Assembly: GCF_003367375.1 (NCBI RefSeq)
Contig: NZ_CP031416.1
Span: 2,115,501 to 2,179,500, forward strand
DNA length: 64,000 bases
DNA from: Gallaecimonas mangrovi
GTDB taxonomy: Bacteria; Pseudomonadota; Gammaproteobacteria; Enterobacterales; Gallaecimonadaceae
Reading direction: 5' to 3'
Part shown: positions 1 to 64,000 of the stretch, piece after piece
How positions within the stretch are numbered: the stretch's first letter is position 1
Layout of the letters: the number at the start of each line of letters is the position of its first letter
The notes under the pieces: model-generated
Seen by the model: only the letters and a program-made list of their open reading frames with translations
Told to the model about the DNA's origin: nothing
Databases searched by the model: none
Translations under genes and position numbers: made by a program

Positions 1-43
1 AGCCGCCAAGGCACAGTAGCGCAATAAAAGCCCACTTTTTCAT
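1..43 (-). CDS. Start of an exported protein, cut by the window edge
   Basis: Only the first 14 codons are present. The ATG at 43-41 has a good ribosome binding site (GGAG about 8 nt upstream), and the peptide begins MKKWAFIALLCLGG, which looks like the n- and h-regions of a signal peptide. A cysteine at residue 11 could be a lipobox, but the preceding residues (ALL) fit poorly. The gene lies 75 nt downstream of the halogenase-like gene on the same strand with no terminator between, so it may belong to the aryl polyene operon. The function cannot be told. Confidence 0.6.
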   Translation of the reverse strand, partial: MKKWAFIALLCLGG

Positions 44-118
44 GGTGCTATCTCCTTTGCTTTTGCATTTTACTCTGACATGCACCCTGGTATTTCGCCA
101 CGCCAAAGGCGTAACGGT

Positions 119-1366
119 TCAGCCGGCTTTACAGATCTGCGCTAGCGTGCGAAGGCGCCGCTTTGATTCGGCCACATAGGGATTCGTTTTGTCCCAGGCG
201 TAGCCAGCGAGAATAGAACACACCATGCGCTTTATCTTTGGATCAGGGGCCGGATAGAAGATAACGTCCTGAAAGCTGCCTTGATACCAGCCTTCTACAT
301 AGGTACGAAATACATCCACTCCGCCTTGCAGCGGCTCGGCAAAGTCGCGCTGCCAGTCAACGGTTTCACCGGCAAACTGGCGAACCAACGCTTTGGCCGC
401 CAGGCTGGCCGAGGTAAAGGCGATGGTGACACCAGAGGAAAAGACGGGATCAAGAAACTCACCGGCATTACCCAACAGGGCGTAGCCCGGACCATAAAGG
501 CTTTTCACCTTGGCCGAGTAGCCTTTAAGGGTATTAACAGGCTGGGGAAATTCTGCTCTTACCAACAACTTGGCAAGGCCAGGCTCAGCAAACACCAGTT
601 CTTTTAAGATGGCTGCGTGGTCACCAGACATTTGTTCAAAGAAGGCAATCTCTCCGACAACGCCTAACGAACAAGTGCCATCGGCAAAGGGAATAAGCCA
701 ATACCAAACCGCAGGGTGTTCTGGGTGAACGCTAATCAGGATCTTATTGCGGTCAAAGATATCAGGGTCGATACCATCCACCACATGGGTAAAAAAGGCT
801 TGTCGCGGCGCAAGCTCTGAGGGCATTTCCAAATCAAAGAGCCTTGGCAGCACCCGGGCAAAACCCGAGGCATCCAGCACAAAGTCGGCGTTGAGCTGGT
901 ATGACTGGCCGCTGGCATCGGTGCCCAGAAGGCATGCGCCCTGCTCCGTCATATCGACCTTATCAACGCTGTGCTCAAAGCGAATATCCACGCCTTGGGC
1001 CATGGCTTCGTCCGCCAGTAGCTTATCAAAGGCCGCACGTTTTACCTGGAAGGTGGTGCCAGGGCCGGGGCTGAATTTATCGGTGAAATCAAATTGGGCC
1101 TCTTGGCCCTGATAGCCAAAAGCGGCACCATTTTTAAACTGAAAACCCATTGCATCAGCCTTTGCTGCCACCGCCTGGGCAAGGCCGGCTTCTTCGAGAT
1201 AAACCATCGATTGCGGCAACAAACTTTCGCCGATAGAAAACCGCGGGAAACGGTTTTTTTCTAGTACCCGCACCTTAATACCCTGGCGGTGCAGTAACGT
1301 TGCCACCAGTGCCCCTGAAGGCCCGGCACCGATAACGGCCACCTGGACACTGTCATCCTTTTGCAT
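119..1366 (-). CDS. FAD-dependent halogenase-like oxidoreductase of the aryl polyene cluster
   Basis: This 415-residue flavoprotein starts with a Rossmann FAD motif (GAGPSG, residues 13-18), then the RFSIGESLLP segment shared by flavin-dependent halogenases and their relatives. It carries the halogenase signature WxWxIP as WYWLIP (221-226). A lysine in FKNGAAF (K78) sits where the catalytic lysine of phenolic halogenases is expected. A second FAD segment (LLGNAGEFLDPVFSSG) lies near residues 295-310. Such enzymes form hypohalous acid from FADH2, oxygen and halide and pass it to the lysine. It ends the aryl polyene operon, 5 nt after apeR. A halogenated pigment head group is an inference; a non-halogenating oxidoreductase is the alternative. 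Confidence 0.8.
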   Translation of the reverse strand: MQKDDSVQVAVIGAGPSGALVATLLHRQGIKVRVLEKNRFPRFSIGESLLPQSMVYLEEAGLAQAVAAKADAMGFQFKNGAAFGYQGQEAQFDFTDKFSPGPGTTFQVKRAAFDKLLADEAMAQGVDIRFEHSVDKVDMTEQGACLLGTDASGQSYQLNADFVLDASGFARVLPRLFDLEMPSELAPRQAFFTHVVDGIDPDIFDRNKILISVHPEHPAVWYWLIPFADGTCSLGVVGEIAFFEQMSGDHAAILKELVFAEPGLAKLLVRAEFPQPVNTLKGYSAKVKSLYGPGYALLGNAGEFLDPVFSSGVTIAFTSASLAAKALVRQFAGETVDWQRDFAEPLQGGVDVFRTYVEGWYQGSFQDVIFYPAPDPKIKRMVCSILAGYAWDKTNPYVAESKRRLRTLAQICKAG

Positions 1367-1371
1367 TGTTG

Positions 1372-2598
1372 TTATTCCTGATAACGATTAAAAATCAACG
1401 AAGTATTAATGCCACCGAAGGCAAAGTTATTACTCATCCAGCAGTCGATATTCATTTGGCGACCACGGCCCGTTAGGTAGTCCAACTCACCACAACGGGG
1501 GTCAAGGTCGGTCAAATTTAGGGTGGGTGCAAACCAGCCGTCGTGCATCATCTCGATGCCCAACCAGGCTTCCAAGGCGCCGCAGGCACCAAGGGTATGG
1601 CCAAAATAGCTTTTCAATGAATGTACCGGCACTTGCTGGCCAAATAGCTTGGCGGTGGCCTGGCTTTCAGCAATGTCGCCCTGCTCGGTCGCGGTGCCAT
1701 GCGCACTGATGTATTGAATGGCGCTGGCGTCTAAATCGGCGTTATCCAGCGCCAGCTGCATGGCCACTTCCATGGTCTCACTGGTGGGAGATGTAACATG
1801 GGCACCATCGCTGTTGGTACCAAAGCCAACAATTTCGGCGAGAATAGTGGCACCGCGCGCCTTGGCGTGTTCTAAGGATTCCAGAACTAAGGTTGCAGCC
1901 CCTTCGCCGATGACAAGGCCATCACGGTCACGGTCAAAAGGTCTTGGGGTTTGACTTGGCGTCGCGTTTTGGGTCGAGGTGGCGTAAAGCGTGTCAAATA
2001 CCGCCGCTTCAGTTGGGCATAACTCTTCAGCACCACCGGCCAGCATCACCGCCTGCTGGCCATATTTAATGGCTTCATAGGCAAAACCAATCGCCTGAGA
2101 GCCTGAGGTACAAGCGCTAGAGGTTGGGATCACCCGGCCTTTTAACCCAAAAAACAGGCTGACATTGACACAGGTGGTGTGAGGCATCATCTGGATATAG
2201 CTGGTGGCAGTGATCTTTGAACAATCCTGCCGCTCCAACATGGCTGAAAACGCCATAATGGGCGGTGTTGAACCGATTGACGAGCCATAGGCAATGCCGG
2301 TGGAACCGTCTTGAAGGCAGGCGGCGCCCAGCAACCCTGCCCGCTCTAAGGCTACTTCGCTAGCGCGGGTGGCCATCATCGCTACCCGGCCATGGGAGCG
2401 AATTTGTTTGCGCGAATAATGCGCTGGCCGCGAAAAGTCCACCGGCCCTGCCAGCTGTGTATTCATGCCTTGGTACTGCTGCCAGTCTTCCATTCGCACA
2501 ATACCGTTTTTACCGGCTTGCATCGCCGCTTTTACGCTGGGCCAGTCATGGCCAAGGGAGCTGATCCCGGCCATACCGGTAACAACAACGCGGTGCAT
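1372..2598 (-). CDS. apeR: Beta-ketoacyl-ACP synthase of the aryl polyene pathway (ApeR position)
   Basis: A FabF-like ketosynthase of 408 residues. It has the full catalytic triad: Cys163 in SSACTSGSQ, His300 in SAHGTATEQGD and His334 in SYFGHTLGACG. It condenses ACP-bound acyl chains with malonyl-ACP to extend the polyene. I chose the ATG at 2598 over the TTG at 2604 because the stop of the upstream ketoreductase overlaps it as TGATG, a standard translational coupling. Position and order (after apeO, apeP, apeQ) match the ApeR ketosynthase of known aryl polyene operons; the letter rests on synteny. Confidence 0.9.
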   Translation of the reverse strand: MHRVVVTGMAGISSLGHDWPSVKAAMQAGKNGIVRMEDWQQYQGMNTQLAGPVDFSRPAHYSRKQIRSHGRVAMMATRASEVALERAGLLGAACLQDGSTGIAYGSSIGSTPPIMAFSAMLERQDCSKITATSYIQMMPHTTCVNVSLFFGLKGRVIPTSSACTSGSQAIGFAYEAIKYGQQAVMLAGGAEELCPTEAAVFDTLYATSTQNATPSQTPRPFDRDRDGLVIGEGAATLVLESLEHAKARGATILAEIVGFGTNSDGAHVTSPTSETMEVAMQLALDNADLDASAIQYISAHGTATEQGDIAESQATAKLFGQQVPVHSLKSYFGHTLGACGALEAWLGIEMMHDGWFAPTLNLTDLDPRCGELDYLTGRGRQMNIDCWMSNNFAFGGINTSLIFNRYQE

Positions 2599-3323
2599 CA
2601 GCAAAGCCCTCCGTTAACAGCGATCACCTGCCGGGTAATGTAGGACGCTTTATCGGAGCATAAAAACGCTACTACATCGGCCACTTCTTTGGCCTGGCCA
2701 GCGCGGCGAAGGGGAATAAGCTCCTTAATGTGCGCCGCCGCTTCCAAATCCTCGGTCATCTCGGATTCAATCAACCCAGGTGCGACACAGTTAACGGTAA
2801 TTTTGCGTTTGGCCAGCTCTAACGCCAGGGCCTTAGTGGCGCCAATAATGCCAGCCTTGGACGCCGAATAATTAACCTGGCCACGGTTGCCAATCAGCCC
2901 TGACACCGAAGCAAGTGTGACAATGCGCCCGCCCCTTCGCCCCTGCACCATCGGCATAACCACCGGTTTAAGCACGTTATAAAAGCCGTCGAGGTTGGTG
3001 TGAATCACATCATCCCAATCATCATCGGTGAGTGCCGGAAAGGCGCCGTCGCGGCTAATACCGGCATTTACCACCACGCCATAATAAGCGCCATGCGTGG
3101 CAATATCGGCTTCAAGGGCTGATTTCGCGCTTTGGCGGTCACTGACATCAAAGGCCAGTAAACGGGCGTGGCCACCGGCCGCTTCAATCTCGGCCAAAAC
3201 CTTGGCAGCGGCGTCTTCACGACAGCGATAATGGATAACCACGGTGATATCTTCAGCGGCTAGCGCCTTAGCAATAGCGGCGCCAATACCCCGGCTGGCC
3301 CCGGTGACCAAAAACTGTTTCAT
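2598..3323 (-). CDS. apeQ: 3-oxoacyl-ACP reductase, FabG-like (ApeQ)
   Basis: A 241-residue short-chain dehydrogenase. It shows the NADP-binding motif TGASRGIG (7-14), NAG in VVVNAGIS (residues 86-88) and the catalytic Ser139, Tyr152 and Lys156 in ASVSG and NYSASK. It reduces the beta-keto group made by the cluster ketosynthases before dehydration, so each cycle leaves a conjugated double bond. It overlaps the upstream dehydratase gene by 4 nt (ATGA) and the downstream ketosynthase by 1 nt. A housekeeping FabG role is less likely because it lies inside the pigment operon. Confidence 0.92.
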   Translation of the reverse strand: MKQFLVTGASRGIGAAIAKALAAEDITVVIHYRCREDAAAKVLAEIEAAGGHARLLAFDVSDRQSAKSALEADIATHGAYYGVVVNAGISRDGAFPALTDDDWDDVIHTNLDGFYNVLKPVVMPMVQGRRGGRIVTLASVSGLIGNRGQVNYSASKAGIIGATKALALELAKRKITVNCVAPGLIESEMTEDLEAAAHIKELIPLRRAGQAKEVADVVAFLCSDKASYITRQVIAVNGGLC

Positions 3324-3781
3324 GGTTGTTCTCCTGCCAGAATAGATGCAGCATCGTTGGGCTGATAAACGGTTAACTGCGCGGTTTGGCGGCCTCGTGG
3401 GCCGGTTAACTGGCAGCTAAAAACGCTCAAGCCATTTTCCTGCATAAAACTTTGGGTAACGGCAATTTCTACCACGTCACCCAACTGGAAATAATCAAAC
3501 TCGGATTCAAAACGGCGTGTGCCCAGCAAAAAGCCCATTTTCACTGGCTCACCGGCCTGTTCGGCTTTAAGGCCAGCAAAAACGGCGATAGTTTGCGCCA
3601 TGTATTCGATGCCCACCCAAATCGGTACGCCTTGTTCATCGGCAAAAGTGCTTTGTGCGTCAATACGTACTTGGCAGCGGGCAAAGTCGTCCCCCCCGGC
3701 AAGCACCTTGTCAATTAGTAACATTGGCGCGCGGTGCGAAAGGTAATGAGCTGGTGCTTTAAATTCAGTCTGTTCAAACAT
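3320..3781 (-). CDS. apeP: Hotdog-fold 3-hydroxyacyl-ACP dehydratase (ApeP)
   Basis: A 153-residue protein of the predicted 3-hydroxyacyl-ACP dehydratase (hotdog) family. The N-terminal LSHRAPMLLIDKVL segment carries the family histidine, and WVGIEYMAQTIAVFAG forms the long central helix. It should dehydrate 3-hydroxyacyl-ACP to the trans-enoyl form without reduction, which gives the conjugated polyene. In studied systems ApeI and ApeP act in this step; both are present here. The start overlaps the 3' end of the apeO gene by 8 nt and its stop overlaps apeQ by 4 nt. Confidence 0.85.
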   Translation of the reverse strand: MFEQTEFKAPAHYLSHRAPMLLIDKVLAGGDDFARCQVRIDAQSTFADEQGVPIWVGIEYMAQTIAVFAGLKAEQAGEPVKMGFLLGTRRFESEFDYFQLGDVVEIAVTQSFMQENGLSVFSCQLTGPRGRQTAQLTVYQPNDAASILAGEQP

Positions 3782-4940
3782 GGCTAAAAATTACACTCAC
3801 GTTACTGCCACCAAAGGCATAAGAATTCGACATCACATGGCGCAGTGGTGTTTGTTGGCCGACTTCAGCAAAATTTAACGGCGGCAGTTGGCTGTCGTAG
3901 GGTGCTTGCCAGACTTGTGGCGGGGCGGTGTTTGCTAGCAGCGCTAAGTAACAAAAGGCCGCTTCCAGCGCACCTGCGGCGCCCAGGCAATGCCCTACCT
4001 GCGCTTTTGACGAACTGACCAGGGGCTTGTGGCTGAAAAAGCGCGCCACCAAAGCCGCTTCCATGGCATCGTTCTTTACAGTGCCGGTACCGTGCAGGTT
4101 GACATAATCGATGTTACTAACGTCCAAACCTGCTTGCGCCAGGGCTTGGTTCATTGCCAGCTCAGCCCCTTTACCCTCAGGATCTGGCGCGGATATGTGA
4201 TAGCCGTCTGATGACTCGCCCACCCCCGCAAGCTTTACAGCACTGTTACGGCGCGATAGCAGAAAAACCGCCGCGCCTTCGCCAATATTGATGCCCTGAC
4301 GCCCTTCACTAAAAGGACTGCAAAGCTTGCTTGATACCGACTCAAGCGCTGAAAATCCATTTAGGGTTAACCGGCAAAGGCTATCAACACCGCCCACCAC
4401 AACCGCATCAGCAAGGCCGGTCTGAATTAATCGCCAAGCACTGGCAAAGGCCTTACCGGAGGACGAACAGGCCGTGGACAAGGTGTAACTGGGCCCAGAA
4501 ATACCCAGGTAATCACTGGCAAAGCGGGCAACCGAGCCAAGCGTCTGCACGTCGTAATTAAAGCTCTCTGGCAGCCGGCGATGCTGCTGCCAATGCACCA
4601 GCGCTTGTTCACCGACATCAATTCCCGCAGTAGAGGACCCTAACACCACGCCTATCCGGTCTTGGCCGTACTCAGCCATTGCCCAGTCGATATCTGCTTT
4701 AAGGCCATCTAAAACTTGACGCAACATGCGGGTATTACGGCAATCAAGGTGCGAAAAAGCTGCCGGTAATGGCGATAAAGGCGCGGTAACTTTCCCCACC
4801 CAGGCCGGGGTTTCGTCAAGCAATAGACCTTGCTGCGCCGTTAAACCGACCTTGCCGCTAAAAAGGGATGTCGCTACCGCTTCTACGCTGTGGCCAATGG
4901 GTGTGAGCAGCGACGGTGCCGACAGGTATAAATCACTCAT
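3774..4940 (-). CDS. apeO: Beta-ketoacyl-ACP synthase, main chain-extending KS (ApeO)
   Basis: A 388-residue ketosynthase with Cys158 (STACSSSG), His283 (LHGTGTVKND) and His317 (SKAQVGHCLG), so it should be catalytically competent. In characterised aryl polyene systems ApeO works as a heterodimer with the ApeC-type chain length factor, which is also encoded here at 15126-15818. The gene sits between the DUF3261 lipoprotein and apeP, overlapping both by 8 nt. The pairing with ApeC is known for the family and inferred for this organism. Confidence 0.9.
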   Translation of the reverse strand: MSDLYLSAPSLLTPIGHSVEAVATSLFSGKVGLTAQQGLLLDETPAWVGKVTAPLSPLPAAFSHLDCRNTRMLRQVLDGLKADIDWAMAEYGQDRIGVVLGSSTAGIDVGEQALVHWQQHRRLPESFNYDVQTLGSVARFASDYLGISGPSYTLSTACSSSGKAFASAWRLIQTGLADAVVVGGVDSLCRLTLNGFSALESVSSKLCSPFSEGRQGINIGEGAAVFLLSRRNSAVKLAGVGESSDGYHISAPDPEGKGAELAMNQALAQAGLDVSNIDYVNLHGTGTVKNDAMEAALVARFFSHKPLVSSSKAQVGHCLGAAGALEAAFCYLALLANTAPPQVWQAPYDSQLPPLNFAEVGQQTPLRHVMSNSYAFGGSNVSVIFSHV

Positions 4941-5478
4941 AGGTTACCTCAAAGCCGTAACCAAGTTGCTGCTGGGAAAAACGAAAGCCCATGGGCTGAT
5001 ATTCAATAACAATAATGGCCTTACCTTGTTTACTAATAACGCGCCTATGGTCCTTTACGCTAAGCACTAAACCCAGCGGGGCCAAACTTTGCTGCAGAAC
5101 AGCCGTTGGCATCAGTGCCATGCTGAGGTCGGCTAATAAATGGCCTGGGTTAGCTTTGGCGGGCACTAATGCAGAACGTTTGGTGGTTAAAACGGTACCG
5201 TCAAAATTGGCTTGGAACAAAAAGGTACCGAAACCACTGAGTGCAGTTAAAGTCATCTTTTGGGGTGACAACGAAAGTTGGCCAACTAATTGCCAGCGCT
5301 CTTTACCATGCCAGGCTACAACCTGCTGCGTTTTATCGCGCTCCCCCTTCACCCAGCCCAAATCGGGCAACGACCAGACAAGGCCCTGCCCTAACGGGAT
5401 CTGTGGCTTCACTGGCGCGCTTAGGGTTTGGCAGCCACACAACAGTAACAACAGGCTCACCAGTAGTAGTGGCTTCAT
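4933..5478 (-). CDS. apeN: DUF3261-type outer-membrane lipoprotein (ApeN)
   Basis: A predicted lipoprotein of 181 residues. The signal peptide MKPLLLVSLLLLLCGCQTL ends in a lipobox (LCGC). The mature part is all-beta in character and resembles the DUF3261 proteins of aryl polyene clusters, thought to help move or anchor the pigment lipid at the outer membrane, much as LolB does for lipoproteins. I chose the ATG at 5478 because it overlaps the stop of the exporter gene as ATGA and has GAGG upstream; an in-frame ATG at 5493 would add five residues in front of the signal peptide. Confidence 0.8.
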   Translation of the reverse strand: MKPLLLVSLLLLLCGCQTLSAPVKPQIPLGQGLVWSLPDLGWVKGERDKTQQVVAWHGKERWQLVGQLSLSPQKMTLTALSGFGTFLFQANFDGTVLTTKRSALVPAKANPGHLLADLSMALMPTAVLQQSLAPLGLVLSVKDHRRVISKQGKAIIVIEYQPMGFRFSQQQLGYGFEVTYE

Positions 5479-7595
5479 GACGACCTCGCCCATAACAAGC
5501 TGCTACACCAGGCACATAACAGGCCAACTGCCACCACAGCCCCAAAACCTGCTAACACCGGCGTGCTCGACGCCATTAACAAGCCAAAGGCTAAAAGACT
5601 GGAGGCGAGCGACAGCAGTACCGCCAACAAGGTATGGTTTGCCGGGGCTTTTGAGGCGAAAAAGAGACAATAATCAAGGCTAAGCCCCAACACCAACATC
5701 AGCCCCAGCGCATGAATAAGGTTAAAAGGCTGCCCTAAAAAGGCGGGGGTCACCGCTGCGGCCGCCAAGGCCAAGGCACTGGCAAAAATGACCTTAAGGC
5801 CATTTTTCTTAAGCGTAACCACCAACACGACAGCCAAGAGTAAAAACGCCAGCGCCAATAGTTTGAGCACTTGGTCGCGATAATGACCAAAGGTTTTTGT
5901 GGCCTGGCTTGCCGGGTCAATAAGGGTAAGGTCGTTAAGGGCTTTGGCACCGCTAGCACTGAGCCCCTGCAGCACCATCACCGACGTATGTTGGTCTGTT
6001 AATAAAAGGCTCAAACGCCCCTCTTTTATCGGCCAATGCTCAGGAGATAAACCGGTTGCCAAAGCAGGTGCAGGCCCAAGCGCACCGCCAACCTGGCTAT
6101 TGAGCTGCTGCCATAGCTGACGTATGCGCTGGTGGTCGGCCCGCTGGCGCGCAAGCGAAGGACAGCGCTGGCTAACGGCTAGTACCGACGCCAGTTGGTC
6201 TTTAGCCTCTAACGCTTGCAGCCTTGGCATTATTGCCTCTTCTTTTTCCAGCAACTGTTCGGTGCTAGCGGCGGTGATAAGCAAATATTGGCCGCCCGGG
6301 CGCTGCCCCAGCCAATAGGCCAAACGGTTGGCAACTGCTTCCAGGCTCGGATCTTTTGGCTGCCACTGACGAATATCGTCATTAAATGACAGCTGGCGAA
6401 CACCCAGGGCGCACCAGACAGTGACGATAACCAGCAACGCCCACTTGGCCCAGGGCCGGTGCCTGCTTACCGCTAATAGCAGCGTGGCTGGCCATTGCCG
6501 GCTGGCAACCTTAGGTATTGGCGTTAGAAAACGCACATAACAGTACGCCACCATCAGCCCGCCAAGGGCGGCAACGCCCAGTTGCGCCAGCCCCGGAAAT
6601 GGCGATAACACCAGCACGCCATAAGCGCAGAGGCTTGAAACCAGCCCGCCCAACAAGGGGCCTCTGATGGCGCGCTGATGTTCCCCAGCCGCCAAGGCGT
6701 GAAAGCCATAGTCGGCACAGATGCCAATAACACTGGCCCCCATCACCAACGCCAGCCAGTGGGCATGGGGAAAACACCACCACAGCGCCGTTAAGGCACC
6801 GATAAGCGACAACGCCAATAACCCCGCCATAAACCCAAGCGCTCTTAGGCCACCAAAGCCCCAGACAATTAGCACCAATACGCCAACCAGGGCCAAGCTA
6901 CCAAAACGGCTGACCTCTCGCTGCGCCTGCTGGGCACCTTGCTGCGCATAAAGCACAGTGCCTAAGGCTTGTGCTTTTACCGGCAGCGCCGCTAGCCATT
7001 GGCTCACCCGGCGCTGCACCTTGGCGTCATAAGCAGAGCCATTAATTTCGGCCGACAAAATAAGCGCGTAACGACCGTCTTTTTGCCACAGCGGCCAACC
7101 ATCGAACAGCTGAATGTGGCTGCCGGCGGGGCGTAAATCTTGTAGCCAATCACTAAAGGTAAATAAGGGATCAGCGCGCAGGCTGGTGGGCGTTGGACCA
7201 AACCAAAGTGCCATGGCCCTATTAATGAGCTGAGCGTTACTTGCTTGGCGGTCCTTAACCGACAAAACCTGGCCCCGGAATTTGGCAAGGCGCTGATAAC
7301 CGGCGTTATTGCCGCCCTGCCAAGCGCTGATGATGTCACTGTTATCCAGCACCTTCGCCAGGGCATTGCCTTTTTTAACCAGTGTCTTTGGGTTGCTATC
7401 TTCCACCAGCAGCCACAGCTGGCGATCAAAACGGCTTTTCAGTTGTGTAAAGGCGCCATTATTGGCCCCTTTTAGCTCGGCAAAATCCTTGGGTAGCAGC
7501 TCGCTTAGCTGCGAAGACGGCGCTACGCCCAGCAACAAGCGCATCGACAATAGCGCCACTAATACCAAAGAAAAACCCGCAAGCCTCACTGGCAT
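5475..7595 (-). CDS. apeM: MMPL/RND-family exporter for the aryl polyene lipid (ApeM)
   Basis: A 706-residue inner-membrane protein with the MMPL layout: one N-terminal helix, a large periplasmic loop (about residues 30-210), a bundle of five or six helices (about 215-360), a second helix near 385-405, a second periplasmic loop, and a C-terminal bundle (about 575-705). These proteins resemble the HpnN and MmpL lipid exporters and are thought to move the finished aryl polyene lipid from the inner membrane to periplasmic carriers. It overlaps apeL by 10 nt and apeN by 4 nt. Relatively few acidic residues lie in the membrane, as usual in this subgroup. Confidence 0.88.
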   Translation of the reverse strand: MPVRLAGFSLVLVALLSMRLLLGVAPSSQLSELLPKDFAELKGANNGAFTQLKSRFDRQLWLLVEDSNPKTLVKKGNALAKVLDNSDIISAWQGGNNAGYQRLAKFRGQVLSVKDRQASNAQLINRAMALWFGPTPTSLRADPLFTFSDWLQDLRPAGSHIQLFDGWPLWQKDGRYALILSAEINGSAYDAKVQRRVSQWLAALPVKAQALGTVLYAQQGAQQAQREVSRFGSLALVGVLVLIVWGFGGLRALGFMAGLLALSLIGALTALWWCFPHAHWLALVMGASVIGICADYGFHALAAGEHQRAIRGPLLGGLVSSLCAYGVLVLSPFPGLAQLGVAALGGLMVAYCYVRFLTPIPKVASRQWPATLLLAVSRHRPWAKWALLVIVTVWCALGVRQLSFNDDIRQWQPKDPSLEAVANRLAYWLGQRPGGQYLLITAASTEQLLEKEEAIMPRLQALEAKDQLASVLAVSQRCPSLARQRADHQRIRQLWQQLNSQVGGALGPAPALATGLSPEHWPIKEGRLSLLLTDQHTSVMVLQGLSASGAKALNDLTLIDPASQATKTFGHYRDQVLKLLALAFLLLAVVLVVTLKKNGLKVIFASALALAAAAVTPAFLGQPFNLIHALGLMLVLGLSLDYCLFFASKAPANHTLLAVLLSLASSLLAFGLLMASSTPVLAGFGAVVAVGLLCAWCSSLLWARSS

Positions 7596-8080
7596 TGCCC
7601 GCGAGTAAGGGTAATAAGCGTTTGCCCGCCTTGCGGTTCATCAAGGCGAATGCGGTGTGGCGGTTGCCCGGTGACGGTAATGTCACTAATGCCTTTGGCC
7701 ACCAGCGCGTCTTGGGGCACCAGGGTTAATGTTTCTCCCTGGCGATTAACCTTGAAATGTTGTGCCAGCGCCTTTTCATCCCCTGTCATTACCGCCGCTA
7801 ACAGTGTCCCTAAGCTTGCCACTAACGGGTTGTCGCCATTGGCTATTTGCTGGCGCACCTGACCCGGCAGGCTTTGATATAGCCCTGCTGGGCTGACTTC
7901 CAGCGTGCTGGCGAAGGGTTTTAAAGTTTGCCAAATAAGGGTGTTGCCTTGCAGTTGGTAGTGCCCGGAAGAATGAAAGGCCTGGTGCATGCCCGGCACT
8001 TGCTTTTGCTGCTGAAAGTCGCCGCACGGGGCCGGTTTTGCCAATGCGTTTGCCAGCATCAGCGCTGCTAGTACGGCCAT
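7586..8080 (-). CDS. apeL: LolA-like periplasmic carrier (ApeL)
   Basis: A 164-residue exported protein with a short N-terminal signal peptide ending near ANALA-KP. The mature part shows alternating polar and apolar strands (HYQLQGNTLIWQTLKPFAS) like LolA-type lipoprotein carriers found in aryl polyene clusters. It most likely ferries a hydrophobic acyl product across the periplasm between the MMPL exporter and the DUF3261 lipoprotein. The gene overlaps the thioesterase gene by 13 nt and the exporter gene by 10 nt. Identification rests on the strand pattern and on synteny. Confidence 0.75.
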   Translation of the reverse strand: MAVLAALMLANALAKPAPCGDFQQQKQVPGMHQAFHSSGHYQLQGNTLIWQTLKPFASTLEVSPAGLYQSLPGQVRQQIANGDNPLVASLGTLLAAVMTGDEKALAQHFKVNRQGETLTLVPQDALVAKGISDITVTGQPPHRIRLDEPQGGQTLITLTRGQCQ

Positions 8081-8487
8081 GGTTCCCCCAGCTTGTCAAA
8101 CAACACTTTCGGCGATACAAACTGCATTTCGCCGGAGTTTTTATCCACGGCAACTTGCACACTTTGCGCCTTGGTAAGGCGAGTTCCAGTTTCCTTGCAG
8201 CGCACTTCATAGCGCATCCCCAAGCGATTTTGAAACTCGGTCAGGGTCGCGGTCACCAGCAGGTGTTGGTTTAAGGTCGCCGAGCGAATGTATTTCACCT
8301 TCAAATCGACGATGGGCCAGACATAACCCGAGGCCTCCATTTCCAGATAGTTGTAATCAAAGCTATCGAGCAACGCACTTCTGGCCACTTCGAAATAGCG
8401 CAGATAGTTACCATGCCAGGCCACTTGCATTGGGTCGAGGTCGTGGAAAGGGACCTGTACTTCCACTGTAACTTCACGCGTCTTCAT
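8068..8487 (-). CDS. apeK: Acyl-ACP/CoA thioesterase, 4HBT hotdog family (ApeK)
   Basis: A 139-residue YbgC-like thioesterase. The signature VPFHDLDPMQVAWHGNY holds the catalytic Asp18 and the conserved His25 and Tyr28. In aryl polyene systems the ApeK thioesterase has been proposed to release product or to clear stalled acyl-ACPs. It sits directly after the ammonia-lyase gene, overlapping it by 14 nt, so the two products should be made in step. Confidence 0.85.
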   Translation of the reverse strand: MKTREVTVEVQVPFHDLDPMQVAWHGNYLRYFEVARSALLDSFDYNYLEMEASGYVWPIVDLKVKYIRSATLNQHLLVTATLTEFQNRLGMRYEVRCKETGTRLTKAQSVQVAVDKNSGEMQFVSPKVLFDKLGEPWPY

Positions 8488-10000
8488 AAAGGCTCCATGA
8501 CTGCTGGCGAAGCTGTGCCATTAAGTGGCGCAAATCAGCTTCAAGTGGCCTGTCGTTTTTCACGGGTTCGCAGTATGTGAATACGGCGCTGATAAAACGG
8601 TCTAAAGCCGCACTTAGCGCCAGGGGTTGCTGCTGGGCTCTTAACCAACAGCCTTGGCAAGCGGCCAATAAAGAGGCGGCAGTAACCTGTTCGGTTAGCT
8701 CAATAATGCGTAAACAGTCGCGGGCAGCAATAGTGCCCATACTGACCTTGTCTTGGTTGTGACATTCGGTAGACCGGGAAAAAACCGACGCCGGCATGGT
8801 GTGTTTCAGTGCTTCTGCCGTCCAGGCCGAAACACCAATCTGCACCGCTTTAAAACCGTGGCTGATATAACGTTCACGACCATCGGCACCGGTCAAGTTA
8901 GCCGGTAAGCCGTTATTAAACTTGCTGTCGACCAAGGATGCTAGCTGCCGGTCTAAAAGGTCAGCAAGGTTAGCGACCTGCACTTTCAGGGTATCCATGG
9001 CCATGGCGATATGACCACCGTAAAAATGACCACCGTGCAGCACTTGCTCACCTTCGCTATCGATAATGGGGTTATCGTTGGCGCTATTGAGCTCGGTTTC
9101 TATCAGGGTGCGAAGCCATGGCAGAGCGTCTTCCAGTGCACCTATTACATGGGGCGCGCAGCGCAGCGAATAACGGTCTTGTAAACGGCTATGGGCAGCA
9201 TCGCCCTGGTAGTTAAGGTCGGCGCGCAACCGCTCGGCAACAAGGCCCTGGCCGGGGTGCGGCTTTACGGCAAAAAGGGTTTTATCAAAGTGATAGCTAT
9301 TACCGCCTAAAGCTTTACTCACCAATGCTGTAATACGGGTTGCCATGGCGCTTAAATAGCGGCTTTGTGCAAAAGCCTGGCAGGCCAAGGCGGTCATCAC
9401 TGCCGTGCCATTCATAATGGCTAAGCCTTCTTTTGGCTTAAGCGTTAGCGGTTCTACCCCCTTTAGCGCCAGCACGGCTTGGGTTTCTTGCACCTGGCCT
9501 TGGTAATACACCTGCCGCTCGCCCACCAAGACGGCGGCAAGATACGAAAGCGGCGTCAGATCGCCAGAAGCGCCAACCGAACCTTCGGCAGGAATAACGG
9601 GAATAATGTCTTCTTGCAGCAACCAAACCAGCCGCTCTAATAACGCCAAGGTTACCCCGGAATGGCCTTGGCACAACGACGCCAAACGGCTTGCCACAAT
9701 GGCCCTGCCTTCTTGCAAGGTGAAATGCCGGCCCAAACCGCAGCCGTGAAAACGCGTTAAATTAAGCGGCAGCGCTTCAACCAATTCCGACGGGACGGCA
9801 ACGGTTACCGAGTCGCCATAGCCGGTAGTCACGCCATAAATGCCGCCTTCTTCACGCCAGAGGCGGTCGAGAAAAGCGGCACCTTTTTCAATATGCTGGC
9901 GATACGGCGTACTGTCATCAAGCTGCACAGCCACCTTACGTGCAGCAATGGCATTAATATCTTCAATGCCAATAGGTTTCCTACCAAACACCACTGTCAT
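8474..10000 (-). CDS. Aromatic amino acid ammonia-lyase (HAL/TAL/PAL family)
   Basis: A 508-residue ammonia-lyase. The MIO cofactor tripeptide is Ala144-Ser145-Gly146 in GSVGASGDLTPLSYL, and the catalytic tyrosine lies in YGVTTGYG (55-62). The substrate-selectivity pair, read by alignment to NL..SHAAG of histidine lyase, is Phe84-His85 in NLTRFHGCGLG. HutH has Ser-His and Rhodobacter TAL has His-Leu, so neither matches. No hut genes are nearby, and the gene is coupled by 4 nt to apeJ and 14 nt to apeK. The likely role is to supply a cinnamate or 4-coumarate starter for the ApeH ligase. Histidine degradation is the less likely option. Confidence 0.88.
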   Translation of the reverse strand: MTVVFGRKPIGIEDINAIAARKVAVQLDDSTPYRQHIEKGAAFLDRLWREEGGIYGVTTGYGDSVTVAVPSELVEALPLNLTRFHGCGLGRHFTLQEGRAIVASRLASLCQGHSGVTLALLERLVWLLQEDIIPVIPAEGSVGASGDLTPLSYLAAVLVGERQVYYQGQVQETQAVLALKGVEPLTLKPKEGLAIMNGTAVMTALACQAFAQSRYLSAMATRITALVSKALGGNSYHFDKTLFAVKPHPGQGLVAERLRADLNYQGDAAHSRLQDRYSLRCAPHVIGALEDALPWLRTLIETELNSANDNPIIDSEGEQVLHGGHFYGGHIAMAMDTLKVQVANLADLLDRQLASLVDSKFNNGLPANLTGADGRERYISHGFKAVQIGVSAWTAEALKHTMPASVFSRSTECHNQDKVSMGTIAARDCLRIIELTEQVTAASLLAACQGCWLRAQQQPLALSAALDRFISAVFTYCEPVKNDRPLEADLRHLMAQLRQQSWSLYEDA

Positions 10001-11682
10001 GGCTTGTCTTCCTGTTTACGCTCGCCGTTATCGGCCTGCCAAAAGTCGAAAAAATTAAACCACTGCAATGGGGTTTGCTGGCAATGGCTGCTGAGCCGGT
10101 CGGCAAAGCGCTGGGCCCAGCTGCCAAGTTGTTGCTGACGATTTTTGCGTGAAAGCACAATGCCTTCGGCGGCAAAGGGCGCTAACGACACTCGGTGGTG
10201 GCGCCCCTGGCGGGTGCAAAAAAGGGTAAAAACCGGGCATTCGAGGACATGAGCCATAACCCAAGGGCCAATAGGAAAAGGCGCGTCTTCACCGAGAAAG
10301 TTGCAGCTGACGGTATGCCCGGGTTTCGTCGCCGAGGTGCGATCCCCCACCATCACCACCAATTCGCCAGCCTCAATACGCTGGCGCAAAATCATCGCCG
10401 TATCGGGGCCCATTTGACTGACTTCGAGCATGTTCATTTTGGCGGCGGGATTAATTTCAGCCAGCAGTGCATTGAACTTCAAGGCATGTTCGGTGAGCAC
10501 TAGCACCGTCATCGGTTTATCCGACAACGCCCGGCACAACTCGAGGTTACCAAGGTGGGCGCCAACCAATAAGGCGCCTTGGCCACTTTGCTGAAGTTGC
10601 GACAAATGCTCGCGCCCATCAAAGGCGAGTTGCTCACGGGTTTCGCCGCGCCCAGCCCACGTTGCCAGCTTATCCAGCACACTTTCCCCAAAGGCCATGT
10701 GGTGACGAAAACTGGTCCAAAGCCCAGGCTTGGCGGCGACCCCAGGCATGGGGCCAAACTGCTCAAAACAGCGCTGCAGGTAGGCTAAGGAATAACGTCG
10801 GCTGGCGCCGGTGGCAAAGAAATACGCCATCACTGGATACAAAAACAGCCGAAACCCAGGGCGCCCAAATAGCCGAAAGGCAAGCCACAGGCAGCGCATA
10901 CCTAAGCGGCTGCCCCGCTCCCCCATTGCCGACCAGTGTTTAGGCTTTGCAAAACGCCGAGCCAGCAACCAAGGCGCCCGCCAAATCATGCCGAAAAACA
11001 GCCGGGTATGCATTTTCGAGATAAGCCAGTTGTCTTGCCAAGCATTAAAGTGGGAAGCGCCATCTTCGGGGTAGATAACCTTGGTTTTAACCTGTTTGAT
11101 GGCCATGCCAGACCAGAGCAACCGCACCATGACTTCAATATCAAAATCCATGCGCTGGCCTAGCTTTACGTTGTCAAAAAGAGCAACGGTATCCGCCAAT
11201 GGATACACCCGAAACCCGCACATAGCGTCTTTAATGGTCAAGCTTAAGGTTTCAATCCATACCCAAACATGGGTGAGATAGCGGCCATATAACCGGCCTT
11301 TCGGCACTGACGCATCGTAAGCCGGCATGCCGGCGATTAATGCTTTTGGGGCCGCTTTGGCTTCGCTAAGAAAATGGGGAATATCGTCAAGGGCATGTTG
11401 GCCGTCGGCATCGACCTGAAAACCGTGGCTAAAACCGGCATCAAGGGCGCTGCGCAGCCCTGTCATAACGGCGCCACCTTTACCCAAATTTTGCTCATGG
11501 GTAACGATGGTAATAGCGGGGTATTTAGCCACTGCCGCTTGCAACATAGCACTATGCTGCGGTGAAGAACCGTCATTAACCACAATCACTGGCAGCCCGG
11601 TTTCTGCCAGCAACGGCAAGGTGCGGCTCGCCGCCGGACCATGGTTGTAAAATGGCACCACCAAGCAAGGCTTAAAACTCAC
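9997..11682 (-). CDS. apeJ: Glycosyltransferase family 2 / LpxL-like acyltransferase fusion (ApeJ)
   Basis: A two-domain protein of 561 residues. The N-terminal GT2 domain (about 1-240) has CLVVPFYNHG, VVNDGSS and the metal-binding DxD as VDADGQ. The C-terminal LpxL/HtrB-type acyltransferase domain (about 270-561) has the HX4E motif in GAHLGNLEL. It probably builds the glycolipid anchor and transfers the polyene acyl chain to it at the inner membrane. The start is a GTG at 11682 that overlaps the stop of apeI (GTGA). Such fusions are typical of aryl polyene clusters. Confidence 0.9.
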   Translation of the reverse strand: MSFKPCLVVPFYNHGPAASRTLPLLAETGLPVIVVNDGSSPQHSAMLQAAVAKYPAITIVTHEQNLGKGGAVMTGLRSALDAGFSHGFQVDADGQHALDDIPHFLSEAKAAPKALIAGMPAYDASVPKGRLYGRYLTHVWVWIETLSLTIKDAMCGFRVYPLADTVALFDNVKLGQRMDFDIEVMVRLLWSGMAIKQVKTKVIYPEDGASHFNAWQDNWLISKMHTRLFFGMIWRAPWLLARRFAKPKHWSAMGERGSRLGMRCLWLAFRLFGRPGFRLFLYPVMAYFFATGASRRYSLAYLQRCFEQFGPMPGVAAKPGLWTSFRHHMAFGESVLDKLATWAGRGETREQLAFDGREHLSQLQQSGQGALLVGAHLGNLELCRALSDKPMTVLVLTEHALKFNALLAEINPAAKMNMLEVSQMGPDTAMILRQRIEAGELVVMVGDRTSATKPGHTVSCNFLGEDAPFPIGPWVMAHVLECPVFTLFCTRQGRHHRVSLAPFAAEGIVLSRKNRQQQLGSWAQRFADRLSSHCQQTPLQWFNFFDFWQADNGERKQEDKP

Positions 11683-12032
11683 CGTGCCTCCTTGGCCATG
11701 AGAATACGGCCGCTGGCATGATTACCCCGGACCGAGTGGTAGCTAAACAGCAGTCGGCCTTTCACGTCGTCATATTGCAAGCGAAGATGCAGTTGCAGGC
11801 CAGGTACCACCAGCGCTTGAAACTTTACCGCTTCCATACGCTGGCTTTTCAGCGTTAAGCCAAAATGTTCAGCACCAAAGCGTGCCGCCCAGTCCAATTG
11901 GGCAACGCCAGGCAAAATAGGCAGTTCGGGAAAATGGCCCTGAAAATAGGCCAGCTTTGGGTCCATCTCTAAAACCAATTCCAGACCCTGCTCGGTCAGA
12001 TGGCGCTCTACAACTTCAGGCAGCGTCAACAT
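11679..12032 (-). CDS. apeI: Hotdog 3-hydroxyacyl-ACP dehydratase (ApeI)
   Basis: A 117-residue FabZ/FabA-like hotdog protein. The motif FQGHFPELPILPGVAQLDW contains the catalytic His of the GHFPxxPILPGV signature. It dehydrates 3-hydroxyacyl-ACP during polyene extension, either alone or with ApeP. It starts 3 nt after apeH and ends overlapping apeJ by 4 nt. Confidence 0.9.
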   Translation of the reverse strand: MLTLPEVVERHLTEQGLELVLEMDPKLAYFQGHFPELPILPGVAQLDWAARFGAEHFGLTLKSQRMEAVKFQALVVPGLQLHLRLQYDDVKGRLLFSYHSVRGNHASGRILMAKEAR

Positions 12033-12035
12033 AGA

Positions 12036-13379
12036 TCACTCTTCAAATAAAGCGGATAGCGCTTGTTGGGTCAGTTTACCCTGGCTATTCACAGGGAACG
12101 ACGCCACTATCCGCCAGCGGCGCGGTAGCACCACCGGTTCAAATTCTGTTAGCAGCGATTGGCGTAGCTGCTGCACAAAGCGGTGTTTGCCAAGCTCAGC
12201 CAAAGCGTTCTCACCCTTGCTAGAGAGCAGCAACACTGCGCCCAGTTGTTGGCGTCGGCCGCTGAGCAGCAGGCATTTGCCGCTCTGTACATAACAATGG
12301 CGCGCTAAAGCGTTCTCCATGGCATCAAGAGACAAGCGCTTTTGCTCGACTTTAACAATGCGATCGCGTCGGCCCTGCAACATAAAGCGGCCGTCATCCG
12401 CGAACGCAACCTTATCGCCCATCACAACCGGCGCGCCACTAACGATGGAATGCACCACCAGCACCCCTTCACTATCAAGACTGCAATCTACCCCCGCAAA
12501 AGGCTGCCATTGCTCGCTACGCTGCTGACAGCGCCAAGCAACACCGCCGGTTTCGGTAGAGCCAAACACCTCAATGGGAGCCACATCAAAACATTGCAGG
12601 CAATCTGCAGCGCCCTCGGCACTTAACAGGCCCCCAGAGCTAAATACGGCGCTCAATTTGCCTTTTATTGCCGCAAGCATCGATGGCTCAGGCAGGCGCG
12701 CTAAGTGAGCAGGGCTTGCCACTAACACAAAAGGGCCGCTTTGGCGCTGCCCAATAGCGTCAAGTTGCTCTGGATAATGCAGCACCTGGCGGCTGATAAC
12801 GGCGCCTGAAAATACCGGCCACAGCAGCCGAAACAGCAAGCCGTATATATGTTGATGGGAAACCGTGGCTAACAGTTCACCTTCAAGGGGGCCAAACTGC
12901 TGGTCAAGTACCTGTATTTCAGCCAACAGTTGGCTGGCTTCTTTGGCCACCGATTTCGGCTCACCCGTACTGCCTGACGTAAAAAGCTGTATCGGGCCAA
13001 GCGGCGGGTAACAGCCTGGGCCCGGGTGGTCGAAGGGGTTTAATCGCCGTTGCCGGCTAGCGATATTTTGGCTGCTAATAATGCCATCAACTTGCACCAT
13101 TGCGAGGCTTTGCTCTTGCCCATTGGCGGGCAAAATAGCGCTGGCCTCCGCTTGCCAACAGGCCAGCAGACCAATAAAAAAACCGGCCACATCGGTATCC
13201 CAAAGCAGCCAGCACTGCCCTTTTGCTAGCTGCTGACTCAGCCCACCTGCTAGCCTGGCTATCTCTTGGCCGCTAAGTACCGGTGAATTAAAAAGCGGTG
13301 CGGCGCTATCTAGCCGCGCCGTTAGGGCCGCTATCCAGCGCGCTTGTTGCTGCGAATAAACCATTGTCGGTAACACCAT
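12036..13379 (-). CDS. apeH: AMP-forming acyl/aryl-ACP ligase (ApeH)
   Basis: A 447-residue adenylate-forming enzyme, shorter than usual acyl-CoA synthetases. It has the AMP-binding loop FTSGSTGEPKSV and the FGSTETGG motif, and the hinge/C-terminal part carries GRRDRIVKVEQKRL. It should adenylate the aromatic starter acid (a cinnamate-type acid if the nearby lyase supplies it) and load it on ApeE or ApeF. The ATG at 13379 overlaps the upstream apeG gene by 49 nt; an in-frame ATG at 13364 is an alternative start. Confidence 0.88.
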   Translation of the reverse strand: MVLPTMVYSQQQARWIAALTARLDSAAPLFNSPVLSGQEIARLAGGLSQQLAKGQCWLLWDTDVAGFFIGLLACWQAEASAILPANGQEQSLAMVQVDGIISSQNIASRQRRLNPFDHPGPGCYPPLGPIQLFTSGSTGEPKSVAKEASQLLAEIQVLDQQFGPLEGELLATVSHQHIYGLLFRLLWPVFSGAVISRQVLHYPEQLDAIGQRQSGPFVLVASPAHLARLPEPSMLAAIKGKLSAVFSSGGLLSAEGAADCLQCFDVAPIEVFGSTETGGVAWRCQQRSEQWQPFAGVDCSLDSEGVLVVHSIVSGAPVVMGDKVAFADDGRFMLQGRRDRIVKVEQKRLSLDAMENALARHCYVQSGKCLLLSGRRQQLGAVLLLSSKGENALAELGKHRFVQQLRQSLLTEFEPVVLPRRWRIVASFPVNSQGKLTQQALSALFEE

Positions 13380-13867
13380 TCACCGGCAAAAAGGCAGCCC
13401 ATCAGCACATAACTGATGGCGCCATTGTAAAGTGTCCATAACTGACGAGAGCCCCAAAAGGCCGTCATCAATGCCAAGCTGCCGTTAACCAGAAAAAAGC
13501 CGCACCATACCCAGGTAACTTTACGGGTATAGGCAACGCCAGATGCCGGTAAGTCGGGCTCTTTTAAACGGGCTAAGCGTTCTATCATGCAGGGGCCTTG
13601 GTAAAGGCTATAACCAAAAGAAGCCAATAACCCCAGGTTCACCAGTACCGGGTACAGTTTTAACCCCACGTCACTATTGCTAAAGGCGGAAAAACCAAGC
13701 GCTAATGCAGCCAGCGGCAGCCAGAATTTCTCGGCGCGGCCAGCGCTTCGTAGCCGCAGCGCCAGTAATGCCAGCACCAACAAGGCAATGTAACCGGGCG
13801 CCAAAAAATGTAGCCCCAAGCCAATGGCCAAGGGATACAACAGCCACAATAACACGCCTGGCTTCAA
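13331..13867 (-). CDS. apeG: Polytopic membrane protein, COG4648-like (ApeG)
   Basis: A 178-residue integral membrane protein with about five or six predicted helices, beginning at LLWLLYPLAIGLGLHFL. It resembles the COG4648 membrane proteins found between the ACP and ligase genes of aryl polyene clusters. The biochemical role is not established; it may organise the biosynthetic enzymes at the inner membrane. The start overlaps the apeF stop by 4 nt. Confidence 0.78.
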   Translation of the reverse strand: MKPGVLLWLLYPLAIGLGLHFLAPGYIALLVLALLALRLRSAGRAEKFWLPLAALALGFSAFSNSDVGLKLYPVLVNLGLLASFGYSLYQGPCMIERLARLKEPDLPASGVAYTRKVTWVWCGFFLVNGSLALMTAFWGSRQLWTLYNGAISYVLMGCLFAGEWCYRQWFIRSNKRAG

Positions 13868-14112
13868 GCCGCGGCCACCAGGCTCAATACCGCATCGACC
13901 ACATCGTCAATAGTGCGAACGGTTTTAAATTGCTCGGGCTGGATCTTCTTACCGGTTAAATCTTGTAGTTTGACCACCAAATCGACGGCATCAATGGAAT
14001 CGAGGTCCAAGTCAGTATAAAGATGCGCTTCTGGCACTACGGCTTCGGCATCAATTTCAAAGTCATCGACCAAAATGGTCTTTAGTTCGGCAAAAATCTG
14101 GTCGCGCGTCAT
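13864..14112 (-). CDS. apeF: Acyl carrier protein (ApeF)
   Basis: An 82-residue acidic carrier protein. The phosphopantetheine serine lies in DLDLDSIDAVDL (about residue 35), and the fold of four helices is apparent. It carries the growing polyene chain and needs activation by a phosphopantetheinyl transferase; one is encoded at 15997-16578. It overlaps apeG and apeE by 4 nt each. Confidence 0.93.
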   Translation of the reverse strand: MTRDQIFAELKTILVDDFEIDAEAVVPEAHLYTDLDLDSIDAVDLVVKLQDLTGKKIQPEQFKTVRTIDDVVDAVLSLVAAA

Positions 14113-14369
14113 GCGGCCTCCTGAGAACGAATAAATGCGGCCAGGCTTGCAACACTGGCAAAATGAGACTTGGTATCGCTGGCGTTGGCGTCAATTTTGA
14201 CTTTATAGCGTTTTTGGATCGCAAGACCCAGTTCTAGCGCGTCAATGGAATCAAGGCCTAAACCTTCACCGAACAGAGCGGCATCAGTTTCGATGTCTTC
14301 TTCACAAACGTCTTCAAGTTCCAAGGCGTTGATAATCAACGTCTTCAGTTCGGTTTCCAGATCGCTCAT
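14109..14369 (-). CDS. apeE: Acyl carrier protein (ApeE)
   Basis: An 86-residue acyl carrier protein with the phosphopantetheine attachment serine in GLGLDSIDALEL. It is the first of two adjacent ACPs, as in other aryl polyene operons, where the pair may divide starter loading and extension. It overlaps the 3' end of apeD by 56 nt, the longest overlap in the operon, so the apeD C-terminus is encoded within this reading region. Confidence 0.93.
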   Translation of the reverse strand: MSDLETELKTLIINALELEDVCEEDIETDAALFGEGLGLDSIDALELGLAIQKRYKVKIDANASDTKSHFASVASLAAFIRSQEAA

Positions 14370-15138
14370 CTGTGTTGTTTTCCTTATTTAATACCTGGGC
14401 CAAATAACGGGTCAGTACCCTGGCCGACAGGGCCGTGCAGGGGTCTTGGTTAGCAAAAGACTGGGGCGAAATCGGCCTACCGACCGATGCAGTCAATAAA
14501 AAGCGTTTTTTAGGTACCTGATACCAAGCGGTTTGCTTGGTTAGGGTACGGGGAGCAATTTGTAAGTTCACCGGCAGCAATGGATAGCCAGTTTTCAAGG
14601 TCAGTTGCGCAGCGCCACGGGTCAGTGGATTTAGCTGCACCTCAGGCTCGGTGCGGGTACCTTCGGGAAAAATAATCAGCGAAAAGCCATCGTTCAAACT
14701 CTTTTGGGCCGCCTCAATCAGGGCCTGCCCTTGGTGCTGATTGCTAATGTAGCCGGTCGCCTTTACTACCCCGCGCATAAACGGGTTTTTCCAAACACTG
14801 GCTTTGACTACGCAGTCAGCCTTAGGCATGTGCGCTATTAGCAGTACCACATCTAACAATGACGGGTGATTTGCCACAACCACACAGGGCTGTGCATTTA
14901 ATGCGGCCTCGTCATCGACTTTATAGCGGCAGATCCCAAGCCATGTCAGGGCGTTTAAGAAAAAGCGAAAACTTTTAGACACCACCTTTCGCGCCACCAC
15001 TTTACGACGATGGCTGTCTTTAAAACGCAAGCTAATCAGCGGGAACGCTGTTAGGCACAGGCAGACACCACCGATACCAAAAGCACTAAACGCAAAGCCG
15101 GTTGCCACGATACGCCAACACCGATTCAATACTGCCAT
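14314..15138 (-). CDS. apeD: 1-acylglycerol-3-phosphate O-acyltransferase-like enzyme (ApeD)
   Basis: A 274-residue PlsC-family acyltransferase. It has one N-terminal membrane helix, the HX4D catalytic motif in NHPSLLD and the FPEGTRT substrate motif. It likely acylates the lipid part of the aryl polyene glycolipid. I chose the ATG at 15138 because GGAGG lies 7 nt upstream; a TTG at 15159 and an ATG at 15144 are in frame. It overlaps apeC by 13 nt. Confidence 0.87.
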   Translation of the reverse strand: MAVLNRCWRIVATGFAFSAFGIGGVCLCLTAFPLISLRFKDSHRRKVVARKVVSKSFRFFLNALTWLGICRYKVDDEAALNAQPCVVVANHPSLLDVVLLIAHMPKADCVVKASVWKNPFMRGVVKATGYISNQHQGQALIEAAQKSLNDGFSLIIFPEGTRTEPEVQLNPLTRGAAQLTLKTGYPLLPVNLQIAPRTLTKQTAWYQVPKKRFLLTASVGRPISPQSFANQDPCTALSARVLTRYLAQVLNKENNTDERSGNRTEDVDYQRLGT

Positions 15139-15818
15139 TGCCATCCCTCCCCTTGGCAATGAAGATGGCCACTGTTACCGGTGGCCAGTAACGCCGCCAG
15201 TTGCATCGCCATTGGCCAATTGTCATCGCTACTGCAATCAGAACGGCTGACACTCACCTCTTGGCCTCGACTCAATCGCAGCGCCAGCGCATGGTCCACC
15301 TGTTTATTGTGCATGTAGGGTAAATAGACGTCTGGCACGGCTTGTTCACCGGCTATCAGCAGCACTTCATCGGCGCCACTTTCCAAGGTGGCGTAGGCTT
15401 CGATTAAGCCACTTATCAAGCTATCGTCGCCGCCAACCACAACGTTGGCCGGCGCTTTATCACGGCGAAGGATGCCAAAAAGCCCGGCGGCGGCATTGTG
15501 CACCGACAAACTAAAGTGGGTAGGAGATAGGGGTTCGGATTGCCCCAGGTCAGTTAACAGCTGAAAAGTACGATGCAGCTCGCCATGGCGACTGGCAAAG
15601 ATAACCGGCAAGCTTTCATCGCCTGCAACCTGTTTAGCGCAAGCCAACTGGATACGGGTTAACGAGGAAAGACGGCGGCGCTGCACAGCCGGCACCCAGC
15701 TTATATCGGGCGGCGATGGCTCACCAAGTACTGGGTTTTGCGCCCATTGCCGCCAAAGCGCCGGTTGATGAACACCTGGGGCCCAAGCTGACCAGGCTTT
15801 AACAGCAAAGCGTAACAT
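15126..15818 (-). CDS. apeC: KS-like chain length factor without the active-site cysteine (ApeC)
   Basis: A 230-residue protein of the beta-ketoacyl synthase N-terminal-like family. It keeps the KS fold segment (HFSLSVHNAAAGLFGIL), but the residue expected to be the nucleophilic Cys is replaced (SVHNAAAG), so it cannot condense. This fits the ApeC-type chain length factor that pairs with ApeO. It is about half the length of a full KS, as usual for the family. The ATG at 15818 is overlapped by the stop of a 32-codon upstream ORF (TGATG); a GTG at 15821 is in frame. Confidence 0.85.
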   Translation of the reverse strand: MLRFAVKAWSAWAPGVHQPALWRQWAQNPVLGEPSPPDISWVPAVQRRRLSSLTRIQLACAKQVAGDESLPVIFASRHGELHRTFQLLTDLGQSEPLSPTHFSLSVHNAAAGLFGILRRDKAPANVVVGGDDSLISGLIEAYATLESGADEVLLIAGEQAVPDVYLPYMHNKQVDHALALRLSRGQEVSVSRSDCSSDDNWPMAMQLAALLATGNSGHLHCQGEGWQWQY

Positions 15819-15916
15819 CACCAGACCGCCCTTTTACCCACCGGGTCAAGGCACGCCTTTTTATCCGTTTTATGCGTGTCACCAACAAGGGTGAAATGGC
15901 TTGTTATTACATTCAT
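15818..15916 (-). CDS. Possible 32-residue leader peptide coupled to apeC
   Basis: An ORF from the ATG at 15916 encodes 32 residues (starting MNVITSHFTLVGDTHK, ending GKRAVW). Its TGA overlaps the apeC start codon as TGATG. A purine-rich GAAGAGGGG lies about 6 nt upstream of the ATG. It is in a different frame from apeC, so it is not an N-terminal extension. It has no signal peptide or membrane helix, and I do not recognise the peptide. It may act only to couple translation into apeC. Confidence 0.45.
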   Translation of the reverse strand: MNVITSHFTLVGDTHKTDKKACLDPVGKRAVW

Positions 15917-15926
15917 CCGTATCCCC

Positions 15927-15953
15927 TCTTCGCGCTCCAATTCCATGCGAAGA
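15927..15953 (-). promoter_or_regulatory. Short hairpin covering the ribosome binding site of the leader ORF
   Basis: TCTTCGC (15927-15933 on the plus strand) is exactly complementary to GCGAAGA (15947-15953), with a 13-nt loop. Read on the minus strand, the second arm is part of GCGAAGAGGGG, the likely Shine-Dalgarno of the 32-codon ORF. Folding could hide this site and tune entry into the aryl polyene operon. A chance 7-bp stem is possible. Confidence 0.3.
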
Positions 15954-15996
15954 AGATGCAAAAAAATAGCAAAACCGTATTGCCAGGCCGGTAAAT

Positions 15997-16578
15997 TCAG
16001 CGGCAGCGGACTGGCGATTCTAGCAAATATTCATCTGCCATTAACATCGGATTTTGCCATTTAGGTCGTGTTTTTGTGACAAACGCTATAGACATGAAAA
16101 AAGGTTGTTGCCCTGTATAGCAATACAGGGTTTCCCCACAGGGCAATGTAATGAGTCCGCGGTGTTGAGTAATATCTGCGGTGCTCACATCGCCAATGCC
16201 TGTTTTAAGTGCCGCCTCGTAGCTACACCAACGGCGGTAAAAGTCATGCTCTGGCCAGCCAAATTGCGCCGCCATGGCAGCAATGGGCCGACGCGGCTTA
16301 GGCACTTCAATATCGATACCTACCGGCAATCTTGATACCGCCGCGGCCACCCATTGGCCGCTATGGGAAAGGCTCACCTTGGCATCGGGATGCACCGGTG
16401 CTCCTTCGGCGCTGCGCCCAAGCGCTTGGTTGCGAACCTTGCAGCCAAGCAAGCGACTTAACAATAAAACCCCCAGCCATTGCGCACCTTGACGCTGGCG
16501 CGCCTTATTGTCAGAGGGCAGAGAAAACCGTGAAGCCAGCACATCAAGGTGGCAGCGGCTGTAGAAAAGTGGCGCCAT
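15997..16578 (-). CDS. 4'-phosphopantetheinyl transferase of the aryl polyene cluster
   Basis: A 193-residue Sfp/EntD-type transferase with the two family motifs: VGIDIE (Mg2+ site) and WCSYEAALK (WxxxEAxxK). SLSHSGQWVAAAV is the usual preceding segment. It should convert apo-ApeE and apo-ApeF to the holo form. The ATG at 16578 is preferred because the longer reading frame (to 16755) would run into the divergent folM gene; the ribosome binding site is weak, so the start is uncertain. The gene lies 80 nt upstream of the leader ORF on the same strand. Confidence 0.85.
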   Translation of the reverse strand: MAPLFYSRCHLDVLASRFSLPSDNKARQRQGAQWLGVLLLSRLLGCKVRNQALGRSAEGAPVHPDAKVSLSHSGQWVAAAVSRLPVGIDIEVPKPRRPIAAMAAQFGWPEHDFYRRWCSYEAALKTGIGDVSTADITQHRGLITLPCGETLYCYTGQQPFFMSIAFVTKTRPKWQNPMLMADEYLLESPVRCR

Positions 16579-16647
16579 GAGGTGATCCAAACCAAGCAAG
16601 CGGGTAGTATGACGTCCCAGTTTGACTTTAACTGTTGAGAAAGCCAA

Positions 16648-17343
16648 ATGACGGCCAATCCCGTGCTTATTACCGGCGCCGCCCAACGCGTCGGCTTGCA
16701 CTTGGTCAAGCGCTTCGTTGATGCCGGCCAAAAGGTGATCATCACCTACCGCCAATCACGCGATATCATTGACCAATTGACCGCCCAGGGCGTGCGCTGT
16801 ATCCAGGCGGATTTTTCCACTGATGATGGCATAGTGGCGCTGGCTAAAACCTTAGCCGGCCAGCCGCTGTCGGCCATCATTCATAATGCGTCTAGTTGGG
16901 AACTGGAAGCTGACTTGGATGATGCCGGTCGGCATTTTGACGCCATGATGCAGGTACATGCCAAGGCCCCCTATCTTCTAAACAGGCTGCTGGCCGAGCA
17001 ACTAGAAGATGGCGGCAATATCATCCACATCACCGACTACACCGTAGAAAGAGGCAGTGACAGGCATATGGCTTATGTTGCGTCAAAAGCGGCACTGGCC
17101 AATTTGACGCTGTCTTTTGCCAAATCCTTGGCTCCTAGGGTTCGGGTTAACAGTATTGCCCCCAGTCTCATCATGTTTAATGAGCAGGACGATGCTGAGT
17201 ACAAAGCCAAAACCCTGGCCAAATCGGTAATGAGAATAGAACCAGGCGCCAACGAGATTTGGCTTGCCGTGCATTACCTTTTAAACAGTCAATACGTTAC
17301 AGGCCGAACCCTCCATGTTGATGGCGGCCGCCATATTCGTTAA
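16648..17343 (+). CDS. folM: Dihydromonapterin/dihydrofolate reductase, SDR family
   Basis: A 231-residue short-chain reductase with the nucleotide motif TGAAQRVG (9-16), HNAS (residues 79-82) and the catalytic Tyr143-xxx-Lys147 (YVASK). The arginine in AQRVG is typical of pteridine reductase-like SDRs. It is followed 11 nt later by folE, which makes a pterin role likely: FolM reduces dihydromonapterin to tetrahydromonapterin and has weak dihydrofolate reductase activity. It diverges from the phosphopantetheinyl transferase gene with 69 nt between start codons. Confidence 0.85.
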
Positions 17344-17354
17344 GAGAGCAATTC

Positions 17355-17906
17355 ATGACTGACCAACTGGCTAAACATTACGAAGCCATTATCCGTGGCC
17401 TGGGTGAAGATCCCGCCCGCGAAGGCTTACAGAAAACCCCTGAGCGCGCAGCCAAAGCCATGCAATATCTGACCCGTGGTTACCAGCAATCACTGGAAGA
17501 ATTGGTTAACGGTGCTGTATTTAGCTCAGATAACGACGAATTAGTCATCGTCAAAGACATCGAGCTTTACTCCTTGTGTGAGCATCATTTGCTGCCGTTT
17601 GTTGGCCGTTGTCACATTGGCTATTTGCCCAATGGTAAGGTTTTAGGCTTGTCCAAATTTGCCCGTATCGTTGATATGTTTGCGCGGCGGTTACAGATCC
17701 AGGAAAACCTGACTCGGCAAATAGCCCTAGCGGTAGAAGAAGTCACCGGTGCCCAGGGTGTGGCGGTGGTGGTTGAAGCCAAACACATGTGCATGCAAAT
17801 GCGTGGCGTTGAGAAGCAAAACAGCTCGATGAAGTCATCGGTCATGCTCGGCGCATTTCGAGAATCAACCGATAGCCGCCGCGAGTTTCTATCACTCATT
17901 CGCTAA
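17355..17906 (+). CDS. folE: GTP cyclohydrolase I
   Basis: A 183-residue enzyme that converts GTP to 7,8-dihydroneopterin triphosphate, the first step of folate and pterin synthesis. The zinc ligands are Cys75 and His78 in [11 protein letters not shown] and Cys146 in KHMCMQMRG; the spacing of 71 residues between the cysteines matches the E. coli enzyme. [23 protein letters not shown] is the usual oligomer/GTP segment. It is the second gene of a folM-folE operon and is followed at once by a strong terminator. Confidence 0.97.
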
Positions 17907-17934
17907 AAAAGAGGGCGCAAAAGCCCTCTTTTTA
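17907..17934 (+). terminator. Rho-independent terminator of folM-folE
   Basis: AGAGGGC and GCCCTCT form a stem with a short CAAAA-type loop, followed by TTTTTAATTT. Confidence 0.9.
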
Positions 17935-18020
17935 ATTTATGTAACAAAGCATTAGCTTTAGTGTTCTTCACGCCATGGTTTGTGGCGGTACAATGATTTG
18001 GCAAGCAAGTATTTAGTGTT

Positions 18021-18055
18021 GCCGCCCGGCCCTGTTACCGCGGCGGCTTTTCTTT
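18021..18055 (+). terminator. Possible second terminator in the folE downstream region
   Basis: GCCGCC (18021-18026) pairs with GGCGGC (18042-18047), followed by TTTTCTTTTT. The loop is 15 nt, so it is weaker than the terminator just upstream. The 246 nt between folE and the next gene hold nothing else clear. Confidence 0.4.
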
Positions 18056-18152
18056 TTATCCTCGCCCTACTCTCTTTGATAGCCAATAAAACGGCTTGTT
18101 TTTCATCGCACTAGCCGCTAGCGTCAACATAAATTCACCGCTAGAGATCCCG

Positions 18153-19022
18153 ATGTTTGGCCAACTCAGTGCTTATGCTCTTACCCCTTTAGTAAATGAG
18201 CGTTTAGATAGCAACGCTTTTGCACGGGTCATCGAACCTTTGGTTGCCGCCAAGGTGCCTTGTATTAGTGTTCTGGGTTCAACCGGCTGCGCCCCCTATC
18301 TGACCCTGGCCGATAGAAACGACGCGGCAAAAATGGCGATAAGCATCGCAGGCGACATTCCGGTGATGGTCGGCATCAGCGCTATTGCCACTCGCGACGT
18401 ATTGATGTTGGCTGAAAAAGCCCAGCAAGCCGGTGCTAAAGGCCTATTAGTTGCACCGCTGTCGTATCAACCTTTGCAAGAACAAGAAGTGTTCGGACTC
18501 TATCAACAGCTAAACCAGCAGGTGTCTATTCCGATTTGTGTTTACGAAAACCCCCGCACCACACAGTTTCATTTTTCTGACGCGCTGCGCCTACAACTTG
18601 CGCAATTACCGTGGATAAAAGCGTTTAAAATTCCCGGCCTAAATGGCGAGCTAATAAAGCGCCTAGCACCACAGCTCCCTTCTGACATTAGCCTGGGGGT
18701 GGCTGGCGATGCGCTAGCCGCCAACGCCATAGTGGAAGGCGCCGCACACTGGCATAGCGTGCTGGCAGGTACCTTTCCGGCGCCTTGTATGGCCATAAGC
18801 CAATTGCTATTTGCGGGTAACAACAAACAAGGATTGGCACAGGCAAGGTCGCTGGCTCCCTTATGGGCACTTTTCAGTCAATATGGCAGTTTAAAAGTGA
18901 TGGCTGTGGCAGCAAGCCTGATGGGAGTTGCTGCACAGACTTTACCGAAGCCGCTGCTGGCAATATCAGAAAAAGGGAAAAATGAGGTTTATGGCGTCTT
19001 AAAAGCCTGTGAATGGCTATAG
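18153..19022 (+). CDS. Dihydrodipicolinate synthase/N-acetylneuraminate lyase family protein
   Basis: A 289-residue TIM-barrel aldolase of the DapA superfamily. The catalytic Tyr131 (CVYENPRTT) and the Schiff-base Lys159 (IKAFKIPG) have the same 28-residue spacing as in DapA. The GSTGC loop stands where DapA has GTTGE. The altered substrate loop and the stand-alone position argue for a lyase with another substrate (2-oxo acid aldolase) rather than lysine synthesis. The ATG at 18153 gives the family length; an earlier in-frame TTG at 18096 would add 19 residues. Confidence 0.8.
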   Translation: MFGQLSAYALTPLVNERLDSNAFARVIEPLVAAKVPCISVLGSTGCAPYLTLADRNDAAKMAISIAGDIPVMVGISAIATRDVLMLAEKAQQAGAKGLLVAPLSYQPLQEQEVFGLYQQLNQQVSIPICVYENPRTTQFHFSDALRLQLAQLPWIKAFKIPGLNGELIKRLAPQLPSDISLGVAGDALAANAIVEGAAHWHSVLAGTFPAPCMAISQLLFAGNNKQGLAQARSLAPLWALFSQYGSLKVMAVAASLMGVAAQTLPKPLLAISEKGKNEVYGVLKACEWL

Positions 19023-19117
19023 CAATTAAGGCTTTTTGCGATCTTGGTGGTAACCGGCTTCAGGAACAGGGCATGAATGTCGCTCTATGCAAAAGCAAGC
19101 ATTCTCGTCACTTGACG

Positions 19118-19166
19118 CCGCCACTGAGAATCCCCTCTTTACCCTCTCGCCGTGGCGGATTTTTTT
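19118..19166 (+). terminator. Possible terminator after the DapA-family gene
   Basis: CCGCCAC (19118-19124) pairs with GTGGCGG (19152-19158), then A and seven Ts. The 27-nt loop is long, so it may be a factor-assisted terminator. Confidence 0.5.
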
Positions 19167-19287
19167 CTTTGTTATTCGACAAGTTGCCCAGCTAACCAAA
19201 CATTAAACCGACTCAACAAGCTGTTCAAGTTTCATCCGAAATACAGCAGGTAGTTTTGTACTGTTGCCTGTGCCAGTTCAAACCCAT

Positions 19288-19324
19288 GTTATCAACAGTT
19301 TTGCCCCCAGCTTCTGTTGATAAC
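19288..19324. repeat. Perfect 11-bp inverted repeat with DnaA-box-like arms
   Basis: GTTATCAACAG (19288-19298) and CTGTTGATAAC (19314-19324) are exact reverse complements around a 15-nt spacer. Each arm contains TTATCAACA, one base from the DnaA box TTATCCACA. The arms face each other in the 421-nt gene-free stretch 19023-19443, which otherwise holds only a likely terminator. It could be a protein-binding site for the glutathione peroxidase gene or a hairpin in its leader. Confidence 0.5.
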
Positions 19325-19443
19325 TTTAAGCAGCTTGCACAAACCGCACTAGCAGTTATCAATTGGTTAAAGGATGATGAAAGTAACCTAACCGTTGCCG
19401 GGTCTTTTCCGTAACAGCACCAACAAGCTCATGGAGTACTGCT

Positions 19444-19980
19444 ATGTTCAAGCGTCTTTTACCCCTGTTGGCATTACTGGCCTTGCCAGCCTTTGCTAGC
19501 GACTGCCCAGACACCCTAAAGTTTATTAAGCGCAAACTAAACTCAGACCAGACAGTCAATCTTTGCCAAGCCTATAAAGGAAAAACCTTACTGATCGTCA
19601 ACACCGCCAGTTATTGCGGTTTTACTCCACAGTTTAAGGGGCTTGAAGCTCTTTATAGCCAATATAAAGATAAAGGCCTCGTGATCCTGGGTTTTCCATC
19701 TGACGACTTTAACCAGGAAGCCGATAACGAAAAAACTACCGCTGATATCTGCTTTACCAAGTACAAAGTTAAATTCCCGATGTTTGAGAAGCTGCACGTC
19801 AAAGGGGCTGATGCCGACCCGATGTATCGCATCTTGGCCAAAGAAGCCAATGGTGGCGTACCAAAATGGAATTTTTATAAATACCTGGTCGGTAAAGACG
19901 GCAAGGTTATCGAACTCTTTTCTTCCAAAACCACACCAGAAAGTGACGAGCTACAGTCGGCCATCGAAAAAGCACTTTAA
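19444..19980 (+). CDS. Periplasmic glutathione peroxidase-family protein
   Basis: A 178-residue thiol peroxidase with an N-terminal signal peptide (LLPLLALLALPAFA-SD). The peroxidatic Cys58 lies in NTASYCGFTPQF, and Gln91, Trp142 and Asn143 (GVPKWNF) complete the catalytic tetrad. Members of this family reduce hydroperoxides with thioredoxin or glutathione; export suggests it protects the periplasm. It stands alone with its own terminator, just before the photolyase and the singlet-oxygen-type sigma factor, which suggests a shared oxidative stress role. Confidence 0.9.
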   Translation: MFKRLLPLLALLALPAFASDCPDTLKFIKRKLNSDQTVNLCQAYKGKTLLIVNTASYCGFTPQFKGLEALYSQYKDKGLVILGFPSDDFNQEADNEKTTADICFTKYKVKFPMFEKLHVKGADADPMYRILAKEANGGVPKWNFYKYLVGKDGKVIELFSSKTTPESDELQSAIEKAL

Positions 19981-20005
19981 AAAAGCGGGCCTGGCCCGCT
20001 TTTTT
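19979..20005 (+). terminator. Terminator of the glutathione peroxidase gene
   Basis: A GC-rich stem (GCGGGCC/GGCCCGC) is flanked by A-rich and T-rich runs, ending in TTTTTT. Confidence 0.9.
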
Positions 20006-20120
20006 ATTCGCTATTCCTAGCCGTTTACAAAACATTTATTGCTACGCCTTTGTTGTCGATTTCTGCCACGAAGGAAAAAAAACCACCTCTCCAAACACCT
20101 CCACCCCGGCAAACAAAAAA

Positions 20121-20196
20121 GCATGCCTAGCCTAAAAGCCTTTAATAGTGTAGGCTGCATCAAATTTTTTACTGATTAAAAAACAGGCGTGCCTAG
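20121..20196. repeat. Direct repeat GCRTGCCTAG in the photolyase upstream region
   Basis: GCATGCCTAG at 20121-20130 and GCGTGCCTAG at 20187-20196 differ at one base and lie 66 bp apart in the 373-nt gene-free stretch 20006-20378. AGCCTA and TAGGCT also flank 20128-20155. These could be operator sites for the photolyase gene. No clear sigma-70 or ECF promoter was found here. Confidence 0.3.
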
Positions 20197-20378
20197 ATTT
20201 CGGTACAAAAACAGTCTTTTGTGACGTGAAATGTTGCCGGCAAAAAATAGCCGTGGTCAGAGGACGCCTGAACAGCTAAGCAACGCTTGAGCGTAGCGAT
20301 AGGTTTCGCACCTGATTGAATTCGCGGCATGCGCAAATGCCCTCACTCAATCAGCCCCATTGCGATAAAGGAGAAAAA

Positions 20379-21575
20379 ATGCAGGGGATCTTACTTAACG
20401 GTCATTTGCGTCTTCACCGTAATCCGCTGTTTGAAGGCATAGAAGAAGCCATGCTGTTGTGGACATGGCCTAAATTACTCACCCCACTAAAAAGAAGTTG
20501 GCTGCAAACCAATCTGGCCAAACTGCAAATGGCACTGCGGGCAAGGGGGGCTGATCTATTCGTTATAGAGCCGCAGCATCTGGGTCCATTTATGGACGCT
20601 AACCATATCAGCCGTCTTCGCATGGCACAGCCGGTGGATAACGAAGGCGATGACCTCGCAAACCACCTTGATGCCGAAGTGATTAGTGCGAACAGGCTGT
20701 TTGACCGTTTGCCCCATCACGACACCTTTAGCGCCTTTCGCCAACATATTAAGGCGCCTAACTTAACCCGTAGCTTTGCACCGGCGCCGATAAGTCCCGT
20801 AACAGCGCCAACGATCACCATGCCGCCACCGATGTTTCGCTTCGACCATGGCGAAGATGCCGCCATTGAACGGCTTTTCTACTTTCGGGAGCGCTTCTTA
20901 CCGAATTACCATCAAAGTCGGCAAGCGCTGCTTGGCAACAGTTTTTCAAGCATGCTGTCGGTGTACCTAGCCACCGGTATCTTGGCGATTGACCATGTCT
21001 GGCAATCTATCCACAGCGCGCCTAGCGGCCAAGGGCGCGACCTGCTTTTAAACCAATTATTGTGGCGAGAGTTCTTTCAGCACTGGCAAGACAACCAGCC
21101 AAAAACGCTTTTTGAAAGCCTGCCAGCGCCGGTTGATACTCGCCTTAGCTCCTGGCAGCAAGGTAAAACCGGTATGCCGTTGGTTGACGCCGCCATGCGC
21201 GAGCTGCAAGAAACCGGTTACATGAGCCTTAAAGCCCGCCAGAACTGTGCCAGCTTCTTGGTCAATGACTTACAACAAGACTGGCGCCACGGCGCTTTGT
21301 GGTTCGAGCAGCATTTGTTGGACGGGGATATTGCCAGCAACCGTGGCAATTGGGCGCAGATTGCCGGTTATCAGCAGCAAAGCCCCCTGTATTTTGATGT
21401 GCTAGAGCAAAGTCGACACTTTGACCCCGACGCCGCTTATATCAAGTATTGGCTGCCGGAATTAAACCAACTGAATGCCGACGAGATCTTCGAATTACCT
21501 TTCGCTGCCGAAGCCCAGCAAGATTACCCATTAGCGGTGGGCCGCGACCGCTGGCACCAATATCGTACCCAATAA
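20379..21575 (+). CDS. Cryptochrome/photolyase-family FAD protein (DASH-like)
   Basis: A 398-residue protein with an N-terminal alpha/beta domain that could bind an antenna chromophore, and a C-terminal FAD domain. The C-terminal part shows LLNQLLWREFFQHW, the CASFLVNDLQQDWRHGA segment and SNRGNWAQIAG, which matches the FAD-binding core of the DNA photolyase and cryptochrome DASH group. I chose the ATG at 20379 because AAAGGAG sits just upstream; an earlier in-frame start at 20316 lacks one. It is followed by an ECF sigma factor and a ChrR-type anti-sigma, the classic partners of photolyase genes in singlet oxygen responses. Repair activity versus signalling cannot be told from sequence. Confidence 0.85.
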   Translation: MQGILLNGHLRLHRNPLFEGIEEAMLLWTWPKLLTPLKRSWLQTNLAKLQMALRARGADLFVIEPQHLGPFMDANHISRLRMAQPVDNEGDDLANHLDAEVISANRLFDRLPHHDTFSAFRQHIKAPNLTRSFAPAPISPVTAPTITMPPPMFRFDHGEDAAIERLFYFRERFLPNYHQSRQALLGNSFSSMLSVYLATGILAIDHVWQSIHSAPSGQGRDLLLNQLLWREFFQHWQDNQPKTLFESLPAPVDTRLSSWQQGKTGMPLVDAAMRELQETGYMSLKARQNCASFLVNDLQQDWRHGALWFEQHLLDGDIASNRGNWAQIAGYQQQSPLYFDVLEQSRHFDPDAAYIKYWLPELNQLNADEIFELPFAAEAQQDYPLAVGRDRWHQYRTQ

Positions 21576-21585
21576 AAACGCCAAG

Positions 21586-21615
21586 TGATCTGTTGTTGCT
21601 TTAGGGCCGTAAAAG
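21586..21615 (+). promoter_or_regulatory. Candidate ECF (RpoE/ChrR-type) promoter of the sigma factor operon
   Basis: TGATCT (21586-21591) and TAAAAG (21610-21615) are separated by exactly 18 nt. ECF sigma factors paired with ChrR recognise TGATC-type -35 elements and TAA-type -10 elements, so this would be autoregulation. Transcription would start about 30 nt before the ATG at 21653. Confidence 0.5.
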
Positions 21616-21625
21616 ACCCTAAAGC
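21598..21625 (+). repeat. Perfect 9-bp inverted repeat over the candidate ECF promoter
   Basis: GCTTTAGGG (21598-21606) and CCCTAAAGC (21617-21625) flank a 10-nt spacer that contains most of the -10 element. No T-run follows, so it is not an intrinsic terminator. It may be an operator or a hairpin at the end of the photolyase transcript. Confidence 0.45.
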
Positions 21626-21652
21626 ACACCATGCTGCGCTTGGAGCGGATAA

Positions 21653-22273
21653 ATGTTAGGCACCTCAACGGGCTATTCAGGATATACTGATGCCAGACCC
21701 CTTTCGAAAGTGGACACAAAAGTGACACCGGAAAATCTGGCACAGGATCTTGGCAAAATTGCCAACATTCGTTGTAAAGATGCGTTCCGGCGTGTTTTTG
21801 CCCACTTCGCTCCCCGGCTTAAAGCTTTCGGGTTCAAGCAGTTTGGTAATGAACAGCAAGCGATGGAGCTGGTACAAGAGACCCTGCTGACCGTTTGGAA
21901 TAAAGCGCATCTTTACGATCAAGACAAAGCCGCGGTAAGCACTTGGATTTATCGGGTCGCGCGCAATCAAAGTTTTGACATGATGCGCCGGCAAGCAGCC
22001 CGTCCTGAAACGCTGGTCGCTGACGACCTATGGCCACTCACCTCGCAAGAGTCTGACGATACGCCCCTTGATATGCAGTTACTTGGCCAGCAAACCCTGA
22101 CGTGCCTCGCTATTTTGCCTGACGCTCAGCGTTTAGTTATCGAAAAGATTTATGTTGAAGACAAAACCCAACAAGAAACCGCCGATGAATTGGGCGTGCC
22201 ACTGGGCACGGTTAAATCCCGCGTTCGTCTGGCGTTGGAACGTCTAAAGGAGCACCTGCACAGTGAAGATTAA
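21653..22273 (+). CDS. ECF RNA polymerase sigma factor, ChrR-partnered type
   Basis: A 206-residue ECF sigma factor. Region 2 runs from AFRRVFAHFAPRLKAF through the VWNKAHLYDQDKAAVSTWIYRVARN segment, and region 4 has the HTH QQETADELGVPLGTVKSRV. The sigma-anti-sigma overlap (22263-22273) signals a coupled pair. By family the pair senses singlet oxygen or light stress and controls photolyase, lipid-modifying and peroxide-defence genes. The ATG at 21653 has GGAG 8 nt upstream; GTGs at 21710 and 21722 are alternatives that remove an N-terminal tail not needed for region 2. Confidence 0.9.
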   Translation: MLGTSTGYSGYTDARPLSKVDTKVTPENLAQDLGKIANIRCKDAFRRVFAHFAPRLKAFGFKQFGNEQQAMELVQETLLTVWNKAHLYDQDKAAVSTWIYRVARNQSFDMMRRQAARPETLVADDLWPLTSQESDDTPLDMQLLGQQTLTCLAILPDAQRLVIEKIYVEDKTQQETADELGVPLGTVKSRVRLALERLKEHLHSED

Positions 22274-22925
22274 TCATCACCCTGCAAAAGCGCTTCTGGC
22301 CGCACACGTTACCGGGCAACTTCCCACGGCGACCAGTGCCGCGCTAGCTGTACACATTGATAACTGTCCGCAGTGTCAGCGTATTTGCCAAGCCGTTGAA
22401 GCACAAGCCAGCCAAGCACAGTTCAGCGACAGCATGGCCGTGGATGAAGGCCTGCTGGATACTTTGCTGGCGCAGTTAAACGACGAAGTGCCACCGGTAG
22501 CAATACGCGAAGCCGCACCGATAACGGTGTCTGTGAACGGCGACACCTTTGTTTTGCCTAAAGCCTTAGCCGGGCTCAGTGGCCAAATTGGTAATTGGCG
22601 CCGGTTGGGGTCCAAGGTGTGGACAGCGGATGTTGATTTGGGCGAAAAGGACGTGAAAGCCAGCTTTCTTTATGCAGACAAGCAAACCCGGATACCGCGC
22701 CATACCCATGGTGGTGAAGAGATAACCCTGGTGTTAGCCGGTAAGCTTAACGACGAGCGTGGCCAGTATGGTCAGGGCGATTTTATGCTAATGACCCCGG
22801 ATGACGAGCATCAGCCTTTTACCCAAGAGCAATCTTGCCTGTGCTTTACTGTGCTGAGCGCGCCTTTGGTATTAACTGGCCCTTTGGGGCGTATGGCCAA
22901 CCCACTGCTTCGCCTCTTTTTCTAA
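22263..22925 (+). CDS. chrR: ChrR-type zinc anti-sigma factor with C-terminal cupin
   Basis: A 220-residue anti-sigma factor. The N-terminal zinc anti-sigma domain has His6 and HxxxCxxC (His31, Cys35, Cys38). The C-terminal cupin carries His147, His149, Glu153 and His183, whose spacing fits the second zinc site of Rhodobacter ChrR. It should hold the ECF sigma factor inactive until singlet oxygen or a related oxidant triggers its loss. It starts at a GTG inside the end of the sigma factor gene, so synthesis is translationally coupled. Confidence 0.9.
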   Translation: MKINHHPAKALLAAHVTGQLPTATSAALAVHIDNCPQCQRICQAVEAQASQAQFSDSMAVDEGLLDTLLAQLNDEVPPVAIREAAPITVSVNGDTFVLPKALAGLSGQIGNWRRLGSKVWTADVDLGEKDVKASFLYADKQTRIPRHTHGGEEITLVLAGKLNDERGQYGQGDFMLMTPDDEHQPFTQEQSCLCFTVLSAPLVLTGPLGRMANPLLRLFF

Positions 22926-22930
22926 ACATA

Positions 22931-22959
22931 AAAAAAGCCCGGCCAAAGCCGGGCTTTTT
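22931..22959. terminator. Bidirectional terminator between chrR and azoR
   Basis: AAAAAAGCCCGGC and GCCGGGCTTTTT form a 7-bp GC stem with A and T runs on both sides, placed between two convergent genes. Confidence 0.92.
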
Positions 22960-22975
22960 GTTACTGATGCTCCGC

Positions 22976-23575
22976 TTACAGCGCGCCAGCCAGCTCTTCA
23001 ATCTGGGCTTTAGCCGCCGCCAAGGCTTTGGCTTTTGGCTCTTCACCCATGTTCAGGCCTTCGGCATAAATAAAGCTTTGGTCAGTAATGCCAATCAAGC
23101 CCATCAGCGTTTTGATATGCGGGGTTTGAGAGTCATATTCAGTACCGGCATAAACACCGCCACGGGCAGCCAGCACAATCAGTTTTTTACCTTCCAACAG
23201 GCCTACAGGGCCGTTTTCGGTGTATTTGAAGGTCACACCAGCACGGGCAATGCGGTCAAAATAGGCTTTGACTTGGCTAGGAATGCCCAGGTTATAAAGC
23301 GGTACCGCCAGCACAACGATGTCGCTGGCTTTGATTTCTTCAATAAGGTTATCAGAAATCGCTGCCAACTCGGCTTGTTCAGCACTGCGCTCAGCAGGCG
23401 CTGTCATCCAGCTCATCATTTCTGCAGACTCAAGGTGAGGCAAGCCAAGAGCAATCAAATCTTTTTCGGTGATGGCCACTTTGCCTTCGGTAGCGGCTTT
23501 GAAATAGCCAGCCAGTTGAGAAGAGTTGCCGTTTTCGCCAAAAATAGAGCTGGTCAGCAGCAGTACTTTTTTCAT
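22976..23575 (-). CDS. azoR: FMN-dependent NADH-azoreductase
   Basis: A 199-residue flavodoxin-fold enzyme. The FMN phosphate segment SSIFGENGNSSQL, the VPLYNLGIPSQVKAYFDRIARAGVTF block and LAARGGVYAG are typical of AzoR. It reduces quinones and azo dyes with NADH and probably protects against thiol-reactive quinones. The ATG at 23575 has AAGGA upstream; a longer reading frame to 23698 adds a low-quality leader and is not supported. Confidence 0.93.
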   Translation of the reverse strand: MKKVLLLTSSIFGENGNSSQLAGYFKAATEGKVAITEKDLIALGLPHLESAEMMSWMTAPAERSAEQAELAAISDNLIEEIKASDIVVLAVPLYNLGIPSQVKAYFDRIARAGVTFKYTENGPVGLLEGKKLIVLAARGGVYAGTEYDSQTPHIKTLMGLIGITDQSFIYAEGLNMGEEPKAKALAAAKAQIEELAGAL

Positions 23576-23838
23576 GGTGTGATCCTTTGGGTGAAAATGA
23601 ACAGGCTTTACTTTACCGACAAAAAAGCAAAAGAATACTGCTAAAAATTGCAGTTTCAGTTGCACAAAATCGAAAAGTTCAAGTTTCTCTACTCTCACGC
23701 ATTAAGGTCATCCGCTTTTTAACTGCTCAAACTACCCCGGCTACTCAAACAGAAAACCAATAAAAATCAAACTCCTGGCGGCTAATAGCCGGCTATGTCA
23801 AACTCTTGCTTTTCGCCCCAATAACAACTGAGCGCACG

Positions 23839-25179
23839 ATGACAACAAGCTCCAGAGGACACTTTAGCTCGCGGTTAGGCTTCGTATTAGCTGCCGCCGG
23901 CGCCGCCGTCGGACTCGGCAATATATGGGGATTTCCTACCCAGGCCGCGCAGCATGGTGGCGGCGCTTTTTTATTGGTCTATCTGGTATTGGTGTTTGCC
24001 CTAGCCTACCCGGTGCTGGTTGCTGAATTACTTATTGGCCGCCATGGCCAAGCAAACTCGGTGCGCTCGCTAATGGCCATTGGCCAACCGAAACTCGCCG
24101 TTGTTACCGGCCTTGCGGGTATTTTCACGGTCTGCCTTATTTTAAGTTTTTACGCCATTGTGGCCGGTTGGCTGCTCAGTTACTTGCTGGGCGCCGGCTT
24201 TCGACTGACCGGCCTCATGGCTGCCGCCCAGTGGAGCGAGCAGTTCGGTTTTACTCGTAACGTATTATTTATGCTGATTTTTATGGTGATGACTGTTTGG
24301 GTTGTCAGCCGAGGCGTCAGCCAAGGCCTAGAAAATTGGTCAAAACGGCTGATGCCGATGCTGTTTGTTCTGCTCATTGCGCTGATTGGCTTTATGCTCA
24401 CCCAAGAAGGCGCCAGCCAGGGCCTGGCCCGTTATTTAACGCCGGATTTAACTGCGCTCGACGATCCGGCCCTGTTATTGTCGGCAACAGGCCAAGCCTT
24501 TTTCTCGCTCGGTTTAGGGGTTGGTGCCATGGCGGTTTATGGCTCTTACCTTAAAGGCGATGCCAACTTACCCAAGTTGGCGCTGTCGGTAACCTTGGTT
24601 GACACCAGCGTTGCCTTTTTAGCGGGGCTACTGATCCTGCCCGCCCTGTATACCGCCCAGAATATGGGCCTCAATATTCATGGCCAAGATGGCAGCCTCG
24701 TCAGTTCATCGACACTGGTATTTAAGCTGTTACCAGCGCTATTTAGCCAATTAGGGGCACTGGGGCCTTGGGTGGCATTGGCGTTCTTTATTTTAATGGC
24801 CATCGCCGCCATTACCTCGTCCATTAATATTCTGGAACTGCCGGTAAGTTTTGTGGCGGAAGAAACCAAACTCAGCCGCCGGCAATCGGCTTGGCTTATT
24901 GGTATTTTGGTTAGCCTCTTGGCTGTGCTCATTCTTTGGCAATTTAACCTGCTGTTTGCCTTGGTGATCAAAGTATCTACCCAATACCTGCAGCCGTTTG
25001 TTGGCTTACTGCTGTGTATTTTCACCGGCTGGCTGTGGCACCGTCAGCGCTGTTTAGCGGCGCTTGCCGAGGGTAGCCAAAGTCTTGCCAACAGCAAGAC
25101 GCTGCGCTTTTGGCAGTGGTACGTTAAATGGGTATGTCCACTGCTGATTATTGGACTTTTAGTACAAAGCTTTCGCTAG
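23839..25179 (+). CDS. Sodium-dependent transporter of the NSS (SNF) family
   Basis: A 446-residue inner-membrane symporter with about 11 helices. The first helix carries AVGLGNIWGFPTQAAQHGGGAF, which matches the Na+/substrate site of LeuT-type transporters, with Gly in place of the usual gating Arg of GNIWRFP; this variant defines a bacterial subgroup. Substrate is unknown but probably an amino acid. The ATG at 23839 is preferred over an in-frame TTG at 23806. It diverges from azoR and ends in its own terminator. Confidence 0.9.
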   Translation: MTTSSRGHFSSRLGFVLAAAGAAVGLGNIWGFPTQAAQHGGGAFLLVYLVLVFALAYPVLVAELLIGRHGQANSVRSLMAIGQPKLAVVTGLAGIFTVCLILSFYAIVAGWLLSYLLGAGFRLTGLMAAAQWSEQFGFTRNVLFMLIFMVMTVWVVSRGVSQGLENWSKRLMPMLFVLLIALIGFMLTQEGASQGLARYLTPDLTALDDPALLLSATGQAFFSLGLGVGAMAVYGSYLKGDANLPKLALSVTLVDTSVAFLAGLLILPALYTAQNMGLNIHGQDGSLVSSSTLVFKLLPALFSQLGALGPWVALAFFILMAIAAITSSINILELPVSFVAEETKLSRRQSAWLIGILVSLLAVLILWQFNLLFALVIKVSTQYLQPFVGLLLCIFTGWLWHRQRCLAALAEGSQSLANSKTLRFWQWYVKWVCPLLIIGLLVQSFR

Positions 25180-25180
25180 C

Positions 25181-25207
25181 AAAAAGCCCGGCTATACCGG
25201 GCTTTTT
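25181..25207 (+). terminator. Terminator of the NSS transporter gene
   Basis: GCCCGG and CCGGGC pair around CTATA, flanked by AAAAA and TTTTT. Confidence 0.9.
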
Positions 25208-25238
25208 GCTATAACGTTGTCATCTTGTTGGATACACC

Positions 25239-25463
25239 ATGCTCAATAAAAAACTCACTCTGCACCTTGATGCACTGCTGGTGATAGCCTTGCTGTTTAT
25301 GTTCTCTATCGCTTTTAATTTTTATCAAAACCACCGTATTAAAAGCCTAACCCATGAAAACTTGCGCCTGCAGCTACAGCAAGCCGTGGACCAATTGAAC
25401 CTAAAAGCACAGCAGGACACCATCAAACAATTAGCCCAGAACAATAAGCCCCACACCGAGTAA
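25239..25463 (+). CDS. Small membrane-anchored coiled-coil protein of unknown function
   Basis: A 74-residue protein with one N-terminal membrane helix (about residues 11-28) and then a polar, leucine-spaced helix rich in Gln and Asn that could form a coiled coil (about 33-68). No family is recognised. It follows the transporter terminator and converges with the ABC permease gene 5 nt away. Ribosome binding is weak (GGA), but the layout of anchor plus coil supports a real gene. Confidence 0.6.
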   Translation: MLNKKLTLHLDALLVIALLFMFSIAFNFYQNHRIKSLTHENLRLQLQQAVDQLNLKAQQDTIKQLAQNNKPHTE

Positions 25464-25468
25464 CAGGC

Positions 25469-26653
25469 CTATCGAAACAAGACTTTTTCCTGGCGAAAGC
25501 AGTAAATACAAAAGCTGATAAAAAGTCCGGCAATCACCAGTGTCGATAACAGCACCAACCCCAATAAGCCCGTGTCCAGCGTGCCTTTTAAAAGGTCTTT
25601 TATGGCCAACGCAACATTGGTGATGGGTACCAACGCCCAATGCCCATTGAGGGTAACACCAGGCAACATCGCCACCACCAGCGGCATGATAAAGACCAAG
25701 TTGAGCATGCCCATATAATTTTGCGCTTCTTTATAGCTGCGGGCATACACCGACACCGACAGCATGACCGAGGCAAAAATGGCCGCCACCGGTACCAGCA
25801 TCAACAGCACCAGCGCCATATCCATAATACCGACCGTGGCAAAAGCCTTAACCATGGCACTCACCGCAAAATGCTGGCCAACAACGACCGCCCACACACT
25901 AAAGCTCAATACCGACAATAACGCCGCCAACACCGAGGTGGTAAACACCACCAAGAACTTACCCAACACAAGCTGAGTGCGAGATACCGGCGACAGCAGT
26001 AACGTTTCTAACGTGCCCCTTTCTTTTTCCCCAGCACCTAAATCAATGGCCGGCATCATGGCGCCCATTAAACAGGTGAGAAACAGCAAATAGGGAATAA
26101 AGCCGCCGATACGCTCGCCCATGGATTCGCGTTTATCAGCCACCGACACCTTGGTTAAGGCTATCGGCTCAGCCAGGGCTTGGCGTTGCGGCTCGCTAAT
26201 ACCCAGTTGCCCAGCGTACTGGTCTTTTAAGCGCTGCTGCACGGGTGCCAAGGCTTTGTTGATACGGGTCATCACCGATTTGATGGCAGATGCATCATTG
26301 AAATACACCTGCCACTGGCTTTGTGCTAACGATTGACCATTAAAATTGGCGGGAATAGCCACCACCACATCCACCTTGCCTGATTTAATGGCGGCGTTGA
26401 TGTTGCTTAAATCAACCCCCTGCACCCACTCTAAATGACTGCCGTTACGGATCGCATCGGCCACCATCGGCAGGGGCCGAGTAAGGGCAACTTTTAATTC
26501 AGCTGTTTGCGCTTTTGCAAATTGATGGGCGGTTAAATACCCCATACCGCCAAACAGTAACGGAAAAATTAAAATCGGCATGGCAATCGCAAAAAAAAGC
26601 GTCTTTTTATCGCGTAAAAGCTCTAATAATTCCTTTTGATAAAGCGTCCACAT
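25469..26653 (-). CDS. natB: ABC-2 type transporter permease, NatB-like
   Basis: A 394-residue permease with one N-terminal helix (about 20-40), a large extracytoplasmic domain (about 45-175) and about five C-terminal helices. The DKRESMGERIGGFIPYLLFLTCLMGA and GEKERGTLETLLLSPVSR segments are typical of NatB/YhaP-type ABC-2 permeases, which export Na+ or other small substrates. It shares one base with the ATPase gene upstream. The substrate is not shown by the sequence. Confidence 0.85.
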   Translation of the reverse strand: MWTLYQKELLELLRDKKTLFFAIAMPILIFPLLFGGMGYLTAHQFAKAQTAELKVALTRPLPMVADAIRNGSHLEWVQGVDLSNINAAIKSGKVDVVVAIPANFNGQSLAQSQWQVYFNDASAIKSVMTRINKALAPVQQRLKDQYAGQLGISEPQRQALAEPIALTKVSVADKRESMGERIGGFIPYLLFLTCLMGAMMPAIDLGAGEKERGTLETLLLSPVSRTQLVLGKFLVVFTTSVLAALLSVLSFSVWAVVVGQHFAVSAMVKAFATVGIMDMALVLLMLVPVAAIFASVMLSVSVYARSYKEAQNYMGMLNLVFIMPLVVAMLPGVTLNGHWALVPITNVALAIKDLLKGTLDTGLLGLVLLSTLVIAGLFISFCIYCFRQEKVLFR

Positions 26654-27432
26654 CAGGCAGGTTCCTTTTTAAGCAATGTCAGCAGCGCCTGACGTAAATC
26701 GGAATTTATCTCACTAAAAGCCGAAAGGCTGTCATTAAAAATACAGTGGCCTTTATCAATGACCACGACTCGGTCACAAAGGGTGGCAACTTCATCGAGA
26801 TGGTGGGTTGAAAATATCACCGGCACGCCCTGCGCTTTTAAATGCCGCACCACAGACATCACGGTATCGGCCGCCATAATGTCGAGCCCGGTGGTGGGCT
26901 CGTCCAAAATCACCACTTGTGGGTCATGCACTAAAGCGCGGGCAATAGAGGTACGTTGCTTCATACCGGAAGACATTTGGTCGGCGCGGCGGTGCACAAA
27001 GCTGTTCATGTCTAAAAGCTCGAACAGCATTTCCATGCGCTGTGCCAATTCGCCAGGATAAAGGCCATGCATGCGACCAAAATAGGCAACATTTTCATAA
27101 GCGGTGAGTCGGCCATAAAGGCCTGTGGTGGCAGATAAAAAGCCAATGCGTTTGCGGGCCTGTTCGGGCTTTTTCACCACATCTACGCCACCAATATCAA
27201 TGCTGCCACTGTCGGGCTTCAAAGCTGCACTTAGCATACGCAACGTGGTGGTTTTTCCGGCGCCATTAGGGCCCAAAAGGCCAAGTACCTGGCCCTTGTC
27301 ACATTCAAAATCCACCGACAATACCGAATGAAAAAAACGCCCTTTTAAACGGGGGTCAGCCTTTTCTTCTGCTGACAGCTTTTTGGGGTCACTTACCACA
27401 AACCGCTTGGCCAAGCCTTTTACCTTTATCAT
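26653..27432 (-). CDS. natA: ABC transporter ATP-binding protein, NatA-like
   Basis: A 259-residue ATPase with Walker A GPNGAGKTT, the signature segment QMSSGMKQR, and Walker B VVILDEPTTGLD. An insertion rich in charged residues (about 14-35, DPKKLSAEEKADPRLKG) before the P-loop is seen in NatA relatives. It powers the NatB-like permease encoded next. The start has GGAGCC upstream. It diverges from the Yip1-like gene with 177 nt between. Confidence 0.9.
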   Translation of the reverse strand: MIKVKGLAKRFVVSDPKKLSAEEKADPRLKGRFFHSVLSVDFECDKGQVLGLLGPNGAGKTTTLRMLSAALKPDSGSIDIGGVDVVKKPEQARKRIGFLSATTGLYGRLTAYENVAYFGRMHGLYPGELAQRMEMLFELLDMNSFVHRRADQMSSGMKQRTSIARALVHDPQVVILDEPTTGLDIMAADTVMSVVRHLKAQGVPVIFSTHHLDEVATLCDRVVVIDKGHCIFNDSLSAFSEINSDLRQALLTLLKKEPA

Positions 27433-27609
27433 TAAGGCTCCTATTTCCTTTGGCCTTTATCTTTTACCAGTTTAAAAAAATCATGTTGCGAACTTTGTTA
27501 CAAAAAGTAAACCTTCCCATCGGGATCTTGACCTGGCTTCAGCCAGCCGGGAAACTTGCCATAAGGAAACAACATCGGCTCGATTTGGGCCAACAATAAC
27601 GGAGCTCCC

Positions 27610-28311
27610 ATGCAAAGTACCTCGGCCTACAGTGCCGCGCTCGATATCTTTGTTGCCCCTAGTCGTGCCTTAAACGGTGTCAACAATAATAAGTACTGGA
27701 CCTTCCTGCCTTTCATTCTGTTACTGGGTTTGCCGGTCGCCTTTTTTGCCTTTTATTTTCTCGGCCATGATTTCAGCATTATCAAGGAACAGTTAATCGC
27801 CGCCATGGGTGATAAAAGCCCGGCAGAAATAAAGCGTGCTTCGGCCTTTTTTACTCCCCATTACCTAACCTTGATGATGAGTCTGCAGATTGTCATCTTT
27901 TACTTGGTGTGTTTTGCCCTGCATGGGCTTTATTTGCTGTTAGCCACCAAGGTCGACAGCGAAAACACCCACAGCTACGGCGACTGGTTTGCACTGGCGG
28001 TTTGGGCGCGGTTACCTGAGCTTATTGGTACGGTGCTGTCGTTGCTGATGGTGCTCTTTGCCAGCGCCCTGCCCAGCCTTAATGATTTAAACATGCTGAG
28101 CCTTGCCGGGCTTTTAAGCCTCACGCCCAGCGATAAGTGGTATTCCTTTGCCAGCTTTTTAACCCTCTTTACCTTTTGGGCGATTTTTCTTTCGGCCTTG
28201 GGTATCTCGCTTTGGACCAAGATAGATAAAACCCGGGCCTGGGTCATTGCCGCCCTGCCCTATGTGGTTTTCTACGGCGTTTGGGCCATCATCGAACTCA
28301 TTAAAGGCTAA
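27610..28311 (+). CDS. Yip1-family inner-membrane protein
   Basis: A 233-residue protein with about five membrane helices (near 32-50, 90-112, 130-150, 185-205, 210-230) and the FVAPSRALNGV segment at its N-terminus common in bacterial Yip1-domain proteins. It begins the operon with a membrane fusion protein and a MacB-like ABC exporter, 4 nt before the fusion protein gene. A role linked to export or assembly is inferred only from the operon. Confidence 0.75.
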   Translation: MQSTSAYSAALDIFVAPSRALNGVNNNKYWTFLPFILLLGLPVAFFAFYFLGHDFSIIKEQLIAAMGDKSPAEIKRASAFFTPHYLTLMMSLQIVIFYLVCFALHGLYLLLATKVDSENTHSYGDWFALAVWARLPELIGTVLSLLMVLFASALPSLNDLNMLSLAGLLSLTPSDKWYSFASFLTLFTFWAIFLSALGISLWTKIDKTRAWVIAALPYVVFYGVWAIIELIKG

Positions 28312-28315
28312 GGTC

Positions 28316-29461
28316 ATGCGGCGACTGCTAATCGGCCTTGCCATTATTGTGCTGGCAGGGCTTTTGCTTTGGGTAAAAATTGGTATTGGGCCCTCTGGCG
28401 TCAAAGTCGACACCGTCGATGCCAAAATCGGTACCCTGAAACGTTCGGTGCTGGCATCGGGCAAACTCGCTTACAAAGAGCAGGTGCAGATGCGCTCTGA
28501 GGTTTCGGCCAGGGTGCAAAAGGTTGATGTAGAGGAAGGTGACAAGGTTAAAAAGGGCCAGTTACTTATTCAGCTCGACCCTCGCACCTACCAAGCACAA
28601 GTGGATGCACAAACCGCTTATGTTAGCCAAAGCCGCATTGCCATTGAGCGGCAAAAAAGCTACTTACAAACCCTTCGTACCCAGGTTGCCCGTAAAGTGG
28701 CGCTGCATAAAAAAGGCTTACTGGATACCGATTCATTCGACACCGCCAAATCTGACCTGGCGTTAGCTGAAATTGACCTGCAAACCCGTGAGCAAGCCTT
28801 AAAGCAGGCCGAAGCCGACCTTGCCAGCGCCCGCGAAACCCTGGCCAAAACCCGTTTTGTCGCGCCGATGAACGGCGAAGTGACGGCGGTGGATGTAAAG
28901 GAAGGGGAAACCGTTATCCCCGGTACCACCAATATCGTTGGCTCCAGCCTGATGACCCTGGCCGATACCTCGGCGATTTTAACCGAAGTGGAAGTCGACG
29001 AGGCCGACATTGCCGGCATCAAGCTTGGTGAAGACGCCGACGTTTACGCCGTGGCTTTTCCCAATACTCCCCTCACCGGCAAGGTACAGTTTATTGCTAC
29101 CACCGCCCGCCAGGCACCGGGCCGCCAAGGCATGAGCTTTAAGGTAAAAATTCTCTTAGACGATATAAAGGGTAAAGACATTCGCCCCGGCATGAGCTGC
29201 CGCGCCGAGATATATACCCAAACTGCCAACAATGCCCTGCTGGTACCCATTGAAGCGGTGCGTTACAACAGCGACGACAAACCCTTTGTGATGACCGATG
29301 ACAACGGCACCGCGAAAAAGGTATTCGTTGAAGTGGGTATTTCTGACGACACCCAGCAAATGATCACCAAAGGTTTGCAGACGGGAGCCAAAATCATTCG
29401 CGGCCCGGCGCGGCAGCTCAGAAGTTTAAAAGACGGTGATAAGGTCATAGCTAATGGCTGA
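28316..29461 (+). CDS. Membrane fusion protein of a MacAB-like exporter
   Basis: A 381-residue periplasmic adaptor with an N-terminal membrane anchor (about 4-22), a lipoyl-like half motif (VSARVQKVDVEEGDKVKKGQLLI), a coiled-coil hairpin (about 95-185) and beta-barrel/MP domains at the C-terminus. It couples the inner-membrane ABC exporter to an outer-membrane channel. The ATG at 28316 has AAGG upstream; an earlier in-frame start inside the preceding gene is rejected. It overlaps the ATPase gene by 8 nt. Confidence 0.88.
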   Translation: MRRLLIGLAIIVLAGLLLWVKIGIGPSGVKVDTVDAKIGTLKRSVLASGKLAYKEQVQMRSEVSARVQKVDVEEGDKVKKGQLLIQLDPRTYQAQVDAQTAYVSQSRIAIERQKSYLQTLRTQVARKVALHKKGLLDTDSFDTAKSDLALAEIDLQTREQALKQAEADLASARETLAKTRFVAPMNGEVTAVDVKEGETVIPGTTNIVGSSLMTLADTSAILTEVEVDEADIAGIKLGEDADVYAVAFPNTPLTGKVQFIATTARQAPGRQGMSFKVKILLDDIKGKDIRPGMSCRAEIYTQTANNALLVPIEAVRYNSDDKPFVMTDDNGTAKKVFVEVGISDDTQQMITKGLQTGAKIIRGPARQLRSLKDGDKVIANG

Positions 29462-30161
29462 TGTCATTCGCCTGGAGGGTATTAAAAAAGCCTTTACCAT
29501 GGCCGGTGAAGACTTTTGGGCGCTACGCGGTATCGATTTAGCGGTGCGCAAAAATGATTACTTGGCGATCATCGGCCCGTCGGGTTCCGGTAAATCAACG
29601 CTGCTGAACATCCTCGGCTGTTTGGACATTCCAACTGAAGGCCACTACTGGCTAGCCGGGGAAGATGTGGCATCGCTTCAGCAAAGCCAGTTAGCAGAGG
29701 TTAGAAACAAACAAATTGGCTTTATCTTTCAAAGCTTTAATTTGTTACCCAGGGCCAGTGCCCTTAATAATGTTGCCCAGCCGCTGGTTTATCGCGGCGT
29801 CGGCCTGAAAGAGCGTCAGCAAATGGCGCTGGATGCCTTAGCAAAAGTGGGCTTGGCCGAACGGGCGCACCACAAGCCCAACCAGCTTTCTGGCGGCCAG
29901 CGCCAACGGGTTGCCATTGCCCGCGCCCTGGTGACCCGCCCTTCCATCCTGCTTGCCGATGAACCCACCGGCAACCTTGATTCGCAAACCACCCGCGACA
30001 TCATGGCGCTGTTTGACGAGCTGCACAGCGAAGGCCAAACCATTGTGGTGGTCACCCACGAGCAAGACATTGCCAACCACTGCCAACGGGTGGTGCGGGT
30101 GATGGACGGCGTAATAACCCAAGATACGCTTTTTGACGGGGAGGAAGGTCGCCTTGTCTAG
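29454..30161 (+). CDS. MacB-type ABC transporter ATP-binding protein
   Basis: A 235-residue ATPase with Walker A GPSGSGKST, signature LSGGQRQRVAIARAL and Walker B ILLADEPTGNLD, the pattern of the LolD/MacB group. It forms an exporter with the FtsX-type permease encoded next and the adaptor encoded before. No outer-membrane TolC gene is in the window. The substrate is unknown (antibiotic, peptide, siderophore or lipid are all possible for the group). Confidence 0.92.
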   Translation: MADVIRLEGIKKAFTMAGEDFWALRGIDLAVRKNDYLAIIGPSGSGKSTLLNILGCLDIPTEGHYWLAGEDVASLQQSQLAEVRNKQIGFIFQSFNLLPRASALNNVAQPLVYRGVGLKERQQMALDALAKVGLAERAHHKPNQLSGGQRQRVAIARALVTRPSILLADEPTGNLDSQTTRDIMALFDELHSEGQTIVVVTHEQDIANHCQRVVRVMDGVITQDTLFDGEEGRLV

Positions 30162-31392
30162 TTTCACCGCCACCGGCTTTGAAAGCCTACGCGCCGCCAT
30201 TAGCGCCATTCGCGCCCACGGCATGCGCTCGGTACTGACAACCTTGGGCATCGTCATTGGCATTACCTCGGTCATTGCCGTGGTTGCGGTGGTACAAGGG
30301 CTGACCGCCAGTATTGATAAACAGCTGGCCGGCCTTGGCAGTAATGTGTTGTCGGTCAAGCCTTATACCCCGCTCAAAGAACAAATTGCCGGTAACTTTG
30401 CCAAGCTCACCGAAACCGATGTGCAAACCATCAGGCACAACATTGCCGGGGTTTCTGATGTCACCGTTGCCACGCCACTTTCCGGCAATTTGGGGCTGAT
30501 TAGCTTTCAGGGTCGTAAAACTACATCGCTGACTTTCGGGGTGGGCCATAGTTACCAAGAGCTCAACAGTGTTTACACCGACAAGGGCCGCTTTTTCTCC
30601 AAAAGCGACGAGCAATACCGGCGGCGGGTGGTGGTACTGGGGCAAACCGTGGTTAAAAATCTCAAGATCCCCGGTGACCCTGTTGGCCAATATCTGCAAC
30701 TTGGCGAAGAGTGGTTCAAAATCATTGGCGTGCTGGAAAAACGCGGCCGCTTTTTTGGTTTTGACCAAGACGACCAGGTTTTTATTCCCTACGCCACGGC
30801 CCGTTCACTGCAAGGTTTTGTCTCTACGCCACAACTGACCATTTCGATGCTGGTGGATGACCTCAACCAGCAAGACAACATCAGCGAACAACTTAAACGG
30901 CTATTACGGCGTAACCATCATTTGGCCAAGGGCACTGACGACGACTTTGAACTGCAAACCGCCAAGCAGCTGCAAGACAAGCTTTCAGCCATTACCGGCA
31001 CCACCACTTGGGTCGCTGCCGGTATTGTTGGGGTGTCGTTGCTGGTAGGCGGCATTGGCATCATGAATATCATGCTGGTGTCGGTCACAGAACGCACCCG
31101 AGAGATAGGTATTCTAAAGGCCTTAGGCGCCACCCGTGCCCATATCCTCTGGCAGTTTTTGGCCGAAGCGGTGCTGCTGTGCCTGCTAGGAGGGGTGATT
31201 GGTTTAGGGTTAGGTTACGGCTTGGCCTGGATGATAACGGCGCTAATACCCTCTATTCCGGCAGCAACGGTGCCATGGTGGGCGGTGGTGTTATCCCTGA
31301 GCTTCTCGGCCTTTGTTGGGGTGCTGTTCGGTATTTTACCGGCCATAAAAGCGGCGAACCTGCACCCCATCGATGCACTGCGTTACGAATAA
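30154..31392 (+). CDS. MacB/FtsX-type ABC transporter permease
   Basis: A 412-residue permease with one N-terminal helix (about 25-45), a periplasmic MacB_PCD domain (about 50-260) and a C-terminal FtsX domain with three helices (GVSLLVGGIGIMNIMLVSVTERTREIGI and onward). The start is a TTG at 30154 with GGAGGAAGG upstream and an 8-nt overlap with the ATPase gene; a TTG at 30133 is less likely. It ends the operon. Confidence 0.9.
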   Translation: MSSFTATGFESLRAAISAIRAHGMRSVLTTLGIVIGITSVIAVVAVVQGLTASIDKQLAGLGSNVLSVKPYTPLKEQIAGNFAKLTETDVQTIRHNIAGVSDVTVATPLSGNLGLISFQGRKTTSLTFGVGHSYQELNSVYTDKGRFFSKSDEQYRRRVVVLGQTVVKNLKIPGDPVGQYLQLGEEWFKIIGVLEKRGRFFGFDQDDQVFIPYATARSLQGFVSTPQLTISMLVDDLNQQDNISEQLKRLLRRNHHLAKGTDDDFELQTAKQLQDKLSAITGTTTWVAAGIVGVSLLVGGIGIMNIMLVSVTERTREIGILKALGATRAHILWQFLAEAVLLCLLGGVIGLGLGYGLAWMITALIPSIPAATVPWWAVVLSLSFSAFVGVLFGILPAIKAANLHPIDALRYE

Positions 31393-31418
31393 CAAAAAAG
31401 CGGTTATGGCAAACCGCT
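31392..31418 (-). terminator. Minus-strand terminator downstream of the Entner-Doudoroff operon
   Basis: On the minus strand AGCGGTT and AACCGCT pair around a 6-nt loop and are followed by TTTTTTG. It lies beyond the first terminator after eda and may stop read-through into the exporter operon. Confidence 0.6.
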
Positions 31419-31564
31419 ATGGGTTTAAAGCAAAAGCTGTGAGCAGGACCTGCCCTTTGCTGAAAAGCCTCTGCTCATCGCTGGCCAGATATTGCTGGCC
31501 CTGCCGGTAACGGTTACATCGGTGTGCTTTGTACTGGTGGTGATAAAAAGCCAGCCCCTTAAAT

Positions 31565-31590
31565 AAAAAAGCGCCGAGAGGCGCTTTTTT
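31565..31590. terminator. Bidirectional terminator at the end of eda
   Basis: AAAAAAGCGCC and GGCGCTTTTTT pair around GAGA. It overlaps the eda stop codon and also faces the exporter operon. Confidence 0.9.
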
Positions 31591-32221
31591 ATTTAAGGCA
31601 AAATGCGGCTTTAGCCAGGTCCGTAATGCCCTGCCAATCGCCGGTTTCCATCATTTCTTTCGGTGCTAGCCAACTGCCACCCACACAAAGTACGTTGGGC
31701 AGTGATAAATATTCACTGGCATTTTTCGGGCTCACACCGCCGGTTGGGCAGAATTTCACCTGCGGGATAGGTCCGCCCATGGCTTTAAGTGCCGGTGCGC
31801 CGCCACTGGCCTCGGCCGGGAAGAACTTAAAGAACTCCAGACCTAAATCCATACCGGTCATAACCTCAGACAGGGTACTTACCCCGGGAATGAGCGGCGC
31901 GGTGCCGGCTTTGGCCGCTTTGACTAAAGACGGCGTCATCCCCGGGCTAATCACAAATTTGGCACCCGCGGCAACGGCAGCTTGGTAGTCTTCGGCGTTG
32001 AGTACAGTACCCGCTCCCACCAACGCCTCAGGAACCGCTTTCGCTATCTCGGCAATGGCGGCTAAGGCGCAATCGGTGCGTAAGGTTACTTCCAGTACCT
32101 TAACGCCACCGGCCAGCAACGCTTTGGCCAAGGGAACAGCGTGCTCTAGTTTTTCAATCACCAACACTGGCATTACCGGGCTGGCGGTGAGCACGTCTTG
32201 TGGAGCAAGCTTCCAGGTCAT
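31589..32221 (-). CDS. eda: 2-keto-3-deoxy-6-phosphogluconate aldolase
   Basis: A 210-residue class I aldolase that splits KDPG into pyruvate and glyceraldehyde 3-phosphate. The Schiff-base Lys132 lies in [12 protein letters not shown] and the catalytic Glu44 in [19 protein letters not shown] forms the phosphate loop. It is the last gene of a four-gene operon (zwf-pgl-edd-eda) in which each junction is a 4-nt ATGA overlap, so the oxidative entry and Entner-Doudoroff steps are made together. Confidence 0.97.
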
Positions 32222-34047
32222 TGGATGTCCTCATGGGGAAAGCGGAACAAGGTTGCACCCTGTTCGGCGCCACAAAGCTGTGGGCGCAAATTCATAAAGA
32301 GGCTACGCCCCATACCAATATTATTCGGCGTCAGGTTGGCAACGGCCGCCGTGCGCTTAGCCAGTTCGGCCTCATCAACCAGCAGTGTTAATTCGCCGCT
32401 ACGGCTGTCCAGGCGAATAATGTCGCCGTCTTGCACCTTGGCCAGCACCGGGTTATCCAGCGCTTCTGGCGTCAAGTGGATAGCGGCTGGCACCTTACCG
32501 GAAGCCCCCGACATGCGCCCGTCGGTTACCAGAGCCACTTTGTAGCCTTTTTCCTGCAGCACACCGAGCGGCGGCGTTAGTTTATGAAGCTCCGGCATGC
32601 CGTTGGCTTTGGGGCCTTGGAAACGCACCACCACCACACAATCGCGGTCCAAAGAGCCGGCCTTAAAGGCGGCGTCCAGTTGGTTTTGGTCATAAAAAAC
32701 CACGGCAGGCGCTTCAATAACGGTATTGGCCGCCGGTACCGCCGACACTTTAATAACGCTGCGGCCCAAGTTGCCATGCAGCACTTTCAAGCCGCCTTCG
32801 GGGCTAAAGGGCTGGTCAGGATCGGCCAACACGCTGCTATCAAGACTCTTGTCGGGGCTTGGCCGCCATTCGAGCTTGCCGTCGTTCAGCCACGGCTCGA
32901 GTTCGTATTGGTCAAGACCACTGCCAACGATGGTTTGCACATCTTCATTAAGCAGCCCCAGTTTTCTAAGGCTCTTAATGAGATAACCCATGCCGCCGGC
33001 GGCTTGGAAATGGTTAATGTCAGCTTGGCCATTGGGGTAGATGCGCGTTAGCAGCGGCACCGTTTTAGACAAGGCGTCAAAGTCGTCCCAGGTAATGTGA
33101 ATACCGGCAGCGCGGCCCACCGCCACCAAGTGCATGGTGTGGTTGGTTGAACCGCCGGTTGCCAGCAATGCCACCATGGCATTCACCAGGGTTTTAGCGG
33201 TGAGAATGTCGCTAACAGGGGCGTAGTTACCAGACAGCTCGGTTAACCGTGTTACCTGTTTGGCGGCGGCCTCGGTTAAGGCGTCACGCAGCTTGGTATT
33301 GGGGTTAACAAAAGACGAGCCCGGCAGCTGCAAGCCCATCACTTCCACCATCAGTTGGTTGGAGTTGGCGGTGCCATAAAAGGTACAGGTACCGGCGCTG
33401 TGGTAAGACTCACTTTCGGCGCGCAGCAATTCGTTACGGTCAACCTGGCCCTGGGCATAGGCTTCGCGAATGCGGGCCTTTTCTTTGTTCGGCATGCCAG
33501 AGGGCATAGGGCCTGACGGCACAAAAACAAAGGGTAAATGGCCAAAGGTGGCAGCAGAGATCAGCAGGCCCGGTACGATTTTGTCGCAAATACCCAGCAT
33601 CAAACCGCCGTCAAACATATTGTGTGACAGCGCCACCGCCGAACTCATGGCGATAATATCGCGGGACAGTAACGACAGTTCCATGCCTGGCTGGCCTTGG
33701 GTAACACCGTCGCACATGGCCGGTACGCCACCGGCAAACTGGCCAACAGAGCCAATCTCGTGCAGCGCCTTTTTAATCACCGCCGGAAATGCTTCATAGG
33801 GCTGGTGCGCCGATAACATATCGTTGTAGGCCGACACTATCGCCACATTGGCCTTAGTAAAGGATTTGAGGGTATTTTTGTCGTCCATACCGCAGGCGGC
33901 AAAGCCGTGGGCTAAATTACCGCAAGACAGGCTAGCGCGGTGCACACCGTCCGCCTTTTGCTGGGCAATATGGGCAAGATATTGGTCACGGGAGCCTTTG
34001 GAACGCGCCTCAATACGGGCGGTTACATCGGCAACTACCTTATTCAT
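32218..34047 (-). CDS. edd: 6-phosphogluconate dehydratase
   Basis: A 609-residue iron-sulfur dehydratase of the IlvD/Edd family that turns 6-phosphogluconate into KDPG. The family segments [32 protein letters not shown] and [10 protein letters not shown] are present with their cluster cysteines, and [18 protein letters not shown] lies near the C-terminus. It overlaps both neighbours by 4 nt. Its presence with zwf, pgl and eda shows a complete Entner-Doudoroff route from glucose 6-phosphate. Confidence 0.97.
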
Positions 34048-34751
34048 GCTTCCTCCTGGTACAGATAGACATCCACCGGGGTTTGCTTCTGACCCAGTAC
34101 GGCGCGGATGGGCATCGCGGTAACATCGTTACCCGCCAGGGCCTTGGCCAGGGTGTCGGCTTTGTCTTTACCTTCCAGATGCAAATAGATCTGGCGGCTA
34201 TTGAGGAGTGTCGACAGACTCATGGAAATACGCGGCAGTGGCTGGCTGGCCGGATGGGCAGCAATAAGCACATCGCCGGTCTCAAGGCCTTGCTTGAGGT
34301 TTGGACAATCCGGGAACAACGAGGCGGTGTGGCCGTCATTGCCCATGCCCAAAATAACCACGTCCAAAGGGGTTGGCAGCGCACCCAGCCAGTCAGTGGC
34401 CAGTTCCAGCCCGGCTTCCACCGTGGCATGGGGAGTTTTCAGGCCAACAAAGCGGGCACTGGCGGCCCAGCCCTGCATTAAATTTTGCCGCACCAGCGCT
34501 TCGTTTGAAGCTGGGTCGTCGGCATCCACCCAGCGCTCATCGGCCAAGGTAACCAATACCTTTGACCAGCTAATGGGCTGACGGGAAAGCGCCTGAAAAA
34601 ATGCCAGCGGCGTGCGGCCACCGGAAACCACTAACGAGGCCTTACCGCGGGTGTCGATGGCCTCTTGCAGTAAGGAAGCCACTTTGCGGGCCAAGCTTTT
34701 GGCAAGCTCAGCGCGGTCATCAAAGCGCTTTTCTACTGTCAGTTTCATCAT
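34044..34751 (-). CDS. pgl: 6-phosphogluconolactonase (DevB type)
   Basis: A 235-residue lactonase that hydrolyses 6-phosphogluconolactone. The segments [36 protein letters not shown] and [17 protein letters not shown] are characteristic of the DevB/SOL family. It sits between zwf and edd with 4-nt overlaps. Confidence 0.95.
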
Positions 34752-36196
34752 TCCTCCCAGCTACGCCCGTCGCGAGTGATAAGGGCAATCGAGGCTACCG
34801 GCCCCCAGCTACCCGCTTGGTAGGCTTTGGGCTTGTCGCCGTTTTGCTCCCACGCCGCCAAAATGGAGTCCACCCAGGTCCAGGCGGCTTCCACCTCATC
34901 ACGGCGTACAAAAAGAGCCTGGTTGCCCATCATGGCTTCTAACAGCAGCCGTTCGTAGGCATCGGCAATACGCTCGTCTTTAAAGGCATCAAAGAATGAC
35001 AGGTCCAAGGTGGTGCTTTGCAGGCGCATATTGGACTCAAGCCCCGGCACCTTATTGAGCATTTGCAGCTCAACCCCTTCGTGGGGCTGCAGGCGAATAA
35101 TGAGCTTGTTGGCAGGCGGGTTTTTCTGCGATTTGGCGAAAATATTGTGCGGCAGCGCCTTGAAGTTGATCACCACTTCCGTGGTTTTCGAAGGCATCCG
35201 CTTACCGGTACGCAGATAAAAAGGCACGCCAGACCAGCGCCAGTTATCAATATCGACGCGCATGGCAATAAAGGTTTCGGTATCGGAGCCAGTGTTGGCG
35301 TCTTCTTCTTCGGCATAGCCAGGTACGGCTTTACCACGCAAGAATCCGGCGCTGTATTGGCCACGAACCGTTACGTCATTAATGTTGCTTTGGGTAATGG
35401 GGCGAAGCGCTTTTAACACCTTCACCTTTTCATCGCGAATGGCGTCGGCATCCAGGCTCACCGGCGGTTCCATGGCAATGAGAGTCAGCACCTGCAACAA
35501 ATGGTTTTGCACCATGTCGCGCATCTGCCCGGCTTTATCAAAGTAGCTCCAGCGCCCTTCAATACCCACTTCCTCGGCTACCGTAATTTGTACCGAGTCA
35601 ATGCAGCTGTAGTCCCAGTTACTGGCAAAAATAGAGTTAGCAAAACGCAGCGCCAGCAGGTTTTGCACCGTCTCTTTACCCAAATAATGGTCGATACGGT
35701 AAATTTGCCGTTCCTGAAAATGCGCGTCGACCTTGTCGTTGATCACCCGGCTGGACGCCAAATCATGACCAATGGGTTTTTCCATTATAACGCGGCTGTT
35801 ATCACGAATCAGGCCGGCACCGGAAAGCCCTTGGCAGATATCACCATAAAGCGAAGGCGGCGTGGCAAAGTAATACACTTCTGGGGTATCGAGATTGACC
35901 GCTTCGCTAATGGCCGCGTAGGAACTCATATCGGCAAAATCGAGGGTAACGTGGCCCAGACGGGCCTTGAAGCGTTCCAGCACTGCCGTATCGACAGGCT
36001 CTTTTAGAAAGGTATCGAGGATTTTTTCAATCGGTTCGGCCTCGTGACGAGCCACACCGATAATACGACTGTCGGCGTGCAGCAGGCCGGCCTTGTCCAA
36101 CTGGTAAAGGGCTGGCAGCAACTTACGTCTTGCCAAATCGCCTTTCACACCGAACAACACCAGATCGCACGGGCCTATTGCTTGATCCCGTTTCAT
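34748..36196 (-). CDS. zwf: Glucose-6-phosphate 1-dehydrogenase
   Basis: A 482-residue enzyme that oxidises glucose 6-phosphate with NADP+. The N-terminal nucleotide motif is [17 protein letters not shown], and the substrate motif is [13 protein letters not shown] with the catalytic His-Asp region nearby. It is the first gene of the operon. Its promoter carries a HexR-type palindrome, so it is likely repressed until KDPG accumulates. Confidence 0.97.
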
Positions 36197-36225
36197 GCGT
36201 GATTCCTTCCGCTGATCAATAAAGT

Positions 36226-36245
36226 TGTAATTTAACTACATTATA
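36226..36245 (-). promoter_or_regulatory. zwf promoter with HexR operator
   Basis: The -10 element TATAAT (36245-36240, minus strand) abuts the palindrome TGTAATTTAACTACA (36226-36240 as read on the plus strand), one arm of which differs from the HexR consensus by a base or two. A repressor bound here would cover the transcription start. The -35 is weak (TAGACA at about 19 nt). Confidence 0.8.
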
Positions 36246-36400
36246 AGCGCCAAGCGCCCCTGGTTGTCTATCACATCGCCAAAGAATTTCGGCGGGTTAA
36301 CTTTCATAAGAAGTTTTTTTTCATAATAATGGCGAAATCACCGCCCTTTTATGGCATTAACTTTCGGTAAGCCTTGAAGAACAAAAGGACAATGTTGCCA

Positions 36401-37258
36401 ATGAACACCCTGGATAAAATCGCCAAGAGCCTGACAGCGCTCTCGAAATCAGAACGCAAGGTTGCCGAGGTTATCCTGGCGAATCCGCAATCGGCGATCC
36501 ACTCGTCAATTGCTTCATTGGCAAAAGCGGCCGATGTTTCCGAGCCGACCGTTAACCGTTTTTGCCGCCGGCTCGACACCAAAGGCTTTCCCGATTTTAA
36601 ACTGCATCTTGCCCAAAGCTTGGCCAACGGAACGCCTTATGTAAACCGCCATGTAGAAGAAGACGATGGCCCAGATGCCTACACCGCCAAGATCTTTGAA
36701 TCTGCCATGGCCAGCCTGGACACCGCCCGGCGCAGCCTGGACACCGCCGCCATTAACCGCGCAGTTGACCTTTTAACCCAAGCCAAGAAAATTTCCTTTT
36801 TTGGTTTAGGCGCCAGCGCCGCGGTGGCGCACGATGCGTTAAACAAGTTTTTGCGCTTTAACGTACCGGTGATTTATTCCGACGATGTGCTGGTACAGCG
36901 CATGAGCTGCATGAATTCGAGCACCGACGATGTTGTTGTGCTTTTGTCGCATACCGGCCGCACCAAAAGTTTGGTAGAACTGGCCCGTATCGCCCGTGAC
37001 AACGACGCCACTGTTATCGCTGTTACCTCGAAAGATTCGCCGCTAGCACGGGAAGCCAACTTCGCCATTGGCATGGAAGTGCCTGAAGATACCGATGTTT
37101 ACATGCCGATGGCATCGCGCCTGGCTTCGCTCACCGTTATTGATATTTTGGCAACCGGTTTTGTTTTACGTCGCGGTCCGCGTTTTCGTGAAAATTTGCG
37201 ACGTGTTAAAGATGTCTTGCGCGACTCTCGCCTGGAGAAGGAAGAGGATAAACATTAA
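36401..37258 (+). CDS. hexR: HexR, RpiR-family regulator of central carbon metabolism
   Basis: A 285-residue regulator with an N-terminal HTH (SIASLAKAADVSEPTVNRFC, about 36-55) and a C-terminal SIS sugar-phosphate domain (ISFFGLGASAAVAHDAL; LLSHTGRTKSLVELA). HexR binds palindromes at zwf, edd, pyk and related genes and lets go on binding KDPG. It is divergent from zwf and is followed 73 nt later by pyk. The ATG at 36401 starts the family-typical MNTLDKI; an ATG at 36392 is also in frame. The ribosome binding site AAGGA is 11 nt away. Confidence 0.95.
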   Translation: MNTLDKIAKSLTALSKSERKVAEVILANPQSAIHSSIASLAKAADVSEPTVNRFCRRLDTKGFPDFKLHLAQSLANGTPYVNRHVEEDDGPDAYTAKIFESAMASLDTARRSLDTAAINRAVDLLTQAKKISFFGLGASAAVAHDALNKFLRFNVPVIYSDDVLVQRMSCMNSSTDDVVVLLSHTGRTKSLVELARIARDNDATVIAVTSKDSPLAREANFAIGMEVPEDTDVYMPMASRLASLTVIDILATGFVLRRGPRFRENLRRVKDVLRDSRLEKEEDKH

Positions 37259-37263
37259 CCGTT

Positions 37264-37302
37264 TGTAGTAAAATTACAAAAAAGAAAGGGGTGTGCTATA
37301 GT
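37264..37302 (+). promoter_or_regulatory. pyk promoter with overlapping HexR operator
   Basis: The HexR palindrome TGTAGTAAAATTACA (37264-37278) overlaps the -35 element TTACAA (37274-37279). An extended -10, TGCTATAGT with TATAGT at 37297-37302, follows at exactly 17 nt. Binding of HexR here should block RNA polymerase, linking pyruvate kinase to the Entner-Doudoroff operon. Confidence 0.85.
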
Positions 37303-37331
37303 GGCGACACCGCTTTTTTGGGTAATCGGTC

Positions 37332-38768
37332 ATGTTGAGAAGAACGAAAATTGTTACCACGCTTGGGCCTGCTACGGATAAAGGCAACAACCTTGAAGCC
37401 ATCATTCGCGCCGGTGCCAACGTAGTTCGTCTGAATTTCTCCCACGGAAAACCTGAAGATCATCAACAGCGCGCCAAAGCCGTGCGGGAAATCGCCGCCC
37501 GCCTTGGCCGCCACGTGTCCATTCTCGGTGATTTGCAAGGCCCTAAGATCCGCGTATCCACCTTTAAAGACGGCCCGGTTAACCTGGTTGTCGGTGAACA
37601 GTTTATTCTTGATGCCGACATGGCCAAAGGTGAAGGCCACCAAGGCGCTGTTGGCCTGGACTATAAAGCCCTGCCCCAAGACGTATTTGCCGGCGACGTA
37701 CTGCTTTTAGACGACGGCCGGGTACAGCTGAAAGTGACAGCCGTTGACGGTGCCAAGGTGGTTACCGAAGTGCTGATTGGCGGCACCTTATCGAACAATA
37801 AAGGCATTAACCGCCAAGGTGGCGGCCTGACCGCCCCTGCCCTTACCGACAAAGACAAAGCCGATATTAAAACCGCCGCCGCCATTGGTGTCGATTATCT
37901 GGCCGTGTCTTTCCCGCGCAGTGGCGACGACCTTCGCTACGCCCGGGAATTGGCCGAGGCTGAGGGTTCAAGAGCCTTTATTTGCGCCAAAATTGAACGC
38001 GCCGAAGCCGTTGCTACCGACGACACCCTGGACGACATCATCCTCGCCTCTGACGCGGTGATGGTTGCCCGCGGCGACTTGGGGGTTGAGATTGGCGATG
38101 CCGAACTGGTTGGCCAGCAAAAACGCATTATTCGCCGTTCCCGCGAGCTTAACCGCGTCGTGATCACCGCCACCCAAATGATGGAGTCGATGATTGAAAG
38201 CCCGATGCCCACCCGTGCCGAGGTCATGGATGTGGCAAACGCGGTACTCGACGGCACCGATGCGGTCATGCTGTCGGCAGAAACCGCGGCGGGGAATTAT
38301 CCGGCTGAAACGGTCGAGGCCATGTCACGGGTGTGTTTGGGCGCCGAGAAAAACCCGGCTGCCATTATTAATGCTCGCAGCATGAATCACAGCTTCAACT
38401 CGGTGGAAGAGACCATCAGCCTTGCCACCATGTATGCGGCCAATCACCTGGCCGGGGTTAAGGCCATTGTTGCCTTAACCGAATCCGGCGGCACGCCGCT
38501 GCTGATGTCACGTATTAGCTCGGGGCTGCCCATCTTTGCCCTGTCACGGCACGCCAGCACCTTAAACCGCCTGGCTCTTTATCGCGGTGTATTCCCGGTG
38601 GCCTTTGATTCCAGCCACTACCGCGACGAAGCGTTAAAACGCGAAGCCGTGACCTTATTAAAGGCCAAGGGTTACGTTCAAAGTGGCGACCTGGTGCTGA
38701 TGACCCACGGTGACCGCATGGAAACCATAGGCGGCACCAATACCTGCAAGATTGTCCAGGTCGACTAA
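37332..38768 (+). CDS. pykA: Pyruvate kinase, PykA type
   Basis: A 478-residue enzyme that makes pyruvate and ATP from phosphoenolpyruvate and ADP. It shows [13 protein letters not shown] at the start, the active-site segment [25 protein letters not shown], and the signature [19 protein letters not shown]. Length and order match PykA (type II) of gammaproteobacteria. The start has a weak ribosome binding site (GGGTAATCGGTC) 42 nt after the extended -10 element's start region. Confidence 0.96.
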
Positions 38769-38771
38769 AAC

Positions 38772-38799
38772 AAAAAAGGCGCCAACAGGCGCCTTTTTT
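38772..38799. terminator. Bidirectional terminator between pykA and the DMT permease gene
   Basis: AAAAAAGGCGCC and GGCGCCTTTTTT pair around AACA between convergent genes. It overlaps the stop codon of the permease gene. Confidence 0.93.
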
Positions 38800-39748
38800 A
38801 TTGGCTAATATCCCCGCCCTTTCGCCGCCAGTGAAGGCGTTTACCCAAGGCATTAAGCACCGAGCCGGCAACGACCATTCCCGCGCCAAAATAGGACAGT
38901 AGCGGCAATGGTTGGGTATCAAAACCCAGTGGTATCCAGAGCGAAAACAATGCCACAAACAAGAAAGTTAGCAACGGCGCCATGGCCAGCACCGCCGAGA
39001 CTTTTGACGCCTGCCAATGATTTAGCGCCTCGGCAAAGGCGCCATACGCCACCAAGGTGTTAAGGCAGCAAAATACCAGCCAACCAAGTTCACTAGGGTT
39101 TAGAGCCAACAATTGCCCAGGATGCGACAGCGGCAAGAAAGCAAAAGCCCCCGCCAGGTTGATGATCATCATGATTTGCACGGAGTTAAGGTGGCGTAGC
39201 AAGGTTTTTTGCGCAAGCGCATAAGCCGCCCAGCTAACCGCTGCAATTACCATCAGCAGCAGCCCGAAGCCAACACCGTTAAGCTCGCTTACAAGGGTTA
39301 ACAGCCGGTCGTTAAAGAAAAGCCCAAGGCCAACCACCAATAGCATTACCCCTAGCCACTGCGCAGGCCCAAAGGGCTCTTTGTAAATGCCAACGCCGCC
39401 CAATAAAAACAATAACGGCGCCAGCTGAATAACGGTTTGCGCGGTGCGCGGGTCAAGGTGCCTGAGCGCTAACAGATAAAATCCGTAATTACCCAGCAGC
39501 CCAAGCACGCTAATGGCAAGTAACCAGGGGCCCTTGCCGGTAAGCCGGCGAAGCCTTGGCAGCGCTTTTCGCCAGCCAAGCCACAACGCTAATAAGAGAC
39601 CGGCGAAGGCAAAGCGGAAAAAAGTAATGGTGTAAGCGTCCATCACCACCAGCACTTCTTTTAAGGCAATGGGTAAAAGACCCCACAATACGGCGGTGGT
39701 CAGGGAGAGCCCAGCCCCTAAACCGGCACGGCCCGATAACGCATCCAT
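38798..39748 (-). CDS. EamA/DMT-family permease
   Basis: A 316-residue inner-membrane protein with ten predicted helices in two EamA repeats (about 10-140 and 160-300). The first repeat has AVLWGLLPIALKEV and the second AVSWAAYALAQKTLL, which is the family pattern of metabolite exporters. The substrate is unknown. The ATG at 39748 has GGGAG 7 nt upstream and lies after the terminator of the upstream response regulator gene, so it has its own unit. Confidence 0.85.
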   Translation of the reverse strand: MDALSGRAGLGAGLSLTTAVLWGLLPIALKEVLVVMDAYTITFFRFAFAGLLLALWLGWRKALPRLRRLTGKGPWLLAISVLGLLGNYGFYLLALRHLDPRTAQTVIQLAPLLFLLGGVGIYKEPFGPAQWLGVMLLVVGLGLFFNDRLLTLVSELNGVGFGLLLMVIAAVSWAAYALAQKTLLRHLNSVQIMMIINLAGAFAFLPLSHPGQLLALNPSELGWLVFCCLNTLVAYGAFAEALNHWQASKVSAVLAMAPLLTFLFVALFSLWIPLGFDTQPLPLLSYFGAGMVVAGSVLNALGKRLHWRRKGGDISQ

Positions 39749-39762
39749 GGTTTGCTCCCAAT

Positions 39763-39785
39763 AAAAAAGGGCCATACGGCCCTTT
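39763..39785 (-). terminator. Terminator of the LytS/LytR-type operon
   Basis: On the minus strand AAAGGGCC and GGCCCTTT pair around GTAT, followed by a run of Ts. It lies between the response regulator stop codon and the DMT permease start. Confidence 0.85.
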
Positions 39786-39786
39786 A

Positions 39787-40599
39787 TCACAACAAAAGCT
39801 GTTTGACCTTTTCCCGGTAGGAGCGCCCTACCCGCAGCTCGTCGCCACTTTTGAGCCGCACCAAGTAATCGGCACTGGCCAGGTTAATTAACTGGCCAAT
39901 GCGTTCGCGATTAACAATGGCGCTGCGGTGAATACGCACAAAGCGGCGCGGGTCGAGCATCGACTCAAGCTCTTTCATGGTTTTACGCATAATGTGCGTA
40001 ACGCCCTTGGCGTGAATACACATGTAGTCGCCAGCGGCATCGACCCAGTCAATGTCTTCGGCGGCCACCAGGCTCACTTCCGAGCCGTCACGAATTGCCA
40101 GCTGGCTGGCGTAATCGCCGGTAACCGCTTCACCGCGGTCAAGGCGCTGCTGCACCTCGTCAATGCTGACCCCAGCCAGCTCTGCCAGCGCTTTTAACAT
40201 CCTAGCTTCACGCCGCGCCTGGTCGCGCTGTTCAAGCTGGTCGCTAATGCGTTCAAGGCAAGCTTCAATGCGCTGCTCATCAATGGGTTTTAACAGGTAA
40301 TCCAGGGCATGCAGTTCAAAGGCTTTCACCGCATAGTCGTCGTAGGCGGTAACGAACACCACCATCGGTAAGTCGACGTCTTTTTCTACCAAGGATTCGA
40401 TGAGTTCAATGCCCGTCATCCCCGGCATTTGAATATCGAGAAACACCAACTCAGGCTTTAAGGCGGCAATGGCTTGCAGTGCTTCTTGCGCACTGGAAGA
40501 CTCCCCAACAACCGTCAGCTGCGGGTACTGCTCTAAGCGAACTTTCAGTCCCTTCCTGGCCAGTGGTTCATCATCAACAATGAGGGTTCTTATAGTCAT
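39787..40599 (-). CDS. LytTR-family response regulator
   Basis: A 270-residue regulator. The receiver domain (about 1-120) has the acidic pair Asp9-Asp10, phosphoacceptor Asp55 (VFLDIQMPG) and the conserved Lys in LLKPID. After a linker (about 125-165) the LytTR DNA-binding domain follows, with RRFVRIHRSAIVN and LKSGDELRVGRSYREKV. It is coupled by 4 nt to the sensor kinase gene. Such pairs often control membrane transporters or cell-surface functions; no target is clear here. Confidence 0.93.
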   Translation of the reverse strand: MTIRTLIVDDEPLARKGLKVRLEQYPQLTVVGESSSAQEALQAIAALKPELVFLDIQMPGMTGIELIESLVEKDVDLPMVVFVTAYDDYAVKAFELHALDYLLKPIDEQRIEACLERISDQLEQRDQARREARMLKALAELAGVSIDEVQQRLDRGEAVTGDYASQLAIRDGSEVSLVAAEDIDWVDAAGDYMCIHAKGVTHIMRKTMKELESMLDPRRFVRIHRSAIVNRERIGQLINLASADYLVRLKSGDELRVGRSYREKVKQLLL

Positions 40600-41696
40600 T
40601 CTTCCGTCTGGTAGGGTATGCGAATGTTAACGGTTAATCCCGAAGGCTCCCGCGACGACAACGTAAAAGCGAAGTCTTCCCCGTAAAGGGTTTCAAGACG
40701 TTCCTTGGTATTGGCTAGCCCCACACCGGTGCTACTGCTTTTGCCTTGACCAAGGCCTGGGCCGTCGTCACTTATCTCCAGCAATAGATCACTACCAAAA
40801 CGCTTGCCCAAAATCCAGATGTTGCCGCCTTTTATCTGCCCGGCCACCCCATATTTGATGGCGTTCTCAATAAGCGGCTGCAAAATAAGCGAAGGCACCA
40901 GGGCCATGCGGGCTTCTGGCTCGATTTGCCAGTGCACTTTAAGGCGGTCTGAAAAGCGGACTTCTTCAATGGCCAGGTACTTTTCCAGCGCCCGCACTTC
41001 TTGTTCCAGCGGCACCCGGCGAATAGGGTCAATTTCCAGCGAATAGCGTAAAAATTCGGCCAGGCCACCCACCATGCGGTTAGCAGTGTCGTTTTCCTTG
41101 ACCATGATCAGGGTGGAAATGGCATTGAGGGTATTAAACAAAAAATGCGGGTTTAACTGGTAGCGAAGCGCCCTTAGCTGAGCTTGCTGCGCGGCATTGG
41201 CCGCCTTTAGCGCCTTTTCATTGAGTAGCTGCAACATGCGGTAGTACTTAATACCAAAGTACAGGCAGCTCCAAGCGGCCAAAATCGGTACCGAGGCCAC
41301 CACATAGCCGTAATAACCTGACCAGGCATCGGGCGCCCGTGAAGGATAAAGCACCGCATAAAAGAAGAAGTTACGGCCAAACTGCCAAATGGCCCCGGCC
41401 ACCATGCTGGCGAGGATAATAATCACCACTATGGTACGCGGCTTAAAATTCCAAATGCGGCGGTACAGGTAGCGCAGCGGCAACGACAGCAGCCAGCCCG
41501 AGGTGCACAGGAACATAATATGGATCCAGTAACGCCCAGGGCTACCGGCCAAATAATTGGAGATCCAGAACAACACCCCATAGCTCAGCCAACCTGCGGT
41601 ATGCAGCAGCCAGAAATAGGATTCATGACGGGGGCCAAATAGCGCGCGGCCTACATCGCGAGGGTCATCAACCAAGGAACGCTTCATAAAAGCCAT
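40596..41696 (-). CDS. LytS/YehU-type sensor histidine kinase
   Basis: A 366-residue kinase with about four N-terminal membrane helices (about 30-150), then a His_kinase domain with the phosphoacceptor His in RYQLNPHFLFNTLNAI, and a C-terminal HATPase with LQPLIENAIKYG and SDDGPGLGQG. It lacks the large sensing domain of other kinases, so the signal is likely read through the membrane part. An ATG at 41687 is an alternative start. It phosphorylates the LytTR regulator encoded next. Confidence 0.92.
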   Translation of the reverse strand: MAFMKRSLVDDPRDVGRALFGPRHESYFWLLHTAGWLSYGVLFWISNYLAGSPGRYWIHIMFLCTSGWLLSLPLRYLYRRIWNFKPRTIVVIIILASMVAGAIWQFGRNFFFYAVLYPSRAPDAWSGYYGYVVASVPILAAWSCLYFGIKYYRMLQLLNEKALKAANAAQQAQLRALRYQLNPHFLFNTLNAISTLIMVKENDTANRMVGGLAEFLRYSLEIDPIRRVPLEQEVRALEKYLAIEEVRFSDRLKVHWQIEPEARMALVPSLILQPLIENAIKYGVAGQIKGGNIWILGKRFGSDLLLEISDDGPGLGQGKSSSTGVGLANTKERLETLYGEDFAFTLSSREPSGLTVNIRIPYQTEE

Positions 41697-41764
41697 GCTC
41701 GGCGAGTCGCTGTTAATTCAAAAAGGGGCATTAACGGTTTTCGTTTAGAAGTCTGTGGCTGAGG

Positions 41765-42562
41765 CTAATCGACAGCGGCCATAGCCACAAGGCACGACGC
41801 CCATGCTTTGCGATAATGCGCAGCATAGGCAAGGTAGCCCGCTTGCGGATGCAGGCACCAACTTTCACAAAGGTGGCTATAAACCGCTGCCATGGCCCAT
41901 AACCGTTTGATACTAAGGCCCTGCCCCGTTAGCTGCTGCCACATAGCCGCAATACGCTCAGCTGACTGCTGGTGGTCAACCATCAGGGCGGCAAAATCGT
42001 AATAAGGGTCGGCAAGGCTGGCATATTCCCAATCAATCAGCCACAGCCGCTCGCCCTGCCAAAGGCAGTTTTGCGGGTTTAAATCGACATGGGCCGGCCG
42101 ATACGGTAATGGGTGGGCCGCCAGGTACTGGTAGGCTTGCCGAGGGCCCAGGCTATCGGCAGCCAGGGCTTTAGCGCGGGCCTGGCAATCGAGTACCGGT
42201 AACGCTACCGACTGGCCTTGCAACCAGGAAATGGCGCCAAGCAGCGCCCGCAGTTTTGCCGCGCTATCGGCCGCACCCGTTGGCGCATCAACAAAAGCCG
42301 ACAGTGACCAGCGCCCTTGCTGGTAAATCAGCGCCGGGCTTACCGCGGTTTGGCTGGCTTGTTGCCAAATACGCTGCTCTGCTGCGCGGTCAATACCCAG
42401 CTCAACCGCGGCATTGTTTTCACGCAGCAGCGCTTTACCTGTTGCGCACTCAAGCAGCCAATGGCGGTTAGTCAGGCCGCCGGCAAACACCGTTTTAGTG
42501 GCCCCTTGCCAGGGCTCAGGCAGCTTGAGCTTGCATGGCACGGCGCCAACTCCAGTAGCCAC
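41765..42562 (-). CDS. Small-molecule phosphotransferase, possible thiamine kinase
   Basis: A 265-residue kinase of the aminoglycoside/choline phosphotransferase fold. The catalytic motif HVDLNPQNCLW (HxDxxxxN) and the metal motif LIDWEYASLADPYYDFA are intact. It is the last gene of a TPP-riboswitch operon with a TonB receptor, a YkoF-like protein and a PnuT-type permease, so thiamine is the probable substrate, as for ThiK. The start is a GTG at 42562 or 42541; both overlap the permease gene (47 or 26 nt), and no start has a strong ribosome binding site. Confidence 0.75.
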   Translation of the reverse strand: MATGVGAVPCKLKLPEPWQGATKTVFAGGLTNRHWLLECATGKALLRENNAAVELGIDRAAEQRIWQQASQTAVSPALIYQQGRWSLSAFVDAPTGAADSAAKLRALLGAISWLQGQSVALPVLDCQARAKALAADSLGPRQAYQYLAAHPLPYRPAHVDLNPQNCLWQGERLWLIDWEYASLADPYYDFAALMVDHQQSAERIAAMWQQLTGQGLSIKRLWAMAAVYSHLCESWCLHPQAGYLAYAAHYRKAWASCLVAMAAVD

Positions 42563-43121
42563 CGAGGGCCATCAGCACATAAGCGGCGAACAATAGCGCT
42601 GTCATCGCTAAATCTTTTTGCAAGTAAAGCCAGATACACACCGCATCAATCACCACCCAATACAGCCAGTTTTCAATGATTTTGCGGGTCACCATCCAGG
42701 TGGTTATGACCGAAAAACAGGCATTGGCGCCATCAAGGTAGGGAAAAGCGGCGTGGGTATATTCGGCCATTACATAGCCCCAGGCCAGTGACACCAATGC
42801 GCCAGCCGTTATCAAGCCAAGGTGCCAAACCCATGGCCGGGTGCTCACCGGCAAGGCTTGGTGGCTTCGCCCCTGGCGCCAGCTCCACCAGCCATAAATG
42901 GCCATCACCAGGTAATAGGCGTTAAGTAGCGAGTCTGACAGCAGCGCCACCTTATAAAACAGCGCCACATAAATAAGGGTGCTAAAAAGTGCCGCGGGCC
43001 AGCACCACTGGCTCTGCCAAATCGCCAGCAGCAAATAGGCGACGGCCAACAGCACCGCCAGCAACTCCCAGCCAGAGGTGGCCAGGAGCTGCTGCCAAAC
43101 GGCTTGGAAAAAATCGCTCAA
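42516..43121 (-). CDS. pnuT: PnuC-family permease, probable thiamine transporter PnuT
   Basis: A 201-residue inner-membrane protein with seven predicted helices. PnuC family motifs are YGWWSWRQG (about 70), the repeated aromatic pattern around LFSTLIYVALFYKVALLSDSLLN, and NWLYWVVIDAVCIWLYL. PnuC carries nicotinamide riboside; PnuT members behind TPP riboswitches carry thiamine by facilitated diffusion, with trapping by a kinase. The next gene encodes such a kinase, so thiamine is the likely cargo. It overlaps the YkoF-like gene by 4 nt. Confidence 0.85.
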   Translation of the reverse strand: MSDFFQAVWQQLLATSGWELLAVLLAVAYLLLAIWQSQWCWPAALFSTLIYVALFYKVALLSDSLLNAYYLVMAIYGWWSWRQGRSHQALPVSTRPWVWHLGLITAGALVSLAWGYVMAEYTHAAFPYLDGANACFSVITTWMVTRKIIENWLYWVVIDAVCIWLYLQKDLAMTALLFAAYVLMALGGYWSWRRAMQAQAA

Positions 43122-43363
43122 GGGCGCAGATCCCCGCCCAGGAACTTACACACAAAGCTTGCCTTTGCAGTTTGGTGATAGGCCTTCATGGCCTCCCCCA
43201 CCACCATGAGCACGGTGTCGTAAGGACCAAACACCTGGGTGCTCATGGTGTTGGTAATCACCTGTAGCTCCGGGTGGCGATTAAGCTCGTCAATAAAGCC
43301 TTGAATGGGCGGAATGTAATTGTCAGCCAGCGGGTACATGGAAATTTCAACAGACAGGTTCAT
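43118..43363 (-). CDS. YkoF/MTH1187-like thiamine-binding protein
   Basis: An 81-residue protein of the thiamine-binding YkoF/MTH1187 type, with a single ferredoxin-like repeat (VEISMYPLADNYIPPIQGFI then VMVVGEAMKAY). The ATG at 43363 has AAGGAG upstream; a GTG at 43366 is in frame. It lies 10 nt after the TonB receptor gene in the thiamine operon and may bind thiamine or a hydroxymethylpyrimidine in the cytoplasm. Confidence 0.75.
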   Translation of the reverse strand: MNLSVEISMYPLADNYIPPIQGFIDELNRHPELQVITNTMSTQVFGPYDTVLMVVGEAMKAYHQTAKASFVCKFLGGDLRP

Positions 43364-43372
43364 CACAGCTCC

Positions 43373-45457
43373 TTAAAAACGGTAGGTGGCACTGGCACCG
43401 ACCACACGGCCGTCGCCCAGTTGGTAATAGGGATGTTCGGCATAACCGTCGGCCGGGTCGTTGCCCCAGCCGCCAAAGCCACGGGTAGGATATTGCCGGT
43501 CAAAGAGGTTTTTGCCATAAACAGCAAGCTGCCAGTGGCCGTGTTGCCAGGCAAGATTGGCGTTCCAAAGCACATAGCTCCAGGCCTGTACGTCAGAGGT
43601 ATCTGAAAAGTAGTAGCGGTCTTTACCTTCACTACTGACCGACAGCAGCCAGTTCTCGGCCAGTTGCCAGTCCGCACCAAGGTGATAAGTCCAGCGCGGC
43701 GCTTGCGCTTGGTCACGGCCATCAAGGCTTTCACCACTGGCATTAATAAAATCGTTATAGCGGGTGCGCAGCAGCCCCAAAGAGCCGGAAAAACGTAAGC
43801 TGTCTAAGGCTTGCCAACTGGCTTCAAACTCGGCGCCATAGTTACGGCCCGAGGCAGCATTGCCGTAAAACTCCACAAACTCGGATGAACCATCACCGCG
43901 GCTTTGGGTTTCGTAGGTTTTTACCTGCATGTTGTCGCGCCACATGTTAAAGACGCTTAGCATCATTGACAGTTTCGGGCTCAGCCACCACTTGCCACCC
44001 GCTTCCAGGTTGACTGCCGTTTCGGTGTCAAAGCTGCGTTTATCAGCCTCTAGGTTACCGTCGGTATTAAAGCCGCCGGGCTTATAGCCCCTTGAAAGAC
44101 CGAGGTAATACATGCTGCTGGCAAGGTTGTAGGAAAGGTCGACATTGCCGCCCCAAAGGCCTTCACTGTGGTTAAGGTGCTGGGGATTAGAGTCGTCGTA
44201 GTCAGCTTGCCAATGCTCAAAGCGGGCACCGGTTTTAACTTGCCAACGGTCATTTAGCGGGATGGTAAGCTGGCCGTAAACGGCTTTGTTTTGGCCCGTT
44301 ATCTGGCTGGTTAGCAAGCTGCCGCTGCCGTAGGTGTCAAGGTAACGAAGGTCTTCATCTTCAAAATGGCCATACACACCCAACACCCAATCGACATTGC
44401 CAAGCCGCCCGGCCGGTTTCGACACCAAACGTAAATCGGCTACCTGGGTGGAGCGGCGGCGCTGGTACGATTCGGCCTCAACGTAGTCGCCGTAGGGGCA
44501 AGTGTTAACTTGGCAATAGTCTGGGTTAGACCAGTCATCGTCAAAACTGTAAAGGCTGTCGGTGTGGCTGGTGGTGGTATTAAGCACCAGCCTGGCTTTA
44601 TCCCAACCGCTATATTGCAGCTTTGAACCAAGGCCTTTACTTAATTGGTTATCTTGCCCGGGCTGGTCAGAAAGCGTGGTACGGGAGTTATTAAAACTAA
44701 AAGCATCGTAGCCATTTTGCACGTTGAGCCAAAGGCCGGTTATGTCCCACTGCCAATGGTCTTTTTGGTAGCGCAGTTTTAAACGGGCGGTGTTTTCATC
44801 ACGGCCATCGGTTGGCCGCTGCTGGTAGCTGTTAAAATAATCACCATCGGTTTTATAGCTGGACCCGGAAAGCCGCGCTGACCACGCGTCTGACAAACCG
44901 CCGCCAACAGCACCTTGGTAGCGCCTGGCATTGTGGTTGGCAACCGAGGCCTCGGCATAACCTTCAACATCGTCGGTGGGCGCGCGGGTTTCGATGTTAA
45001 TCAAACCGCCAAGGGCATTGGCGCCGAAGCGAGTGCCTTGAGGGCCGCGATACACCTCAACTTGCTGCACGTCACTAATCAGCCCCGCCAGCCCCATGCC
45101 AGAAAAATCAAAGCCGTCCACCAACAAGCCAACCGAGGGATAAATGGGCGCCGCATACTGGCTGCGCTCGCCAATGCCGCGAATTTGGATAAAACGGCCA
45201 CGGCTGGCACCACTGTCAAAGTTAACATTGGGCACCAACGTTAAGGCTTGGTCTAAGGCTTCGGTGTGACGTTCTTCAAGGGTAGTTGACGATAACACTG
45301 AAACCGAATCGGTAAGTTCTGTCAGGGCTTGGCGGCGAAAGTCGCCGGTAACTTCAATGTGCTCGATATTGCTGCTGGCAGCGGTGTCTGCCGTTGGCGT
45401 ATCGGCCAACACATTAGGGCTGGCAAGAGCCAGGGCAATCATAGATGGTTTGAACAT
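43373..45457 (-). CDS. TonB-dependent receptor, likely for thiamine or a thiamine precursor
   Basis: A 694-residue outer-membrane receptor. A signal peptide ends near NVLA-DT, and the TonB box (IEHIEVTG) is near residue 31-38. The plug (about 50-160) has IQIRGIG and VEVYRGPQGTRFGANALGG, and the beta-barrel ends in YRF with the C-terminal aromatic residue. The gene starts 20 nt after a TPP riboswitch and shares the operon with thiamine uptake and salvage genes, so thiamine is the predicted cargo. Confidence 0.88.
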   Translation of the reverse strand: MFKPSMIALALASPNVLADTPTADTAASSNIEHIEVTGDFRRQALTELTDSVSVLSSTTLEERHTEALDQALTLVPNVNFDSGASRGRFIQIRGIGERSQYAAPIYPSVGLLVDGFDFSGMGLAGLISDVQQVEVYRGPQGTRFGANALGGLINIETRAPTDDVEGYAEASVANHNARRYQGAVGGGLSDAWSARLSGSSYKTDGDYFNSYQQRPTDGRDENTARLKLRYQKDHWQWDITGLWLNVQNGYDAFSFNNSRTTLSDQPGQDNQLSKGLGSKLQYSGWDKARLVLNTTTSHTDSLYSFDDDWSNPDYCQVNTCPYGDYVEAESYQRRRSTQVADLRLVSKPAGRLGNVDWVLGVYGHFEDEDLRYLDTYGSGSLLTSQITGQNKAVYGQLTIPLNDRWQVKTGARFEHWQADYDDSNPQHLNHSEGLWGGNVDLSYNLASSMYYLGLSRGYKPGGFNTDGNLEADKRSFDTETAVNLEAGGKWWLSPKLSMMLSVFNMWRDNMQVKTYETQSRGDGSSEFVEFYGNAASGRNYGAEFEASWQALDSLRFSGSLGLLRTRYNDFINASGESLDGRDQAQAPRWTYHLGADWQLAENWLLSVSSEGKDRYYFSDTSDVQAWSYVLWNANLAWQHGHWQLAVYGKNLFDRQYPTRGFGGWGNDPADGYAEHPYYQLGDGRVVGASATYRF

Positions 45458-45499
45458 GTGGACCTCTTTTAAAAGAGATCCGGGCGTGCGGCAGTAATG

Positions 45500-45595
45500 G
45501 CAAGCACCATCCCTACGCCGGTACGAGCCGGATCAGGTTCAAAGGGTCTGTCGGTGCACCGACATCTCAGGCCTTAAAGGCCTCCCCCTGGTGAA
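45500..45595 (-). ncRNA. TPP riboswitch (THI element)
   Basis: Read on the minus strand, CAGGGGGAGGCC, CTGAGATG, ACCCTTTGAACCTGATCCGG and GCGTAGGGATGG appear in the THI-box order. It lies between hinT and the TonB receptor start and should shut off the thiamine operon when thiamine pyrophosphate is high. The 3' part near 45480-45500 (TACTGCCGCACGCCCGGATC) may hold the expression platform. Confidence 0.95.
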
Positions 45596-45664
45596 AATTC
45601 GCAGCGATTGTAACGGGACTCTTTTTCGATGTCAGCCCCGACTAAGGTCTTAGGGTAAAAACCG

Positions 45665-46015
45665 TTAACGCGCCAGCATCGGCCCCAGCGGTTTACCGCC
45701 CAACAGGTGCAGATGGATGTGATACACCTCTTGGCCACCGTGCTCGCGGCAATTCATCAGCAGGCGGTAACCGTCTTCGGCGATGCCAGCCTCTCTTGCC
45801 AGTTTGGACGCTACCGACATCATGCGGCCAAGGTACGGTTCGTGCTCTTCGGTGATGTCATCGGCGGTTGCAATCAAAATATTGGGAATAACCAGCACAT
45901 GCAGCGGCGCCTTGGGGTTAATGTCCCGAAATGCGGTAACCAAATCGTCCTGATACAAAATGTCGGCGGGGATCTCACGACGAATAATTTTTGAGAAAAT
46001 GGTTTCTTCGCTCAT
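45665..46015 (-). CDS. hinT: HIT-family purine nucleoside phosphoramidase
   Basis: A 116-residue protein with the histidine triad HIHLHLLGG near its C-terminus and the [16 protein letters not shown] segment. It hydrolyses AMP-lysine and related phosphoramidates. The start is ATG at 46015 with AGGAG-like upstream sequence (TAAGGAGCT). It diverges from the M61 peptidase gene. Confidence 0.95.
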
Positions 46016-46083
46016 CTATAGCTCCTTAAGCGACCTCAAAGTCCATGCTAGACTGCATGCCAAACCCTTGATAGCGCAAGCCA

Positions 46084-47842
46084 ATGATCGCCGCCATCCA
46101 TTATGACATCAAGCCTGCTGATTTAAGCCGGCACCTTTTCGACATCACCCTCACCATCGACGAGCCGGATCAAAACGGCCAGCAGCTTTGGCTGCCCGCC
46201 TGGATCCCGGGCTCGTACCTGATTCGCGACTTTGCCAAGCACATGCAATGGATAGAAGCCGTCGACGAAGACGATGCCCCCGTCGCCATTCAAAAACTCG
46301 ACAAGGCCCGTTGGCAGTTGGCAGCGACGGAAGGCCCGGTCAAGGTACGCTATCAGGTATACGCTTGGGATTTGTCGGTGCGCGGCGCCCACCTCGACGA
46401 AACCCATGGCTTTTTTAACGGCACTTCGGTGTTTTTGGCGGTATCCGGCCAGGAAAACGACCCAGTTAGTGTCGATATTCAACCGCCAAGTGAGGCCCCC
46501 CATTGGAAAGTTGCCACCGGCCTTGGCCGCCAAGACGGCGACAAATGGGGCTTTGGCCGTTTCGCCGCTAAAGACTACGACACCCTTATCGACCACCCGG
46601 TAGAGATGGGCGACTTTGAAATACTGAGCTTTGATGCCTGCGGTATTGCGCACCATTTGGTGCTGACCGGCCATCATTACGGCGACCGCGACCAGCTAAA
46701 GCGCGACCTAACCGCCATTTGTGAAACCGAGCTGCAGTTTTTCGGCGCGCCTTATCCCTTCGATGAATACTGGTTTTTAACCATGGTCACCGCCGACAGT
46801 TACGGCGGCCTGGAACACCGTAATTCCACCGCGTTGATGATCCCCGCTACAGCCTTAATGGTAAGGATTACAACGACTTTTTAGCGCTTTGCTCCCATGA
46901 GTATTTTCATAACTGGAATGTAAAACGCATTAAACCCAAAGCGTTTTTACCCTACCAACTGGATAAGGAAAGCCACAGCATTCAGCTATGGCCTATGAAG
47001 GTATTACCTCTTACTACGACGATTTAATCTTGCACCGCGCCGGCCTTATTGATGCCCAAAGCTACCTTGACCGCCTGGCCACCACCCTGACCCGGGTGGC
47101 AAGGGCGCCTGGGCGTTTTGTGCAAAGCCTGGCCGACTCCAGCTTCGATGCCTGGACCAAGTTTTACCAGCAAGACGAAAACGCCCCCAATGCCATTGTC
47201 AGCTACTACACCAAGGGCGCCATTATGGCGCTGTGCCTGGATTTAACCCTGCGGCTGCGTTCAGAGCACAATCTCTGCCTTGACCATGTGATGGAACGGC
47301 TCTGGGAAGATTTTGGCCGCCCCAGTATTGGCACCGACGACGACAGTCACCAAAAACTGGCCGAAAGCCTGCTGGGTGAATCCCTGGAAAGCTTCTTTAA
47401 CCAGGCGCTCTACGCCACCGAAGACTTGCCGCTGGCAAAGCTGCTGGATGCCATGGGGGTAAGCCTGCGTTATCTGCCCGCCAGTGATGACGGCGACAAC
47501 GGTGGCAACCCGGCGAAAAATCGCCAACCGCGCCTGACCTTAGGGGCTCGCCTGGCAGACAGCGACGGCGGTATCAAGGTGCTGTCGGTAACCCACGGTA
47601 GCGCAGCCGATAAAGCCGGCCTTGCCGCTGGTGACGTTATTGTCGCTATCGATGGCCTGCGTGCCCGCATGGGTAAATTACAAACCCAGCTCACCGCCAT
47701 TGGCGAACGTAGCGTTGAAGTGCACGCCTTTCGCCTAGACGAGCTGATGACCTTTGACGTCACCCCGCAACCGGCCGCAGGCGACACAGCGGTGCTGGAA
47801 GTGACCGACCCGGATAAGTTAAAAGGCTGGCTAGAACTTTAA
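46084..47842 (+). pseudogene. M61-family (glycyl aminopeptidase) gene with two frameshifts
   Basis: Three reading frames together encode one M61 peptidase of about 586 residues. The first frame runs to 46884, the second covers 46846-46989 and carries the zinc motif HEYFH (46896-46910), and the third runs from 46988 to the stop at 47842 with the PDZ domain (GLAAGDVIVAIDGL). The first shift fits loss of one C in the CCCC run at 46842-46845; the second fits loss of one G in TGGCC at 46990-46991. The catalytic helix and both flanking parts are otherwise intact. Two near-identical one-base losses in short runs may be sequencing error or early decay of a real gene. Confidence 0.85.
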
Positions 47843-47846
47843 TAGA

Positions 47847-48026
47847 TAAAAAACGCCGCAAAAAAATTCAGAATCAATATTTAGACATCCTAATTATGTA
47901 ATATTACAGACGTCAACTTAAGACTCGCAGCAGTATGATTAAATTATTATAGTAATCGCTAGTTAGCGTCTAGTAGTATATTTACTATATAAACATATAC
48001 ATATATATTCGCATTAAAAAACGCCG
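47847..48026. repeat. Direct repeat TAAAAAACGCCG flanking an AT-rich stretch
   Basis: The 12-bp sequence is at 47847-47858 and at 48015-48026. Only the second copy is completed by the other arm of a terminator hairpin. The 156 nt between are AT-rich with small inverted repeats (CGCTA-GT-TAGCG at 47957-47968). This looks like an insertion at a terminator or a partial duplication. Confidence 0.55.
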
Positions 48027-48043
48027 TGACAACGGCGTTTTTA
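48016..48043. terminator. Bidirectional terminator at the M61/sulfotransferase boundary
   Basis: ACGCCGT and ACGGCGT pair around GACA between A and T runs. It lies between convergent genes. Confidence 0.9.
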
Positions 48044-48065
48044 TTTCAGAAATCGTGAATGAATT

Positions 48066-48989
48066 TCACCAATCATCTTCATGGTAAAATTCATTTGAGA
48101 TAGAAGATGTTTTCTCTTTAATTTTTTTAATCTCATCTTCCGTCAAACGTTTTTTCCAGTTATGAATATTTTCCTTACTATTTCTCACAAACTCATTTTT
48201 AGACTGCTGTTCTGTTGGATTGTGCGAACCAGAATTTTTATAAATAGCCTCTTTTACGTCATCATTAAAATCTAACCCAAAGCTATCAAAAATCGATTTA
48301 AACCCCTCGATCGGATCTTGAGATAAATCCTCATGCCTAACAAAAACCCAATCGGCATGTTCCTTCTTATAAGAAGAAATTGTTTTATGAATGCAATTCC
48401 ATAGCAGTATTGCTTGATCTATTATATCTTTTTCTTCATTTATACATTCTCGTATTTCATCTTTAAATTCGAACAAAAAGCCATTCATTAATTCTTCTTG
48501 TTCAAAAAAATGTCTAAAATCAAATGTCCAATTTTTTATTTTTAAACTTGAGCAGAATGCCGCAGGGTGACGAATCATCACCAACACATTCATGTTATAT
48601 GTGCTACTTAACCATTCAGCTGAAAAAAATGCGATAGGATCTTTAACTATAGGAGTATCGCCCCTAAGTCGATGATAAAGTGAACGACTATGATCTATAA
48701 AAAAGCGTGCAACATTTCTTGATGTATGTATTCTTGGAAGGTTAGCAAAAAATGGATATTTAAATTCAATTACTTTATCCATTGTTTTCTTATATTCAAA
48801 ACCGCTATCATTTGAAACATGGAAGAACCAATACTTGTACTGCTTATCAATACTGTTGACAGTATGGTCCAAATTAAAGGGTTCATGTATATACCCTGTA
48901 TTTGGAGCCAATGCTAAATTCCTTCCTGCCCAAGTAGTCCCAGAACGATGAGAGCCTGTTACCAGTATAGGGCGCCGAATTTTATTCAT
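48066..48989 (-). CDS. PAPS-dependent sulfotransferase, likely acquired
   Basis: A 307-residue soluble sulfotransferase. The 5'-phosphosulfate loop is TGSHRSGTTW (about 10-19) and the 3'-phosphate site is VLVMIRHPAAFCSSL. GYIHEPFNLDHT and DWVFVRHEDLSQDP are further family segments. It is AT-rich with A- or T-ending codons, unlike its GC-richer neighbours. The ATG at 48989 is chosen over a TTG at 49004. Such enzymes sulfate surface glycans or lipids. No sulfated-glycan cluster is adjacent, so the acceptor is unknown. Confidence 0.85.
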   Translation of the reverse strand: MNKIRRPILVTGSHRSGTTWAGRNLALAPNTGYIHEPFNLDHTVNSIDKQYKYWFFHVSNDSGFEYKKTMDKVIEFKYPFFANLPRIHTSRNVARFFIDHSRSLYHRLRGDTPIVKDPIAFFSAEWLSSTYNMNVLVMIRHPAAFCSSLKIKNWTFDFRHFFEQEELMNGFLFEFKDEIRECINEEKDIIDQAILLWNCIHKTISSYKKEHADWVFVRHEDLSQDPIEGFKSIFDSFGLDFNDDVKEAIYKNSGSHNPTEQQSKNEFVRNSKENIHNWKKRLTEDEIKKIKEKTSSISNEFYHEDDW

Positions 48990-49004
48990 CAAATATCCAA
49001 CCAA

Positions 49005-49423
49005 TATTTATTTTATATCTATATAAAATATCATACTTATAAAAAAAAATAAACATTAATCATAGAAAATAATTCCAGGAAAATTTAATTCATGCAATGA
49101 ATTCAATATAAAATCGGCCTAATTTAAAAGATAAGATTTCATCTAACTTTATTTTTATAGATGAAATCTCACAATAAGAAAATCAATTCATACAATACGT
49201 TGACTTTAAAAAATTACTTCAACATGCATTAGATAGAACTATCTAATAATTATACACATACGTTATAATAAAAAATGAACAATGATTTAAAAGCTCTATT
49301 TTTCACCTTCGTTTATAACGATGAAATTATAGTATAATGATTATCCAAATCACCTATTGGATAACGTTTTCCACATCAGATTACTTCTATTCCAAAAGGT
49401 CGCCTTTTTTGATATTTAATTTT
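49005..49423. repeat. AT-rich gene-free stretch with five inverted repeats
   Basis: Five exact inverted repeats lie within about 280 bp: AATTCAT/ATGAATT (49087-49103), AGATTTCATCTA/TAGATGAAATCT (49134-49169), ATTAGATAG/CTATCTAAT (49228-49247), CGTTATAA/TTATAACG (49261-49320) and TTATCCAA/TTGGATAA (49341-49364). No credible ORF is seen. It joins the sulfotransferase promoter side to the 3' end of sstT, so it may be an island junction or hold small RNAs. Confidence 0.5.
49394..49408 (-). terminator. Weak terminator of sstT
   Basis: On the minus strand AAAAGG and CCTTTT pair around CGA just after the sstT stop. The stem is short, and GGAATAG follows rather than a T-run. Confidence 0.4.
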
Positions 49424-50632
49424 TTAAACCTTCTCTACCCCACAACCGGCGGCAGTGAAAAGCACATCGGTAGAGCTATTAAGGGCGGTTTCGCATGAGT
49501 CTTGCAGCACACCGATAATAAAGCCAACGCCGACCACCTGCATCGCCACATCGTTGCTGATACCGAAAAGGCTACAAGCCAAAGGCACCAACAACAGCGA
49601 GCCGCCAGCAACACCAGAGGCGCCACAGGCCGCGACCGAGGCCACCAGGCTGAGCAATATGGCGCTTAGAATGCCAACGTCCTGATGCAGGGTATGGGCC
49701 GCCGCCAACGACAACACGGTGATGGTGACAGCAGCGCCAGCCATATTAATGGTGGCACCAAGCGGAATAGAAACCGAGTAAGTGTCTTCGTGCAAATCAA
49801 GGCGCTTACAAAGGTCCATGTTAACCGGAATATTGGCCGCCGAGCTGCGGGTAAAAAAGGCGGTTACGCCGCTTTCACGCAGGCATTTAAAAACCAGCGG
49901 GTAAGGATTACGGCGCAGTTTGATAAAGACAATCAGCGGGTTAATAACAAAAGCTATCAGTAGCATCGAGCCTAAAAGTACGGCCAGCAAATGGCTATAA
50001 CCGGCAATGGCTTTAAAGCCGGTTTGGGCAAAGGTGTTGGCCACCAAGCCAAAGATCCCAAGGGGCGCCAAACGAATAACCAGCTTAACAATGGCCGAAA
50101 CGCCGTCAGACACATCGGTCAGTAGCTGACGGGTTGCGTCAGAGGTCTTACGAAGGGCAAACCCCAGAGCCACCGCCCAGGCCAGAATGCCGACAAAATT
50201 GCCCGTTTCGATAGCATGAATGGGGTTGTCGACCACATTAAACAGCAGTGTATGCAGTACCTCAGCAATGCCTTGTGGCGCACTGCCATCGGCGCCCTTG
50301 TCTGCCAGCGCAAGGGTGGTGGGAAACAGAAAGCTCATCGAAACCGCCACCAGCGCTGCACAAAAGGTCCCAATAAGGTAAAGCGCCAGAATGGGCCTAA
50401 TGTGGGTTTGCACTCCCTGGCGGTGATTGGCAATGGCAGCCAGTACCAATACAAACACCAACACCGGTGCCACGGCCTTTAAACCCTTAACAAAGAGTTC
50501 GCCCAAAAGCCCCACCGCTTCTGCCGCTTGTGGCCATACCAGGGCCAAAATAACGCCAAGGATAATGCCAATAAGAATTTGCAGCACCAAGCCAGGGCGG
50601 CGCGGCGCAGCAGTTGATTGAGAGTAATGCAT
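49424..50632 (-). CDS. sstT: Serine/threonine:Na+ symporter
   Basis: A 402-residue inner-membrane symporter of the dicarboxylate/amino acid:cation family. It has the hairpin segment [22 protein letters not shown], the Na+-site segment [19 protein letters not shown] and [22 protein letters not shown] near the end, all as in SstT. The C-terminal tail (GCGVEKV) is short compared with E. coli SstT and abuts the AT-rich island, so it may have been trimmed by the insertion. It imports serine and threonine. Confidence 0.93.
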
Positions 50633-50762
50633 GGGCTTCCTTCGTTCGCTTTGTTTTTATGGCAGTTGTTATTAGCCGCGACACTCTAACGAACAAAACC
50701 CGCTATGGACAGCCCCGGTGAACAGCCACCGGGGTATTAGGGAAAATAACGGCTGGCAACCG

Positions 50763-51089
50763 TTAATTGCTAACCGCTGTTTTGCTTATCACTTTGATAA
50801 GGTCATAGCGGTAAAGGCTGGCATCGGCAGGGACATTTTTCGGGTCAAAGTTTTGTACTTTTTTCACTTTCAGCTGGTAGCGATAACCCGGCTGATAGTC
50901 AAAACCTTTAATGGTGGAGTAATAAGCAGCGCCGTTAACAGTCATACACTTTCTGGCGCCCACACCAACACAATTGACCATGGTCGGGCCCACCGTTACC
51001 GTTTCAACTTGGCTACTTTCCAGGTCTTTGGGGTCGGTGCTGCACCCCACAAGCACCAAAGCGGCGCTGGCAAGAAAAAGCATTTTCAT
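50763..51089 (-). CDS. DUF4377-type lipoprotein
   Basis: A 108-residue lipoprotein. The signal peptide ends in the lipobox LVGC (Cys after LVLVG). The mature part has the DUF4377 pattern: CVGVGARKCMTV near the middle, GFDYQPGYRYQLKVKK, and DASLYRYDLIKV at the end. DUF4377 domains often accompany META or heat-shock lipoproteins; function is unknown. GGAGG lies 6 nt before the chosen ATG at 51089 (an ATG at 51092 is adjacent). Confidence 0.8.
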   Translation of the reverse strand: MKMLFLASAALVLVGCSTDPKDLESSQVETVTVGPTMVNCVGVGARKCMTVNGAAYYSTIKGFDYQPGYRYQLKVKKVQNFDPKNVPADASLYRYDLIKVISKTAVSN

Positions 51090-51124
51090 CATTCACCTCC
51101 GTTATAAACCGTGAAAGAGCATCA

Positions 51125-52357
51125 CTACGGCGTCGTAAAGCGCAGCGCATCCACACTGATTTCGCCGCTTTTAACGGCAAGTTTTAGATGCTGGCGCCCG
51201 GCCTGCAAGGTTACGGGAATAGCGAGCTGCTGCCACGTTTCCGCACCGGTGCTTGCCAGGTGGTAACGTCGCCAGGGTTGTTGGCCCACTTTCAGCTGTA
51301 ACTCACTGGCGCTGCTGCTGGCATAACGCAGGGTCATGACATAACCGCCGGCTTTAGCCGTTTCAAGCTGGTAACCAAAGTGACTGCCCTCGCCTGCCTG
51401 CAGCGCAATTTGCGCGTTTGCCCCGGGCATGGGGCGGTAATGCACGCCTTGTGAGGCAACAGCTTGGTCACCGTTTATAACCCCTGGCACCGGTAAATAC
51501 ACATTGGTTGCTGGAATATCGCCGTACAGCTTACCCAACAGGCTCCATTGCCCAGGCGCCCCGAGCAGGTCAATAAAGGGCGCCTTATTTGCTCCATGCT
51601 TGGAGCGGCCCACAAACCAAGCGTAGCGATACACAAAGGGCTGATGCTCTAACCAATGTACGGTTTCGGCCAGGTAATCGAGCTGCTGGTTTAAGGTGGC
51701 TTTATGATGGCGAGATTGATAGTCCCACTCTGTTACCCACACCGGTTTGTGATAACGCTGGTAAAAGCGGCTGACATAGCGCTTAAAGGCACGGGGGGAA
51801 TCCATATAGCTGTGCACGGCGACATAATCAATGCGGCACCCCTGGCAGGCCTTAAAAAAGGCATCCAGATAATCAAAGGGATCGCCTGTTTTGCCTTTGC
51901 CAGCAATCGCCATCCTATCGGGGCTAAAATTCACTGCCGGTGCCACGGTCTTGAGATGAAACTCGTCAGCAATGGCTTGCAGCTTGCGCCAGTTTTCAGC
52001 CGCTTTTTGCGGTGAAATATTGGCCTGGTGCTTGAAGTTAGGTTCGTTAAAACCCAGCAGGTATTTAACCTTAGGGTGACTCGACAAGTATTGGCGCAGG
52101 CGCTTTTCATCAAAATGGCAGCCCCACACCATGGGAACATACTCAATGTCACTCTCGGCAGTATCGGGCGTTGGTGTCACGGCCCAGTTATACCACCAGG
52201 CGATATGGCCCTTGATAAGCGCCAGGTCGGCCGCTGATGGGTGGCCATAAGCCAAACCACGCTTTGGCGACAACCCTTGGCTGGTATCGGTATTGGCGAC
52301 AGCAACCACTGGCAGGCAACATGCGCCCAGTATTAATAACCTTTTCAATATCCGCAT
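51125..52357 (-). CDS. Secreted glycoside hydrolase with GH128-like catalytic core and C-terminal carbohydrate-binding module
   Basis: A 410-residue exported protein. The signal peptide (MRILKRLLILGACCLPVVAVA) is followed by a TIM-barrel catalytic core (about 30-270) with the acid/base Glu in YLLGFNEPNF and the nucleophile Glu in VWVTEWDYQ, the pattern of GH128-type beta-1,3-glucanases. The C-terminal 120 residues are all-beta (YVMTLRYASSSASELQL, HLKLAVKSGEISVDALRF) like CBM6-type modules. It probably cuts fungal or algal beta-glucan. The ATG at 52357 has AGAGG 7 nt upstream. Confidence 0.8.
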   Translation of the reverse strand: MRILKRLLILGACCLPVVAVANTDTSQGLSPKRGLAYGHPSAADLALIKGHIAWWYNWAVTPTPDTAESDIEYVPMVWGCHFDEKRLRQYLSSHPKVKYLLGFNEPNFKHQANISPQKAAENWRKLQAIADEFHLKTVAPAVNFSPDRMAIAGKGKTGDPFDYLDAFFKACQGCRIDYVAVHSYMDSPRAFKRYVSRFYQRYHKPVWVTEWDYQSRHHKATLNQQLDYLAETVHWLEHQPFVYRYAWFVGRSKHGANKAPFIDLLGAPGQWSLLGKLYGDIPATNVYLPVPGVINGDQAVASQGVHYRPMPGANAQIALQAGEGSHFGYQLETAKAGGYVMTLRYASSSASELQLKVGQQPWRRYHLASTGAETWQQLAIPVTLQAGRQHLKLAVKSGEISVDALRFTTP

Positions 52358-52412
52358 GTTTTTACCTCTGCGCGGTGTTTCCTCCATTGTTATGACACCG
52401 ATTAAACCTCAG

Positions 52413-52751
52413 CTATACAAGGGTCACCGTCTTTGCCGGTACCCAACCGGTCACACCTAACGCATTGGTGGCCAGATACCAGTCATTAAGGTGTTGCTGG
52501 GCTACTAACACCTCGCCCACTTCCGTGTTTAATTCAAAAGCACTGTATTGGCATATCGCGCGGCCCTGCTCAGCCGACAATCGCTCAATAAACTGGAGCG
52601 GTGCCCAGCCTTCGTTACCGTCAGCAGTTATCACCCGGATCCAATTGGGGTATTCATCATCGATTCGCCCCAATTGCAACGTGTCGCCGCGCCTAAAGGT
52701 TATCGGCTGCGGGTAAAGCGACTGATGAGCCGCTATCACTTTGACTTTCAT
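52413..52751 (-). CDS. Cytoplasmic tandem SH3-like protein of unknown function
   Basis: A 112-residue protein with two SH3-like repeats. The first (about 5-55) has FRRGDTLQLGRIDDEYPNWIRV and GNEGWAPLQFIER, and the second (about 58-110) has LNTEVGEVLVAQQHLNDWYLA and GVTGWVPAKTVTL. There is no signal peptide. Variant SH3 proteins of this size occur in many gammaproteobacteria without a known role. It stands between the hydrolase and a terminator that faces focA. Confidence 0.7.
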   Translation of the reverse strand: MKVKVIAAHQSLYPQPITFRRGDTLQLGRIDDEYPNWIRVITADGNEGWAPLQFIERLSAEQGRAICQYSAFELNTEVGEVLVAQQHLNDWYLATNALGVTGWVPAKTVTLV

Positions 52752-52785
52752 CGCTCTCTCGTTATTGTTTTTTCAGCACCAATAT

Positions 52786-52817
52786 AAAAAAAGCCATGCA
52801 CAAGGCATGGCTTTTTT
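52786..52817 (-). terminator. Terminator of focA
   Basis: GCCATGC and GCATGGC pair around ACAAG between A- and T-runs, 14 nt past the focA stop codon in its direction of transcription. Confidence 0.9.
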
Positions 52818-52830
52818 CAGGCTTAAAAAT

Positions 52831-53643
52831 TTAAGCGTTATTGGTTTGCGTTTCTGCAGCCGCTTCTGGCGCATTGCCAGATTCGCGCACCAGGGCAACA
52901 TAGTAGGCGATACCGACAAACAGGGCACCACCCACAACATTACCTAAGAATACCGGCACAAAATTGCCAAAATATTCACCCCAGGTCGCCGCGCCCGCGA
53001 AGATGGCCAGCGGAATAATAAACATGTTGGCCACAACGTGTTGGAAACCGATAGCTACAAACGCCATAACCGGGAACCACAGACCCAGAATTTTACCAAT
53101 GGCTTCTTTGCTGCAAAGGCCCAGCCAGATACCCAAGCAAACTAACCAGTTACAGCCAATGCCAGAAACAAAAGCGTGCATAAAATCTGCTTTCAGCTTG
53201 GCTTTGGCTACGGCAACAGATTTGGCTAGGAAGGCGCCTTCGCCCAGACCCAGGTAGTGGCCGAAGAAGTAGGCAATAAAGACAGCGCCAATGAAGTTAG
53301 CAATGGTAATAACCACCCAGTTGCGTACCAGGGCAGCAACACCAATTTTGCCTGAAAACAAGGCAGTAGCCATGTACATCATGTTACCGGTCAGCAGCTC
53401 GCCGCCCGCCAGCACCGTTAAAATCAGGCCTACCGGGAACACCGCAGCCCCCAAGAACAGGCCAAAGGATGACCAGTCGTGAGGCAAGGTAGCAGTGACA
53501 CGAATGTCTAGCAAAAAGCCCAAGGCAATAAAGGCACCCGCCATAAAGCCCAGGATCATCAGCGCGGACATAGACAGGCCGCTTTTACGCACACCGCTTT
53601 GGATAACGGCGTTGGTAATTTCTTTAGGTGTTTGAATCGACAT
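52831..53643 (-). CDS. focA: Formate/nitrite transporter, FocA-like
   Basis: A 270-residue inner-membrane channel of the FNT family with six helices. The motif GFQHVVANMF and the GAVFPVGLILTVLAGGELLTGNMM segment are as in FocA. It moves formate across the membrane, usually in fermentation. The ATG at 53643 (MSIQTPKE) starts the family-typical protein; a longer frame to 53739 is not supported. No pfl gene is next to it. Confidence 0.9.
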   Translation of the reverse strand: MSIQTPKEITNAVIQSGVRKSGLSMSALMILGFMAGAFIALGFLLDIRVTATLPHDWSSFGLFLGAAVFPVGLILTVLAGGELLTGNMMYMATALFSGKIGVAALVRNWVVITIANFIGAVFIAYFFGHYLGLGEGAFLAKSVAVAKAKLKADFMHAFVSGIGCNWLVCLGIWLGLCSKEAIGKILGLWFPVMAFVAIGFQHVVANMFIIPLAIFAGAATWGEYFGNFVPVFLGNVVGGALFVGIAYYVALVRESGNAPEAAAETQTNNA

Positions 53644-54023
53644 GTAAAACCCCTCGAGGGTAGATGCTCTGTATTTAACGTTTTGCCACCTCAAAAGGGT
53701 GACTTTTTGATGGGCTGTGGTCATTTTGCGCAGCAGCAAAAAAACAACCCAGGATACGTCTTATCTAAAACGGACATTTAATTTGTTAAATTAAATAAAA
53801 TATTTCCGATCAATAACAATTAGCCATTGGTATTAGGTGACGCTAAATCGGGAGAATTTTAAAGGAGACGAAGGCTAAGCGCCACAGAAAATGCCGCCAT
53901 AGCCTTTTTCAAAAACAGCCAAAAGCCACTAAATGTTAATAAAATGTTTTAATTAATTTAAAAAATAAGACGCGAGAAAAATGTATTTCCTTGCGCCTTT
54001 ATTGCTTTGTAAAAATAGTCCTT
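53644..54023. other. AT-rich intergenic stretch between focA and the dehydrogenase gene
   Basis: About 380 nt without a credible ORF. It must hold the focA promoter, but no clear FNR half-site pair or sigma-70 promoter could be named. The 3' end is closed by the terminator of the dehydrogenase gene. Confidence 0.5.
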
Positions 54024-54050
54024 TAAAAACGTTCAGTTAGAGAGACTGAA
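54024..54050 (-). terminator. Terminator overlapping the dehydrogenase stop codon
   Basis: On the minus strand TTCAGT and ACTGAA pair around CTCTCTA, which includes the stop codon TAA, followed by CGTTTTT. Confidence 0.65.
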
Positions 54051-54951
54051 TATTCGCCGCCGTAATTTTAATGACGTTTTGACGTGCTTCTGGGCTGATC
54101 CAGGCACTATGGGGGGTGACAATCACATTCAAAGGCTCGGCTAGCGCGTCTAATAATCCGTGACCTTGCCGGGGCGGTTCTACCGGCAGCACATCCACAG
54201 CAAGACCGGCAATTTTTCCAGCCTTCAAAGCGGCAAGGGCTGCATCTTCATCAATTACCCCGCCCCTGGCGCAATTGACCACCAAGCAACCGGGTTTAAT
54301 TTTCTCAAGCGCCGAGGCGTTAAGTAAATACCGAGTTTGTTCGGTCAGCGGGCAGTGAAAAGACAACACATCGGCTTTTGGCAACAAGCTTTCCATGCTG
54401 GGGCGCGGATCGTTACTTTTACCAGGACGCGCTGCAAAGGTGACGTGCACGCCAAAGGCTTCTGCCAGGCGTGCCACCTCTGTTCCCAAGGTACCGGCTC
54501 CAACAATCACCAAATGCTTACCGGCAAGCTGCAGCGTTTTATGGGTCATTAAGCAAAAATACGGGCTTTGCTGCCAGGCTCCGCCGCGAAGGTCGTGCTG
54601 ATAAAGCGGTAATTTTGCAGCCAGGGCCAGCATTAGCATCAGGGTGTGCTGCGCCACCGACGCGGTGCCGTAATTGGTTACGTTAAGGACCGGGATCCCC
54701 CGTGCCTTTGCTGCAGCCATGTCAACATTATTGGTGCCGGTCGCCATGATCATAATGCCCTTACGGCCCGCCAAAATGGCGTCATCGAGCACCACTTTGT
54801 TGGTTAGCAGCAGATCGGCGTCGCCAGCATGAGCCTCAAGCTGCTCCGGGGTGGTCGCAGCATAGACGTTAAGCTCGCTAACTACCTCACGGATCGGCGT
54901 TAAATCAATGTCATCACCCAAGGTGTCTGCGTCTAACAATACAGCTTTCAT
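54037..54951 (-). CDS. D-2-hydroxyacid dehydrogenase
   Basis: A 304-residue NAD(P)-dependent dehydrogenase of the D-isomer group. The nucleotide motif is IVGAGTLG(T)E near residue 150, and the catalytic Arg-Glu-His set fits NCARGGVIDE (Arg), VDVLPVEPP (Glu) and PHSAW (His). The closest functional group is hydroxypyruvate/glycerate dehydrogenase (HprA-like), but the substrate cannot be fixed. The ATG at 54951 follows AGAGAG; it ends in a hairpin that overlaps its stop. Confidence 0.85.
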   Translation of the reverse strand: MKAVLLDADTLGDDIDLTPIREVVSELNVYAATTPEQLEAHAGDADLLLTNKVVLDDAILAGRKGIMIMATGTNNVDMAAAKARGIPVLNVTNYGTASVAQHTLMLMLALAAKLPLYQHDLRGGAWQQSPYFCLMTHKTLQLAGKHLVIVGAGTLGTEVARLAEAFGVHVTFAARPGKSNDPRPSMESLLPKADVLSFHCPLTEQTRYLLNASALEKIKPGCLVVNCARGGVIDEDAALAALKAGKIAGLAVDVLPVEPPRQGHGLLDALAEPLNVIVTPHSAWISPEARQNVIKITAANIQSL

Positions 54952-55113
54952 TTGTTCTCTCTTTGCGCGGATAAACCATACCCCTTTGTAAGCCAATGAT
55001 AGTTAAGGAAGCAAGCCGACCTTTGGCCAATCAATTAGGCGACATTTAGTCAAACTTCGAAAATTTTTGTAAACCGGCCTTTTCTTTCTGGTGGCAGAGA
55101 TTTAAAGAAGAAC

Positions 55114-56601
55114 ATGATTATTTACAACAAGATGAAAACACTCATGCTGATACGCTCCGTCGCCGCAAGCCTGGCAGCAGCGTTACTTGCAGGTTGTGCA
55201 ACTGATGCACCCAAACCTCAAATGCTGATGCCAATACTGCTGGTTAAAGACTCGGCCCAATACCACAAACCCACCCTGCTGTTAGCCAATAGCCAGAGCG
55301 CTGCCATCACGGTTAGCGGCGGCGCCAAGGCGCAAATAACCGCTGCCACAGTGCTGCTAAGTGGCAGCCTAACCCCAAATTCGCCACGCGGCGCCGGCGC
55401 TAAGCCACCCGGGCCACCGTCCATAGCCGGCAACAGCGCTACAAAGCACGGCCAAATGCCACCACCGATGCCTAAAGACGGCAAGATGCCGCCGCCTCCG
55501 GGCAGTGAGATCTTTACCGCCAAGGGTAAGCAGCCACCGCCAGGGCTACCGCCACAGGGGGGTAACCGCCTGGCCATGGTGTGCAAAAAAAGTGCTGGGG
55601 TTTATGTGGCGGCCAATAGTCAGGCCGAGCTGAGTGATAGCCACATCCTAACCGCCAGCAACGAAGGCAAAGGACTTTGCGCCGTGGGTAACAAGGCTCG
55701 CATAGGCTTTAACACCGGCACTATCACCACCAGCGGCCCTTCCAGCCACGGTGTTTTCGCTACCGAAGGCGGCTATATCACCGTGAATCATGCGCATGTT
55801 TTCACCAGCGGCGCCCATAGTTCGGCATTGGCAACCGACCAAGGTGGCGGCACAGTTTTGGCCAATGCGGGCCACTATGTCGTTACCGGCCCCTATTCGG
55901 CGGCCATCTATTCGACAGGCCTCATTAGCGGCGCTGGCGGCAGTTACGAGTCGACCGACGACAACGTGGTGGTGGTAGAAGGCGGCAGTAAGGTGCAACT
56001 GACCAGCGCCACACTCAAAGCCGATAGCAAAGGCGCAGTGATGATGTACCAAAGCTTCTCGGGTGATGCCGGTGTCGGCGTCTCACATTTTGATGCCAAG
56101 GGCGGCAGCATCACCGCCTTGGCGGGCCCGCTGTTTTATGTCACCAATACCCATGCCGCTATTAGCCTCGATAACGTCGCACTGGTCAGCAAAGACGGCA
56201 TTTTACTCAAAGCCTTAAAAGGCCCTTGGGGCGTACCAGACGCTCACCCCACTCAAGGTGGCACCGTCACCCTAACGGCCACCCATCAGCAGCTTGCAGG
56301 AAAAGTGTTGGCTGATGCCTCTTCATCCATCACCCTGGCACTAACCGATAACAGCCAAATGCGCGGCGCCATTAACAGCAATAACAAGGCTGGCCACATC
56401 AAGCTGGTAATAAGCGCTAATAGCCATTGGCAACTGACAGCGGATTCCCATGTCAGCCAGTTGGTACTAGAAAACCATGTGCCGCCCAGCCATTTGATCG
56501 CTGGTAACGGCCATAGCCTCTATTATCGCCAACAGGAAAACCCCGCCTTGCAGGGGAAAACCTATAAACTGCAGGGTGGCGGCTACCTAAGGCCAGAATA
56601 A
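55114..56601 (+). CDS. Beta-helix lipoprotein with a proline-rich insert, unknown function
   Basis: A 495-residue lipoprotein. The signal peptide ends with the lipobox LAGC (Cys28). Residues 91-149 form a linker of repeated proline runs (QMPPPMPKDGKMPPPPG). From about 150 to 495 the chain shows repeating short beta-strand units rich in Gly, Ala, Thr and Ser, the pattern of a right-handed beta-helix like pectate lyase-fold or autotransporter passenger proteins, but it has no autotransporter barrel. I do not recognise a family. It lies alone before the cobalamin riboswitch. Confidence 0.7.
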   Translation: MIIYNKMKTLMLIRSVAASLAAALLAGCATDAPKPQMLMPILLVKDSAQYHKPTLLLANSQSAAITVSGGAKAQITAATVLLSGSLTPNSPRGAGAKPPGPPSIAGNSATKHGQMPPPMPKDGKMPPPPGSEIFTAKGKQPPPGLPPQGGNRLAMVCKKSAGVYVAANSQAELSDSHILTASNEGKGLCAVGNKARIGFNTGTITTSGPSSHGVFATEGGYITVNHAHVFTSGAHSSALATDQGGGTVLANAGHYVVTGPYSAAIYSTGLISGAGGSYESTDDNVVVVEGGSKVQLTSATLKADSKGAVMMYQSFSGDAGVGVSHFDAKGGSITALAGPLFYVTNTHAAISLDNVALVSKDGILLKALKGPWGVPDAHPTQGGTVTLTATHQQLAGKVLADASSSITLALTDNSQMRGAINSNNKAGHIKLVISANSHWQLTADSHVSQLVLENHVPPSHLIAGNGHSLYYRQQENPALQGKTYKLQGGGYLRPE

Positions 56602-56679
56602 CGATCCGGCAACGTCAAAATAATAGACGTCTGGACTTCCAAAACCCGAGCGCTTATGATGCCGCCCTCTGATAACAAG

Positions 56680-56890
56680 AGAAAAACATAACGCCTTTTT
56701 CTGTGGTGCCCGCAAGGGATAATCGGGAAGCCGGTGCAAAGCCGGCGCTGCCCCCGCAACGGTAACAAAGTTGCGGCTTCACATTGCCACTGTGCTTGCA
56801 CGGGAAGGCGAAGCCGCAAAGTCTTTGGAGCCCGGAGACCGGCCACTGGAAGAAAACCTGCAACCTTCGGCGGGCAAGGTGCAGGTTCGG
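56680..56890 (+). ncRNA. Cobalamin (B12) riboswitch
   Basis: The B12-box core is clear: GGGAAGCCGGTGCAAAGCCG (about 56725-56744), then GCTGCCCCCGCAACGGTA and the AGCCCGGAGACCGGCC segment (56829-56844). The 3' part holds the expression platform with a terminator hairpin. It controls the BtuB-like receptor gene starting at 56940. Confidence 0.95.
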
Positions 56891-56898
56891 CATTTTTT
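56855..56898 (+). terminator. Terminator hairpin in the cobalamin riboswitch expression platform
   Basis: AACCTGCA (56855-56862) pairs with TGCAGGTT (56880-56887), followed by CGGCATTTTTT. It fits a transcription-attenuation mode. Confidence 0.75.
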
Positions 56899-56939
56899 GC
56901 TGTGGTATCGCTATTGCCCCCATGAAGCAGGATGACTTT

Positions 56940-58856
56940 ATGGGCTTTTCCAAAACACTGATTGCTATCGCTTTACTGCCTCTGGCAGCGCAAGCGGCTG
57001 ACACGTCCAGCAACACTGACGAACACCTGGTGGTACTTGGCCGTCAGCCTCAAAATATTGACAGCATTGCTGCTGACGTTACCGTTATCTCCCAAACCGA
57101 CATCGAAAAATCCGGCGCGCAAAGCCTTGAAGATTTATTGCGTGGCCGCGCCGGTATTCAGGTGTCTAATTCCGGCTCTGGGCCGGTTTTGAGCTTGCGC
57201 GGTTTTTCTGCCGATGAAGCGGCCAATAACGTATTAGTGCTGATTGACGGGCGCCGTCTCAATGGCCCTAGCCTGTCGGCGCCTTCCCTTGCCGGCGTGC
57301 AGCTAAGCAGCATTCAGCGCATTGAAATTTTAAGCGGCTCTGCCGGTGTGCTTTATGGCGACCAGGCCGTGGGCGGCGTGGTGAACATCATCACCAAATC
57401 CGGCACTGACCAGGGCCAAATCAGCGCCACGGCCGGCAGTAACAGCCATAAAAACCTGGCGGGCAGCTTTTCCAAAGGCTTTGCTAACGGTTTTTATGTT
57501 GATGGCAACGCCGCCTGGGACGACAACGATAATTACCGCGACCACGCCAAAAGCATTACCAAATCTGCTGATGGCCGGGTCGGTTATCAAAACGACAACA
57601 CCCAGGCGTTTGCTGAGGCCAGTGTAAACTCAGACGACCGCCAGCAGCCAGGCCCGCTCTATGTCAGCCAAACCAACCCGAAAACCTCACGCAGCGAGTT
57701 TGCCAATAACTACATCAACGAAGTCACGCGCGTTGGCCGCTTCGGGGTAAATACCCGCCTAAATGACCATTGGCAGTTTTTAGTAGACGGCTCTGCGTCA
57801 AAACGCACCCGCGATACCGACCTAAGTTACATCGGTTATAGCGGCGACTACCTCTATCACGCCGAAGAGCGCTTTAACCGCGTATCCCCAAGGGTTAAAG
57901 CCAGCTTTGGTGACTGGCAATGGCTGGGCGGCATCGACTATGCCCACAGCGACTACACCGACACCAGTGTTGGCGCCGACAACAAGCGGGATAACAAAGC
58001 AGCCTACGGCTCTGGCCAATGGCAACAAGGCGCTTTAAGCGTAACCGCCGGCCTTCGCTACACCAAAGTCGACGATGACCTGGTTTACAGTGGCACCTAT
58101 GATGATGGCGTACACATTGACCACAACGCCACCACTTGGTCACTGGCCAGCCAATACCAACTCGGCCCTGGCCGCGCCTACGTGCGGGTTGACCGCAATG
58201 TGCGTTTTGCCAAGCTTGACGAGCAAGGCTACACCTCCGCCGGCGTTATTGGCCTTAAACCGCAAACCGGTTATTCCTATGAGGCTGGCTGGCAGCAGAG
58301 CGGCGTTAAAGTGTCGGTGTTTCGTCTCGATTTGAAAAACGAGATTGTGTATGACGACAACGCCCCTGCTCCCACCAATGGCTATTTTGCCGGGGCCAAT
58401 GTTAACGCCGACAAGTCCCGCCGCTATGGTGCTAACCTCAATCTGAGCCACCGTTTTGCCGCAGTGACCTTGGGCGTTGATTATCAGTACCTTGATGCCA
58501 AATTCACCGGCGGTGACAGTGACGGCAAGCAAGTGCCTTGGGTGTCGAAAAACAGCGGTTCCGCCTATGCTGAAGTGGCACTACCCCATGCACTGTCGAG
58601 CCGCCTAAGCTACCAATATCGTGGCAGCCAGTATTTGTCGTCAGACACCCTAAACAGCGACCCCAAGCAGGGCGGTTATGGTCTTTGGAACTGGTCGGGG
58701 CAATGGCAACAAGGCCCTTGGCAACTGGTGCTGAGAGCCGATAATCTATTTGATAAACATTACGCCGATTATGGCGTGTACAATGCGTACGGTGAAAATT
58801 ACTGGTACCCCGGTAATGGCCGTGAGGTAAACCTCACCGCCCGGTACAGCTTTTAA
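56940..58856 (+). CDS. btuB: BtuB-like TonB-dependent receptor for cobalamin
   Basis: A 638-residue outer-membrane receptor. A signal peptide (SKTLIAIALLPLAAQA-A) is followed by a TonB box around EHLVVLG. The plug has VTVISQTDIEKSGAQSLEDLLRG and VLIDGRRLNGPS, and the barrel ends in RYSF. The riboswitch upstream points to a corrinoid as cargo. The ATG at 56940 has AGGA 7 nt upstream, which fixes the start inside a longer frame (ATG at 56922 or 56784). The gene is shortly followed by the DUF6580-like gene. Confidence 0.88.
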   Translation: MGFSKTLIAIALLPLAAQAADTSSNTDEHLVVLGRQPQNIDSIAADVTVISQTDIEKSGAQSLEDLLRGRAGIQVSNSGSGPVLSLRGFSADEAANNVLVLIDGRRLNGPSLSAPSLAGVQLSSIQRIEILSGSAGVLYGDQAVGGVVNIITKSGTDQGQISATAGSNSHKNLAGSFSKGFANGFYVDGNAAWDDNDNYRDHAKSITKSADGRVGYQNDNTQAFAEASVNSDDRQQPGPLYVSQTNPKTSRSEFANNYINEVTRVGRFGVNTRLNDHWQFLVDGSASKRTRDTDLSYIGYSGDYLYHAEERFNRVSPRVKASFGDWQWLGGIDYAHSDYTDTSVGADNKRDNKAAYGSGQWQQGALSVTAGLRYTKVDDDLVYSGTYDDGVHIDHNATTWSLASQYQLGPGRAYVRVDRNVRFAKLDEQGYTSAGVIGLKPQTGYSYEAGWQQSGVKVSVFRLDLKNEIVYDDNAPAPTNGYFAGANVNADKSRRYGANLNLSHRFAAVTLGVDYQYLDAKFTGGDSDGKQVPWVSKNSGSAYAEVALPHALSSRLSYQYRGSQYLSSDTLNSDPKQGGYGLWNWSGQWQQGPWQLVLRADNLFDKHYADYGVYNAYGENYWYPGNGREVNLTARYSF

Positions 58857-58868
58857 CGAGGATTGACG

Positions 58869-59378
58869 ATGAACCCGCGTCTGACCACCCTAATCGGTAT
58901 CATTGCGTTATGTGCCATTTACCGTGTGCTGCCGCATCCGTGGAATGTGTCACCTATCGCGGCGATGGCGCTTTTTGCCGGCGCCCACTTCCAAACCAAA
59001 ACCATGGCGGTACTGGTGCCGCTGGCAGCAATGGCACTGTCAGATTTGGTGCTGGGCTTGCACCCCACTCTGCCTTTTGTTTATGGCACCATCGTGCTAA
59101 CCGTGGTTTTGGGATTTTGGGTTGGCAAAGACATTAACATTGGCCGCGTGTTAGCAGCGTCATTAACGGGTTCGTTGCTGTTTTATTTTATTACCAACAG
59201 TGCGGTATGGCTGGTGGGTGGGTTCTATCCGTCAAATATCGGCGGGCTCTGGCAGTCGCTAGCCAGTGGCGTGCCTTTCTTCCAGTACACTATGCTGGGC
59301 GATCTGTTGTTTAATGCCCTTTTCTTTGGCCTCTTCTATGCCCTGGAAAAACATTTCCCGAAACAGTTTGCGCATTAA
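58869..59378 (+). CDS. DUF6580-like membrane protein in a cobalamin-regulated operon
   Basis: A 169-residue inner-membrane protein with about five helices. The N-terminal NVSPIAAMALFAGAHF and LAAMALSDLVLGLHP segments resemble DUF6580 proteins and the ECF S-component-like fold. It lies 12 nt after btuB with GAGGA 7 nt upstream of the ATG at 58869. No btuCD genes are near. It may be the inner-membrane partner for corrinoid uptake, though that role is an inference. Confidence 0.7.
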   Translation: MNPRLTTLIGIIALCAIYRVLPHPWNVSPIAAMALFAGAHFQTKTMAVLVPLAAMALSDLVLGLHPTLPFVYGTIVLTVVLGFWVGKDINIGRVLAASLTGSLLFYFITNSAVWLVGGFYPSNIGGLWQSLASGVPFFQYTMLGDLLFNALFFGLFYALEKHFPKQFAH

Positions 59379-59390
59379 ACCTTGGTCATT

Positions 59391-59417
59391 AAAAAGCCCC
59401 GCCTAAGCGGGGCTTTT
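59391..59417. terminator. Bidirectional terminator between the DUF6580-like gene and the SLC13 gene
   Basis: AAAAAGCCCCGC and GCGGGGCTTTTT pair around CTAA between convergent genes. Confidence 0.92.
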
Positions 59418-59419
59418 TA

Positions 59420-61192
59420 TTAGCCTTTCAAGGGCCAGCCAATGAGTAGTACGGTGAGGGTTGAAACCCCGACCAGGATATTCATTGGGATCCCCACTTT
59501 CAGAAAGTCATTAAATTTGTAGCCACCCGGGCCAAACACCATCAGGTTGGTTTGATAACCCAGGGGCGTTGCAAAGCTGGCTGAGGCCGCCATCATCAAC
59601 GCATAGATAAAAGGCGTGCTGTTAAGGCCCTGCTTTTCCGTTATTTCCAACACAATGGGCAGCATCACCAAAGCCGCTGCGTTATTGGTAATCACCTCAG
59701 TTAACAGCGATACCGTCACATACACCAAAATCAGCAGCAGCCAAGGCTTGCCGCCAGAGAGGGTAACGATTTGGTGAGCGAGAAAACCGGCCACCCCCGT
59801 TACCTGCAGGGCAGTGCCCAAGGCAAAAGACGAGGCAATGGTCACCACCAGTTGCAAATCCAAGCTCTTTTCTGCCTGGCCAATGGACATGCAGCCGGTT
59901 AGCAGCATCAGGCCAGCGCCAGCCAGCGCCGCGTTTAGCATACTGACCAGCCCAAGCCCTGCCGCCCCAACGGCCACCAGCAAAATCATCCAGGCCAGCA
60001 GTGCCTTGCGGTGCCTCGGCGGTTCAACATCCAAATCACTGACCAACAAAAAGTCTTTGTTATAGCGCTGGCGCGTAATAAAAGCCGGCCGCGCCTCAAG
60101 CAGCAAGGTGTCGCCTGCCTCAATAATAATGGACCCCAAGTTGCCTTTAACCCGCTCAGCGCCCCTGGCCACCGCCAACACAATAGCGCCATAACGGGCC
60201 CGAAAACTGGCATCGCGAATGGTTTGGCCAACGGCGGTGCAATGAGGCGACACCACCACTTCCACCAAGCGGCGGCCATCGCGGGGCTGCTCAAATTGCA
60301 AATCTTTGTTGCCGGTAGAGGGCACTATGCCGTTAATGCGCAAAAGATCAGAAATGGCTTCTGTATCGCCCGCAAAAATAAGACGGTCGCCGCCATGCAA
60401 GTGTTCATCAGGGGAAACCGCCGTGATCAGGTGACCATTGCGCTGAATTTCCACCAAGAACACCCGGCGCAGTTCGCGAAGACCCGCTTCGCGAATGGTT
60501 TTGCCAACCAATGGTCCTTCCGGCGCTACTGCCACTTCCAGCGTAAACTCGCGCATATTCTCGAAAGGCGCATCATCGCTGCGATTGGGTAACATGCGCG
60601 GAAATAACAGCCAGATAAAAGCCAAACCGATAAGGGATACGGGTAAGCCCACTAAGGTTATCGAAAACAACCCAAAGCCCTGATGACCGGTCATGCTTTG
60701 ATATTGGCCATTAACAATCAGGTTGGTACTGGTGCCAATCAGGGTCAGGGTGCCCCCTAAAATGGCGGTGTAACTCAGTGGGATCATCAGCTTAGAGGGC
60801 GCCACACCAATTTTACGTGCCCAAGCATGAATGGCAGGAATAAAGGTTGCCACCACCGGGGTATTGTTCAAAAAGGCACTTAATATCAACACGGGTGGGA
60901 AGACTTTCCCGAGGGCACTGCGCAACGTTTTAGGTTTGCCCAGCACTTTGTTAACCAGCCAGTCGACGCCGCCAGAGGCACTTAACCCCCCCGCCACCAC
61001 CAGCATGGCAGCCACCGTAATAAGCCCGGGGTTACTAAAACCGGCTAGCGCCTGGTGGGCATTTAATACGCCCGAAAGACTCAGTAGCACCAACACCCCC
61101 GCCATCACCAAATGTGGTGCCAAGCGGCTAAACATCAGTGCCAAAAGGGCAGCAACAGTGAGCCCTAAAACAAAATAGCCATGCCAATCCAT
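59420..61192 (-). CDS. SLC13/DASS-family permease with two RCK_C domains
   Basis: A 590-residue inner-membrane transporter. Two transmembrane halves (about 1-200 and 400-590) frame two central TrkA-C/RCK_C domains (about 205-290 and 300-385). The Na+-site segments LILSAFLNNTPVVATFIP and NNAAALVMLPIVL are typical of the SLC13 family. Substrates may be sulfate, dicarboxylates or citrate; the RCK_C pair suggests regulation by a small ligand. No neighbour points to the substrate. Confidence 0.85.
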   Translation of the reverse strand: MDWHGYFVLGLTVAALLALMFSRLAPHLVMAGVLVLLSLSGVLNAHQALAGFSNPGLITVAAMLVVAGGLSASGGVDWLVNKVLGKPKTLRSALGKVFPPVLILSAFLNNTPVVATFIPAIHAWARKIGVAPSKLMIPLSYTAILGGTLTLIGTSTNLIVNGQYQSMTGHQGFGLFSITLVGLPVSLIGLAFIWLLFPRMLPNRSDDAPFENMREFTLEVAVAPEGPLVGKTIREAGLRELRRVFLVEIQRNGHLITAVSPDEHLHGGDRLIFAGDTEAISDLLRINGIVPSTGNKDLQFEQPRDGRRLVEVVVSPHCTAVGQTIRDASFRARYGAIVLAVARGAERVKGNLGSIIIEAGDTLLLEARPAFITRQRYNKDFLLVSDLDVEPPRHRKALLAWMILLVAVGAAGLGLVSMLNAALAGAGLMLLTGCMSIGQAEKSLDLQLVVTIASSFALGTALQVTGVAGFLAHQIVTLSGGKPWLLLILVYVTVSLLTEVITNNAAALVMLPIVLEITEKQGLNSTPFIYALMMAASASFATPLGYQTNLMVFGPGGYKFNDFLKVGIPMNILVGVSTLTVLLIGWPLKG

Positions 61193-61438
61193 TTAATGTC
61201 TACTTCCGGCGCGTTTGAACATCGTTGTTATTGTGAAGCTTATCCAATAGAACAGATAAGACTCTTTGTGAATTTTTATATGCTTATTTGGAATCAAAAG
61301 AGTCACTGATACGCGACTACTTTTTCGCCCCCCGGCAAAGAGCCTATGAAATTCAACGCTCTTGCTGCCAAGCCCTATACAATAACGATATTTAGCGATG
61401 GCTCACAACTACCAAGGCGTTTATCTAAGCGACATCTA

Positions 61439-61464
61439 AAAAAACCGCCCTAAGGCGGCTTTTT
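61439..61464 (+). terminator. Intrinsic terminator in the SLC13/esterase intergenic region
   Basis: ACCGCC and GGCGG pair around CTAA with A and T runs. A 34-codon ORF (61348-61452) runs into it but lacks other support. The rest of 61193-61438 holds nothing clear. Confidence 0.7.
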
Positions 61465-61527
61465 TAGAGGCTTTTTAAAGCATTGAATCGCAGGACCATG
61501 GCCTGTTTAGCCTTGGGTGAGTCATGA

Positions 61528-61740
61528 GCCAGTAGTTCCAAGATATTATTAACTCCGGCCAAAGCCGTAGAGCAAGCGCGGGTGGATAGCGCCCGCCACC
61601 TCGTTGAAAGCACCAACTATTCCTTGGCCGACATTGCCCGGCAAAGTGGCTTTTCCAATGAAGCACTGATGCGAAAAGCCTTTTTGCGCTGCCTGCAATT
61701 AACCCCCAAACAGCTTAGAGTGGCGCAGCTGCTTGACTAG
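61528..61740 (+). pseudogene. C-terminal remnant of an AraC/GlxA-type regulator
   Basis: An open frame from about 61528 to the stop at 61738-61740 has no start codon upstream of the HTH. It encodes TPAKAVEQARVDSARHLVE and then SLADIARQSGFSNEALMRKAF, which matches the second helix-turn-helix of AraC-type regulators of the GlxA group. The first half of the DNA-binding domain and the whole sensor domain are missing. It is a gene relic, not a functional regulator. Confidence 0.75.
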
Positions 61741-61760
61741 TGCTGCGAGGCGGTAAAGCC

Positions 61761-62420
61761 CTATAACGCCGTTAGCCAATGCTTTAAATCGTCACACTCT
61801 TCCACGCTAAGCTGGTGGTCCATGTTGTAGCGTTTTACCTGGTGGCAAATCCCTAGCTCGGTTAACCAAGCGGTGGCCTTTTCAGCCCAGGCGATGGGTA
61901 ATTTGCTGTCGTGCTGGCCATGGGCGATAAAACCTTTTAGCCCCGCCAGCGCCGCTTTATCAGCAATTTTAGGCGCGATTTCCGGCAAAATACGCCCACT
62001 TAACATGGCAAAGCCGTCGAGCTTGTCAGGGCAAGTTAAAGCGATACTGGCACTCATAATGCCGCCTTGGCTAAAGCCGGCCGAAACCTTTAAACGCGTT
62101 TTATCGAGTCTGGAATCCACAAAACGCAGCAGTAACTGCCGGCTTTGCTCGGCCTGCTCAAGGTTGGGATGGGGGCCGTTGGCGGTAAAATTAACCTCAA
62201 ACCATGCAAACTGCGCCGCCCCCAGCGGTAACGGCCCGCGAATAAACCAATAATCCCAGTCCGCTGGTAACCGCTCGACAATCGCCGTTAGATTGGTTTC
62301 ATTGCCCCCTACCCCATGCAATAACAGCAATTGGCCTTTGCTTTGGCCGCTTGCCAACAGGTGTTGAAAATAGAGACCACTGGCCGCGTCTTGTTGCAGC
62401 GGTGATAGGTTGGCTTTCAT
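61761..62420 (-). CDS. Phospholipase/carboxylesterase-family hydrolase
   Basis: A 219-residue alpha/beta-hydrolase. The nucleophile Ser lies in GFSQGG, the oxyanion segment in LLLLHGVGGNE, and the acid and base in AHGQHDSKLP and MDHQLS. It resembles YpfH-type esterases with broad acyl ester activity. It overlaps the dioxygenase gene by 4 nt (ATGA), so the two form an operon. Confidence 0.85.
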   Translation of the reverse strand: MKANLSPLQQDAASGLYFQHLLASGQSKGQLLLLHGVGGNETNLTAIVERLPADWDYWFIRGPLPLGAAQFAWFEVNFTANGPHPNLEQAEQSRQLLLRFVDSRLDKTRLKVSAGFSQGGIMSASIALTCPDKLDGFAMLSGRILPEIAPKIADKAALAGLKGFIAHGQHDSKLPIAWAEKATAWLTELGICHQVKRYNMDHQLSVEECDDLKHWLTAL

Positions 62421-63196
62421 TTATTATCTCCAAAAATAAAGCTGTTCATCGACAGCACGCCGTGAGCAATACCACCATCGAGTAGCTTCACCGCCTCCGC
62501 TTTTTCGCGGGCACCCATAGCAATAATGAGCGGCAGATAATGATCTGGCGTGGGGTGCGCCCGGCGCGCATCAGGGCACTGGTTGTAAAGGTCCATCAGC
62601 GCCGCATCGTTGCCATGTCGAAGCGCGGTCTCAACCCAGTTAGCAAAGCGCCTCACATAGTCTTCGCCTTCGGTTTCGCGCTGGCGAAACTCATAAAGGT
62701 TGTGGGTGAGGCTACCCGAGGCAACCAACAGCACATTTTCCTTACGAAGCGGCAGCAAAGCCCGCCCTAGGGCAAAAGCGGCGTTGGCATCCAAGGGGTA
62801 TGGCATAGACACTTGCACCACCGGCACGTCGGCCTTAGGAAAAAGGTGCATAAGCGGCACCCAAGCGCCGTGGTCAAGGCCGCGCTGGTTATCGGCGATG
62901 GCAGGCAAACCCGCATCCTTCAAACGTTGCTGCACGCGGTGGGCAAGGCCAGGGTCGCCTTTGGCTGGATATTGCAGTTGATATAATGCCGGGGCAAAGC
63001 CGCCAAAATCGTGAATGGTTGGCAGTAGCTCAGCGCTGGTGACTGCCACCGCGCCCTGGGTCATCCAATGGGGCGACACTACCACCACGGCGCTGGGTTT
63101 TTGGGTTTTTCCCCAGCCACGCAATAGCGGCCCCGCTTTACCGGGCTCTAGCGCAAAAGTTGGAGCGCCGTGGGATACAAACAGCACAGGGGTCAT
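62417..63196 (-). CDS. ygiD: Extradiol dioxygenase, YgiD/LigB type (4,5-DOPA dioxygenase family)
   Basis: A 259-residue enzyme with the metal-site histidines in LFVSHGAPTF, VVSPHWMTQ and LLPTIHDFGG, plus SGSLTHNLYEF in the second half. Family members open catechol rings (DOPA in plants and E. coli YgiD), although many bacterial forms have unknown substrates. It is divergent from a LysR gene, which probably regulates it. Confidence 0.88.
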   Translation of the reverse strand: MTPVLFVSHGAPTFALEPGKAGPLLRGWGKTQKPSAVVVVSPHWMTQGAVAVTSAELLPTIHDFGGFAPALYQLQYPAKGDPGLAHRVQQRLKDAGLPAIADNQRGLDHGAWVPLMHLFPKADVPVVQVSMPYPLDANAAFALGRALLPLRKENVLLVASGSLTHNLYEFRQRETEGEDYVRRFANWVETALRHGNDAALMDLYNQCPDARRAHPTPDHYLPLIIAMGAREKAEAVKLLDGGIAHGVLSMNSFIFGDNK

Positions 63197-63264
63197 CGCA
63201 AGCTCCTTATAACCCCCTTATTTTGTTGGCAGCAAAAGAGGCAATAAAGTAGTAGCATTTGAAT

Positions 63265-63279
63265 TAACTATCCCAGTTA
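63265..63279. promoter_or_regulatory. Candidate LysR operator between ygiD and the LysR gene
   Basis: TAACT (63265-63269) and AGTTA (63275-63279) form an inverted repeat around ATCCC, in the 96-nt space between divergent genes. It is near the T-N11-A form expected for LysR binding. Confidence 0.4.
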
Positions 63280-63292
63280 GTGAGACAATAAA

Positions 63293-64000
63293 ATGAACCG
63301 CGATCTGGAAATGCGGGTATTTGTAGCGGTGGTGGAGGCCGGCAGTTTTGTAGCGGCAAGTGAGGGGCTGCGCATGTCTAAGGCGGCGGTGTCTCGCCAT
63401 GTGGAAGCGCTGGAGCGACGCCTGGGCGCCCGGCTGTTACACCGTACCACCCGGCGGTTATCCCTGACCGAGGAAGGCAAACGCTTTTACCCAGGAGCCA
63501 AGGCGGTATTAGCGGACATAAGCGACGTAGAGGCGTTGGTTAGTCAAGATGCCAAGGCACCGCAGGGCCGTATTCGCATCAATGTGCCGGTCAGTTTTGG
63601 TATTAGCCATTTAGCGCCACGTTGGGGCGATTTTTTGGCGATGGCGCCGAAGGTGGAGCTGGACATTAGCTTATCCGACCGGGTGGTGGATTTGGTTGAA
63701 GAGGGCTTTGATGTCGCAGTGCGCATCGGCCGCCTGCCAAGCTCAAGCCTTGTTAGCCGCCGCCTGGCCAGCACCCGCATGCGGCTTTGCGCGGCTCCTG
63801 CTTATTTGGCAAAGCACGGCACCCCACAGCAGCTAAGTGAGCTAACAAAACACCGGGTGCTAAGTTACAGCCATTGGTCAGAAGGGGACGATTGGACGTT
63901 CGAGGGCCCACAAGGCGCAGTAACGGTACGCACCCAAAGCCGGGTTTATAGCAATAATGGCGATACCTGCCAGGCAATAGCCTTGGCCGGTGGCGGCATA
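63293..64000 (+). CDS. LysR-type transcriptional regulator, cut by the window edge
   Basis: The N-terminal 236 residues are present. The winged HTH (about 1-60) has FVAVVEAGSFVAASEGLRMSKAAVSRHV, and the effector domain begins near GRIRINVPVSFG. It reads off the right edge. It is divergent from the ygiD-type dioxygenase gene and likely controls it together with the esterase gene. Its effector is unknown. Confidence 0.92.
   Translation, partial: MNRDLEMRVFVAVVEAGSFVAASEGLRMSKAAVSRHVEALERRLGARLLHRTTRRLSLTEEGKRFYPGAKAVLADISDVEALVSQDAKAPQGRIRINVPVSFGISHLAPRWGDFLAMAPKVELDISLSDRVVDLVEEGFDVAVRIGRLPSSSLVSRRLASTRMRLCAAPAYLAKHGTPQQLSELTKHRVLSYSHWSEGDDWTFEGPQGAVTVRTQSRVYSNNGDTCQAIALAGGGI

Follow-up and report, generated by a model that had tools for sequence, protein, structure and literature searches.

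The window, by which we mean the whole 64,000-nucleotide stretch of Gallaecimonas mangrovi DNA analysed here, contains an aryl polyene (APE) operon on its minus strand. At 119..1366, also on the minus strand, is the gene for an APE-associated flavin-dependent halogenase-type enzyme (FDH), which starts with an ATG at 1366, ends with a stop at 119 and encodes a polypeptide of 415 amino acid residues. The reading frame is real, with a lysine at residue 78 and WYWLIP at residues 221–226, as the first-pass annotation had described. The same holds for its spacing, as the gene of an ApeR-type ketosynthase ends at 1372 and leaves 5 nt to the halogenase-type gene, and for its assignment to an APE operon, as the apeR to apeC genes and the gene of an aromatic ammonia-lyase were all found upstream in the same orientation.

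The gene next to the halogenase-type gene encodes an ApeR-type beta-ketoacyl-ACP synthase (1372..2604), which scored 708 bits with NCBIfam NF006587, above the cut-off, and was 61–84% identical to its orthologues of related clusters. It is followed, on the minus strand like all other genes of the operon, by the genes for an ApeQ ketoreductase of the FabG2 type (2598..3323; above the cut-off of TIGR01831, and 284 bits with the FlxB model, below its cut-off of 340), an ApeP dehydratase (3320..3781; PF22817, ApeP-like), an ApeO-type ketosynthase (3774..4940; 489 bits with NF006618, above the cut-off) and a DUF3261 lipoprotein at the ApeN position (4933..5493; PF11659), placed as in E. coli CFT073. 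The MMPL-type transporter at the ApeM position (5475..7595) was assigned by synteny with E. coli CFT073 and has homologues in the clusters of the same genus. The LolA-like carrier at the ApeL position (7586..8080) and the acyl-CoA thioesterase at the ApeK position (8068..8487) were also assigned by synteny. The aromatic, tyrosine-type ammonia-lyase (8474..10000) scored 326 bits with the FlxA TAL model, below the cut-off of 700, and was below the cut-offs of the HutH models; we infer that it provides the 4-hydroxycinnamate starter. Further upstream are the genes for ApeJ (9997..11682), a glycosyltransferase-acyltransferase fusion that served as the APE marker in our genome census, the ApeI dehydratase (11679..12032; PF22818, ApeI-like) and the AMP-dependent aryl-ACP ligase ApeH (12036..13379), which was identified by synteny and scored 92 bits, below the cut-off, with the 4-coumarate-CoA ligase model TIGR02372. 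Synteny also identified a membrane protein at the ApeG position (13331..13867), which had no Pfam match, acyl carrier proteins 2 (13864..14112) and 1 (14109..14369), which were 74–85% and 79–83% identical within the genus, respectively, a lysophospholipid-type acyltransferase at the ApeD position (14314..15159) and a ketosynthase chain length factor at the ApeC position (15126..15821). Finally, a probable phosphopantetheinyl transferase is tentatively assigned to 15997..16500; it is kept beside the cluster in genomes of the same genus, and its full frame of 252 amino acid residues had no Pfam match.

With its apeC to apeR core and aromatic ammonia-lyase, this is a complete APE cluster of the ammonia-lyase type. 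Compared to the APE cluster of E. coli CFT073, the operon of the window has an extra ammonia-lyase gene and the halogenase-type gene, whereas it lacks the methyltransferase gene of E. coli CFT073; no match to an APE methyltransferase was found anywhere in the genome. The window starts 118 bp past the end of the halogenase-type gene. In the flank outside the window, small lipoprotein genes of the same orientation are followed by genes that, judged by eye, look like housekeeping genes (gyrase A, UbiG and ribonucleotide reductase). Thus, the halogenase-type enzyme appears to be the final pathway gene of the APE operon. The identical order, apeC to apeR and then the halogenase-type gene, was found in three other genomes of the same genus. 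A consensus scan identified no dedicated promoter for the halogenase-type gene, and no second full-length halogenase was found elsewhere in the genome. The genome also encodes two Flavin_Reduct proteins, neither of which is within the APE cluster, and either could be the FADH2 source for the enzyme.

The FAD motif GxGxxG of the window protein is G13-A-G15-P-S-G18, which was invariant in 39 aligned sequences. The WxWxIP motif is W221-Y-W223-L-I225-P226, and the residues F304-L-D306-P307-V-F309-S310-S-G312 match both the Fx.Px.Sx.G and Fx[DE]Px[EFL] halogenase motifs as defined previously (PMC8407142). F309 occupies the site of the tryptophan-halogenase glutamate, as in most aligned phenol/pyrrole enzymes. 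The catalytic lysine was defined as the equivalent of PrnA K79 at the tunnel end, and K78 was assigned to it by alignment position only. When the structure-based comparison suggested by the first-pass annotation was run at the level of the alignment, K78 fell in the lysine column of CndH and of six other solved halogenases, PltA, ChlB4, Mpy16, Bmp2, CmlS and FasV, as well as of the structure 3NIX. In the joint alignment, the chain index of this lysine is 76 in CndH. It is 76 in PltA and 91 in CmlS, which we take to be the catalytic K73 and K71, respectively, after likely tag offsets. K78, W221, W223, I225, P226, F304, P307, S310 and G312 were invariant in 38 aligned sequences, and the identities of the relatives with the window protein ranged from 52 to 75%. 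Moreover, the three motifs were found in 88 of 88 homologues (the aligned range of three of them contains an in-frame stop) and in all 31 additional full-length homologues, a total of 119 homologues scanned. Given this invariance and recurrence, the motifs are not there by chance. The window protein also scored 72 bits with the Pfam Trp_halogenase model, whose cut-off is 21; this model is unspecific and its cut-off is also passed in E. coli, so that the match alone is weak evidence.

The AlphaFold2 model of the window protein had a pLDDT of 92 and a pTM of 0.90. In the structure comparison, the model was closest to 3NIX (Z 50.1), followed by ChlB4 (41.1), PltA (40.2), Mpy16 (40.0), Bmp2 (40.0) and CndH (37.0); with FasV included, the Z scores for these halogenases were 37–41, which places the protein in the halogenase fold. 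By sequence, the best solved relative was also 3NIX (E 7e-110), and then ChlB4, Bmp2, CmlS, Mpy16, CndH, FasV and PltA. 3NIX is from the Bacteroidota member Cytophaga hutchinsonii, is 44% identical to the window protein over the full length and shares the lysine as well as the motifs WIWVIP and FLDPIFSSG. One tree placed it next to the proteobacterial clade but not within it, and its position was unsettled in the other. The top halogenases by Z score, ChlB4, PltA, Mpy16 and Bmp2, are mostly known for carrier-protein-bound substrates, with the deep branches of the two trees unsettled. Similar to the window protein, these phenol/pyrrole halogenases possess the fold (Z 39–41), the four motifs and a phenylalanine in place of the tryptophan-halogenase glutamate. 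However, they are only 23–27% identical to it, belong to other pathways and are separated from it by a long branch.

At least 550 relatives were identified in a scan of named genomes. Among the best 80 of these, which were kept for context, most belong to APE clusters, where the usual position is between apeM and apeN/apeO. Vibrio, Photobacterium, Grimontia and Aliivibrio have the gene directly downstream of an aryl methyltransferase gene and divergent from the APE core. The hosts include marine genera, such as those of Vibrionaceae and Shewanella, and also Cupriavidus, soil Pseudomonas, Stutzerimonas, Pseudoxanthomonas and Corallococcus. A second genome collection showed that the APE cluster of Acinetobacter baumannii carries the gene as well. 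In strain VB31459 (L152:10001-11296), the apparent orthologue was 54% identical to the window protein, possessed all motifs and was part of an ammonia-lyase-type cluster, where it lies between apeM and apeN, whereas the gene of the window follows apeR. This orthologue is annotated merely as an NAD(P)/FAD-dependent oxidoreductase despite its full set of halogenase motifs. The presence of the same subfamily in the APE clusters of Cupriavidus, Stutzerimonas, Pseudoxanthomonas, Corallococcus and A. baumannii speaks against the link to sea-water bromide that had been drawn earlier for this gene. With many hosts from soil or associated with humans, sea water or bromide was rejected as a predictor of the gene.

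A census of 296 genomes of the order, with ApeJ as the APE marker, identified ApeJ in 134 genomes and the halogenase-type gene in 68. Sixty-seven of these 68 genomes were also positive for ApeJ (Fisher p 2e-27), although the p-values of this census overstate the evidence, as the genomes are related; about a dozen families are nevertheless involved. The exception was one genome (G030) in which the halogenase-type gene was found without an ApeJ match. In family f2 and in a single genome outside it, 0.5–1.9 Mb of the same contig separated the gene from ApeJ, yet the pathway was present; such unlinked genes were observed in G352, G382, G396, G435, G316 and G018. The ammonia-lyase was present in 63 of the 67 APE genomes with the halogenase-type gene, and 28 APE genomes with the ammonia-lyase lacked the halogenase-type gene. 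In Aliivibrio, 12 of 13 APE genomes carried it. This distribution is the pattern of an optional tailoring enzyme for ammonia-lyase-type APEs. Mutual exclusion between the halogenase-type gene and the ring methyltransferase gene was considered and rejected, as the two assorted independently among the 134 APE genomes (35 with both, 32 with the FDH only, 43 with the methyltransferase only and 24 with neither; p 0.22); their adjacency in Vibrio also counters it.

Search results from Xanthomonadaceae were bimodal, with ~30 genomes at 54–60% identity and ~120 at 31–37%. The homologs of the latter kind sit in diverged APE-like clusters and keep the same motifs. In the one such cluster inspected, the homolog adjoins a gene for an FkbO/Hyg5-type (XanB2-type) chorismatase, as expected for xanthomonadin-type clusters. 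These xanthomonadin-type homologs (clade II) formed a clade closed at 100/99–100, with the window protein outside. Similar to the window protein, the xanthomonadin-type halogenase possesses the motifs and is located in an APE cluster. Different from the cluster of the window, however, in which an ammonia-lyase is found, the starter of the xanthomonadin-type clusters is supplied by a chorismatase. Given the 31–37% identity, the separate clade and the ammonia-lyase, the possibility that the window protein is the xanthomonadin halogenase was rejected, and the analogy with xanthomonadin in the first-pass annotation thus runs through a different subfamily. Whether all APE halogenases form a single clade depended on the tree: the two clades were apart in one tree and together at 92/84 in another, and the alternative was not rejected (p-AU 0.24). 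The subfamily of the window protein is on a long stem branch of 2.65 changes per site, so its function may have shifted. One genome (G146; L138:8666-11579) contained two xanthomonadin-type halogenase genes in tandem in one cluster.

Halogenase genes in APE clusters were already published in 2013–14, and the presence of one in such a cluster is not new. Xanthomonas has a halogenase gene in its cluster and a brominated pigment, whereas Lysobacter has neither, and a figure legend of the same paper describes halogenase genes as conserved among the clusters depicted, L. enzymogenes and Xylella excepted (PMC3691225). This correspondence between halogenase and bromination in Xanthomonadaceae, however, concerns the other, xanthomonadin-type subfamily. 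In Azoarcus BH72, the pigment cluster contains arcA, a 'halogenase' gene, yet the product arcuflavin, C41H52O4, is nonbrominated and unhalogenated (PMC3949708). As arcA is beside a XanB2 chorismatase gene, it is probably of the other subfamily. Thus, the product of an APE cluster is not necessarily halogenated when a halogenase-type gene is present. Of the first-pass annotation, the halogenase fold and motifs, the lysine column of K78 and the tight APE linkage stand, whereas the xanthomonadin analogy and the bromide link do not, and a halogenated APE does not follow automatically. For E. coli CFT073, whose cluster is without the gene, the APE head group is described as methylated, and halogenation is mentioned for xanthomonadin alone (PMC8253772). 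The literature searched yielded no halogenated product for any member of the window subfamily, and nothing usable on chlorinated flexirubins or on halogenase mutants of xanthomonadin producers. To our knowledge, the APE structure of V. fischeri contains no halogen.

The window protein is an APE tailoring enzyme and most likely a halogenase. We consider it reasonably probable that it is an FDH-type tailoring enzyme dedicated to ammonia-lyase-type APEs and halogenates their aryl head. The motif set, the fold, the order of the Z scores, the co-occurrence with the APE pathway that includes unlinked copies, the frequent ammonia-lyase, the adjacency to the methyltransferase gene in Vibrio, the methylated head group of E. 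coli CFT073, the match of halogenase gene and bromination in Xanthomonadaceae and the two candidate flavin reductases all argue for a halogenase; the Azoarcus pigment, the frequency of the gene in Aliivibrio together with the V. fischeri APE structure, the long stem branch and the lack of a reported halogenated product argue against it. Under the mechanism that we propose, a free flavin reductase would supply FADH2, which would bind at G13-x-G15-x-x-G18 and react with O2 to a C4a-hydroperoxide, and attack by halide would give HOX. W221/W223 and F304-P307-S310-G312 would line the tunnel through which the HOX travels to K78, and K78 would then pass X+ to the 4-hydroxyphenyl head, at the carbon ortho to its phenol. 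During halogenation, an Ape acyl carrier protein would probably carry the head or the growing polyene as a thioester, a possibility raised by the two acyl carrier proteins of the operon. While the family, the fold, all motif residues and the dependence on the APE pathway are demonstrated here, we infer the reaction itself: its chemistry, the site on the ring, the halide, with chloride as likely as bromide, and its timing, with the substrate still carrier-bound.

Monooxygenases with the FDH fold exist, which may count against a halogenase. An example is QhpG of quinone cofactor biogenesis: the halogenase CmlS is its closest structural relative, but its reaction is the hydroxylation of a tryptophan within a protein (PMC7876137). 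The window protein might similarly have a halogenase fold but act as a flavin monooxygenase, with the aryl head or a carbon of the polyene as the site of hydroxylation. Such an activity would account both for the lack of any halogen in the reports and for the occurrence of the gene in habitats low in bromide. The related FAD fold of QhpG is reflected in its NCBIfam model, which was the second-best model match. However, the 101 of 240 bits with the QhpG model and 136 of 900 bits with the CmlS model are well under the cut-offs, and the window protein is an equivalog of neither. Hydroxylases of the p-hydroxybenzoate hydroxylase (PHBH) type were the next structural group with Z of about 35, below the 37–41 of most halogenases though above the 33 of CmlS. 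Moreover, the catalytic lysine is invariant in >100 homologues, and a hydroxylase has no known need for it. Thus, we regard a monooxygenase as unlikely. A redox role that has nothing to do with halogen, for example that of a dehydrogenase, a reductase or an isomerase with the polyene or its lipid anchor as the substrate, would fit the deposition of 3NIX as a 'flavoprotein/dehydrogenase' and the additional matches of the window protein to geranylgeranyl-reductase models. That name, however, is a structural-genomics label for a protein that itself retains the lysine and both motifs, and the APE cluster of E. coli, which in CFT073 is without such a gene, still yields the polyene (PMC8253772), which makes a redox role quite improbable. 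Finally, loss or breakage of the gene in several lineages (G001, G005 and one Xanthomonadaceae cluster) would suit a halogenase relic, with fold and motifs kept but activity on the pigment rare or absent, which is very improbable given that the motif residues do not vary between the many families compared and that the gene persists, even unlinked, almost only alongside the APE pathway.

APEs are a very common class of yellow pigments. Little is known of head-group chemistry in the ammonia-lyase type, and many records, those of A. baumannii included, label the gene just 'oxidoreductase'. We tentatively propose two outcomes for the halogenase-type enzyme and its relatives. Either a widespread, uncharacterised subfamily of marine Vibrionaceae and Shewanella, soil Pseudomonas and Cupriavidus, and A. 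baumannii chlorinates or brominates the heads of ammonia-lyase-type APEs, in which case halogenated APE lipids would be common but overlooked, or the products contain no halogen and a full halogenase signature occurs without halogenation. If the products truly lack halogen, the rule for predicting halogenases from sequence would be broken. The function of the enzyme would thus decide whether halogenated APEs are common or the signature used in halogenase mining is fallible.

Incomplete copies of the gene were observed in several genomes. In a genome of the same genus (G001; L143:17912-18718), the gene is reduced to two copies of its final 53 residues, which are 0.65 kb apart and 81% identical to the window protein; this genome has lost the whole APE cluster, and the gene fragments alone remain. 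In a genome of the same order (G005), the gene is in pieces and the APE genes are kept. The gene of one Xanthomonadaceae genome (G118; L139:9288-10587) is split in two overlapping frames within an otherwise complete-looking APE cluster. In Neisseria gonorrhoeae NZ_CP119140.1 (L153:8001-9194), a ~55%-identical relative is in three pieces with shifted frames and looks like a broken remnant. Finally, a plasmid of Aureispira anguillae, which possibly carries a pigment cluster, encodes a second FAD-dependent oxidoreductase (L151:3882-5405) beside a fused MMPL/acyltransferase/methyltransferase protein, with a relative nearby that is 41.5% identical to the window protein.
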